From: Sporichthyaceae bacterium
Lineage (GTDB): Bacteria > Actinomycetota > Actinomycetes > Sporichthyales > Sporichthyaceae
Reading direction: 5' to 3'
Assembly (NCBI GenBank): GCA_036493475.1
Contig: DASXPS010000204.1
Span: 1 to 41,142 of the forward strand
Length of the DNA: 41,142 nt
The notes beneath the pieces are model-generated. The model worked only from the letters and a program-made list of their open reading frames with translations. It searched no databases and was not told where the DNA came from. Within the stretch, counting starts at the first letter, position 1, and each line of letters begins with the position of its first letter. The position numbers and the translations under genes were made by a program. This document shows positions 1 to 41,142 of the stretch, in pieces.

Positions 1-15
1 GATCCGTAGGAGCGC

Positions 16-633
16 TCAGGTTGCGCTCAGGCGTCGACCCTCGGCGAGGAATTCGTCCAACGCATCGTCGGACAGCTCGCGCAGCGGCCGGGCGGCGCCG
101 AACGGCGCGTTGAAGAACGCCCCGGTCCGCGGGGCCCACGGACCGACGTAGACGTAGGGCTCGTCCAGATAGCTGTCACCGGGAGAGATGCCGTAGTTGA
201 CCTCGGACAGCGCAATCCCGAGGTCGAAGTGTTCCGGCCAGAGCACCGGGGTTTCCCCGGGCGCCAGCCGACGCAGCGCCTGCTCACCCCGCCACAACGC
301 GCCCAGCAGATCGGCGGCCACCCCGGCGTCGACGCTCAGCGTCTCCTCCGGATCGACGTCGGTGACGTCCTTGTACAGGCCCTGCGGAGCGCCGCCGTCC
401 ACCCCCACGGCCGCGGCCAACTCGAGACAACTCGCGCCGATCAGGGCCGCGTCACCGCTCGGCCCGATCAGCCGAGTGGCCGTCAGTGCGACGGCGGGCT
501 CGGCAACGGTGGCAATGCCCTCGGCGTTCACCCGCAGCCGGATGGTGGCACTGCGCCGATGCTGCGGGCCGGCCAGGACTTGTTCGCCGATGCCGTGCAG
601 GGCACGACGCGTGGCAGCAGGCTCAGTGAGCAC
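16..633 (-). CDS. conserved hypothetical protein (205 aa)
   Basis: I do not recognise a characterised family. The frame is open further upstream, but I place the start at the GTG at 633 because GGAGGG lies 6 nt upstream of it; translation before that point looks like random frame. The protein is soluble, with no signal peptide or membrane segment. The N-terminal half resembles a beta-rich domain. The C-terminal half carries a WPEHFD motif near residue 132 and a YVYVGPW motif near residue 162, followed by a FFNAPFG segment. The WPxHFD arrangement recalls actinobacterial DUF5996-like proteins, but that link is from memory and weak. It is co-directional with the collagen-like genes but separated from them by a strong hairpin, so probably a separate unit. 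Confidence 0.75.
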   Translation of the reverse strand: MLTEPAATRRALHGIGEQVLAGPQHRRSATIRLRVNAEGIATVAEPAVALTATRLIGPSGDAALIGASCLELAAAVGVDGGAPQGLYKDVTDVDPEETLSVDAGVAADLLGALWRGEQALRRLAPGETPVLWPEHFDLGIALSEVNYGISPGDSYLDEPYVYVGPWAPRTGAFFNAPFGAARPLRELSDDALDEFLAEGRRLSAT

Positions 634-726
634 GAGCGATCCCTCCGGCGGATGATGACGGTGGGACCAGTATCCGGTTCGGGGCAGTGCGGCGAATCGT
701 CGAAGATCTTTCGATCCGCGGAACGC

Positions 727-760
727 CGAACCCCGGCCGGTGGGCACCGGCCGGGGTTCG
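727..760 (-). terminator. hairpin downstream of collagen-like gene 1
   Basis: Arms 727-742 and 745-760 are perfectly complementary (CGAACCCCGGCCGGTG and its complement), leaving a very tight loop. It lies 22 nt after the stop of the minus-strand gene ending at 782. There is no T-run, as is common for high-GC actinobacterial terminators. Confidence 0.7.
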
Positions 761-781
761 TTGTCTGCGATCAGGTCGGCG

Positions 782-1501
782 TCAGACCGAGGCGCAGAGG
801 GCGTAGACGCTCACCGAGTGGGTGACACCGCCGCTGTTCTGCACGCGCACGGTCCAGCCGGACGCAGTCGGGGCCGGGCTGGTGCTGAGCACGCCCACCG
901 CGCTGGACGGGGCCCACGCGCCGCCGCCGGTCACCGCCTTGCCGCCGGAACAGGACACGGTGAAGATCGCGGTCGAGTGCTTGGCGACGTTGAAGGTCTG
1001 CCGGTTGTTCTCGAACCCGGAGACGCCGTTCGTGCCGTTGGCGCCGGCCGCACCGGTGGCGCCCGCAGGACCCGCCGGACCGATGTCACCCGTCGGTCCA
1101 GCCGGACCAGCCGGACCGATGTCACCCGCCGGACCAGCCGGACCGGTGTCACCCGCCGGACCCGTCGGTCCAGCCGGACCGGTGTCACCGGTGGCGCCGG
1201 TGTCGCCCGCCGGGCCCTGAGCGCCGGTCGCACCCGTCTCGCCGGTGTCACCCTTCGGGCCCTGGGCGCTCCAGGAAATGACCTCACCATTGGTGCCACC
1301 GAACACGGCACAGGTGGACGTCGAGTCGACGTGGATGTTGATCAGGCTGTTCAGCTGGGTGAGGCACGCGCTGTAGGTGTGGTTGGTGACCTCGGCCGGG
1401 TGGATCACGGCCATGGCGACGGACGGGACGGTCACCGCGGCGATGGCCAGCGGAGTGACGATTGCCAGCGCCTTGGTGGACGGGCGCGAAATTCCGAACA
1501 A
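782..1501 (-). CDS. secreted collagen-like protein 1 (26 Gly-X-Y triplets)
   Basis: Predicted exported protein of 239 residues. The frame is open upstream to 1654, but I choose the TTG at 1501: a GGGGGGA ribosome site precedes it and the residues that follow ([11 protein letters not shown], then a hydrophobic core ending PSVAMA) align with the signal peptides of the two paralogues to the right. After a Cys-containing head of about 50 residues there is an uninterrupted run of 26 Gly-X-Y triplets (DNA about 1024-1260), rich in GPA, GDT and GDI. The C-terminal domain of about 80 residues has the pattern C[10 protein letters not shown]...GW...VYALC shared by all three paralogues. Bacterial Gly-X-Y runs form collagen-like triple helices; surface or matrix location is inferred from the signal peptide. 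No LPXTG anchor is visible. Confidence 0.82.
1024..1260 (-). repeat. Gly-X-Y coding repeat tract
   Basis: Twenty-six consecutive Gly-X-Y codon triplets. At DNA level, short units such as GGACCAGCCGGACCG recur in direct orientation, so the tract could change length by slippage or recombination. The two neighbouring paralogues have about 14 triplets (with one extra Gly interrupting the phase) and 6 triplets. Confidence 0.85.
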
Positions 1502-1715
1502 GGTTTCCCCCCAAGGGAATTGGTCTGTAGTGCCGGGCGGAGCCTCTAACGCCGCATCCGGGGTCGCCGGTGGGCGGCGACAAGAAGACTTTGCCGGATG
1601 CTCACCTCCGCGGGATCGGTCGAAGAGCTTGATCACCACTGGCCGGATCGTCATCCGAAAATCAACTGAAGAGCGGGGGCGTTAGGGATAAAGCTGGGAT
1701 GCCTACAAACCGAGG

Positions 1716-1746
1716 GGCGGCCCGGTTCTCGTAGAACCGGGCCGCC
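1716..1746 (-). terminator. hairpin downstream of collagen-like gene 2
   Basis: Perfect 13-bp stem, GGCGGCCCGGTTC (1716-1728) with its complement (1734-1746), and a 5-nt loop TCGTA. It lies 27 nt after the stop at 1774 of the minus-strand gene. Confidence 0.75.
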
Positions 1747-1773
1747 GCCGTGCCTGACTTGTCGTCAGATTCC

Positions 1774-2346
1774 CTATGCGGCCGCGCAAATCGCGTACAG
1801 CTTGACGCTGTGCGTGCTGCCGCTGTCGTTGAACACTCGCGCGGTCCAGCCGGCGCCGTTGGTCGACGGGTAGGAGGCCAGTAGCGCCATCGCGTCCGAG
1901 GTGGGTTGCGCACCACCGCCGGTGACCTTCCTGCCCGCCGGGCAGGACAGCGACAGCGTCGAGGTCTTGTGCTTGGCCAGGGACACCGACTTGGTGACGG
2001 TGGTGTAGCCGGAGACGCCGTTGGCGCCCTTGGCCCCGGCCACACCGGTCGCACCGGCGGGACCGGGTTGGCCCTTCTCGTTCCAGCTCACCTGGCTGAG
2101 CACGACCGAGGCGTTGGACGGGTCACTGGTGTCGGCGCGGATGATCGCCTGGATGTCGGCGCATCCCGGGTCGACGTCCATCACGGTGAAGTACACGAAG
2201 CCGGTCTGGTCAACGCAGGAATTGAAGGTGTGGCCGTCGCTGCTCAGGGCATCGGCCATGGCCACCGAGGGGATGGCCACCGCGGCCATCGCGGCCGGGA
2301 CGAGCAGGGCAAGAGCGCGAGCGGAAGGACGGGCAAAGCGGGCCAT
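1774..2346 (-). CDS. secreted collagen-like protein 2 (short, 6 triplets)
   Basis: 190 residues starting at ATG 2346. Signal peptide MARFARPSARALALLV...PSVAMA with predicted cleavage after about residue 31. The head domain has two Cys residues (SCVDQTG and DPGCADI). A short collagen-like run of six triplets (GQP GPA GAT GVA GAK GAN) leads into the same C-terminal domain as its neighbours: GVSGY, KSVSLAKHKTS, CPAGRKVTGGG, GW, LYAIC. It is clearly a paralogue of the genes at 782-1501 and 2627-3253. The head domains differ while signal peptide and tail are conserved, so the three may present different N-terminal modules on a shared tail. Function unknown. Confidence 0.85.
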   Translation of the reverse strand: MARFARPSARALALLVPAAMAAVAIPSVAMADALSSDGHTFNSCVDQTGFVYFTVMDVDPGCADIQAIIRADTSDPSNASVVLSQVSWNEKGQPGPAGATGVAGAKGANGVSGYTTVTKSVSLAKHKTSTLSLSCPAGRKVTGGGAQPTSDAMALLASYPSTNGAGWTARVFNDSGSTHSVKLYAICAAA

Positions 2347-2580
2347 GATCGAGGTACTCCCGAGAGTTCAGCGGATCCGGTCCCATGCGAAGACCGGGTC
2401 GCCGTTGGCGACACGGCAACTGTGCCCGCCGGCACGGCCGGCCGAATCCGCCGAACGCTTTGCGCAAACTGCCCGATGAGGCAGGAAAAAATCGGTCGAA
2501 CTCCTGGAGTACCCGGGATCAAGTCCAGGTCCGGAAAAGCCGATAGGGCCGCACAACGCGTCCGCTATCGGAACGAGCGC

Positions 2581-2611
2581 GGGCCCCGGTCGGCAATGCC
2601 GACCGGGGCCC
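2581..2611 (-). terminator. hairpin downstream of collagen-like gene 3
   Basis: Perfect 14-bp stem, GGGCCCCGGTCGGC (2581-2594) with its complement (2598-2611), and a 3-nt loop AAT. It lies 15 nt after the stop at 2627 of the minus-strand gene. Confidence 0.75.
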
Positions 2612-2626
2612 TGAAGCCTCGTCAGA

Positions 2627-3253
2627 TCAGACGGCGGCGCAGATTGCGTAGCCGGTGATCTTGTGGCTGGACTTGGCGACGTTCACCATGGTCACGGTCC
2701 AGCCGTTGCCGGACGCGGACGGGCCGGAGCCCTGCATCAGGAACGAACCCGCCGAGGAGGCGCGCACACCGCCGCCGGTCGCCTTCTTGCCGGCCGGGCA
2801 GGACATGGTCCAGGTCATCGCGACGCTCTTCTTGAGCGTCTCGGACTTGGACACGATCTGGTAGCCGGAGACACCATTGGCGCCCTTGGCGCCGGCGGCG
2901 CCGGCCGGACCGGCCGGGCCACCCGGGGTTCCAGCGGCGCCGGCGGGGCCTGCGGGGCCCGCCGGGCCCGCGGGGCCCGCGGGGCCGATGTCGCCCTTGT
3001 CACCCTTGAGCAGCTGGTCCGCGGTGACCGGCAGGCTGCCGGAGTCGCATTCGCCGTTGTTGTCCACGGCGATGCTCAGTACGTTGCCCACGGCGCACAG
3101 AGCGGCGTTGTGACCGTTCAGGATGTTGAGCAGGTCACCGAGGCCAAGCAGGTCACCCACGCCCGCGTTGGCCGGAGCGGCGACGAGGCCGACGGCGATG
3201 GTCAGCGGCGCGACGATGGCGATGGTGCGGCCGGACGGACGGAAACGAGCCAT
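2627..3253 (-). CDS. secreted collagen-like protein 3 (about 14 triplets)
   Basis: 208 residues from ATG 3253, preceded by GGGGGAATCGCTC, which supports this start over an upstream in-frame codon. Signal peptide MARFRPSGRTIAIVAPL...APANA. The head region (GVGDLLGLGDLLNILNG) is unlike those of the paralogues and contains two Cys. The collagen-like run starts GDKGDIG and continues with repeated GPA; one extra Gly (GTPGGPAG) breaks the triplet phase once. The tail carries the family pattern GVSGY, KSETLKKS, CPAGKKATGGG, GNGWTV, YAICAAV. Each gene has its own upstream gap of 125 nt or more and its own terminator, so the three look like separate transcripts rather than one operon. Confidence 0.85.
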   Translation of the reverse strand: MARFRPSGRTIAIVAPLTIAVGLVAAPANAGVGDLLGLGDLLNILNGHNAALCAVGNVLSIAVDNNGECDSGSLPVTADQLLKGDKGDIGPAGPAGPAGPAGPAGAAGTPGGPAGPAGAAGAKGANGVSGYQIVSKSETLKKSVAMTWTMSCPAGKKATGGGVRASSAGSFLMQGSGPSASGNGWTVTMVNVAKSSHKITGYAICAAV

Positions 3254-3438
3254 GAGCGATTCCCCCTGGGATGACAAGCCCTCCGGAAGGACCTCAACGC
3301 CATCCGGGCCGCCTACTGATGACGACAGCGAGAATGTCGGGTTGCCGGCAGCTGTTCGGGTCGCCCGAAGGGATCGACTCCGCTCAGCCGATTCGGCACA
3401 TCCGGATCATGCAAACGGCTGGTGCACCTCCACTGGTT

Positions 3439-3484
3439 CCGGCGTTTCGGGCCATCAACGCGGCCTGATACCCCGAAACGCCGG
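3439..3484. promoter_or_regulatory. inverted repeat in divergent intergenic region
   Basis: The 370-nt gap 3254-3623 separates the minus-strand collagen-like gene from the plus-strand lipoprotein. It holds a 13-bp perfect inverted repeat, CCGGCGTTTCGGG (3439-3451) with its complement at 3472-3484, and a 20-nt spacer. With divergent genes on both sides it is not placed like a terminator and may be an operator or a structured leader. I see nothing else definable in the gap. Confidence 0.4.
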
Positions 3485-3623
3485 ACGAGGCTGGGGGTGG
3501 GGCGCCCCGGTTGTCCGATTTGTCCGGGTCGGCGTACGACATATGGCCTATCGGGTGAACGGGGCCGACGTCGGGGCCGTCCCTGTAGGAGCATGGGACC
3601 GGCATTCTTGGGGAGGCGGACAT

Positions 3624-4652
3624 ATGAGGCGGATGGCGGCACTGGCCGCCGCAGGGCTCGCCTGCGTGCTGGCCGGGTGCGGTGCGCCGTCGGTGGTCGG
3701 TGCGCAGTCCGCGCCCGCCCCGAGGACGCCGGCGTCCAGTCCGGTGGACGTCCAGCGGGACAGCGAGGAAGCCCACCTCGGCGCGATCGCTGCCGAAGCC
3801 TCGGTGCCCGACTCTGCCGCCTTCCGTACGCCGACTGGGCCCGCCGCCCCGGTGCGCCACTCCGCCGTGGCACCCGCGCACTCCTCGATAGCGCAGCCCG
3901 GGGTTGCCCCGGCCGCACCGCAGGGGACCGCGCCGGATGCGAGGTCCCGCGGCACCTTCACCGAGGTGCCCGCGCGCGGCCCGGAGCTGGTGATGGCCCG
4001 GCCGGGAATGACCGGCCTGCACCCGGTGCGCTGGCAGAGCGCGACCGTGCTCGATCCGCGGACCGTGCGCGTCAGTTTCACCGGCGGCGCGGCGCCGTGC
4101 GACGTCCTGGACTCGGTGCAGGTCGACTACCGGCCAGAGGCCGTGGCCATCACGCTGTTCTCCGGCTCCGACCCCACGCAGCCCGACCGGATGTGCGCCG
4201 CGGTGACCCGGCCGCAGGCGGTCGACGTGCACCTCGCCTCCGCGGTGGACGGCCGCCGGATCACCGACGGTGCGGCGCCCGCGCCGGCCTCCCCCGGCCC
4301 GGTGGCCCCACCCGAGGCGAGCCCGCCGCAGCCCGGCCCGGACGACGGCGCCACCCCGGTCTACGCGCAGCACAACACCGCCGACGCCCACCCGGTGGCG
4401 TGGGACCAGGCCAAGCTGATCGCCCCGCAGGTGGTGCGGATTTACTACACCTCTGGTGTGGCACCGTGTGCGGTGCTCGATCACGTCCGGGTGCGGTGGA
4501 GCGCCGACGCGGTGCAGATCACCCTGTTCCAGGGCCACACGCCCAGCGACAAGCCGCAGATGTGCCCGATGATCGCCCGCCGGGTTTATGTCGACGTCAC
4601 GTTGGACCGGCCTCTCGATGACCGACAGATCACCGATGGGGCAGCGAGCTGA
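3624..4652 (+). CDS. lipoprotein with duplicated Cys-containing domain
   Basis: 342 residues. The ATG at 3624 is preceded by GGGGAGG and starts a lipoprotein signal MRRMAALAAAGLACVLAGC, with lipobox Cys at residue 19. A Pro/Ala-rich linker of about 110 residues follows. Two homologous domains come next, at about residues 133-217 and 256-342. Both begin HPV-x-W, contain a central APC-x-VLD followed by ITLF, a second Cys (RMCAA, QMCPM), then VDV and RITDGA/QITDGA. The paired Cys in each repeat suggests a disulfide in an exported beta domain. It should be anchored on the outer face of the membrane. No function is recognised. Its stop is only 7 bp from the stop of convergent glnE. Confidence 0.8.
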   Translation: MRRMAALAAAGLACVLAGCGAPSVVGAQSAPAPRTPASSPVDVQRDSEEAHLGAIAAEASVPDSAAFRTPTGPAAPVRHSAVAPAHSSIAQPGVAPAAPQGTAPDARSRGTFTEVPARGPELVMARPGMTGLHPVRWQSATVLDPRTVRVSFTGGAAPCDVLDSVQVDYRPEAVAITLFSGSDPTQPDRMCAAVTRPQAVDVHLASAVDGRRITDGAAPAPASPGPVAPPEASPPQPGPDDGATPVYAQHNTADAHPVAWDQAKLIAPQVVRIYYTSGVAPCAVLDHVRVRWSADAVQITLFQGHTPSDKPQMCPMIARRVYVDVTLDRPLDDRQITDGAAS

Positions 4653-4659
4653 CGCTACG

Positions 4660-7647
4660 TCAGTAAAAGACGCGCTCCACCACGGTGCGCGCGCGACGGG
4701 TCACCCGCTTGTAGTCCTCGATCATCCGACCGGCCTGTGCCGGCGCGTAGCCCAGGCAGCGGGCGATCGCGGTGAGTTCGCGTCCCGCCGGTGGCGGGGA
4801 GTCCGCCGGACGGCCGCGAACCAGCATGATCGCGTTGCGCACCCGGCTCGCCAACCGCCACGCCCGGGCCAGCGCCGCGGCATCGGCCGCGTCCAGCAGG
4901 TCGGCGCGACTCGCCGCGTCCAGCGCGTCCAGGGTGCCGGTACAGCGCAACTCGGGCCGGTCGCCCGCGTGGCGCAGCTGGAGCAACTGGGCCACCCACT
5001 CCACGTCGGCCAAGCCGCCCCGACCGAGCTTGGTGTGCGTGGTCGGGTCCGCCCCCCGGGGTAGCCGTTCGGTCTCCACCCGCGCCTTGATCCGGCGGAT
5101 CTCACGAATCTGATCGTCCGTCAGGCCATCGGCGGGATAGCGAATCGGTTCGATCAGCGCCTCGAAGGCGGCCCCCACCTGACGATCACCGGCCAGGTAC
5201 CGGGCACGCAATAACGCTTGGGACTCCCACACGCTGGACCAGCGTCGGTAGTAGGACTCGTAGGAGGCCAGCGAGCGCACCAACGGCCCGTTGCGGCCCT
5301 CCGGTCGCAGGTCGGGATCGACCTCCAGCGACGGCTCCGGTGCGGCCATGTGCATCAGCCGACGCAACTCGTTGGCGATCGACGTGGCGGTGGCGGTGGC
5401 TTCCTGCTCCGCCACGCCCGGCAGCGGATCGTGCACGAACATCACGTCGGCGTCGCTGGAGTAGCCCACCTCCGACCCGCCGAGGCGACCCAACGCGATC
5501 ACCGTGAACCGAGTCGGGCACGGCTTGTCCCCGCAGATCGAGCGGGTGGCCGCCTCCACCGCGCCCTGCAGGGTCACCCCGACCACGTCGCTGAGCGCGG
5601 CGCCCACCGCGGCCACGTCCAGCAGGCCCAGCGTGTCCGCCGCGGCGATGCGGAACAGTTCGCGCCGACGTACCCCGCGCGCGGCAATCGCGGCGGCCTC
5701 GCCCGAACCCGCGCGCCCGACCGCGGCAGTCACCTCGGTCTGCAGCACGTCGTACGGACGCGGGGCCAGGTCCGCGTCGGAGGCGAGCATGGCCACTGCC
5801 TCCGGGGCGCCGGCCAACAGGTCGGCGGCGTACCGGCTGGACGCGAGTACCCGGGCCATCCGCTCTGCCGCCATGCCCTCGTCCCGCAGCAATCGCAGGT
5901 ACCAGGGGGTGGCGCCCAGCGCGTCGGAGACCTGACGGAACGACAGCAGGCCGGCGTCCGGGTCCGCGGCGTCGGCGAACCAACCGAGCATCACCGGTAG
6001 CAACGTGCGTTGGATCGCCGCGCGCCGGGACAACCCCGAGGTCAATGCCTCCAGGTGGCGCAGCGCACCGGCCGGGTCGGCGTAGCCCAGCGCGGCCAAC
6101 TGGGTGCGCGCGGCGTCCGGGGTGAGCCGGGTCTGCTCCCCCGGCAACCGGGCCACCGCGAGCAACAACGGGCGGTAGAACAACTTCTCGTGCAGCCGGC
6201 GCACGTCGAAGGCGTGCCGCTTCCACACGTCGGTGAGCGCCTGCGCCGGGTCGGTGCGCATGCCCATCGAGCGACCCAACCGGCGTAGTTCGTCGGTGGC
6301 ATCGGGCAGCACGTGGGTGCGCCACATGCGGTGCAGCTGGATGCGGTGCTCCAGCGTGCGCAGGAATCGGTAGGCCTCGTCCAGGCTGGCCGCGTCGTCC
6401 CGGCCCACGTAGCCACCCGCGGTCAGCGCGTGCAGTGCGGCCAGCGTGCCGCCCGCGCGCAGTGTCGGGTCGGCGCGTCCGTGCACCAACTGCAGCAACT
6501 GCACGGCGAACTCCACGTCGCGCAATCCGCCGGGACCCAGTTTGATCTGCCGGGCCGCGCGCGCGGCGGTCACCGAGGCCTCCACCCGGCGGCGCATGGC
6601 CTGCACGTCGGCGACGAAGTTCTCCCGTCCCGCGGCCTGCCACACCAACGGCGAGATCGCGTCGGTGTACCGCTCGGCGAGCTCGAGGTCACCGGCCACC
6701 GGCCGGGCCTTGAGCAGCGCCTGGAACTCCCAGGTCTGCGCCCACCGGATGTAGTAGGTGTGGTGGGAGGCGACGGTGCGGACCAGCGGGCCGGCCTTGC
6801 CCTCCGGGCGCAGCCCGGCGTCCACCGGCCAGATGGTGCCCTCCGGGGTGGCCGCCGAGCAGACCCGCATCATCGCGGTGGCCAGCGTGGTCGCGGTGCG
6901 CAACGCGGGGGTGTCGTCCGCCGCGCCGGGCGGCGCCTCGGCCACGAAAATCACGTCGACGTCGCTGACGTAGTTCAGTTCGCGCCCGCCGCACTTGCCC
7001 ATACCGATGACCGCCAGCCGACACGGCGCGGCGTTCTCCGGCAGCCCGGCGCGGGCCACCGCCAGGGCGGCGTCCAGGGTGCCCGCGGCCAGGTCGGCAA
7101 GCTCGGCGGCCACCTCCTCCAGCCCGGCCAGTCCCGTCAGGTCACGCGCGGCCAGGGTGAGCACGCCGCGGCGGTACTGCACGCGCAGCGCCTCGTAGGC
7201 GTCGTTGCCCGCCGAGGAGGCAACCGGCTCGGCGGCGGACGGGTCCGCACCGACCGCGCGCAACAACTCCGCGCGCAACACCTCGGGCTTGGCGGGTGGT
7301 CCGGGCTCGGGTTCCAGCAGCCGCCAGTCCTCGGGGTGGCGCACCAGGTGGTCGCCCAGCGCGGTGGAGACACCGAGCACGGCGATCAACCGATCCCGCA
7401 AGCCGGGTTGCTCGCGCAACGCCGCGCGCAGCGCCCCGGGGTCCTCCGCGTCGGCCAACCGGATCAACGAATCCAACGCCAGGTCCGGGTCGGCCGCCTC
7501 ACCGAGCGCGGCCAACAGCGCCGGGTCGCCGGCGATGTCCAGCGAGGGCAGAGCAATGCGCTCCCTGGCCGTCGCCTCGTCGGCGAAGCCCAGCCGCACC
7601 AGCCGCGACTCGGTCCGCTGGCGGGACGGCTCCGCGGACGTGCTCAC
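4660..7647 (-). CDS. glnE: bifunctional glutamine synthetase adenylyltransferase/deadenylase
   Basis: 995 residues, the usual length for actinobacterial GlnE. Two nucleotidyltransferase domains of the DNA pol beta fold are visible. The N-terminal deadenylase has GMGKCGGRELNYVSDVDVIF near residue 225; the C-terminal adenylyltransferase has ALGRLGGSEVGYSSDADVMF near residue 730. Each is followed by a helical GlnD/PII-uridylyltransferase-like region, with LGPGGLRDVEF and LGRGGLADVEW. The family adds or removes AMP on a Tyr of glutamine synthetase to tune activity to nitrogen supply. It lies 23 nt downstream of the glutamine synthetase gene on the same strand, the glnA2-glnE order known from other actinobacteria, so co-transcription is likely. 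Confidence 0.96.
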   Translation of the reverse strand: MSTSAEPSRQRTESRLVRLGFADEATARERIALPSLDIAGDPALLAALGEAADPDLALDSLIRLADAEDPGALRAALREQPGLRDRLIAVLGVSTALGDHLVRHPEDWRLLEPEPGPPAKPEVLRAELLRAVGADPSAAEPVASSAGNDAYEALRVQYRRGVLTLAARDLTGLAGLEEVAAELADLAAGTLDAALAVARAGLPENAAPCRLAVIGMGKCGGRELNYVSDVDVIFVAEAPPGAADDTPALRTATTLATAMMRVCSAATPEGTIWPVDAGLRPEGKAGPLVRTVASHHTYYIRWAQTWEFQALLKARPVAGDLELAERYTDAISPLVWQAAGRENFVADVQAMRRRVEASVTAARAARQIKLGPGGLRDVEFAVQLLQLVHGRADPTLRAGGTLAALHALTAGGYVGRDDAASLDEAYRFLRTLEHRIQLHRMWRTHVLPDATDELRRLGRSMGMRTDPAQALTDVWKRHAFDVRRLHEKLFYRPLLLAVARLPGEQTRLTPDAARTQLAALGYADPAGALRHLEALTSGLSRRAAIQRTLLPVMLGWFADAADPDAGLLSFRQVSDALGATPWYLRLLRDEGMAAERMARVLASSRYAADLLAGAPEAVAMLASDADLAPRPYDVLQTEVTAAVGRAGSGEAAAIAARGVRRRELFRIAAADTLGLLDVAAVGAALSDVVGVTLQGAVEAATRSICGDKPCPTRFTVIALGRLGGSEVGYSSDADVMFVHDPLPGVAEQEATATATSIANELRRLMHMAAPEPSLEVDPDLRPEGRNGPLVRSLASYESYYRRWSSVWESQALLRARYLAGDRQVGAAFEALIEPIRYPADGLTDDQIREIRRIKARVETERLPRGADPTTHTKLGRGGLADVEWVAQLLQLRHAGDRPELRCTGTLDALDAASRADLLDAADAAALARAWRLASRVRNAIMLVRGRPADSPPPAGRELTAIARCLGYAPAQAGRMIEDYKRVTRRARTVVERVFY

Positions 7648-7670
7648 CGTCTCAACCTAACGGGGCCGGT

Positions 7671-9008
7671 TCACATGACCGGCAGATAGCGGTCCAACTC
7701 GAAGGCGGTGACCTGGATGCGGTACTCCTCCCACTCCCGTCGCTTGTTGCGCAGGAAGAAGTCGTACACGTGCTCGCCGAGAGTTTCGGCAGCCAACTCG
7801 CTGCGCTCCATCAGCGCAATCGCGTCGGCCAGGTTCTGCGGCAACGGGTCGATGCCCATCGCGCGCCGCTCGGCCGGGGTCAACGACCAGACGTCGTCCT
7901 CCGCCCCCGGCGGCAGCTCGTAGTTCTCCTCGATGCCCTTCAGGCCCGCGGAGAGCAGCAACGCGTAGGTCAGGTAGGGGTTGCAGGCCGAGTCCATCGA
8001 CCGCACCTCGACCCGGGTGGACTGGCCCTTGGTCGGCTTGTACATCGGTACCCGGACCAGCGCGGACCGGTTGTTGTGACCCCAGCAGATGTACGCCGGC
8101 GCCTCACCGCCGCCCCACAGTCGCTTGTAGGAGTTCACCCACTGGTTGGTCACCGCGGTGATCTCCGCGGAGTGGCGCAGCAGGCCCGCGATGAACGAGC
8201 GACCCACCTTGGACAGTTGGTACTCCGCGCCCGCCTCATGGAAGGCGTTGCGGTCCCCCTCGAACAGCGACAGGTGGGTGTGCATGGCCGAGCCGGGGTG
8301 CTCGGTGTACGGCTTGGGCATGAACGTGGCGTACACGCCCTGGTCGAGAGCGACCTCCTTCATGACCGTCCGGAAGGTCATCACGTTGTCCGCGGTGGTC
8401 AGGGCGTCGGCGTAGCGCAGGTCGATCTCCTGTTGGCCCGGGCCGCCCTCGTGGTGGCTGAACTCCACCGAGATGCCCATGTTCTCCAGCATGGTGATCG
8501 CCGCGCGCCGGTAGTCCTGGCCCATGCGGTGCGAGGTGTGGTCGAAGTACCCGCCGGCGTCGATCGGGATCGGGCGTTCGCCCACCTCCGGGCGGCGTTC
8601 GAACAGATAGAACTCGATCTCGGGGTGGGTGTAGAAGGTGAAGCCGAGCTCCGAGGCGCGCGCCAGCGTGCGTTTGAGCACGTAGCGCGGGTCCGCGAAG
8701 CTCGGCGCGCCGTCGGTCATCAGGATGTCGCAGAACATCCGGGCGGTACCTGGAGCCTCGGTCCGCCACGGCAGCAGCTGGAACGTCGACGGGTCGGGCT
8801 TGGCGAGCATGTCCGACTCGTACACGCGAGCGAAGCCCTCGATGGCCGAGCCGTCGAACCCGATGCCCTCGGCGAACGCCGATTCCAGCTCCGCCGGCGC
8901 CACGGCGACCGATTTGAGGAAGCCGAGCACGTCGGTGAACCAGAGCCGTACGAAGCGGATGTCCCGCTCTTCGATCGTGCGCAGCACGAACTCGGTCTGC
9001 TTATCCAT
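7671..9008 (-). CDS. glnA2: type I glutamine synthetase, GlnA2 type
   Basis: 445 residues, close to the roughly 446-residue GlnA2 group and shorter than GlnA1 (about 475). Visible signatures: GFDGSAIEGF near the N-terminus, the ATP-binding KPTKGQSTRVEVRS region, and VRSMDSACNPYLTYA. The C-terminus GEHVYDFFLRNKRREWEEY matches GlnA2 proteins next to glnE in Streptomyces and Mycobacterium. At the position of the adenylylated Tyr of beta-type enzymes the sequence reads ENYELPPGAEDD, so a Tyr is present. Basic activity is ligation of ammonia to glutamate with ATP. However, Streptomyces GlnA2 has been reported to glutamylate polyamines, so the substrate is open. Start ATG 9008. Confidence 0.93.
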   Translation of the reverse strand: MDKQTEFVLRTIEERDIRFVRLWFTDVLGFLKSVAVAPAELESAFAEGIGFDGSAIEGFARVYESDMLAKPDPSTFQLLPWRTEAPGTARMFCDILMTDGAPSFADPRYVLKRTLARASELGFTFYTHPEIEFYLFERRPEVGERPIPIDAGGYFDHTSHRMGQDYRRAAITMLENMGISVEFSHHEGGPGQQEIDLRYADALTTADNVMTFRTVMKEVALDQGVYATFMPKPYTEHPGSAMHTHLSLFEGDRNAFHEAGAEYQLSKVGRSFIAGLLRHSAEITAVTNQWVNSYKRLWGGGEAPAYICWGHNNRSALVRVPMYKPTKGQSTRVEVRSMDSACNPYLTYALLLSAGLKGIEENYELPPGAEDDVWSLTPAERRAMGIDPLPQNLADAIALMERSELAAETLGEHVYDFFLRNKRREWEEYRIQVTAFELDRYLPVM

Positions 9009-9085
9009 AGCCCCATATTCACCGATGGCGGATGACGCGGTGCAGTCTGCCTCCCGCGTGTTTCCAGCCGGTTACCGACGATGTC

Positions 9086-9397
9086 TCAGCTGACGACCTT
9101 GCTGATCTGGATGACCGGCGCGATCGCGGTGTAATTCGGGATGTCGCCCATGATCTGGGCGGCATGCGGCCCGAAAGCGCCCTGGAAGGCCTCGACCGAG
9201 TCGAACAGCAGGTGGCCGACGGCGACGTACGTCGGCGGCTGGCCGGGCGCGCCACCGGCCAGGCCGGAATCGATGGCCGTGCCCTTGCACGCGTCGCCGG
9301 TCAACTCGGCGACCATCGGGATGTGCTTGTTCTGGTAGTAGTCCATGTCGAACGCGGCGCCGTCGGAGTGCGGGTAGAACACGCTTACCTTGATCAT
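9086..9397 (-). CDS. EthD-domain protein
   Basis: 103 residues from ATG 9397 with GGGAG 8 nt upstream. It begins MIKVSVFYPHSDGAAFDMDY followed by the HIP motif, the pattern of the EthD family (dimeric ferredoxin-like alpha-beta barrel), and ends with a strand IAPVIQISKVV. Proteins of this family accompany degradation pathways such as ether cleavage, but most have no assigned reaction. It sits 77 nt upstream of glnA2 on the same strand; whether they share a transcript is not clear. No signal peptide. Confidence 0.85.
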   Translation of the reverse strand: MIKVSVFYPHSDGAAFDMDYYQNKHIPMVAELTGDACKGTAIDSGLAGGAPGQPPTYVAVGHLLFDSVEAFQGAFGPHAAQIMGDIPNYTAIAPVIQISKVVS

Positions 9398-9472
9398 CGA
9401 GACTCCCTTGTCAGGTGACCTGCTGCACGCCGGTCATATCACCCGGCCCGCGTCCTTGGCACCCCCGCCTTT

Positions 9473-9478
9473 TACCCT
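9473..9478 (+). promoter_or_regulatory. candidate -10 element of nadE (possibly leaderless)
   Basis: TACCCT fits the actinobacterial TANNNT -10 pattern and ends 6 nt before the nadE ATG. That spacing would place the transcript start at or near the ATG. No good Shine-Dalgarno is seen. Confidence 0.35.
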
Positions 9479-9484
9479 GCGGGT

Positions 9485-11245
9485 ATGCCACAGCTGCGAA
9501 TTGCACTCTGTCAGGTCGACGTCACGGTGGGCGCACTGGCCGCCAACGCCGACCTGATCGCGGCCCGGACCGCCGAGGCGGTCGCGGCCGGCGCCCGGTT
9601 GGTGGCGTTCCCGGAGATGGCGTTGACCGGGTATCCGGTCGAGGACCTGGCGCTGCGGCGGTCGTTCCAGTTGGCCTCCCGCCACGCCATCGACGCCCTG
9701 GCCGTCCGGTTGGCCGCGGAGGGACTGGGCGACGCGACGGTGGTGGTCGGCTACCTGGACGCCACCGAGCACGACACCCCGCGGCTGGGTCGACCGGCCG
9801 GCTCCCCGGAGAACGCGCTCGCCGTGCTGCACGGCGGCGCCGTGGTGGCCCGGTCTGCCAAGCATCACCTGCCCAACTACGGGGTGTTCGACGAGTTCCG
9901 CTACTTCGTGCCGGGCACCGTGCTGCCGGTGGTGCGCATCGGCGGGGTGGACGTCGCGTTCGCCATCTGTGAGGACCTCTGGCAGGAGGGCGGCCCGGTG
10001 GCCGCATGCGCACGGGCCGGCGCGGGGCTGTTGGTGGTCATCAACGGCTCGCCCTATGAGCTGAACAAGGACGACACCCGGCTGGCGCTGTGTGCCCGGC
10101 GGGCCCGGGAGGCCGGCGCCCCGCTGGCCTACGTGAACCTGGTGGGCGGTCAGGACGAGTTGGTCTTCGACGGGGACTCGTTGATCGTCGCGCCGGACGG
10201 GCAGTTGATCTGTCGCGGCCCGCAGTTCCGCGAGGCAGTGCTGGTCGCCGATCTGGAGCTGGCCGCGGCCGCGGCGGAGCCGTCCGAGCCGCCGGGCGAC
10301 GCGGAGGTCGCGGTGCAGCGCACCGTGGTGTCCTCCGAGCCGTTCCCCGCGGGCACTCCGGTGTTGATGGGCTGCGTGGACCGATTGCCGCCGGAGGCGG
10401 AGGTCTACGGCGCGCTGGTCGTGGGGTTGCGGGATTACGTACTGAAGAACGGGTTCCAATCGGTGATCCTCGGGTTGTCCGGCGGCATCGACTCGGCGTT
10501 GGTCGCGGCCATCTCCTGCGACGCCATCGGGGCGCAGAACGTGCACGGCGTCTCGATGCCCTCGCGCTACTCCTCCGACCACTCCCGCTCCGACGCCGAC
10601 GACCTGGCCGAGCGCACCGGGTGCCAGTACCGGACGGTGGCCATCGAGTCGATGGTGGCCGCCTATCTGGAGGCGCTGAAGCTGACCGGTCTGGCCGAGG
10701 AGAACCTGCAGGCCCGGGTGCGCGGCACCACGCTGATGGGGCTGTCCAATGCCGAGGGGCATCTGGTGTTGGCCACCGGCAACAAGAGCGAACTGGCCGC
10801 CGGGTACTCGACGATCTACGGCGACGCGGTGGGCGGTTTCGCGCCCATCAAGGACGTGCCCAAAACATTGGTGTGGCGCCTGGCGGAGTGGCGCAACGCC
10901 GAGGCTTCGCGGCGCGGGGAGACCCCCCCGATCCCGCCCAGCTCCATCACCAAGTCCCCCTCCGCGGAACTGAGGCCCGGTCAGCTCGACACCGACTCCC
11001 TGCCCGACTACGCCGTGCTGGACGACCTCCTCGACGACTACGTCGAACACGACGCCTCCGCCGCCGACCTCGTCGCCGCCGGCTTCGACGAGGCCCTGGT
11101 GGAACGCATCCTCCGCCTGGTCGACGTCGCCGAATACAAGCGCCGCCAGTACCCGCCCGGCCCCAAAATCTCCCTGCGCGCCTTCGGCCGCGACCGCCGC
11201 CTCCCCATCACCAACGCCTGGCGCGAGACAGCCGGCCAAGGCTGA
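9485..11245 (+). CDS. nadE: glutamine-dependent NAD+ synthetase
   Basis: 586 residues, two domains. The N-terminal nitrilase-type glutaminase has the catalytic triad visible as Glu44 (FPEMALTGYP), Lys126 (AKHHLPNYG) and Cys162 (ICEDLW). The C-terminal NAD synthetase has the ATP pyrophosphatase loop SGGIDS at residues 332-337 and the RGTTLMGLSNAEGHLVLATG, NKSELAAGYSTIYGD motifs. It makes NAD+ from deamido-NAD+ using glutamine as ammonia source. Length fits the shorter (about 550-590) two-domain NadE, not the roughly 680-residue mycobacterial type. Cytosolic. ATG 9485 has no clear ribosome site and a -10-like hexamer sits just upstream. Confidence 0.96.
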   Translation: MPQLRIALCQVDVTVGALAANADLIAARTAEAVAAGARLVAFPEMALTGYPVEDLALRRSFQLASRHAIDALAVRLAAEGLGDATVVVGYLDATEHDTPRLGRPAGSPENALAVLHGGAVVARSAKHHLPNYGVFDEFRYFVPGTVLPVVRIGGVDVAFAICEDLWQEGGPVAACARAGAGLLVVINGSPYELNKDDTRLALCARRAREAGAPLAYVNLVGGQDELVFDGDSLIVAPDGQLICRGPQFREAVLVADLELAAAAAEPSEPPGDAEVAVQRTVVSSEPFPAGTPVLMGCVDRLPPEAEVYGALVVGLRDYVLKNGFQSVILGLSGGIDSALVAAISCDAIGAQNVHGVSMPSRYSSDHSRSDADDLAERTGCQYRTVAIESMVAAYLEALKLTGLAEENLQARVRGTTLMGLSNAEGHLVLATGNKSELAAGYSTIYGDAVGGFAPIKDVPKTLVWRLAEWRNAEASRRGETPPIPPSSITKSPSAELRPGQLDTDSLPDYAVLDDLLDDYVEHDASAADLVAAGFDEALVERILRLVDVAEYKRRQYPPGPKISLRAFGRDRRLPITNAWRETAGQG

Positions 11246-11370
11246 CGTCATCCGCGTAGGCCACAGCAACGGGCACTTTCGTGGTCGAGGCGACTGACAT
11301 GGATTCGCGGGTTCTCCACAGGGCGCGGATTCAGCCCTCGGCTGCGGCGGCAAGTCAGCACGATCAGGCC

Positions 11371-12420
11371 ATGACCCCAGAACTGGCAGAGCTGTGCCAT
11401 CGTCAAGGTGGCGTGTTCACACCACGACAAGCGCTTACTCATGGCATGACACCCAATGAGCTGCGCAGTGCGACGCGTGCTTACGCGGTCGTATCGATTC
11501 GGCAGGGCGTGCTCACGACGGCGGACCGCTTGGTTGGCGCCGACGTGGTGAGCCGCCACGCGATGGATATTGCGGCCGCGCTGCTGCTCCGCAATCGCCG
11601 GCCACCCTGGCCCGGAAGCCTCGGCCCGGCGCCCAGTCTGGCCGCCGGTCATCTCAGCGCGGCGGTGCTCTGGAACCTCGGCGGACCGCTGCCGCCACTG
11701 GTCCGCACACGTCCGCCAGCGCGGCCCAGCGACCGTGGATTTCGGACCGAGCGCCCGTTCGAACCGGCGCGCAAGGTCGAATTGGTCAGCGCCGACCGCT
11801 GTCGGCGTAGCTACCGATGGGGCGTCGAGGTTTGCCCGGCTGATCTGCCGCCCGAACATGTCACGCGGCATGGCATGCTCCCGACGACGACGCGTGCTCG
11901 TACTGCAATCGACCTCGCTCGAGAGCTGCCGTGGCAGGAAGCCGTGACTGTCACCGATGCCGCGCTGCACTGGGGCACGACCCAGTCCGAGCTACATGCG
12001 GTCCTCGACCACTGCGCCTCCTGGCGCGGCAGCACGCAGGCCGCTCGCGTCCTGGCGTTCGCCGACGGTCGTGCCGAATCTCCCGCCGAGTCCGTTGCCC
12101 GCGTGATCTTCGACATGCTTAGCCTGCCCGAGCCCGAACTCCAGGTCGACATCTACGACGTCAGTGGGTTGATCGGGAGGGTCGATTTCCTTTTCCGTGG
12201 GCAGCGAACGATCATCGAGATCGACGGCAAGATTAAGTACCTCTCGCCATTCGGCGACCCCGGCGAAGTGCTGTGGCGAGAGAAGCTGCGCGAGGACCGA
12301 CTGCGGGAAGCCGGGTACGAAGTCGTTCGCATCACCTGGGAGCAGCTGATGGGCGACCCCCAGCTCATCCGCGCTCGCATCCTGGCGGCGTTCGCCAGAG
12401 CGGCGCGCCTGTCCATCTGA
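11371..12420 (+). CDS. AbiEi-like N-terminal domain + DUF559/Vsr-type nuclease-fold protein
   Basis: 349 residues from ATG 11371; earlier in-frame codons exist but the homology-like region begins here. The first 60 residues (ELCHRQGGVFTPRQALTHGM...SIRQGVLTT) resemble the winged-helix of AbiEi-type antitoxins. The C-terminal 110 residues show a PD-(D/E)XK arrangement typical of DUF559/Vsr-like proteins: ESPAES, VDFLF, IIEIDGKIKY, then KLREDRLREAGYEVVRITWEQL. Such proteins are common singletons in actinobacteria and no activity is proven. No AbiEii-like toxin partner is adjacent. Codons include more A/T-ending forms than nadE and panB on either side, which suggests later acquisition. Cytosolic. 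Confidence 0.75.
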   Translation: MTPELAELCHRQGGVFTPRQALTHGMTPNELRSATRAYAVVSIRQGVLTTADRLVGADVVSRHAMDIAAALLLRNRRPPWPGSLGPAPSLAAGHLSAAVLWNLGGPLPPLVRTRPPARPSDRGFRTERPFEPARKVELVSADRCRRSYRWGVEVCPADLPPEHVTRHGMLPTTTRARTAIDLARELPWQEAVTVTDAALHWGTTQSELHAVLDHCASWRGSTQAARVLAFADGRAESPAESVARVIFDMLSLPEPELQVDIYDVSGLIGRVDFLFRGQRTIIEIDGKIKYLSPFGDPGEVLWREKLREDRLREAGYEVVRITWEQLMGDPQLIRARILAAFARAARLSI

Positions 12421-12570
12421 ACTTGAGAGCTCAGCCTGTCAGTCGTGCTGACCGTCCAGAAGCCCTGCACGGTGGTTCACGCAGATGACGTCAGCCTCGA
12501 CCACGCCGTACGCTGGGGGCGTCCGGGTACCTCATTGGGAGGACTCGAGACGACCTCAAGGAGTCAGCCC

Positions 12571-13428
12571 ATGACCTCCAAGAACCCTTCCGCGGAAGAG
12601 ACCGCGCCGGTCTACGGAAACCTGCCGCCCGCCAAGCGGGTGCGCATCCCGGCCCTGCGGGCGATGAAGGAGCGCGGCGAGCGGTGGCCGATGCTCACCG
12701 CGTACGACATGTACACCGCGGAGATCTTCGACGCCGCCGGCATTCCGGTGCTGCTGGTCGGCGACAGCGCGGCCAACAACGTCTACGGGTACGAGACGAC
12801 GGTTCCGGTCACCGTCGAGGAGTTGCTCCCGCTGGTGCGCGCGGTGGTCACCGCCAGCAAGCGCGCATTAGTGGTCGGGGACCTGCCGTTCGGCAGCTAC
12901 CAGGTCTCCCCCGGCCAAGCGTTGGAGACCGCGATCCGGTTCATGAAGGAGGGCGGCGCGCACGCCATCAAGCTCGAGGGTGGAGTGCGGGTGGCCCCGC
13001 AGATCAAGGCGATCGTCGACGCCGGCGTCCCGGTGATGGCGCACATCGGCTTCACCCCGCAGAGCGAGCACGGCCTGGGCGGCTACCGCGTCCAGGGCCG
13101 CGGCGCCGGCGCCGAGCAGTTGCTCGCCGACGCGCACGCGGTGCAGGAGGCGGGTGCCTTCTGCGTCGTGCTGGAGATGGTCCCCGCCGAGGTGGCCAAG
13201 CAGGTCACCGCCGAGCTGCACATCCCGACGATCGGCATCGGCGCCGGGCCGGACTGCGACGCGCAGGTGCTGGTCTGGCAGGACATGGCCGGCCTGAGAG
13301 AGGGTCAGATTCCGCGGTTCGTCAAGCGGTACGCGGACCTGCGCGGCGTGCTCACCGAGGCCGCCAAGGCTTACGCGGCGGAGGTCGTCGGCGGCACCTT
13401 CCCGTCCCACGAGCACGCGTATCACTGA
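12571..13428 (+). CDS. panB: 3-methyl-2-oxobutanoate hydroxymethyltransferase
   Basis: 285 residues from ATG 12571, chosen because AAGGAG lies 7 nt upstream and the N-terminus then matches actinobacterial PanB. Family signatures: [37 protein letters not shown] split over residues about 40-75 (metal-binding Asp in VGDS), [32 protein letters not shown]. It transfers the hydroxymethyl group of 5,10-methylene-tetrahydrofolate to 2-oxoisovalerate, the first step of pantothenate synthesis. Usually a decameric cytosolic TIM barrel requiring Mg2+. No other pan gene is in the window. Confidence 0.96.
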
Positions 13429-13442
13429 CCGCTGACAAAGAC

Positions 13443-13464
13443 GGGTCCGCCGAACGGAGGACCC
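13443..13464 (+). terminator. weak hairpin after panB
   Basis: GGGTCC (13443-13448) pairs with GGACCC (13459-13464) around a 10-nt loop, 14 nt after the panB stop. It overlaps the conserved upstream block of the following small gene, so it could be promoter-region structure instead. Confidence 0.3.
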
Positions 13465-13573
13465 CAACCTGACCGTTTGCTCCAAATCGTCCGATTTGTG
13501 CAACCGACCGCGCACCGCCGGAGTCGAAGGCCCCAAGAACCCGGGATCCGCCGGGTCGGACAGGGGGTCGGCA
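13449..13573 (+). promoter_or_regulatory. conserved 5' region of small WFVYPV gene A
   Basis: Three blocks recur in the same order and nearly the same distance upstream of gene B at 17547: GCCGAACGGAGGACCCC (13449-13465; 125 nt before the start versus 127 nt in B), GTCGAAGG (51 versus 54 nt), and CAGGGGG at the ribosome site. GAAC at 13452-13455 and GTT at 13475-13477 are 19 nt apart, resembling an ECF-sigma promoter. The region also holds the palindrome CAAATCGTCCGATTTG at 13484-13499. Confidence 0.45.
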
Positions 13574-13864
13574 GTGAGCACTCAGCAGTGGTTCGTGTAC
13601 CCGGTGCAGGACGGTTTCGAGCTGGTCATCGACTCCGCCGAGGACGACGTCCTCGAGGACGCGCTGGCCGAGGTCTGTGCTCAGTACAGCGACTACAACC
13701 TGCTCACCGAGCACCTGCTGGACACCGCCTGGGTGCTGCACTTCGTGCCGGCTCCGGTCGACGTGGTACCCGCCCCGCGGCAGATCAGCGACGCCGAGCA
13801 GCGCTCGCGTGACGCGCACCCGGCAGGCAAGGGTCGTCGCATCCCCCGCCAGGACGGGATCTGA
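13574..13864 (+). CDS. small WFVYPV-family protein A (96 aa, unknown function)
   Basis: Starts at GTG 13574 behind CAGGGGG. The first 60 residues read as a compact alpha/beta domain: QQWFVYPVQDGFELVIDSAE, an acidic helix EDALAEVC, DYNLLTEH, and LHFVPAPVD. The tail of about 35 residues is charged and probably disordered (KGRRIPRQDGI). No signal peptide or membrane segment. A paralogue at 17547-17795 shares W-F-V-Y-P-V, ELV-x-DSA, DYNL-x-x-E and HFVPAP. I know of no named family. It is not tightly coupled to panB (145 nt gap) and is followed by a strong hairpin, so it is probably monocistronic. Confidence 0.8.
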   Translation: MSTQQWFVYPVQDGFELVIDSAEDDVLEDALAEVCAQYSDYNLLTEHLLDTAWVLHFVPAPVDVVPAPRQISDAEQRSRDAHPAGKGRRIPRQDGI

Positions 13865-13878
13865 CCACAGGAGCACCG

Positions 13879-13913
13879 AGGCCGCGTTGCGCATGTCATG
13901 CGCAACGCGGCCT
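13879..13913. terminator. bidirectional terminator between convergent genes
   Basis: Perfect 16-bp stem: 13879-13894 with 13898-13913, 3-nt loop GTC. It lies 14 nt after the stop of the plus-strand WFVYPV gene and adjoins the stop (13916-13918) of the minus-strand gene, so it can serve both. Confidence 0.75.
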
Positions 13914-13962
13914 TGTCAGTCGTCTGGACGCCTGACAAGGCCCTCGTGCGGATGACATCCGC
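13889..13962. repeat. 74-nt imperfect palindromic element
   Basis: Bases 13889-13925 pair with 13926-13962 at 29 of 37 positions by my count. The core arms CCTTGTCAG (13911-13919) and CTGACAAGG (13932-13940) are perfect. Two smaller hairpins are nested at its ends: GCGCAT-GTC-ATGCGC and GCGGAT-GAC-ATCCGC (13948-13962). The element covers the last 15 codons or so of the minus-strand gene ending at 13916. It looks like a dispersed palindromic repeat rather than a simple terminator. Confidence 0.6.
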
Positions 13963-14740
13963 CGGGACGGGCCTGCCCTATCGCGGCGGCAAGCTCGTCG
14001 CGCGCGGTGGCCATGGAGGGGCCGTACCAGGTGAGCAGGCGGCCGCTGACCAGGGCTACGTCGAGGTCGGGGAAGGCGTCGGGGCCGTCGTCGGCGGAGA
14101 AGGCGTACGGCTCGTCGGGGAGGACGATCAGCTCGGCGCCGCGGGCGCGGATCTCCTCGACAGAGGCTTTCGGGTAGCGGCCGGCCATGTCGGCGGGCGG
14201 GTCGTGAAACACGTTGTCGAAGCCCATGCGGGACAGCACGTCGGTGGTGAAGGTGTCGGCGCCGGCCACCATCCACGGCCGCCGCCAGATCGGCACGGCC
14301 ACCTTGCGGCGCACCTGCGGCGGCGGTGCGGCCCAGGATGTTCGCGCCGCCGTCAACCAGGCCGGCTCGTCCAGGCCCAACCCGTCGAGCAGTCGGCCCA
14401 GCGAGGCCAACGCGGAGGGCACGTCGCGGATGTCGGTCACCCACACCGGCAGTCCGAGCGAACGCAGCGCGGAGAGGTCCTCGGCGCGGTTCTCCTCGAC
14501 TGCGGCCAACACCACGTCCGGCCGGAGGTCGGCCACCTGCTCCAGATCGGGGTTCTTCGTGCCGCGCACCCGGGCGCAGTCCAGCCCCGGCGGATGTGTG
14601 CACCAGTCGGTCACGCCGACCAACAGTTCCGGGGCCGTCTCCCCGATCGCCTCGGTGAGCGAGGGCACCAGCGACACCACCCGCCGCACCGGCGCGGGCA
14701 GCGCGACCACCGCCCCCGTGTCATCGGTCGCTGTACGCAT
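13916..14740 (-). CDS. helical-backbone metal receptor / BtuF-like substrate-binding protein
   Basis: About 274 residues from ATG 14740 (a GTG at 14746 is also possible). The fold signature of class III binding proteins is clear: [58 protein letters not shown], then a long helix and [16 protein letters not shown]. These proteins bind cobalamin, haem or siderophore-type ligands and normally feed an ABC importer. Here no signal peptide is present and no permease or ATPase gene is adjacent, so it may be a cytosolic orphan, as for many actinobacterial 'cobalamin-binding protein' annotations. The last 15 residues ([14 protein letters not shown]) are encoded by the palindromic element and may not be native. 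Confidence 0.8.
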
Positions 14741-14747
14741 CAGCACC

Positions 14748-14753
14748 TAGACT
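14748..14753 (+). promoter_or_regulatory. candidate -10 element of map (possibly leaderless)
   Basis: TAGACT matches TANNNT and ends 7 nt before the map ATG. The divergent gene starts only about 14-20 nt away, so there is no room for a normal 5' UTR with a ribosome site, and none is seen. A leaderless transcript is the simplest reading. Confidence 0.4.
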
Positions 14754-14760
14754 GCCGGCC

Positions 14761-15606
14761 ATGCAATTGGTCGCCGGCACCGTCTCTCCCCTGCGCGGTG
14801 TGCCGGCCGCGATCCCCCGCCCCGAGTACGTCGGCAAGGACGCCCCGACGCCGTACCGCGGCCCGGAGGTCAAGGACGCCGACACCATCGAGCGCATGCG
14901 CGCCGCGGGCCGGCTGGCCGCGCGCGCGCTGGTCGAGGTCTCCAAGCACATCGCACCCGGCGTCACCACCGACGAGCTGGACCGCATTGGCCACGAGTTC
15001 CTCTGTGACCACGGCGCCTACCCGTCCACGCTGGGCTATCGCCACTTCCCGAAGTCGCTGTGCACCTCGGTCAACGAGGTCATCTGCCACGGCATCCCGG
15101 ATTCCCGGGAACTACGCGACGGCGACATCGTCAACGTCGACATCACCGCGTTCCTGGACGGGGTGCACGGGGACACCGACGCCACCTACCCGGTCGGCGA
15201 GATCGACGAGACCTCCGCGTTGCTGCTGGAGCGCACGCAGGAGGCCATGCACCGAGGCATCAAGGCGGTCAAGCCCGGCCGCGCGGTCAACATCGTCGGC
15301 CGGGTCATCGAGTCCTATGCGGCGCGCTTCGGCTACGGCGTCGTCAAGGAGTTCACCGGGCACGGCATCGGCACCGCGTTCCACTCCGGCCTGGTGATCC
15401 CGCACTACGACGCGGAGCATTACCAGACCATCATCGAGCCGGGCATGACCTTCACCGTTGAACCCATGCTCACCCTGGGCAGCGCCGGCTGGGAGATGTG
15501 GGACGACGGCTGGACAGTGCTGACCCTCGACCGCTCGCGCAGCGCCCAGTTCGAGCACACGATCCTGGTCACGGATACCGGCGCGGAGATCCTGACCCTG
15601 CCCTGA
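14761..15606 (+). CDS. map: type I methionine aminopeptidase
   Basis: 281 residues. An N-terminal extension of about 40 residues with prolines ([20 protein letters not shown]) precedes the catalytic domain, as in actinobacterial type Ic enzymes. Metal ligands of the pita-bread fold are visible: Asp in [19 protein letters not shown] (two Asp), His in FTGHGIG, Glu in FTVEPML, and Glu in QFEHTILVT; the substrate His is in [10 protein letters not shown]. It removes the initiator Met from nascent proteins. Cytosolic, essential in most bacteria. Divergently transcribed from the binding-protein gene with almost no intergenic DNA. Confidence 0.96.
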
Positions 15607-15627
15607 GCGGCAGGTCCGGCGCCCGCG

Positions 15628-16410
15628 CTACTTCTCGGTGGCCGTCGCCACGCGGAACGTGGCCGTCTTCAACGAGTTCGTGGTCGGGTCGTCGACGAAC
15701 TGGAAGAGCCCCTGCTGCCGCGTCTCGCCGGGGCTCATCGCCTGCTCCAAGAGCTCGTCGCTGGCGATGCGCTGGCCCTGCGCGTTGAGTGCCTCGACCT
15801 GAATGTCGAAGCTGTGCGTGGCCCCGGAGCGGTTCTTGATGATCACTGACAACGAGCGGATCGGCTGGCCGACCCCGTTGTAGCCGGTGGTGAACGCGCC
15901 GAAGTCCACCTTGACGTCGTCCAGCACCAAGCCGGTGCCGCCGCCGGAAGCCTTCACCTTGTCGTCGTGCGCGGTCTTCAGGCCCCACAGCGAGTTGCCG
16001 ATCACCACGGCCACCGCGACCAGCGCCAGGGTGCGCCCGGTGCGCGCCCACCGCTCGGCGTGCGCAGCCTCGCCCTTCATCCGGATCCGGGCGGCCGGGT
16101 CGAACCGGGACAGCTCGCGGGTGGCCATGACCACCGCGACCATCGCGAACACCAGGCCGACGTACTTCAGGATCGGCCACCAGGCCAGCAGCAGCGCGGA
16201 CGCACCGAGCACCAACGCCGACATGGAGAAGTCGACGGACTTGACGGGCTTGGCTTCGACGTATTCCACGGCGTCGTAGCCGCGGTAACGGTCGTAGCCC
16301 CCCTTGGGCGTGGCCTTTCGTACGGCGGGCTTCTTCCGCTTGCCGTACCAGCTACGCCCGGGGCTCTCGTAGTACACGTCGTATTCGTCCCTGACCCGGG
16401 TGCTGAACAT
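15628..16410 (-). CDS. membrane protein with exported C-terminal domain (260 aa)
   Basis: ATG 16410 with AAGGA about 13 nt upstream. The N-terminal 60 residues are cytosolic-looking, with many Tyr, Arg and Lys (YESPGRSWYGKRKKP). Hydrophobic segments lie near residues 62-78, 80-96 and 126-142. The C-terminal about 110 residues form an exported beta-rich domain: VDFGAFTTGYNGVGQPI...SVIIKNRSGATHSFDIQVEALNAQGQRI...LKTATFRVA, an Ig-like pattern similar to DUF4352/FxLYD domains. The downstream-lying gene upstream of it (16566-17246) is a related protein with the same topology and tail pattern (VTVTNINGHAGSYDLTFQALDSKGRLI...LMKARFRV). Function unknown. Confidence 0.75.
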   Translation of the reverse strand: MFSTRVRDEYDVYYESPGRSWYGKRKKPAVRKATPKGGYDRYRGYDAVEYVEAKPVKSVDFSMSALVLGASALLLAWWPILKYVGLVFAMVAVVMATRELSRFDPAARIRMKGEAAHAERWARTGRTLALVAVAVVIGNSLWGLKTAHDDKVKASGGGTGLVLDDVKVDFGAFTTGYNGVGQPIRSLSVIIKNRSGATHSFDIQVEALNAQGQRIASDELLEQAMSPGETRQQGLFQFVDDPTTNSLKTATFRVATATEK

Positions 16411-16565
16411 GGTTGGTGAGGTCCTTTTCCCCGCTCGGCTGGTCTACCAGAGTGCGCTCGTCAGGACCCGGTCGGAACCGGCCTTGACGTGATTTGACCG
16501 AATGGCCGCCGGGCCGTGACCAACAGAAATATGCAGGTCAGCCCGGTGGTTCGGATGTCGGTTGG

Positions 16566-17246
16566 TCAGTCGGCGATCGCCTCCACGACCCGGAACCGCG
16601 CCTTCATCAGCTGCGGCACCAGGGTGTCGTTGACGATGTTGAACACCCGCAGTTGGGCGGACTGCCGACCGTCCAGGTTGGGCACGTAGGCCGAGTCCGT
16701 GGTGATCAGCCGACCCTTGCTGTCCAGCGCCTGGAAGGTGAGGTCGTAGCTGCCCGCGTGGCCGTTGATGTTGGTGACCGTGACCGGCACCGAGACCATG
16801 TGCTTGCCGGTGTCCTCAAGTTCGGTGCGCGGGCTGCCGAAGCTCACCGTGATGACCGTTCCGAGCACGTTGGCCACCGCCGGCGAGGGCGCGGGCACAC
16901 CCGGCGCGGCGGACGGCCCGGCCGTCGGGTTGGTGTCCGCCACCGAGCCGAACGCGGCCTGCGAGGCAACCAGACCGACACCGGAGAGCACAGCCAGCAC
17001 CAGGCCCGCCCAGGCAACCTCCACGCCGTCGCGCCGATTGCGGCGGCCGCGGGCGGCGGTGATCAGGCCGAGCAGGATGCCGACGAAACACGTCAGCAGG
17101 CCCAACGTGCGGGCCGGCGGCACCATGGCGCAGACCAGCGCGAACAACCCGCACGCCACCGAGACCCGACCCAGCGGATCCTTGGCCGGCCGAACACGCT
17201 GCTCGTAGTCAGCTGTGGCGACCCGCGGACGGTCGGCGGTGTACAT
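16566..17246 (-). CDS. membrane protein with exported C-terminal domain (226 aa)
   Basis: ATG 17246 behind GAGAGG. Short cytosolic head, three hydrophobic segments (about residues 28-42, 47-63 and 78-96), a Pro/Ala/Ser linker, and an exported beta domain with ITVSFGSPRTELEDTGKHMVSVPVTVTNINGHAGSYDL. The domain and its ending MKARFRVVEA parallel the 260-residue protein at 15628-16410, so the two are paralogues or share one domain. The gap between them is 155 nt and holds no clear terminator, so they may be co-transcribed. The first TM part (CGLFALVCAMVPPARTLGLLTCFVGILLG) resembles DUF4190-type segments. No enzymatic motif. Confidence 0.75.
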   Translation of the reverse strand: MYTADRPRVATADYEQRVRPAKDPLGRVSVACGLFALVCAMVPPARTLGLLTCFVGILLGLITAARGRRNRRDGVEVAWAGLVLAVLSGVGLVASQAAFGSVADTNPTAGPSAAPGVPAPSPAVANVLGTVITVSFGSPRTELEDTGKHMVSVPVTVTNINGHAGSYDLTFQALDSKGRLITTDSAYVPNLDGRQSAQLRVFNIVNDTLVPQLMKARFRVVEAIAD

Positions 17247-17419
17247 CAGGTGTCCTCTCGGGCGGTGATGGACAGGGGCATCCGCTATCCATGAGACCGG
17301 AGGAATTGATCGCGCCGCGGGTGTTTTCCCGGGGATTGGCCGAACGTCTGATACCCGCGGTCGTCCTTATGGCGACGTGTCCGACACCTCCGCCGGCACA
17401 CCCGGAGTTCACCCCATCG

Positions 17420-17546
17420 GCCGAACGACGGACCCCCACAAATCGTTCGGCTGGTTTGCCGGATCTGAGGAAACCCAGGCCTGCTCTTGACGGTCGAAGG
17501 GCGCACAGAACCGGACAAATGCCGGTCGGCGCAACAGGGGGAAGCC
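17420..17546 (+). promoter_or_regulatory. conserved 5' region of small WFVYPV gene B
   Basis: Carries the same ordered blocks as gene A: GCCGAACGACGGACCCC (17420-17436), GTCGAAGG (17493-17500) and CAGGGGG (17535-17541). GAAC (17423-17426) and GTT (17445-17447) are 18 nt apart, ECF-promoter-like. The remainder of the 300-nt gap 17247-17546 contains nothing I can name beyond a second GGCCGAACG at 17339-17347. Confidence 0.45.
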
Positions 17547-17795
17547 ATGGTCGGCGATCACTGGTTCGTGTACCCGGTGGAGAACGGCGTCGAGCTGGTC
17601 GTCGACTCTGCGGACCCCGACGTCTACGACCGGGCGCTGGCCCAGTTCGTCACCCACTTCACCGACTACAACCTGGCCGCGGAGTGGTCGATCGGGGGCG
17701 GCGAGGTCATGCACTTCGTCCCCGCACCGGAGGATCACGACGCCCCCGCCGCGACGCCTGCGCCCCACTCCACAAATGTGGGCAATTCGGGATGA
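17547..17795 (+). CDS. small WFVYPV-family protein B (82 aa, unknown function)
   Basis: ATG 17547 behind AGGGGGAA. Paralogue of the protein at 13574-13864: DHWFVYPVENGVELVVDSAD, then DYNLAAEW and VMHFVPAPED in the same spacing. The conserved part is residues 5-60; the tail is short, Pro/Ala-rich and probably unstructured. Soluble and acidic, no Cys pair, no signal peptide. The strong conservation of the upstream region between the two copies suggests shared regulation. Next downstream is the deacetylase gene, 71 nt away, but two small hairpins lie between. Confidence 0.78.
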   Translation: MVGDHWFVYPVENGVELVVDSADPDVYDRALAQFVTHFTDYNLAAEWSIGGGEVMHFVPAPEDHDAPAATPAPHSTNVGNSG

Positions 17796-17799
17796 ATTC

Positions 17800-17852
17800 C
17801 CCATGGACGACGCGCCATGGGAGCAGGTAGGAATCGCAGGTACATCCCTGCG
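17800..17852 (+). other. two small hairpins ahead of the deacetylase gene
   Basis: CCCATGG (17800-17806) pairs with CCATGGG (17815-17821), loop 8 nt. CGCAGG (17835-17840) pairs with CCTGCG (17847-17852), loop 6 nt. They may terminate the small gene or structure the deacetylase leader. They do not match a riboswitch consensus that I know. Confidence 0.35.
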
Positions 17853-17866
17853 CTGAACGGAAAACT

Positions 17867-19171
17867 TTGCCTCACCTGCCGATCGCTCGCTCCGTGGCGA
17901 CCGGTCGGGGGCTGCGCACCATCGGCGCCCTGCTCGCGGTGGTCGGCCTGACCGCGGGCACCCTGGCCGCGGCACCGAACCACCGGTCCCTGACGCTGGT
18001 CGTTGCCGGTTCGCCGGCGGCGCCGGTCGTTGCGAGCACGCCATCGACGCCGGCCGCCACGGCTCGTCCCACCCCGGTCCGGGTCCCGACCCACGTCGCC
18101 CGCGCCAGCATCGACCAGGCCCGTTCCCAGTTGCCGTTCGCGGGTCATTCCACCGCCGCGGTGGCCGCCGCCTGGACGCGGGCCCGATCGCGTTATCCGT
18201 CCGGTCCGACGTGGGCCGGCACGCCGGATCGGCACATCGACTGCCTGCACCTGAAGTGCATCGCGTTGACCTTCGACGACGGCCCCGGGGCACAGACCAC
18301 CGACGGATTGTTGGAAATCCTGGCGCGCGAGCACGTCCGGGCCACGTTCATGGTGATCGGGCGCAATGTGGCAGCCGATCCCGGCCCGACGATCCGGGCG
18401 GCCTGGGACGGCCACGAGATCGGCATGCATACCTGGGCACACCAGGCGTTACCCGGCCGCTCGCTGGATCAGATCGCCGCGGACCTCAGCCGTACCTCCG
18501 CGGTGATCACCCACTACACCGGCGTGGTCCCGAACTTGGTCCGCCCGCCCTACGGCGCCATCGACGTGCCCACCGCCAAACTCATCCCCTACCCACTGAT
18601 CCTGTGGTCGGTGGATCCGGACGACTGGCGCGACCAGAACAGCGACCTGGTCTACCAGCGGGTGACCAGCGCCGGGCGACCCGGCTCGATCGTGCTCATG
18701 CACGACATCTACCCCACCACGGTGGCCGCGGTGCCCCGGATCATCGACTTCTACAAGCAGCAGCACTACACGTTCGTCACGGTCTCCGAGCTCTACCAAT
18801 CAAAACTGAGGGCTCATCAGATGTATCACGGCCGGGTGGACGAGGTGGCCCGGGCGCGGGCCAAGGACAAGGCCGAGCACCGCCACCGCAAGCCGTGGGT
18901 CGACCCGGAGTTGCGGACCGCCCCGGCGCCGGACGCGCCGGCGGCTCAGGGTGAGCCGGCCGAGGAGAGCGCAGCCGCCGAACCGCCCGCGGACGACACC
19001 GGCACGGTGACCGCGACCGCACCGCCGGACGACACGGTGGCGACCGCTCCCCCGTCGCCGCCACCCGGCGAGCCGGCCCCGGGCGAAGATGGCCTCAGCG
19101 AACGTCCGCCGTATCCTCCTCCGGCTCAACCGCGCCGCGGACCGGTGGATGGGCCAGATTCTGCTTCGTGA
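17867..19171 (+). CDS. exported polysaccharide deacetylase (NodB domain)
   Basis: 434 residues from TTG 17867 (a GTG at 17894 is an alternative; neither has a strong ribosome site). An uncleaved or cleaved signal segment, LRTIGALLAVVGLTAGTLAAA, is followed by a linker. The NodB catalytic domain spans about residues 120-310: TFDDGP (135-140, catalytic base and metal Asp), HTWAH (188-192, metal His pair), RPPYG (226-230), DPDDW, and LMHDIYPTT. The family removes N-acetyl groups from peptidoglycan, chitin or related glycans. The C-terminal 110 residues are charged then Pro/Ala/Asp-rich, probably a wall-spanning or disordered tail. The last 77 bp overlap the 3' end of the opposite-strand gene. 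Confidence 0.9.
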   Translation: MPHLPIARSVATGRGLRTIGALLAVVGLTAGTLAAAPNHRSLTLVVAGSPAAPVVASTPSTPAATARPTPVRVPTHVARASIDQARSQLPFAGHSTAAVAAAWTRARSRYPSGPTWAGTPDRHIDCLHLKCIALTFDDGPGAQTTDGLLEILAREHVRATFMVIGRNVAADPGPTIRAAWDGHEIGMHTWAHQALPGRSLDQIAADLSRTSAVITHYTGVVPNLVRPPYGAIDVPTAKLIPYPLILWSVDPDDWRDQNSDLVYQRVTSAGRPGSIVLMHDIYPTTVAAVPRIIDFYKQQHYTFVTVSELYQSKLRAHQMYHGRVDEVARARAKDKAEHRHRKPWVDPELRTAPAPDAPAAQGEPAEESAAAEPPADDTGTVTATAPPDDTVATAPPSPPPGEPAPGEDGLSERPPYPPPAQPRRGPVDGPDSAS

Positions 19172-20732
19172 AGTCCTTGGCCGGGTGGGTTTTCCCGGCC
19201 GGCCCGACGGCGAAGGCACGCAGGATGTTCAACGTCGCGCGGGACAGGATCGGTCCCGAGGAGGCATCGGTCTTCGGTCCGCAGTGGCGCAGCGCGCATA
19301 CCCAGCGCATGGTGCCGGCGTCGAACACCCCGGCCCCGCTGGGCTCCACGTGGTAGGACGCGTCGGCGAAGCTCGGCCGCCCGTCGCAGGTGCTCGGTGA
19401 GTGGGCGAGGATCTCGATCGGTCGCGGGGTGGGCCAGTTCAGGCTGATGTGGTTGTACTCGATGCCGACCGCGCCGCGCAGTTTCTGGCCGTTGTGCACC
19501 CCGGCTCCGGCCCAGATCCAGCTGTCCGCGTCCTCGATCACCATCGGGTTGTCGCCGGGGAAGCAGGCGTACATCGACCCGGCCAACGTGCTCTCCGGAT
19601 CGGCGGCGGGCTGGTCCCGCCAGTTGCCGGTGACCAGGTCCTCCTGGCCCTTCTTGCCGAACAGCGGGTCCTCGTTGACGATCTTGTAGTCGATCTCCAG
19701 TCGCCGGTCGCCCAACGCGGTCGGACCGAAGCGAATCTTGCGGTAGACCTCGTTGGCCCCGAAGAACGCCAGGTTCACCCCGGCGTCCAGGCCACGGCGC
19801 ACCGTCGCCCGCATGGCCCGCGACCAGTACTCGTCGTGGCCCTCGCTGATCACCGCGCGGGCCCCGTCCAGGTAGTGCTGGTCGGCGTCCAGTTCGATGT
19901 CGGTGGCATAGGCGACCGGGATCGCCTGGCGCTCGGCAAGGGACACCAGGGCGAGTTCGTCGTGGAAGAACAACGCCGCCCCGTTGGTGGCCCCATACGG
20001 ACGGTCGAAGCTGACCGCCCGCGCCCGGCTGCCGAAGGTCCGGTCCTTGCCCAGGTACAGGCTGCGCCCACCCCACAGGTTGTAGGCCTGCTCGGTGGTC
20101 ACCTCCTTGATCAGCACCACCCGACCGGCAACCGACGGGGTGCGCACCGTGATCGGCACCCAACTCTGCTTGCCGTTGTCCCCGTCCAGCCGCAGCAGGT
20201 AGCTGCCCGCGGGCCAGTCGGTGGTGGTCACGGTCAGGCTGGGCTTCCAGGGCGCGTAGTCGGTGAGTGTCGCCCTGATCTCCTTGGCCGGCGCTTGTTT
20301 CTCCCCGGCCACCGGCTGGGAGGTCCACACCTCGCGGGCGCGGTCCCCGCCATACCAACCGGCGCGGAACGCGTGCACGGTGAAGTGCGCGGCCGTGGTG
20401 GACACGTAGAGCGCGAACGATTGGCCGGGCAGCACCGAGACGTGGTCGGCGTAACCCTCCAACTCCCCCGGCCCGGCGGGATGGGTGAGCCGCCAGTGCT
20501 TGGCGCCGGGCTTGGCGTTCTCCGCGGTGATGTCCGCGGCCGGCACGGTGAGCAGCTTTCCCGCCTCGGCGGCGGGGTCCACACCCGGTCCGGCACTCGA
20601 CCCGGGTGGCGCGGTGGCGACCACCGGGGTCGCGGAGGCGGCGCGAGCGGTACTGCCGCAGGCGGCCAGCAGAGCGACGGCGGCCAGCGCACCGACCGCG
20701 CGACGTGCTCGGGAAGGGATACCAGCGTGCAT
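19095..20732 (-). CDS. N,N-dimethylformamidase large-subunit-like lipoprotein
   Basis: 545 residues from ATG 20732 (GAGG 8 nt upstream; an in-frame codon 24 nt earlier is less likely). The signal AVGALAAVALLAAC is a lipobox. A beta-sandwich region follows (ELEGYADHVSVLPGQSFALYVST...FRAGWYGGDRAR), then a large C-terminal domain: GATNGAALFFHDELALVSLAER, ISEGHDEYWSRAMRATVRRGLDAG, NLAFFGANEVYRKIRF, NDGQ-like GVHNGQKLRGAVGIEYN. This resembles the large subunit domain of N,N-dimethylformamidase seen in many exported actinobacterial proteins. Those have a glutamine-amidotransferase-like fold, and most have no known substrate. No small-subunit gene is adjacent. Its 3' end overlaps the convergent deacetylase gene by 77 bp. 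Confidence 0.82.
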   Translation of the reverse strand: MHAGIPSRARRAVGALAAVALLAACGSTARAASATPVVATAPPGSSAGPGVDPAAEAGKLLTVPAADITAENAKPGAKHWRLTHPAGPGELEGYADHVSVLPGQSFALYVSTTAAHFTVHAFRAGWYGGDRAREVWTSQPVAGEKQAPAKEIRATLTDYAPWKPSLTVTTTDWPAGSYLLRLDGDNGKQSWVPITVRTPSVAGRVVLIKEVTTEQAYNLWGGRSLYLGKDRTFGSRARAVSFDRPYGATNGAALFFHDELALVSLAERQAIPVAYATDIELDADQHYLDGARAVISEGHDEYWSRAMRATVRRGLDAGVNLAFFGANEVYRKIRFGPTALGDRRLEIDYKIVNEDPLFGKKGQEDLVTGNWRDQPAADPESTLAGSMYACFPGDNPMVIEDADSWIWAGAGVHNGQKLRGAVGIEYNHISLNWPTPRPIEILAHSPSTCDGRPSFADASYHVEPSGAGVFDAGTMRWVCALRHCGPKTDASSGPILSRATLNILRAFAVGPAGKTHPAKDFTKQNLAHPPVRGAVEPEEDTADVR

Positions 20733-20813
20733 TGGGTCGCCTCGCGCTCTCGGCAATAAGCGGGGACGCGTCGACCCTAGGACAGGACAGATCAGCAGGC
20801 GGCAAACGCCGCG

Positions 20814-20851
20814 CCGTCCGGGTCGGCCGTGCAGCAGGCCGACCCGGACGG
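20814..20851 (-). terminator. terminator of the furA-katG operon
   Basis: Perfect 15-bp stem CCGTCCGGGTCGGCC (20814-20828) with its complement (20837-20851), 8-nt loop, beginning 7 nt after the katG stop at 20859. Confidence 0.75.
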
Positions 20852-20858
20852 GTCTTGC

Positions 20859-23048
20859 TCAGCCCGGAATCAGGTCGTACCGGTCCGCGCCCATGACCTT
20901 GCCGAAGGCGGCCGCGAAGTCCTGCGCGAACCGCCCGGCCGCGTCGTCCTGCGCGTAGGCCTCGGCGATGGCCCGCAGGATCGAGTTCGACCCGAACACC
21001 AGGTCCGCCGCCGTGGCGGTCCCGACGGTCGCACCGTTGGCCATGTTCTTGCCCTCGAAGATGCCCTCGGCACTGGCCGACGGCGACCACAGGGTGTCCG
21101 CGTCGAGCAACCTGGTGAAGAACTCGTTGCTCAGCGTCCCGACCCGGTCGGTGAACACGCCGTGCTTGGACTGGCCGTGGTTGGCCCCGAGCACCCGCAG
21201 GCCGCCGACCAGCACGGTCATCTCCGTCGCGGTGAGGCCGAGCAGGTTGGCCCGGTCCACCAACCGCACCTCGGTCGGCACCTTGTCACCGGCGCGGTGG
21301 AAGTTGCGGAAGCCGTCGTCCTTGGGCTCCAGAACCGCGAAGGAGTCGACGTCGGTCTGCTCCTGCGCGGCGTCGGTGCGGCCCGGTTGGAACGGCACGG
21401 TGACCGTCTGCCCGCCCGCCTTGGCCGCCGACTCGACGGCCGCGCAGCCGGCCAGCACGATCAGGTCGGCCAGCGAGACCTTCTTGCCGCCCGAGGCGGA
21501 CATGTTGAAGTCCTGCTGGATCTGCTCCAGGCCCTGCAGCACCTTGGCCAGCTCGGTGGGCTCGTTGACCTCCCAGTTGCGCTGCGGTTCCAGCCGGACC
21601 CGAGCACCGTTGGCGCCACCGCGCTTGTCGGTGCAGCGGAACGTCGCCGCCGACGCCCAGGCCGCGGACACCAACTGAGTGACCGTCAGACCGGAGCCGA
21701 GCACCTTCTCCTTCAGCAAGGAGATGTCCGAGGCGTTGATCAGCGCGTGGTCGACGGCCGGCACCGGGTCCTGCCAGATCTGGATCGGCGCCACCTCGGG
21801 CCCGAGGAGACGCGAGGCCGGGCCCATGTCGCGGTGCAGCAGCTTGTACCAGGCCTTGGCGAAGGCCTCGGCGAGCTGGTCGGGGTTGTCCTTGAACCGG
21901 CGCGAGATCGGCTCGTAGATCGGGTCCATCCGCAGCGCCATGTCGGCCGTGGTCATCATCGGCGCGTGCCGCTTGCTCGGGTCGTGCGCGTCGGGCACCA
22001 GCCCGTCACCGGTGGTGCCGACCGGCTTCCACTGGTTGGCGCCCGCCGGGCTCTTGGTCAGCTCCCACTCGAAGCCGAACAGCGTCTCGAAGAAGCTGGT
22101 GTCCCACGTCGTCGGCGTCGGGGTCCACGCCCCCTCGATGCCCGAGGTGACCGCGTCATAGCCGAGGCCGCTGCCGTTGGCGTTCTTCCAGCCCAGGCCC
22201 ATGGCGTGCACGGGGCAGCCCTCGGGCTCCGGGCCCACCAGGTCCGGGTCGCCGTTGCCGTGCGCCTTGCCGAAGGTGTGACCACCGGCGATCAGCGCGA
22301 CGGTCTCCTCGTCGTTCATGGCCATCCGAGCGAAGGTCTCGCGGATGTCGCGGCCGGACTTGACCGGGTCCGGGTTGCCGTTGGGCCCCTCCGGGTTGAC
22401 GTAAATCAGGCCCATCTGGACCGCACCGAGCGGGCCCGCGAGGTCGCGATCGCCGCTGTAGCGCTCGTCGCCCAGCCAGGAGTCCTCCGGGCCCCAGAAG
22501 ACCTGCTCGGGCTCGTAGACGTCGGGGCGGCCGAAGGCGAAGCCGAAGGTCTGGAAGCCCATCGCCTCCAGCGCAACGTTGCCCGCCAGCACCAGCAGAT
22601 CGGCCCAGGAGATCGCGTCGCCGTGCTTCTTCTTCACCGGCCAGAGCAGCCGGCGAGCCTTGTCCAGGTTGCCGTTGTCCGGCCAGCTGTTCAGCGGCGC
22701 GAAGCGCTGCTGGCCCGCGCCACCGCCGCCGCGGCCGTCCTCGATGCGGTAGGTGCCGGCCGCGTGCCAGGCCATCCGGATGAACAGCGGGCCGTAGTTG
22801 CCGTAGTCCGCGGGCCACCAGGACTGAGAGTTGGTCAGCACCTCGGTGACGTCGCGCTTGACGGCTGCGACGTCGAGCTTCTGGAATGCCTTGGCGTAGT
22901 TGAAGTCGTTGCCCACCGGGGTGGACTGCGGCCCGTGCTGATTGAGCATCTGCACGTTCACCTGGTTGGGCCACCAGTCCAGGTTGCTCTGCGGATTGTG
23001 CTGAGTCGGCTTCGGGGAGGACAGTGCTGGGTTTTCACTTTCGGACAC
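20859..23048 (-). CDS. katG: catalase-peroxidase
   Basis: 729 residues from GTG 23048, chosen because AAGGA sits about 5 nt upstream and the resulting N-terminus ([13 protein letters not shown]) fits the family; ATG 23078 is a weaker option. Active-site residues are intact: Arg91, Trp94 and His95 in [11 protein letters not shown] (M. tuberculosis 104, 107, 108), the cross-link Tyr in [11 protein letters not shown], Met in RMAMND, and the proximal haem His in [10 protein letters not shown]. The Ser of TSGIEGAWT, the position linked to isoniazid resistance in M. tuberculosis (S315), is present. It detoxifies peroxide using haem. The start overlaps the end of furA by 14 nt, implying translational coupling. 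Confidence 0.97.
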
Positions 23049-23511
23049 GTCGTCCTTCTTCCTGTTTCGCAGTTCCATGGAGGGGTGGATCACTGATTTG
23101 GCATGCCGGGCACAGGCCCCAATACACGACCTCGGCCTCATCGATCGCGAAGCCCTGATCGTTCGATGCGGTCAGACACGGGGTGTCCCCGACGGAACAG
23201 TCGACGTCGGCGATCACCCCGCACGACCGGCATACGACGTGGTGATGGTTGTCCCCGACGCGGGACTCGTAGCGGGCCACCGAGCCGGGGGGCTGGATAC
23301 GACGCACCAAACCGGCGGTGGTCAGTGCGCGCAACACGTCGTAGACGGCCTGATGCGACACCTCACCGAGTTCGGTGCGCACGTTACTGATGATCGAGTC
23401 CGTGTCGGCATGCGGATGTGCGTGCACCGCGGCCAACACTGCCGTTCGAGGTCGGGTCACGCGCAACCCCGCCGCGCGCACCATGTCCTCGAATTCGAAG
23501 ATCGTGGACAT
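23035..23511 (-). CDS. furA: Fur-family regulator of catalase-peroxidase
   Basis: 158 residues from ATG 23511, preceded by GGTAGGTGC. The winged-helix domain reads [21 protein letters not shown] then [21 protein letters not shown]. The metal-binding and dimerisation domain has [12 protein letters not shown] and a second Cys pair at LCPAC (structural zinc). Gene order furA-katG is conserved in actinobacteria, where FurA represses its own operon and is released by peroxide or metal loss. The operator-like palindrome lies 19 nt upstream of the start. Confidence 0.95.
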
Positions 23512-23529
23512 GCACCTACCCAACACCCG

Positions 23530-23552
23530 TTGACTGGAATGAGTCAAGAATA
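23530..23552 (-). promoter_or_regulatory. furA operator and overlapping -35
   Basis: TTGACT (23530-23535), 6 nt, AGTCAA (23542-23547) is a perfect inverted repeat. Read on the minus strand it is TATTC TTGACTCATTCCAGTCAA, matching the AT-rich furA promoter/operator known upstream of furA genes in mycobacteria and Streptomyces. TTGACT also fits a -35 hexamer, so repressor binding would block polymerase. Confidence 0.75.
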
Positions 23553-23608
23553 GCGCGGCGGGTCGGAGGGGGTTTTGGCTGGGGATGCAGATGGCGGCGG
23601 CGGTGACG

Positions 23609-23624
23609 CCTGAGTCGCCTCAGG
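23609..23624 (-). terminator. small hairpin after the copper-oxidase operon
   Basis: CCTGAG (23609-23614), loop TCGC, CTCAGG (23619-23624), ending 14 nt from the stop at 23638. Short, so only a candidate terminator. Confidence 0.4.
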
Positions 23625-23637
23625 TGCACCCCGCCTT

Positions 23638-24786
23638 TCAACCTGCATCAGCGACCGCGGGTTCCCCGGGCCGCCCGCGGCGGCGACGCCCCACCACCGC
23701 GAGGACGGCGATCCCCACCAGCACGACCGCCCCGCTGGCGACCACCCACGTCAGAGCACCGTCGCTGCGCTTCCGCGGAAGCGCGTTGTTCGGCAGCCAA
23801 CTGATCGTGCCGCCGAGTTGCGCCGAGGCACCGTCCAGCCGCAGCGGGATCGTCCATCGGCCGAGCTGCGCCGTCTTGCCCTCCCGCTCGACCACCGCCG
23901 GCGGGCGGTCGGCCGAGTACTGCAACCGGGTGTCCAGCCAGCGGACCCGGCCCGACTCGCCGACCCGCACCCACCCGGTGCGGCCCTCGGCCTGGTCGGT
24001 GAAGTCGATGTTGTCGCGGAAGTTCCGGCTCTCGGTGTTGGCCCAGGCCCCTTCGGCGTCCAGGCGGAGGAAGTCCTTGCCGTCCTCACCGAGCACCACG
24101 ACCGTGCGGCCGGGCGGTGCGACCAGCAACAGCGCGGGCACCCGGCCCTGCGACACGGTCAGCTGCAGGTCGTCGCGGCGTGGGTCGGGCTCGGCCACGA
24201 ACGTCCCGGTGACAGCCTTGCGTTCCAACGCCCCCATGATCGTGACCGGGACCGAACCCATCCGCATCCCGATCGTCCAGCGCGCCACGATCGTGCTGTT
24301 CGGCTCGGTGCCGGGAGCCAGCGGGTGCAGCCGGGGCTCGAACCAGCCGAAGGCGTCGGTTTGCGACACCTGCACCCAGTGCGGCTTCGCACCGGGCCGC
24401 GCCTCGGTGGGCAACCGCGGCGGGACGTCGGGCGGATTCAGCGTTTCGGAGAAGAACGGATCCGCCAGGTTGCCGAGCACGCCGGCGCTCGACACCTTCA
24501 GGAACGCGGTCCCGTCCGGGTCGAGCACGGTGAGCACGTCGCGCGCCGGGTTCGCCACCAGCATCTGCTCGCTGACCCCGGTGCGGACCTGGACGACGAC
24601 GCCGGCCGGCAGCGCCGGGGAGATCGAGTCGATCACCGGAACCAGCGTCGGATCGGTGCCGTGTGCGAGCGCCGCGGGCGCTGGGCACAGCACCGCCGCG
24701 ACCGCGACCGCGACCGCGACCGCGACGAGCAGCGGACCGCGGACCAGCCGCGCCCGGACGGAAGGTGACCCGGAGCGCCGCCTCAC
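23638..24786 (-). CDS. membrane-anchored two-domain partner of the copper oxidase
   Basis: 382 residues. GTG 24786 overlaps the TGA of the oxidase gene by 4 bp, so translation is probably coupled. A signal peptide with a VAVAVAVAVA core ends PAALA, predicting a mature protein that begins with His42 (HGTDP). Two homologous beta-rich domains follow (about 60-200 and 215-335). Compare VRTGVSEQMLVANPARDVL with VSQGRVPALLLVAPPGRTV, and WVQVSQTDAFGWFEPRL with WVRVGESGRVRWLDTRL. A C-terminal TM segment (TWVVASGAVVLVGIAVLAVVG) and a basic tail anchor it with the domains outside. An N-terminal His is a copper ligand in CopC-type and LPMO proteins, so copper handling is a reasonable but unproven guess. 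Confidence 0.8.
   Translation of the reverse strand: MRRRSGSPSVRARLVRGPLLVAVAVAVAVAAVLCPAPAALAHGTDPTLVPVIDSISPALPAGVVVQVRTGVSEQMLVANPARDVLTVLDPDGTAFLKVSSAGVLGNLADPFFSETLNPPDVPPRLPTEARPGAKPHWVQVSQTDAFGWFEPRLHPLAPGTEPNSTIVARWTIGMRMGSVPVTIMGALERKAVTGTFVAEPDPRRDDLQLTVSQGRVPALLLVAPPGRTVVVLGEDGKDFLRLDAEGAWANTESRNFRDNIDFTDQAEGRTGWVRVGESGRVRWLDTRLQYSADRPPAVVEREGKTAQLGRWTIPLRLDGASAQLGGTISWLPNNALPRKRSDGALTWVVASGAVVLVGIAVLAVVGRRRRGRPGEPAVADAG
24697..24726 (-). repeat. (CGCGAC)5 hexanucleotide repeat in a signal peptide
   Basis: Five perfect copies of CGCGAC on the plus strand. On the coding strand they read as alternating Val-Ala in the hydrophobic core of the signal peptide. Unit gain or loss keeps frame and changes core length by two residues. 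Confidence 0.85.
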
Positions 24787-26846
24787 CGGGCCCGGCGGCC
24801 CCGACGTCCGGCCGTCGAGCGCACCGGGGCGCCCGGTAGCACGGCGTGGTCACGACCGGTGTCGGGAAGCGTTGATCGGGACGGGTCGGGGGTGAGCGGA
24901 ACCACCGGGACCCCGGCGCGCAACTCCTTCGCCGCCAGCTCGATCTGACGGGCCATCAGGGCATGGACCATCGCGACGGGTTGTTTGGAGTCGACGAACA
25001 CCTGCCGGGCCACGGAGGGGATCTCGCCCTGGTTCGACATCGTGTGCGCGAACAGGAAGTACGGGCCGGGCGTCAGGTAGTTGCTACCCGGCACCTCAAC
25101 CTTGACCGCGTTCGCGGTCCGGCCGACGATCTTCAACTCCACGTTGCGCTGGTCGCCGTCGACCAGGTGGGTCTGCGACGGGTTGCGGTACAGCCGAATG
25201 CTGGAGATGTCCTGCGGCCGGTCCACCTTCACGGTGAGCACCTTGTTGGTGCTGATCATCGGGTTCACGCCGGTGATCACCGGACGCTTGCCCCAGTACA
25301 GGTTCGGCGGGGTGAAGATCTGGAAGCTGGAGTCCGCCCAACCCGGGGCCATGCCGAAGTTGTCCGCAGCCGCGTCGGTGGGCTGACCGTAGAGCAGCGC
25401 CCCCACCGGCGCGTGCCCACCGACCAGGATCCGACCGTCGGGCAGCAGCACCGCAGTGGTGTGGTAGCTGCGCCGGTGGGCCTGAGGCTCGAGCACCGTC
25501 CACTTGCTGGTGGCCGGGTCCCACATCTCGGTGGACTTGTTGGCGTAGTCGATGCCGGGGGTCTCCAGGTGATCGCGGTCGCCGCCGTTGACCACGTACA
25601 CCTGGCCGGTGGACAGCAGCACGCCGTCCGACAGCCAGCGTGGGGTGTGTAGATTCCCGGCCGAGACCGAGGAGAAGGCGTCGGTGCCGTAGCCCACCGA
25701 GGTCAACGTCGTAGCGAGCTGACCGAAGTAGCCGCCGGGCCACTCGAACGGCACCCCGCCGACGGAGAGGAACTTCGTCGCGGTGTCGCCGGGCTTGATG
25801 GTCAGCATCACCGAGACCCCGGACCCCCGGAAGCCCAGCGGCAGCCCGCCGAAGTCGTTCATGCCCAGGTCGGTCCAGCCGTTGGTCTTCGGGTCGAAGA
25901 CCGAGTCGAAGCCCCAGGTCGCCTCGTCCCAGGAGTACCCCATCGGGTTGGCGACCTGGCCGCCGGCGTTGAACAGCGTGCGGCCGTCGGGCAGCAGATG
26001 CATCCGCGGGAACAGCGGCAGCGACTTCTTCGCCGAATCCGGCAACGTCGTCCATTGCCCGGTGGCCGGGTTGAAGCGTTCGATGTGGCGCTCGTTGGCC
26101 ATCGAATCGCCGGGCCGGTCCGGGTAGTACGGCTTGATCATCTTGGTGACGCCGCTGAAGGTGATGATGGAGCCGTCCGGCTGGGTGACCATGGTCGGAT
26201 ACCAGCGGGCCCAGTTCATCTTCCCGGCCTCGGACCAGGAGTTCGTGCGCGGATCGAAGATCCGGGTGTTCTTCAGGCCGTTGAGCTCGACGATTCCGTA
26301 TTCGGGGTGCCCGGGGATGCCGGGCTCCTGGTAGTAGGCGGTACCACCGTTGGTGATGACCCGCCCATCGGCGAGGAAGTTCAGGTCGGCGCAGAACAGG
26401 TCGCCGTCGTTGTCGGTGACGTCGTTGTTGTGCAGCGGCCCGGGCAGGTACTCGTTGTCCGGGTTGCCGTTGGGGTTGATTCCGGTGTCCGGCTGCTTGG
26501 GCACCGAGAACTTCGGCGTCCCGCTGCGCAGGTCCAGAATCGCCGAGTTGCTGTTCTGCGCGGTGGTGCCGAACTCGGTGACCAGGGTGTCCTTGTTGCC
26601 GACGTGGTTGATGCCCTCCAGTCCGCTCCAGTACAGGTCGCGGCCGTCCGCCAGCTCGGCGATCGCGTTGGCCGTCGGGTTGCACCGCGGCTGCGGGTTG
26701 AACGCCCGTTCGCAGTTGATGCCCTTCGGGTTCTCGAACACCCCGCTGAACAGCCCGGTCTGGGCCGCGGTGAAGACGTGGGGCGCCGTCGGGGCGAACG
26801 GGGCGATCAGGGCGGCGGCAGTCACCGCGAGGACCGGGTTGCGCAT
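24783..26846 (-). CDS. galactose oxidase/GlxA-type radical copper oxidase
   Basis: 687 residues from ATG 26846 (GAGGTGAG upstream). Signal sequence, then a Kelch-like beta-propeller and a C-terminal Ig-like (DUF1929) domain. The catalytic set of the family is visible: Cys152 (DLFCADLNF) and Tyr216 (ARWYPTM), equivalent to the Cys-Tyr cross-link C228-Y272 of fungal galactose oxidase; axial Tyr461 and copper ligand His462 (SYHTTAVLLPDGR); and copper ligand His601 (FAHTMSNQGEIPS). The enzyme class oxidises an alcohol to an aldehyde with O2, giving H2O2. Streptomyces GlxA acts on an extracellular glycan made by CslA; no cslA is near here. The C-terminal tail is basic. Head of an operon with the 23638-24786 partner. 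Confidence 0.9.
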   Translation of the reverse strand: MRNPVLAVTAAALIAPFAPTAPHVFTAAQTGLFSGVFENPKGINCERAFNPQPRCNPTANAIAELADGRDLYWSGLEGINHVGNKDTLVTEFGTTAQNSNSAILDLRSGTPKFSVPKQPDTGINPNGNPDNEYLPGPLHNNDVTDNDGDLFCADLNFLADGRVITNGGTAYYQEPGIPGHPEYGIVELNGLKNTRIFDPRTNSWSEAGKMNWARWYPTMVTQPDGSIITFSGVTKMIKPYYPDRPGDSMANERHIERFNPATGQWTTLPDSAKKSLPLFPRMHLLPDGRTLFNAGGQVANPMGYSWDEATWGFDSVFDPKTNGWTDLGMNDFGGLPLGFRGSGVSVMLTIKPGDTATKFLSVGGVPFEWPGGYFGQLATTLTSVGYGTDAFSSVSAGNLHTPRWLSDGVLLSTGQVYVVNGGDRDHLETPGIDYANKSTEMWDPATSKWTVLEPQAHRRSYHTTAVLLPDGRILVGGHAPVGALLYGQPTDAAADNFGMAPGWADSSFQIFTPPNLYWGKRPVITGVNPMISTNKVLTVKVDRPQDISSIRLYRNPSQTHLVDGDQRNVELKIVGRTANAVKVEVPGSNYLTPGPYFLFAHTMSNQGEIPSVARQVFVDSKQPVAMVHALMARQIELAAKELRAGVPVVPLTPDPSRSTLPDTGRDHAVLPGAPVRSTAGRRGRRAR

Positions 26847-27035
26847 CGTCTCACCTCACCGGGGCGCCTCCGGTCGTCCGGCATCACGACCTGGGACGAG
26901 AGCGCCTGCGCTCATCGTGCACCCGGGGAGACCGGTCATTCCAGTGCAAACCCACCCAAACCATCCGAGCGGGGGGAGCCGGCGGACCACCGCCCTACCC
27001 GGGCCGGCAATGCACGTTGCGCCGCCTGTGGCCGA

Positions 27036-27047
27036 TGAGGCGCCTCA
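27036..27047. promoter_or_regulatory. 12-bp palindrome between rnpB and the copper-oxidase operon
   Basis: TGAGGCGCCTCA is a perfect palindrome about 190 nt upstream of the oxidase start. A near-identical TGAGTCGCCTCA occurs at 23611-23622 after the operon. The rest of the gap 26847-27111 shows only the oxidase ribosome site and no other definable feature. Confidence 0.3.
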
Positions 27048-27111
27048 AATGCCCCATGCGTTCCAAACTGCATCACGAGCCGGACGCGCAGCGGTCGGTG
27101 AGAGGAGACGA

Positions 27112-27498
27112 CGAGCCGGCCTGTAAGCCGGATTCTGTGGCCGGACCTTGCGGGCCGACCGGCGGCCATCCATCTGGGACCGACGTTGCCGTCGGCCTCG
27201 GTGCGGCCTACCTGTGAGCTCGGGCGGGCCGCCCTCGAACGCTCACACACGACGGGCGAGCCCGCCGATCTTGGCCTTGCTCCGGGTGGGGTTTACCGAG
27301 CCGCCCGGGTCACCCCGGACGCTGGTGGTCTCTTACACCACCGTTTCACCCTTACCGCTGCACCGAAGTGCAGTGGCGGTTTGTTCTCTGTGGCACTGTC
27401 CCGCGGGTCGCCCCGGGTGGGTGTTACCCACCACCTTGCCCTGTGGAGTCCGGACTTTCCTCGACGGATCGCTCCGCCGCGGCCGCCCGGCCGGCTCG
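27112..27498 (-). ncRNA. rnpB: RNase P RNA, class A
   Basis: About 387 nt on the minus strand. The ends form helix P1: CGAGCCGGCC at the 5' end (27489-27498) pairs with GGCCGGCTCG at the 3' end (27112-27121). The universal core is present in the minus-strand reading: GAGGAAAGTCCGGACTCCAC with ACAGGGCAAGG near the 5' end, GGTAAGGGTGAAACGGTGG, TAAGAGACCACCAGC, GGTAAACCCC, and ACAGAATCCGGCTTACAGG at the 3' end. It is the catalytic RNA that matures tRNA 5' ends. Exact termini are inferred from P1. The short reading frames across this stretch are not genes. Confidence 0.96.
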
Positions 27499-27510
27499 TC
27501 GCCACCGGAA

Positions 27511-27516
27511 ACCCTA
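27511..27516 (-). promoter_or_regulatory. candidate -10 element of rnpB
   Basis: Minus-strand TAGGGT (TANNNT) lies 12 nt before the predicted rnpB 5' end. Seventeen nt farther upstream is TCGCTG, a poor -35. The gap 27499-27634 also serves the divergent Pls-like gene. Confidence 0.35.
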
Positions 27517-27634
27517 CTTCGACAGATACCTCTCAGCGACTTTTTTCCAGACTCTCACCTGCGCGGTCCGTGCAAAGTGACCGATCGGTAGGCATTCTCG
27601 GTTTGTACTGCCGCACGTCTGACCGGAGGAACCA

Positions 27635-30600
27635 GTGGGCCGCACCGATTCGGGCGACCGGTCGGAGCTGACCGTCCAGCTGTGCGCCATCGCCGCCGAG
27701 GTACTCGGGGTTGCGACGGTCACGCCGGAGGCGACGTTCTTCGAGGACCTCGGCGCTGATTCGCTGACCATGGCGAAGTTCTGCGCCACCGTGCGCAAGC
27801 GCTCGGAGCTGCCCCGCGTCTCCATGAAGGACATCTATCGCTGGCCCAGCGTCGCGGCCATCGTCGCGGGCCTGGAATCCGCGCCGACGCCCCCTCCGGC
27901 AGCCGTGCCGGTGCCCCGGGTCGGTGTGGAGTCCGCTCCCGCCCCCGCGTTCCTCGGCGCGGCGCTGGGCACCGAGATCGCGGAGCACCCGGCTCCACCC
28001 GCCCCGATCGAGCCCGTGGGTTCCGGCGATTTCTTCGCGACACTCAAGGCCTATCGGCAGATCCTCACCGAGTTGCTGGCCGGCGCGGAAGTCTCCCCCG
28101 GCGCGCACGTTTTCGACGAACTCGGCGCGGATTCCATGACCATGGCGAAGTTCTGCGCGACGGTCCGTAGGCGCACGGACCTACCCAAGGTGTCGATGAA
28201 GGACGTCTACCGGCATCCGACCCTCGCCGAGCTGGCCGCCGCACTCGCGCCCGGCGCGGGGGCAGCCGCGCTATTGGTGCCCGGCGCGGACGCAGCCCCG
28301 GCGCCCGCCGCGTCGCCCGCGGCGATCGAACCGGTGCGCGGCGGCGGGCCCCCGGCGCCCTTCGTCATCGACCCGGTCGGGCGGTTCGCCTACGCCTTCT
28401 GCGGCCTGGCCCAGCTGGTGATCCTGCTGCTGCTGCCCGTGCTGGTCTCGGCCGCGAGCGTCGTCGGTTACCGCTGGCTGGACCCGGCGCATGGCCCGCT
28501 CGCGACGTACCTGCGCGCGGTCACCTTCGCTACGGGCGGTGTGCTGGCCTGCTTCCTGCTGCCGGTGCTGCTGAAGTGGACGCTGATCGGGCGGTGGAAG
28601 CCGACCACCATCCGCGTCTGGTCGCTGCGCTACCTGCGGTTCTGGGTGGTCAAGTCGGTGGTGCAGCGCAACCCGCTGATCCTGATCATGCTCGGTTCCC
28701 CGCTGTACGGCGTGTACCTGCGCGCGTTGGGTGCGCGGATCGGCCGTGGCACCACGATCCTGACCAACCAGGTTCCGCTGTGCACCGACCTGTTCTCCGT
28801 CGGGGAGGACACCGTCATCCGCCGCGACACCGTGATGCCCGGCTACCACGCCGAGGCCGGCCTCATCCGCACCGGACGGATCACCCTCGGCGACCGGGTG
28901 GTGGTCGGCGCCAAGACTGTTGTCGACATCGAGACCGCGATGGGCGACGGCGCCCAGCTCGGTCACGCTTCCGCGTTGCACCCCGGCCAATCAGTGCCCG
29001 CCGGCGAGCGCTGGTACGGCTCCCCCGCCGGGCCGGGCAACGTTGACTTCGGCGCCGTCGAGCCGGACCCGTGCCGCAGCTGCTCGCGCCGCCGCCGCAC
29101 TCTGTTCGGCATCAGCCAGTTGCTGTGGACGATCCTGTTCACGCTGCCGCTCGGTTTGGCGGTGCTGGACGGATTCTGGAATCTGGCCATCCGGTTGAGC
29201 GGCGGCACGCCCGGCACGGCCTCACTGAGCACCGCACGCTTCTACGGCAGCGCCGCCGCCAACTCGGCGGTGCTGTTCTTCGGCGTGCTGCTGGTCTGGT
29301 TCCCTGTGCTGAACCTGACCGCGCGGGCGCTGAGCCTGCTGGTGCGACCGGACAAGGTCTATCGACTGCACGGCATCCGGCACTCCGCGCTGCGCACCAT
29401 CACCCGCATCACCACCATGAAGTTCTACGCGGGGATGGTGGCCGACAGCTCCTACGTCGTGTACTTCCTGCGCGCACTGGGCTACCGGCTCACCCCGATC
29501 CTGCAGACCGGCACCAACTTCGGCACGGTCGCGCACGACACCCCGTTCGCCGCGCGGGTCGGCACCGGCACGGTCATCGCTGACGGCCTGTCGCTCAACA
29601 ACGTGGACTACTCGGCGTCCACGTTCCGGGTAGCCCCGGTGTCCATCGGCGCCCACAGCTTCCTGGGCAACGGCATTGCCTACCCGCCCCGCGCCACGGT
29701 CGGGGACAACTGCCTGATCGGCACCATGACCATGGTCCCGATCGACGGCCCGGTGCGAGAAGGCGTCGGCCTGCTGGGTTCCCCGCCCTTCGAGATCCCC
29801 CGCACCGTGGCCCGCGACACTGGCTTCGCCATCGAGGACCCCGCCGAACTGCGCCGCGGATTGCGGCAGAAGAATCGTCACAACACGCTGACCGTGCTGA
29901 TGTTCCTGCTGGTGCGCTGGATCGGCGTGTTCTCGTTGTTCGTGTTTGCCGAGGCGGGCGGCGAGGCCATCGACTCCTCGGGCAGCGCCTGGGGCCTGGC
30001 GATGGCCGAGGCCGGCTACGCGGTGTTCCTGTTCGCCTTCTACCTCGCGGTGGAACGTGCATGCACCCGCTACGCCTCGCTGTGCCCGGACGGAGTTTCC
30101 ATCTACGACAACCGATTCTGGCGTCACGAGCGGTACTGGAAGGTGCCCTCCCGCGGCTACGTCCAGTTCCTCAACGGCACTCCGTTCAAGAGCGTGGTGC
30201 TGCGCCTGCTCGGCGCGAAGATCGGCAAGCGGGTCTTCGACGACGGGGCGTCGTTCCCGGAAAAGAGCTTCGTCACCGTCGGCGACTACGCCACGCTGAA
30301 CGCGTCCAGCGGCGCGCAGACGCACTCACAGGAGGACGGCGCTTTCAAGTCCGCGAAGACCGTGGTGGGCGCGGGCGTCACACTGGGCGTCGCCTCCTTC
30401 GTGCACTACGGCGTGACGATCGGCGACGGCGTGCTGTTGGCCGCGGACTCGTTCCTGATGAAGGGGGAGCAGGTACCGGCCGGCGAGTACTGGGCGGGCA
30501 ACCCCGCGCAGCCCGCGGACCCGTTCCTGACGTGGCCGGAGCCGGTTGCCCTGCCCGCCACGACCGTGGACGCGCCCGAGCCCGTCCAACTGGCGCTCCA

Positions 30601-30865
30601 GGTCGAGATGGTGCCCACCCACCCGCCGGCGCCCGACCGGCCCGCGGCGCCCTCCCGCGGCCGCCTGGTCCTGCTCCTCTACAGCATCGTGCTGGCCCTC
30701 GGTGGGGTGTTTCTGCTCGCCGAACCCGGCTGGGACCTCGCCTGGCGCAGCGCGGGTGCGCTGGCCCTCGTCGTGGCCGCCGGTCTGGACGCCGCGATGC
30801 TCCGCCGCGCCGCGGCAGTCAGAGCCGCCGCACCAGCGGCACAACTGACCGACGCTCCTCGTTGA
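27635..30865 (+). CDS. Pls/PosA-type NRPS terminal membrane protein with tandem carrier domains, no adenylation domain
   Basis: 1,076 residues from GTG 27635 (GGAGGA 5 nt upstream). Two carrier domains open the protein, each with an intact phosphopantetheine Ser: LGADSLTMAKF (Ser43) and LGADSMTMAKF (Ser167). They are near-duplicates (both continue FCATVR...LP-x-VSMKD-x-YR). The remainder follows the plan of the NRPS terminal region TIGR02353 and of epsilon-poly-lysine synthetase Pls. Three soluble hexapeptide/beta-helix-like domains (about 366-470, 640-720 and 860-965) are separated by pairs of TM segments (about 252-320, 493-570 and 752-810), with two further TM segments near 1011-1055. No adenylation, condensation HHxxxDG or thioesterase domain exists, so activated amino acid must come from another protein. 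Product unknown. Confidence 0.85.
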   Translation: MGRTDSGDRSELTVQLCAIAAEVLGVATVTPEATFFEDLGADSLTMAKFCATVRKRSELPRVSMKDIYRWPSVAAIVAGLESAPTPPPAAVPVPRVGVESAPAPAFLGAALGTEIAEHPAPPAPIEPVGSGDFFATLKAYRQILTELLAGAEVSPGAHVFDELGADSMTMAKFCATVRRRTDLPKVSMKDVYRHPTLAELAAALAPGAGAAALLVPGADAAPAPAASPAAIEPVRGGGPPAPFVIDPVGRFAYAFCGLAQLVILLLLPVLVSAASVVGYRWLDPAHGPLATYLRAVTFATGGVLACFLLPVLLKWTLIGRWKPTTIRVWSLRYLRFWVVKSVVQRNPLILIMLGSPLYGVYLRALGARIGRGTTILTNQVPLCTDLFSVGEDTVIRRDTVMPGYHAEAGLIRTGRITLGDRVVVGAKTVVDIETAMGDGAQLGHASALHPGQSVPAGERWYGSPAGPGNVDFGAVEPDPCRSCSRRRRTLFGISQLLWTILFTLPLGLAVLDGFWNLAIRLSGGTPGTASLSTARFYGSAAANSAVLFFGVLLVWFPVLNLTARALSLLVRPDKVYRLHGIRHSALRTITRITTMKFYAGMVADSSYVVYFLRALGYRLTPILQTGTNFGTVAHDTPFAARVGTGTVIADGLSLNNVDYSASTFRVAPVSIGAHSFLGNGIAYPPRATVGDNCLIGTMTMVPIDGPVREGVGLLGSPPFEIPRTVARDTGFAIEDPAELRRGLRQKNRHNTLTVLMFLLVRWIGVFSLFVFAEAGGEAIDSSGSAWGLAMAEAGYAVFLFAFYLAVERACTRYASLCPDGVSIYDNRFWRHERYWKVPSRGYVQFLNGTPFKSVVLRLLGAKIGKRVFDDGASFPEKSFVTVGDYATLNASSGAQTHSQEDGAFKSAKTVVGAGVTLGVASFVHYGVTIGDGVLLAADSFLMKGEQVPAGEYWAGNPAQPADPFLTWPEPVALPATTVDAPEPVQLALQVEMVPTHPPAPDRPAAPSRGRLVLLLYSIVLALGGVFLLAEPGWDLAWRSAGALALVVAAGLDAAMLRRAAAVRAAAPAAQLTDAPR

Positions 30866-30892
30866 GTCCGCCGGCGACCGACCGCACCGGTC

Positions 30893-31267
30893 TCAGCGGC
30901 GGTTTGCCGGGCGCCCGCGCCGCGCCCGCGGTCGCGCGGCGGCGATCCGGCGTCGATGCTCACGAATGTCGCCGTCCGGCCGCGCCCACGCGCTGGGCAT
31001 GGCGAGCACCTCGAAGTCGGCCACGCCGGCGATGATCGCGGGATCGGCGGCAGCCAGGCGGAGCACCTCGGCCTCGTCGGCGGCCTGCACCACCGCCAAC
31101 CCGTACACGCCTTCCTCGGTCGACACCGGACCGGCGACCACCACGTGACCCCCGTCGAACAAGCCGGCCCAGTAGGTGAGGTGCTCGGCCATCACGTCGC
31201 GCACTTCGACCGAACCCGCGACCGCACGCGGAATCAGTCGGTACACGAAATGACGGGCCACAGCCAC
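30893..31267 (-). CDS. YciI-like protein
   Basis: 124 residues from GTG 31267, chosen because AGGAGG lies 5 nt upstream; a GTG seven codons earlier has no such site. Ferredoxin-like YCII pattern: ARHFVYRLIPR, MAEHLTYWAGLFDGGHVVVAGPV, GVYGLAVVQAADEAEVLRLAAADP. The conserved His-Asp pair of the family is partly visible as AEHLTYW. The C-terminal about 25 residues are Arg/Ala-rich and likely flexible. Family members are small cytosolic proteins, a few with dehydrohalogenase or lyase roles; here no substrate can be named. Its stop is 27 bp from the stop of the convergent Pls-like gene. Confidence 0.8.
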   Translation of the reverse strand: MAVARHFVYRLIPRAVAGSVEVRDVMAEHLTYWAGLFDGGHVVVAGPVSTEEGVYGLAVVQAADEAEVLRLAAADPAIIAGVADFEVLAMPSAWARPDGDIREHRRRIAAARPRARRGRPANRR

Positions 31268-31367
31268 CGGCGCCTCCTGCTGTTGCACGCATCCTCGTCC
31301 GGCCGGGTATGACGGAGGTCAAACGCTCACCCGTTCGTGGGCAACGGGCGGTAGTCATACCTTCATC

Positions 31368-31382
31368 GGACTGAAACAGTCC
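31368..31382. promoter_or_regulatory. palindrome upstream of the ATP-grasp/alpha-E operon
   Basis: GGACTG-AAA-CAGTCC is a perfect inverted repeat in the 177-nt divergent gap, 62 nt before the operon start and just after a TAGTCAT sequence (31352-31358) that could be a -10. Its position suits an operator. Confidence 0.4.
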
Positions 31383-31444
31383 GCGTCGGCCGTCCCGGCA
31401 CGCTGCGCACGTACGTTCGCCCGAACTGTGGGTCGGAGGATCCT

Positions 31445-34400
31445 GTGGCCATCCGCGTCGCCGTCGAACACCGCACCGTCTACCGGTTCGATCGACCCAC
31501 CGACATCGGTCCGCACCTGGTCCGACTGCGCCCGGCGCCACACTGCCGCACGTCGATCACCGGATACTCGCTGCGCGTCTCTCCCGCCGAGCACTTCGTG
31601 AATTGGCAGCAGGACGTCTACGGAAACCACGCCGCGCGCCTGGTCTTCACGCAGCCGGCGACCGAACTGTCGATCACCGTGGACCTGGTGGCCGATCTCA
31701 GCCCCATCAATCCCTTCGACTTCTTCGTCGACGACTCCGCCCGGCAGTTCCCGTTCGAGTACCCGCTCGGCTCGGCCGAGGATCTCGCGGCCTACCTGCG
31801 CCGCGTCGACGAGCCCGGCACCCCCGTCGGCTCCGGTGCTGGTCCGCGGCTGCGGCACTGGCTCGAGGAGTTCGACGCCCCGTCCGCCAAGGGCACGGCG
31901 ATCGTCGACTTCCTCGTCGAACTCAACCGCCGGGTGGCCGGCGACATCGCGTATTCGCTTCGTATGGAGCCCGGTGTGCAGTCTCCCGACACGACGCTGG
32001 AGACCGGCGTCGGATCGTGCCGGGACAGCGCGTGGTTGCTGGTGGCAATGCTGCGCGAGCTTGGCTTGGCGGCCCGTTTCGTCTCCGGTTACCTGGTTCA
32101 ACTGGTGCCCGATGACGCCTCGGCGAACCTCACCGAGGACTTCACCGACCTGCACGCCTGGGCCGAGGTCTACGTACCCGGCGCCGGCTGGATCGGGCTG
32201 GACGCCACCTCCGGACTGCTGGCCGGGGAGGGGCACATTCCGCTGGTGGGCAGTCCCCGCCCGGAGCACGCCGCTCCGATCAGCGGCAGCACCGGCCCGG
32301 CGGTCAGCACGCTGGAGTTCGCGAACAGCGTGCGACGCATCCACGAGGACCCACGGGTCAGCAAGCCGTACTCCGCCATCCAACTCGAACGGATCGATGC
32401 GCTGGGCGAGGCGGTGGACGCGCGCCTGGCCGCGGGCGATGTACGCCTGACCATGGGCGGCGAGCCGACCTTCGTCGCGGCCGACGACATGGACTCCGCG
32501 CAGTGGCGGATCGCCGCCGACGGTGCGGAGAAGCGGGACTACGCACTCGCGCTGGCCCGGCGCCTGATGGAGCACTACGCACCGGCGGGCGTTGCCATCC
32601 ACGGGCAGGGCAAGTGGTACCCGGGTGAGCCGTTGCCGCGGTGGCAGATCGGCATCTTCTGGCGGGCCGATGGCACCCCTTTGTGGTTGGACCCCGATCT
32701 GCTCGACCACCCGTGGGCCGACACAACGCTCCAACCGGGTTCGAAGGCCGCTGCCGAGGCCGTTGCGGCGGTCACCGGGGCCATTGCGGCCGGGCTCGGC
32801 GTGCCCGCCGAGTATCTTCGGCCGCTGTTCGAGGACCCGTTGGACCTGCTGGCCACCGAGGCCCGGCTGCCGGCCGGTCCCCCGCCGCCCGCCCCCGGTA
32901 CGGCGGCCTGGCCCGCGGACGCCGCTCGCCGAGCGGAGATCGTCGCGGCGCTGGACGCCGAGAACGGCCGGCCGGCGGCGTGGGCCATTCCGCTGAGTCG
33001 TTCCGAGGAAGGCACCGCCTGGACCACCACCGTCTGGCGTTGCCGCCGCGGCGAGGTGTTCCTGCTTCCCGGCACGTCCCCGGCCGGGCTGCGGCTACCG
33101 CTGGACGCTTTGGCCTGGACCCCGCCGCCGATCGACCCGGACCGTTCCCGCTTTGCCCCCGTGGCCCCGCTCCGGCCGAGCGTGGCGGCCGTTCCCGCCG
33201 TGCACATCGTGCGGACCGCCGCGGCCCGGGTCCTGCCGGTCGAGGGCGCGCCCACCACGGCGCTATGCGTGCAGGAGCGCGACGGGCACGTGTTCGTGTT
33301 CCTGCCGCCGCTACCCGATGCCGCAGACACCGTCGCGCTGCTCGGCGTCGTGGAGCGGGCCGCCGCCGGCACCGGAGTGCGGGTCGTGCTGGAGGGCTAC
33401 CCGCCGGCCGGCGACGTCCGCGTGCGCACGCTCACCGTCACCCCCGACCCCGGCGTGATCGAGGTCAATGTCCATCCGGCGACCGATTGGTCGGAGTTGA
33501 CGGAGATCACCCGGACGCTGTCCGAGGCGGCGCACGGCGTCGGGCTGGCCGCCGAGACGTTCGCCATGGACGGCGCACACACCGGCACCGGCGGGGGTGG
33601 GCATCTGACCCTGGGTGGTCCGACGCCGGCCGATTCGCCGCTGCTGCGCCGGCCGGACCTGCTGGTCAGCATGCTGACCTACTGGCAGCACCACCCCGGC
33701 CTGACCTACCTGTTCTCCGGGCGGTTCATCGGCCCGACCAGTCAGGCGCCGCGCGTCGACGAGGGCCGGCACGAGACGCTCTACGAACTCCAGATCGCCT
33801 TCGCCGAGCTCGCCCGGTTGGCCGAAGCGCCCGAGGGTCCCCGGCCCTGGCAGGTGGACCGGGCCCTACGCCACTTGCTGACCGACATCACCGGCAACAC
33901 CCACCGCAGCGAGTTCTGCATCGACAAGCTGTTCAGCCCGGACACCGAACGCGGACGGCTGGGCCTGCTGGAACTGCGTGGCTTCGAGATGGCACCGCAT
34001 CCGGAGATGGCGCTGGTGCAGGCGCTGCTGGTGCGCGCGTTGGTGGTGCGGTTCTGGGAGCGCCCGTACACCGGTCCACTGGTGCGCTGGGGCACCCGGT
34101 TGCACGACACGTTTCTGCTGCCCGAGTACGCGCTGGCGGACGTGGGCGACGTGATGGCCGACCTGGCCGCGCACGACCTGCCGTTCTCCCCGGCCTGGCT
34201 GGACCCCTTCGCGGAGTTCCGATTCCCGCGGCTGGGCTCGGTCGACGTCGGCCCGGTGCATCTGGAGCTGCGCGCCGGCATCGAGCCGTGGCACGTACTC
34301 GGCGAGGAGGTGGCCGGCGGCGGCACCGCGCGCTACGTGGACTCCTCGACCGAACGCCTGCAGGTGAAGGTGAGCGGTGCCGTGCCCGGCCGCCATGCGG

Positions 34401-34828
34401 TGACCTGCAACGGGGTGCCGCTGCCGCTGTCCCCGACCCGCAGCGCGGACTCGCTGGTCGCGGGCGTGCGCTACCGGGCCTGGGCTCCGCCCTCCGCGTT
34501 GCACCCCACCATCAAGGTGCACTCCCCGTTGGTGTTCGACGTGGTGGACATCTGGAACCACCGTTCGCTGGGCGGCTGCACGTACCACGTCACGCACCCG
34601 GGCGGCCGCGCGTGGACCACGTTCCCGGTGAACGCGGCCGAGGCGGAATCCCGGCGCGGCGCGCGATTCACCGTCGGCGGGCACACGCCGGGGCCGGTGG
34701 ACCCAGCGGCATGGCAGTCTTCGTCCATGCACCCGTCCCCGGCCACCTCCCTGGTCGCCTCGACCGCGGCCGATGCCGGCGAGTACCCGCGCACGCTCGA
34801 CCTGCGCCGCTTCCCCGCGCCACGGTGA
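31445..34828 (+). CDS. transglutaminase-like + DUF2126 protein
   Basis: 1,127 residues from GTG 31445 behind GGAGGA. The N-terminal bacterial transglutaminase region (VEHRTVYRFDRP...) leads to a papain-like core with catalytic Cys192 (VGSCRDSAW), His237 (DLHAWAEVY) and Asp253 (LDATSG). The remaining about 800 residues are the DUF2126 region, beginning near VRLTMGGEPTFVAADDMDS and including GQGKWYPGEPLPRWQIGIFWR, TGTGGGGHLTLGG, LTYLFSGRFIGPTSQAPRVDE and HRSEFCIDKLFSP. The H-x-GG and R-x-E-rich pattern is consistent with the glutamine-synthetase/GCS-like amidoligase fold proposed for this family. First gene of a four-gene operon; its stop overlaps the next start by 4 bp. Cytosolic. Confidence 0.93.
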   Translation: MAIRVAVEHRTVYRFDRPTDIGPHLVRLRPAPHCRTSITGYSLRVSPAEHFVNWQQDVYGNHAARLVFTQPATELSITVDLVADLSPINPFDFFVDDSARQFPFEYPLGSAEDLAAYLRRVDEPGTPVGSGAGPRLRHWLEEFDAPSAKGTAIVDFLVELNRRVAGDIAYSLRMEPGVQSPDTTLETGVGSCRDSAWLLVAMLRELGLAARFVSGYLVQLVPDDASANLTEDFTDLHAWAEVYVPGAGWIGLDATSGLLAGEGHIPLVGSPRPEHAAPISGSTGPAVSTLEFANSVRRIHEDPRVSKPYSAIQLERIDALGEAVDARLAAGDVRLTMGGEPTFVAADDMDSAQWRIAADGAEKRDYALALARRLMEHYAPAGVAIHGQGKWYPGEPLPRWQIGIFWRADGTPLWLDPDLLDHPWADTTLQPGSKAAAEAVAAVTGAIAAGLGVPAEYLRPLFEDPLDLLATEARLPAGPPPPAPGTAAWPADAARRAEIVAALDAENGRPAAWAIPLSRSEEGTAWTTTVWRCRRGEVFLLPGTSPAGLRLPLDALAWTPPPIDPDRSRFAPVAPLRPSVAAVPAVHIVRTAAARVLPVEGAPTTALCVQERDGHVFVFLPPLPDAADTVALLGVVERAAAGTGVRVVLEGYPPAGDVRVRTLTVTPDPGVIEVNVHPATDWSELTEITRTLSEAAHGVGLAAETFAMDGAHTGTGGGGHLTLGGPTPADSPLLRRPDLLVSMLTYWQHHPGLTYLFSGRFIGPTSQAPRVDEGRHETLYELQIAFAELARLAEAPEGPRPWQVDRALRHLLTDITGNTHRSEFCIDKLFSPDTERGRLGLLELRGFEMAPHPEMALVQALLVRALVVRFWERPYTGPLVRWGTRLHDTFLLPEYALADVGDVMADLAAHDLPFSPAWLDPFAEFRFPRLGSVDVGPVHLELRAGIEPWHVLGEEVAGGGTARYVDSSTERLQVKVSGAVPGRHAVTCNGVPLPLSPTRSADSLVAGVRYRAWAPPSALHPTIKVHSPLVFDVVDIWNHRSLGGCTYHVTHPGGRAWTTFPVNAAEAESRRGARFTVGGHTPGPVDPAAWQSSSMHPSPATSLVASTAADAGEYPRTLDLRRFPAPR

Positions 34829-37341
34829 CCGACACGCTGCCCGGATCCGGGCCGGGCGCTCGCGAGTCCGCGCGCGGGATGGTGCACGCCTACGCCGCCC
34901 GGCGGGCCGCGCAGCGTTCCTGTTGGGACGAGATGGTCGGCTTCCACGGCCGGGTCCGCGGCGGCTGGCGCGAGCTGTCCGCCGTCGCCGAGCAACTCGG
35001 TCCGCAGGGGCTGGCCGCGGCCGCGGCGGAGGTCGAGCGACTGCTCGACGAGGACGGCGTCACCTACCGTCCGCTCGGCGCCGAGGAGGAGCAGCGCTGG
35101 GGCCTGGACCCGCTGCCGGTGTTCCTCGACGAGGTCGAGTGGGCGGTGCTGGAACCCGGCCTCACCCAACGCGCGCAACTGCTGGACCTGCTACTGGCCG
35201 ACCTCTATGGACCACGGGAGTCGATCCGGTCCGGGATACTGCCCACCGAGGTGGTGCACGCGCACCCCGGCTTCCTGCGCGCCTGGGACGGGGTGATCGG
35301 GGCCAAGCGGCAACTGTTCCTGGCCGCGGCAGACCTCGGCCGGGCCCGCGACGGCACCTGGTGTGTGGTCGCTGACCGGGTGCAGGCCCCCTCGGGTGCG
35401 GGTTACGCGATGGCCAACCGGCGGGTGGTCTCCCGGGTGCTGCCGACCCTGCACCGCGAGGCGGAGATTCACCGCCTCGGGCCGTTCTTCCACGCGATGC
35501 GGATCGGGTTGGAGCAGGTGGCCCCGCCCACCGCGGAGGCGCCCCGCGCCGTGCTGCTCACTCCGGGCACGCACAGCGAGACCGCCTTCGAACAGGCCTA
35601 CTTGTCCACGCTGTTGGGTTATCCGCTGGTCCGCGGATCGGACCTGATGGTCGCCGAGGGCCGGGTGTGGCGGCGCACGTTGGGCCGCCGGGAGCCGGTG
35701 GATGTGATCCTGCGCCGGGTGGACAGCTGGTTCTGCGACCCGCTGGATCTGCGCCCGGACTCCGAACTGGGCGTGCCCGGTCTGGTCGAGGCCGCGCGCT
35801 CGGGCAATGTCGCGGTGGTCAACGGGCTGGGCGCCGGGGTGGTGGAGAACCCGGCGCTGTTGCCGTTCCTGCCCCCGCTCTGCCAGCTGCTGCTGGACGA
35901 ACCGCTGCGGCTCAAGTCGGTGCCGACCCGGTGGTGCGGCGACCCCGACGAGCTGACCCTGGTGCGCGAACGGCTGGCCGAGTTGGTGATCAAACCATTG
36001 GCCCGCGGCATCGCGCGCACCCACATCAACGGATGGGAGCTGTCCGAGGCGCAGCGCGACGACCTGCGCCGACGCATCGAGGCCGAGCCGCATCTGTGGG
36101 TGGGCCAGGAGGCGCTGGCCTGTTCCACCGCACCCAGCGTGGTGGCCGACGACCTGTTCCCGCAGCTGCTCACCCTGCGCACCTTCGCCGTGGCCTCCGG
36201 CGTCGGCTATCAGGTGATGACCGGTGGACTCGGCCAGGTGCGCACTCCGCACGGCGGACTGACGGCGCGTGAGACCCCGCCGACATCCAAGGACATCTGG
36301 ATCCGCAACACGCGTGGCGCACCGACCGTTGCCCCCTGGGTCCGCGAGGCCACCCCGTCGCAGATCCTGCCGATGACCGACTCCCCACGGGTCATCGAGG
36401 ACATGTTCTGGTTGGGCCGCTATGCCGAACGCGCCGAGGACACCGCGCGCGTGCTGCGTGCCGTGAACGACCGCTGGGCGGACTTCCACCACTCACCCGA
36501 GCAGCAGGGGGCGGCCGCGCTGGCCGTGCTGCTGCGCACGCTGAGCGCGGTGACCGGCACCGCGCCGGACATCACCGATGTGGTGTTCAACGAGGACCGG
36601 CCGGGCACGCTGGCCCACGCGGTGCGGCGGTTGACCGCGTTGTCCGGGGACGTACGCGAACAACTGTCCACCGACACCTGGCTGGTGCTCGGTGGTCTGG
36701 AACGCGAACTGCAGAACCGCCAGGACACCGACACGCCAACGACGTTGGCCAAAGTGCTGGAGGGCCTGCTGGCGTTGTCCGGGCTGATGGCCGAAAGCCT
36801 GGTGCGCGACGCCGGTTGGCGGTTCTGCGAGATCGGCCGACGCCTGGAGCGCGCCGCGCACGTCTGCGCGTTGCTGTCCGCAGGCCTGGGCGGCACACGC
36901 AGCGCGGACACCGACAGCCTGGTCGTGGAATCGGTGCTGATCGCGGCGGAGAGCATCATCACCTACCGGCGTCGCTACACCGCTCGCGCCGGCGTGGGCA
37001 CCGTGCTTGATCTGTTGCTGGTGGATCGGGAGAACCCGCGGGCCATCGGTTACCAACTCGACCGGCTCGGCGAGTCGCTGGAGCGCATCCCGTCCGATGC
37101 CGAGCGGATGGCCGGGGTGCGCGAACTACTCGGCGATCTGCGTTCCCGGGTGCGCGCCGCGGACACCCTCGCCCTGGCCATCCCGCAGGCCGACGGCGAC
37201 CGTCCCGCCCTGCGCGCGTTCCTCGATGAACTCGGCGCGGACCTGGCCACGCTGGCCGCGGACCTGCAGGACATCTTCTTCGTCCAGCGCGCCCCGCAGC
37301 GCCCGCTGGCGGGCACCGTCATTGCCGCGGAGTCCTGGTGA
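34825..37341 (+). CDS. circularly permuted ATP-grasp + alpha-E fusion protein
   Basis: 838 residues from GTG 34825, which overlaps the upstream TGA (GTGA). Residues about 1-515 are the circularly permuted type 2 ATP-grasp domain (DUF404/DUF407), with FLDEVEWAVLEPGLTQRAQLL, GPFFHAMRIGLE, VDVILRRVDSWFCDPLDLRPDS, VVNGLGAGVVENPALLPFLP and a GWELSEAQRDDLRRRIEAEP segment. From about residue 523 the all-helical alpha-E domain (DUF403) begins with IEDMFWLGRYAERAEDTARV and ends DLQDIFFVQR. In many genomes these are separate genes; here they are fused. ATP-grasp enzymes ligate a carboxylate to an amine through an acyl-phosphate. Computational work on amidoligases links this set to synthesis of an unidentified peptide or peptide tag. 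Confidence 0.93.
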   Translation: MTDTLPGSGPGARESARGMVHAYAARRAAQRSCWDEMVGFHGRVRGGWRELSAVAEQLGPQGLAAAAAEVERLLDEDGVTYRPLGAEEEQRWGLDPLPVFLDEVEWAVLEPGLTQRAQLLDLLLADLYGPRESIRSGILPTEVVHAHPGFLRAWDGVIGAKRQLFLAAADLGRARDGTWCVVADRVQAPSGAGYAMANRRVVSRVLPTLHREAEIHRLGPFFHAMRIGLEQVAPPTAEAPRAVLLTPGTHSETAFEQAYLSTLLGYPLVRGSDLMVAEGRVWRRTLGRREPVDVILRRVDSWFCDPLDLRPDSELGVPGLVEAARSGNVAVVNGLGAGVVENPALLPFLPPLCQLLLDEPLRLKSVPTRWCGDPDELTLVRERLAELVIKPLARGIARTHINGWELSEAQRDDLRRRIEAEPHLWVGQEALACSTAPSVVADDLFPQLLTLRTFAVASGVGYQVMTGGLGQVRTPHGGLTARETPPTSKDIWIRNTRGAPTVAPWVREATPSQILPMTDSPRVIEDMFWLGRYAERAEDTARVLRAVNDRWADFHHSPEQQGAAALAVLLRTLSAVTGTAPDITDVVFNEDRPGTLAHAVRRLTALSGDVREQLSTDTWLVLGGLERELQNRQDTDTPTTLAKVLEGLLALSGLMAESLVRDAGWRFCEIGRRLERAAHVCALLSAGLGGTRSADTDSLVVESVLIAAESIITYRRRYTARAGVGTVLDLLLVDRENPRAIGYQLDRLGESLERIPSDAERMAGVRELLGDLRSRVRAADTLALAIPQADGDRPALRAFLDELGADLATLAADLQDIFFVQRAPQRPLAGTVIAAESW

Positions 37342-38297
37342 GCGCGCCGGCCCCGGTGCCGGCGCCGCCCGGTGCGCGGCGTTATCAGCTCACCCACCGC
37401 ACCGAGTACCGCTACGACGAGGACGTGCAGACCAGTTACGGACGGGCTCATCTGGTGCCCCGTCACGGCGAGGGACAGCACCGCCTGGAGTACACGCTGG
37501 ACACCGAGCCGGGTCCGGTCGAGTTGTCCGAACACGCCGACTTCTTCGGCAACCGCTCGGTCTACTTCGTGGTGCGCGAGCCGCATCGAGAGCTGACCGT
37601 CACCTGCCGCAGCCTGATCGACGTGCACCGTCCCGAGGTGGACCGCGACGCGTTGCGCGATGTCCGGGCCCGCGTTGTCCGCGATCGGTTGGCCGACCGC
37701 GCCGACCTGGACCCGGACCTGCTCGACGCTCGCCCGTTCCTGTTGCCCTCCCCGATGATCGGGCGTGCCCCTGAGGTAGCGGCGTTCGCCACCGACCTGA
37801 TGCGGCCGGGCCGCAGCCTCGACGAGGTCCTCGTCGATCTGCTCGAGCGCATCGGGGAATTCGCCTACGTCACCGGGGTCACCACGGTGTCCACCCCGCT
37901 GGCCGAGGTGTTGGCCCGCCGTGCGGGCGTCTGCCAGGACTTCGCTCATCTCGGGGTGGCCGCGTTGCGTGCGGCCGGCCTGGCCGCCCGTTACGTCAGC
38001 GGGTATCTGGAAACTCGTCCCCCACCCGGCCGGGCGCGCTTGGTCGGAGCGGATGCGTCGCACGCCTGGGTGTCGGTCTTCGCGCCGGGCCTCGGTTGGG
38101 TCGACCTGGACCCGACCAACCATCAGTTCGTCGACGAGTCCTACGTGGTCGCCGCGATCGGCCGGGACTACGGCGACGTGCCCCCGCTGCGTGGCGTCAT
38201 CTTCACCGAGAGCAAGCAGAGCACGATGCAGGTCTTCGTGGACATGGAGCCGGTGCCGGTGGCGCCGGCGGGAGTGGACTCCCCGCTCGCCGGGTAG
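37338..38297 (+). CDS. transglutaminase family protein
   Basis: 319 residues from GTG 37338, again overlapping the upstream stop by 4 bp. The N-terminal beta domain (YQLTHRTEYRYDEDVQTSYGR, ADFFGNRSVYFVV) is typical of bacterial transglutaminase-like proteins. The papain-like core has catalytic Cys199 (AGVCQDFAHL), His242 (ASHAWVSVF) and Asp258 (LDPTN). No signal peptide. In this conserved cluster it is thought to act as a peptidase or amide transferase on the product of the ATP-grasp enzyme; that role is inferred from context. Confidence 0.95.
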   Translation: MSAPAPVPAPPGARRYQLTHRTEYRYDEDVQTSYGRAHLVPRHGEGQHRLEYTLDTEPGPVELSEHADFFGNRSVYFVVREPHRELTVTCRSLIDVHRPEVDRDALRDVRARVVRDRLADRADLDPDLLDARPFLLPSPMIGRAPEVAAFATDLMRPGRSLDEVLVDLLERIGEFAYVTGVTTVSTPLAEVLARRAGVCQDFAHLGVAALRAAGLAARYVSGYLETRPPPGRARLVGADASHAWVSVFAPGLGWVDLDPTNHQFVDESYVVAAIGRDYGDVPPLRGVIFTESKQSTMQVFVDMEPVPVAPAGVDSPLAG

Positions 38298-38306
38298 CGT
38301 GCGTCA

Positions 38307-39329
38307 GTGCGTGCGTTCACCTGTCCCTCCTGCGGGGCCCTGCTGTTCTTCGAGAACAGCAGGTGCCTGGCCTGCGGCACGCAGGTGGGTTTTGAGCGGC
38401 GGACCGCGGACTTCGTCTGCGTGCCGCCCGGTTTGCGTTGCGCCAATGCCGAGATCGCCGCTTGCAACTGGACGGCGCCGGGCCCGGACCCGTTGTGCGA
38501 CTGCTGTCAACTGACTCGCACCCGTCCCAACGACGCTGACGAAGCGGGCATGGCCGCCTTCGTGCTGGCGCAGGGCGCCTCCCGCCGGTTGCTCTACCAA
38601 CTCGACGACCTCGGCCTGCCGGTCCGCAATCGCGAGGAGGACCCGGAACACGGGTTGGCCTTCGATCTGCTGTCCAGCGTCGGCCAACCGGTCACCACCG
38701 GGCACGACAACGGGGTGATCACCATCGACCTGGCCGAGGGCGACGCCGGGCATCGAGAGGCACTGCGCGTGCAGATGGCGGAGCCCTATCGCACCCTGCT
38801 CGGGCATTTCCGCCACGAGGTCGGGCACTACTACTGGACGGTGCTGGTGGCGGGGCGGCCCGCGCTGGACGTGTTCCGCGCGCTGTTCGGCGACGAGCGC
38901 GCCGACTACGCCGCGGCACTACAGGCGAATTACACCGGCAACCCCGATCCGAATTGGGCCGAGACCCACGTCTCGACCTACGCCGCCGCCCACCCGTGGG
39001 AGGACTGGGCGGAGACCTTCGCGCACTACCTGCACATCCGCGACAGCCTGCAGACCGCGGCAGCGTTCGGCATCGTCGTGGCCGGTCCGGAGCTGGACAC
39101 TCCGCCGGACCCGTTGGCTCCGCTCAGCTCGGTTCCGCTGGAGGAGCACGACGACTTCGACGATTTGATAAATGCCTGGTTGCCGCTGACCTACGCCCTG
39201 AACGCGGTCAATCGGTCGATGGGGAAGCGCGATCTCTATCCGTTCGTGCTCTCCCCCACCGTGTTGGAAAAGCTGCGCCTGGTGCACTCGCTGATCGCCG
39301 CCGAGTCGCGCGAGCGACTTGCCGCCTGA
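38307..39329 (+). CDS. putative zinc-binding metallopeptidase
   Basis: 340 residues from GTG 38307, 9 bp after the preceding stop. The N-terminus is a zinc ribbon (CPSC at 6-9, CLAC at 20-23) with further Cys pairs in a DPLCDCC segment. The core has the zincin motif HEVGH (His170, Glu171, His174) in LLGHFRHEVGHYYWTVL, and HPWEDWAETFAHYLHIRDSLQ farther on, which supplies a likely third ligand. This is the pattern of the PF10005/PF15887 family found with ATP-grasp/alpha-E/transglutaminase operons. It probably cleaves the peptide product or a tagged protein; not shown experimentally as far as I know. Last gene of the operon; 7 bp from the convergent VOC gene. Confidence 0.9.
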   Translation: MRAFTCPSCGALLFFENSRCLACGTQVGFERRTADFVCVPPGLRCANAEIAACNWTAPGPDPLCDCCQLTRTRPNDADEAGMAAFVLAQGASRRLLYQLDDLGLPVRNREEDPEHGLAFDLLSSVGQPVTTGHDNGVITIDLAEGDAGHREALRVQMAEPYRTLLGHFRHEVGHYYWTVLVAGRPALDVFRALFGDERADYAAALQANYTGNPDPNWAETHVSTYAAAHPWEDWAETFAHYLHIRDSLQTAAAFGIVVAGPELDTPPDPLAPLSSVPLEEHDDFDDLINAWLPLTYALNAVNRSMGKRDLYPFVLSPTVLEKLRLVHSLIAAESRERLAA

Positions 39330-39336
39330 CGTCGCG

Positions 39337-39816
39337 TCAGCCGCCCGCGACGGCCGCCTCGATTGCCGCGAGGTCGATCTTCTGCATGGTCATCATGGCC
39401 TGCATGGAGCGGTTCGCCCGCTCCGGATCCGGGTCGCTGTTCAGCTCCATCAGCCGGGTGGGGAACACCTGCCAGGACAAGCCGAAGCGGTCCTTCAACC
39501 ACCCGCACGGACCCGGCTCGCCGCCGTCCACCAGGGCGTCCCAGTAGTAGTCGACCTCGGCTTGATCGGCGCACGGGATCTGCAGCGAGATCGCCTCGGA
39601 GAAGGTGAAGTGCGGCCCGCCGTTCAACCCGACGAAGCTCGCCCCATCCAGGCTGAACTCGACCACCATCACCGCCCCCGGCTCGTTGCTCGGGGTGCCC
39701 CCGGACGGGGCGCGAACGACGTTGGTAACGCCGGAGTTCGGAAAGATCTTGATGTAGAACGCGGCCGCCTCCTCGGCGTTGCCGTCGAACCACAGGCACG
39801 GGGTTATCCGAGGCAT
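39337..39816 (-). CDS. VOC-family protein (PhnB/3-demethylubiquinone methyltransferase-like fold)
   Basis: 159 residues from ATG 39816, with GAAGGG upstream. Typical of the PhnB-like vicinal oxygen chelate family: PRITPCLWFDGNAEEAAAFYIKIFPNS, EFSLDGASFVGLNGGPHFTFSEAISLQI, ADQAEVDYYWDAL, CGWLKDRFGLSWQVFP. Annotated relatives are often called 3-demethylubiquinone-9 3-methyltransferase, a name without experimental support in actinobacteria, which make menaquinone. Small cytosolic dimer expected. It is 16 nt downstream of the NUDIX gene on the same strand, so probably the last gene of that unit. Confidence 0.9.
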   Translation of the reverse strand: MPRITPCLWFDGNAEEAAAFYIKIFPNSGVTNVVRAPSGGTPSNEPGAVMVVEFSLDGASFVGLNGGPHFTFSEAISLQIPCADQAEVDYYWDALVDGGEPGPCGWLKDRFGLSWQVFPTRLMELNSDPDPERANRSMQAMMTMQKIDLAAIEAAVAGG

Positions 39817-39832
39817 GCGTTCGCCCTTCTCG

Positions 39833-40465
39833 TTACTCGAACAGTGCGGGCAGGCTCGGGTCGGCGCGATGGGCGAGGATCGCGGCGACCACGCGGTCGG
39901 GGGTGCGTCGGTGCGACAGCGGCGGTAGGTCATCGCCGGCGAAGAACCCGACCCCATCGGTCTCGTGGTCGCCGCCCGCCTCCCCACCGCTCAGCTCCCC
40001 GCAGAACACGATCTTGTAGGCACTGAACGGCGTGGTCGGGTCGTGCGCGTCGAAGACCCCGACCAGGTGCGTCAGCCGGGTGGTGTACCCGGACTCCTCG
40101 TACACCTCACGGGCCGCGGACACCGAAGGGGCGTCCCCCACGTCCGCCCAACCACCCGGTAGCGACCACCGGCCGTCGGCCACCTCACGGACCAGCAGTA
40201 GGCGGTGCTGCTCGTCGAACACCGCGGCGCGTACGTCCACCTTGGGTGTCACGTAGCCCTCGGTGGCGTGATACAGGTCGGGCAGCTCCACCTCGGGACG
40301 GCCGGACAGCTCGGCGAACATGGCCCGGGCGATCGAGCCCAGCTCGGCGTAGCGGCGCTGGTCGTAGGGGTTCTCCGCGAACTCCGAGCCGATCCGGGCC
40401 ATGGCGTCGAGCTTGCGCGCCCAGTTCAACCACACCGATCCGTCCGGGGGTGGTAACTCGGTCAT
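39833..40465 (-). CDS. NUDIX hydrolase with N-terminal NUDIX_4-type domain
   Basis: 210 residues from ATG 40465, which overlaps the upstream gene's stop by 4 bp (ATGA). The N-terminal 65 residues (WLNWARKLDAMARIGSEFAENPYDQRRY) match the helical domain found before some NUDIX domains. The NUDIX box is GWADVGDAPSVSAAREVYEE followed by SGY; the REVYEESG part is canonical, but the first Glu of the consensus is Asp here. It would hydrolyse a nucleoside diphosphate linked to another moiety, such as ADP-ribose or a nucleotide sugar; substrate not predictable. Confidence 0.92.
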   Translation of the reverse strand: MTELPPPDGSVWLNWARKLDAMARIGSEFAENPYDQRRYAELGSIARAMFAELSGRPEVELPDLYHATEGYVTPKVDVRAAVFDEQHRLLLVREVADGRWSLPGGWADVGDAPSVSAAREVYEESGYTTRLTHLVGVFDAHDPTTPFSAYKIVFCGELSGGEAGGDHETDGVGFFAGDDLPPLSHRRTPDRVVAAILAHRADPSLPALFE

Positions 40466-41142
40466 GTGCCGTCCACCCTGGCCAGGGCACCGAGGTGGCC
40501 GGTGTCGTTGAAGGAGTGCAGCGCGCTGTTGCCGTCGCCGTACCAGGCCACCGTGGACAGGGAGGCGGGTGCCAATTGCAGCTTGTGCACCAGGTGCTCC
40601 GGACCGTCCAGCGCGAACCGGATCAGTATCTTGATCGGCGAGACGTGCGCGACCACCAGCACGTTCTGGCCGGCGTGCCGGTCCAACAGCCGCTCCTGCG
40701 CGGCGCTCACCCGGGTGGCCACCTCGCGCATGCTCTCCCCGCGGGGTGGGGCCTTTGCCGGCGAGGCCAGCCAGCCGGCGAGCTCGTCGGGCCACCCCGT
40801 GCGGACCTCCTCGAAGGTCAGCCCGTCCCACACCCCGAAGTGGCACTCGCGCAGGTCTTCGTCGATCACGACGTCGACGGCGAGAGCAGCACCGACCGCG
40901 GCGGCGGTCTGCCGGGCGCGCTGCAGCGGCGAGCTGACGATCAGGTCGATGGGCCCGGCCGTGGCGAGGTGACGCGCCGTCACATCGGCTTGCCGGTGGC
41001 CCACCTCGGTCAACGCCGGGTCGCTGGAACCGCCGCTGAACCGGCGCTGCAGGGTGTGTTCGGTCTGCCCGTGGCGCAGCAACCGGAACGTGGTGATGGT
41101 GCCCAGGTCGCGGGCCCAGCCGATGATCTTCGGGGCGGCGTC
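40462..41142 (-). CDS. histidine phosphatase, probably C-terminal part of a bifunctional RNase H/acid phosphatase (partial)
   Basis: The frame is open to the right window edge, giving 226 visible codons; the gene continues beyond. The phosphatase part has the phosphohistidine motif LLRHGQTEHT, LRECHFGVWDG and the second catalytic His in VVAHVSPIKIL. The 20 residues before it (DAAPKIIGWARDLGTITTFR) resemble the linker between RNase HI and CobC-like phosphatase domains in actinobacterial bifunctional proteins such as M. tuberculosis Rv2228c. A TTG within the RHG region is therefore not the real start. Gene order phosphatase-NUDIX overlaps by 4 bp. If the N-terminal RNase H part is present, it removes RNA from RNA-DNA hybrids and the phosphatase acts on small metabolites. 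Confidence 0.85.
   Translation of the reverse strand, partial: DAAPKIIGWARDLGTITTFRLLRHGQTEHTLQRRFSGGSSDPALTEVGHRQADVTARHLATAGPIDLIVSSPLQRARQTAAAVGAALAVDVVIDEDLRECHFGVWDGLTFEEVRTGWPDELAGWLASPAKAPPRGESMREVATRVSAAQERLLDRHAGQNVLVVAHVSPIKILIRFALDGPEHLVHKLQLAPASLSTVAWYGDGNSALHSFNDTGHLGALARVDGT

Follow-up and report, generated by a model that had tools for sequence, protein, structure and literature searches.

A Pls/PosA-type membrane protein with two carriers and no adenylation domain, and its probable loading in trans in a Sporichthyaceae bacterium

What loads a Pls-like membrane assembly protein that has two carrier domains and no adenylation (A) domain of its own? The question is raised by an open reading frame (ORF) in a stretch of 41,142 nucleotides (the window) from a Sporichthyaceae bacterium. 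The ORF starts with GTG and stays open for 1076 codons without a frameshift. To my knowledge, the cationic polyamino acids described so far are made by single-chain enzymes. A single-chain homopolymer synthetase has an A domain in the chain and one carrier, and neither applies to the window protein (Table 1). Neither the ORF nor the rest of the 41 kb window has an AMP-binding/A-domain match in profile searches, in agreement with an earlier note that had read this DNA from its letters alone.

Table 1. Features of the window (AF2, AlphaFold2; TM, transmembrane)
Feature	Position	Strand	Basis
A-less two-carrier TIGR02353 (Pls/PosA-type) membrane assembly protein, 1076 aa	27635-30865	+	profile matches and AF2
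GGAGG ribosome-binding site before the GTG start	27625-27629	+	sequence read
Carrier domain 1, aa 15-78; phosphopantetheine site Ser43 (nt 27761-27763)	27677-27868	+	PF00550; AF2 helices
Carrier domain 2, about aa 138-206; phosphopantetheine site Ser167 (nt 28133-28135)	28046-28252	+	PF00550 and AF2
NRPS terminal (polymerisation) domain of the TIGR02353 family, aa 256-958; TM pairs and left-handed beta-helix segments, three of each	28400-30508	+	NCBIfam, AF2
Met698 for a near-invariant Lys (K698M), second beta-helix unit	29726-29728	+	alignment
Extra C-terminal two-TM hairpin (fourth hairpin), about aa 1009-1050, low model confidence	30659-30784	+	AF2, comparison of 85 proteins
rnpB, RNase P RNA class A, divergent upstream neighbour	27108-27498	-	RF00010, 288 bits
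YCII-family protein	30893-31288	-	PF03795, neighbourhood clustering
Transglutaminase-DUF2126 protein	first gene of 31445-38297	+	PF09899, 1106 bits
Circularly permuted ATP-grasp and Alpha-E protein	34879-37341 (ORF as called)	+	
Kelch/galactose-oxidase-like protein	24783-26846	-	weak match to radical copper oxidase GlxA, 147 bits (cut-off 800)
Catalase/peroxidase KatG, ordinary	20862-23141	-	1202 bits

The NCBIfam profile TIGR02353, named 'Pls/PosA family non-ribosomal peptide synthetase', matches the window protein with 589.9 bits (cut-off 423.1) over positions 2-695 of 695, and a genome-wide profile search puts it at the same place in the window. PF00550 (Pfam) matches two stretches of the protein with 71 bits, and Ser43 and Ser167 both lie within an intact LGADS motif. 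The two carriers with intact serines described in the earlier note were thus confirmed, while "nearly duplicate" was an overstatement, the identity of the carriers being 56% in the core. The AlphaFold2 model, built on an alignment of 35 relatives, has a pLDDT of 79 and a pTM of 0.75, with the terminal domain mostly at pLDDT 80-97. In this model, TM pairs are predicted at residues 250-282/288-317, 485-522/534-567, and 736-782/786-811, and a beta-helix segment comes after each pair. The three TM-pair/beta-helix units and the Pls/TIGR02353 layout of the same note are therefore present in the model and in the full-length profile match; set beside Pls, the model has the carriers, the three TM pairs, and the beta-helices, in the layout modelled for PosA. 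In a Foldseek search of the PDB, the matches of the window model were hexapeptide left-handed beta-helix acyltransferases; Pls was not among these matches, and no solved structure of a Pls terminal domain was found in the PDB. By its TIGR02353 match and predicted fold, the window protein holds as a member of the Pls-like family.

Like the window protein, Pls (the epsilon-poly-L-lysine synthetase of Streptomyces albulus) has three TM pairs and three soluble segments with a carrier in front, a layout described previously (PMC9205021, PMC10522769). In contrast, Pls combines an A domain of its own with a single carrier, while the window protein is A-less and has two carriers and an additional C-terminal TM hairpin. 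PosA, the delta-poly-L-ornithine synthetase of Acinetobacter baumannii, has the same TIGR02353 name and a predicted beta-helix pseudo-trimer (PMC10522769), but it is a single chain of A domain, carrier (T) domain, and terminal domain with an ornithine-specific A domain, which the window protein lacks.

Since an ordinary Pls has the A domain in the same chain, the ORF might be one half of a normal A-T-terminal-domain gene, cut by assembly or annotation. The rnpB gene, however, lies 137 bases from the ORF on the opposite strand, so no A-domain gene has been cut off in front of it. A ribosome-binding site precedes the start codon, and the A-less start is shared by the genus mate and many other relatives. 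The split-gene artefact was thus ruled out, its probability being practically negligible.

The source genome (4.27 Mb, 100% complete, 217 contigs) encodes two TIGR02353 proteins, namely the window protein and one on contig C50. On one strand of C50 there are, in a row, the genes for a one-carrier terminal-domain protein, a hemi-C-A-T protein, TauD, SbnB, SbnA, and a PPTase. SbnA and SbnB score above the NCBIfam equivalog cut-offs (TIGR03945, 378 vs 350; TIGR03944, 424 vs 327), and their genes adjoin the hemi-C-A-T gene, not the window gene. By its gene content, this run is a putative 2,3-diaminopropionate (Dap) cluster. A whole-genome search found the hemi-C-A-T gene in a single copy, on C50. 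Its homologues match PF00668 (condensation) only between positions 191 and 453, and the predicted structure of the N-terminal part fits half of the condensation-domain fold; thus, the HHxxxDG lobe is missing. Without a complete condensation domain with HHxxxDG, the hemi-C-A-T protein is not a canonical NRPS elongation module. C50 and the window gene are on separate contigs, without physical linkage. The stand-alone A domain and the PPTase that the earlier note proposed to look for in the genome are both present on C50, and its suggestion that the loading enzyme acts in trans is supported, with the C50 hemi-C-A-T protein as the sole candidate loader. Thus, the window protein is probably an orphan Pls/PosA (TIGR02353) polymerase that is loaded in trans by the C50 hemi-C-A-T protein. 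In DltA-DltC and VibE-VibB, an A domain charges a carrier on another protein. The DltC/VibB-type carriers are not on a membrane polymerase, however, whereas in the present case several polymerases seem to be served by the same loader.

Could another ligase do this? The source genome has 49 AMP-binding matches, and the window protein might be loaded by another AMP-forming ligase of the acyl-CoA-synthetase type and then transfer not Dap but an acyl or another group, either at the membrane or across it. The resemblance of the window beta-helices to acyl transferases is in line with this idea. Furthermore, the terminal domain can be associated with other ligases: a subgroup of A-less relatives (L040, L045, L047, L065, L077, and L113) has as neighbours TauD, a small ACP, and a stand-alone AMP-forming ligase of a different kind, and perhaps represents a second way of trans-loading. 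On the other hand, no ligase of the searched A-domain kind was found near the window gene or near L032 or L033, its two orthologues. In the tree, the C50-type protein and not the subgroup with the other ligase is the sister of the window clade, and the window carriers keep the family motif of the trans-loaded group. When the best 30 of the 49 AMP-binding matches were compared, one matched the split A domain with 753 bits and the rest reached about 110 bits or less; the C50 hemi-C-A-T protein carries the sole NRPS-type A domain found among these 30. Loading by another ligase is considered unlikely.

Is loading by a hemi-C-A-T protein common among the relatives? A scan across GTDB contigs detected 80 loci. 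Many of the TIGR02353 proteins are A-less and have one to four carriers (four in L070; three in L037, L038, L065, and L067), with near-identical carrier copies (91-98% identity) in L034, L065, and L113. A hemi-C-A-T gene lies directly after many of the A-less genes, with TauD, SbnB, SbnA, and sometimes a PPTase around. A hemi-C-A-T gene is present in 33 of the 34 genomes reached through the loci, and the one genome lacking it has a single TIGR02353 protein with an intact fused A domain. An independent, even sample of the class comprised 217 actinomycete genomes, 56 of them with TIGR02353. When A-less proteins were defined by length (an ORF shorter than 1250 aa) and not by motif, all 11 genomes of this sample with an A-less terminal-domain protein encode a hemi-C-A-T protein, and none of the 45 genomes with only long TIGR02353 proteins does so. 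Nine of these 45 were checked by motif, and their A motifs are intact where the fetched stretch shows them. The genus g19 contains both kinds, and the rule holds within it.

The fused A domains point in the same direction. All 14 that lie next to a hemi-C-A-T gene lack the P-loop (A3) and the A8 lysine, and none of the 19 intact ones (0/19) has a hemi-C-A-T neighbour. By alignment, the A motifs of L157, L163, L168, L171, and L208 are intact. Such decay beside the hemi-C-A-T gene suggests that a single-chain synthetase came first, that trans-loading followed, and that the cis A domain then decayed and was lost, a direction inferred with a tree that is rooted for drawing only. The earlier note had linked an A gene fused or adjacent in orthologues to a split artefact. 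An A gene is indeed adjacent in the C50 sister paralogue and in many relatives. This A gene, however, is separate and conserved and also encodes a hemi-C and a T domain, and the remnants of fused A domains beside it have decayed; thus, the split system is real and not an artefact. As judged from the sequences, trans-loading as a conserved design recurring across many actinomycetes is strongly supported. Long fused A domains without the P-loop or the A8 lysine were seen in L041, L042, L043, L049, L050, L052, L059, L080, L081, L094, L100, L103, and L110. The carriers of the relic proteins keep intact serines, and a scaffold or docking role is possible for the retained relics.

Since there are often more A-less proteins than loaders, the window protein can be understood as an orphan polymerase that shares one loader. 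The ratio of proteins without a functional A domain of their own to hemi-C-A-T genes is 2:1 in the source genome (G000), 3:1 in G001, 4:1 in G069, 5:1 in G071, 4:1 in G080, 2:1 in G067, 3:1 in G083, 3:1 in G092, 2:1 in G074, 1:1 in G081, 2:2 in G078, and 2:2 in G063, a few terminal-domain proteins in G074, G078, and G092 that were too divergent to be classified being left out. Among these genomes are the genus mate, in which a single hemi-C-A-T protein stands against three terminal-domain proteins, and three Pseudonocardia, with A-less or pseudo-A proteins to loaders at 4:1, 5:1, and 4:1. Pseudonocardia alaniniphila (G086; L085, L099, L104, L107, and L109) has fifteen TIGR02353 proteins, about ten of them without a functional A domain, and its ratio is approximately 10:1 with the single hemi-C-A-T gene seen there being partial at a contig end. 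Carrier number was also compared. All 19 intact-A proteins have one carrier and none has more; two or more carriers are found in 36 of the 61 trans-type proteins. At least 16 changes of carrier number fall on the tree, and the cis/trans switches provide only one to four independent pairs for phylogenetically independent contrasts between carrier number and A loss, so the Fisher values take no account of kinship. The doubled carrier that the earlier note had pointed out corresponds to the two PF00550 domains, and among the 80 proteins those with more than one carrier all belong to the trans-loaded group. PUFA synthases also have tandem ACPs in one chain, which are thought to raise throughput; unlike the window protein, they perform polyketide-type iteration with cis catalytic domains.

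What is the substrate? The pocket code of the loader is DIWQSTADD in 27 of 31 cases and DIWQATADD in the other four, while the intact single-chain relatives mostly have DFECLSVVT. Phe at the second position is typical of Dap/Dab polymer synthetases (PMC10522769), and the loader code differs from this Dap/Dab-type code, so the Dap assignment is drawn from SbnA/SbnB and not from the pocket code. SbnA/SbnB make Dap for PDAP-type and siderophore pathways, and the Dap monomer of PDAP is supplied by an enzyme resembling cysteine synthase and one resembling ornithine cyclodeaminase (PMC4668381), as predicted here. The PDAP synthetase of Streptomyces albulus PD-1 (PMC4668381) has a terminal domain of the same kind as the window protein, but it is a single chain with a cis A domain, its Dap genes are not clustered with it, and no hemi-C-A-T protein, TauD, or extra carriers are described. 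In the open-access literature, I found neither a published match for the pocket code DIWQSTADDK nor a published account of a split Pls or an A-less TIGR02353 protein. Dap is proposed with moderate confidence as the substrate of the loader. For the product, the earlier note suggested a homopolymer or a small isopeptide, attached or exported at the membrane; with Dap genes present on C50, the best guess is an oligomer or polymer that contains Dap.

I infer the following working, from the loading by C50 to the substrate, the chemistry, the product, and its destination. A PPTase would attach phosphopantetheine to Ser43 and Ser167, and the C50 SbnA/SbnB would make L-2,3-diaminopropionate. The C50 hemi-C-A-T protein would adenylate the amino acid, most likely L-2,3-diaminopropionate, and load the window carriers in trans, although its A domain might charge solely its own T domain. 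Since the loader has no complete C domain, amide formation would fall to the terminal domain, whose fold suggests that aminoacyl-pantetheine is the donor; the membrane beta-helix pseudo-trimer would take the thioester as acyl donor and join the units by amide bonds. Hexapeptide acyltransferases such as maltose, galactoside, and serine O-acetyltransferase share the left-handed beta-helix fold with the window model (Foldseek) and use pantetheine-thioester donors. The proposed donor use is modelled on these enzymes, which use acyl-CoA or acyl-ACP. They are soluble homotrimers acting on acetyl-CoA, whereas the window protein has three units in one membrane chain. The two carriers may give a higher local supply of loaded donor when the A domain is untethered.

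Does the window protein still do this work? In the terminal-domain tree, which is rooted for drawing only, the window protein groups with L032 and L033 (support 100), and this clade adjoins the C50 paralogue and its genus-mate counterpart (support 99). The C-terminal hairpin is found in the window protein, L032, and L033 and in none of the other 82 proteins; it was not reported in the earlier note. Met at the Lys698 position is also common to the three, and Thr replaces a near-invariant Asn in the window protein (N594T). With K698M and the extra TM hairpin, the product may differ from that of the C50 system; the window clade may have another product or a reduced activity. These changes, together with the orphan location and a YCII gene as the sole partner, might even be taken as signs of a decaying or repurposed paralogue without amide-polymer synthesis, e.g., a scaffold, transporter, or regulator. 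However, the 1076 codons are open, both carrier serines are intact, 111 of 115 near-invariant terminal-domain columns are kept, and the two genus-mate relatives have the same features; a decaying paralogue is thus quite improbable. Returning to the trans-loaded polymerase, it can be speculated, at somewhat less than an even chance, that one diffusible hemi-C-A-T protein charges the multiplied carriers of several membrane polymerases (two here, up to about ten elsewhere), each perhaps making a different Dap-based oligomer, and that the window clade, with its doubled carrier, K698M, and fourth TM hairpin, is a polymerase with a changed output or location.

The split version is widespread: decayed A domains bear witness to its evolution, the dedicated loader has a substrate pocket that hardly varies, and there are up to four carriers. 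Searches for fused A-T-terminal-domain genes miss this part of the enzyme class. The joining of aminoacyl thioesters by a membrane beta-helix domain becomes approachable with a donor supplied in trans, and whether these bacteria make Dap-based polymers or oligomers becomes a testable question.

The YCII gene is the sole neighbour kept in all three members of the window clade; it is on the same strand as the terminal-domain gene in L032/L033 and inverted in the window. The downstream DUF2126/ATP-grasp genes and the upstream copper-oxidase-like gene were rejected as partners, since they are not kept beside L032/L033. The genes at 31445-38297 look like a predicted amidoligase system, in which a further gene on the same strand after the ATP-grasp/Alpha-E gene clusters by similarity with the transglutaminase-DUF2126 gene. 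Farther upstream, two similar small proteins are encoded a few kb apart on the plus strand at 13574-13861 (96 aa) and 17547-17792 (82 aa), possibly a local duplication.
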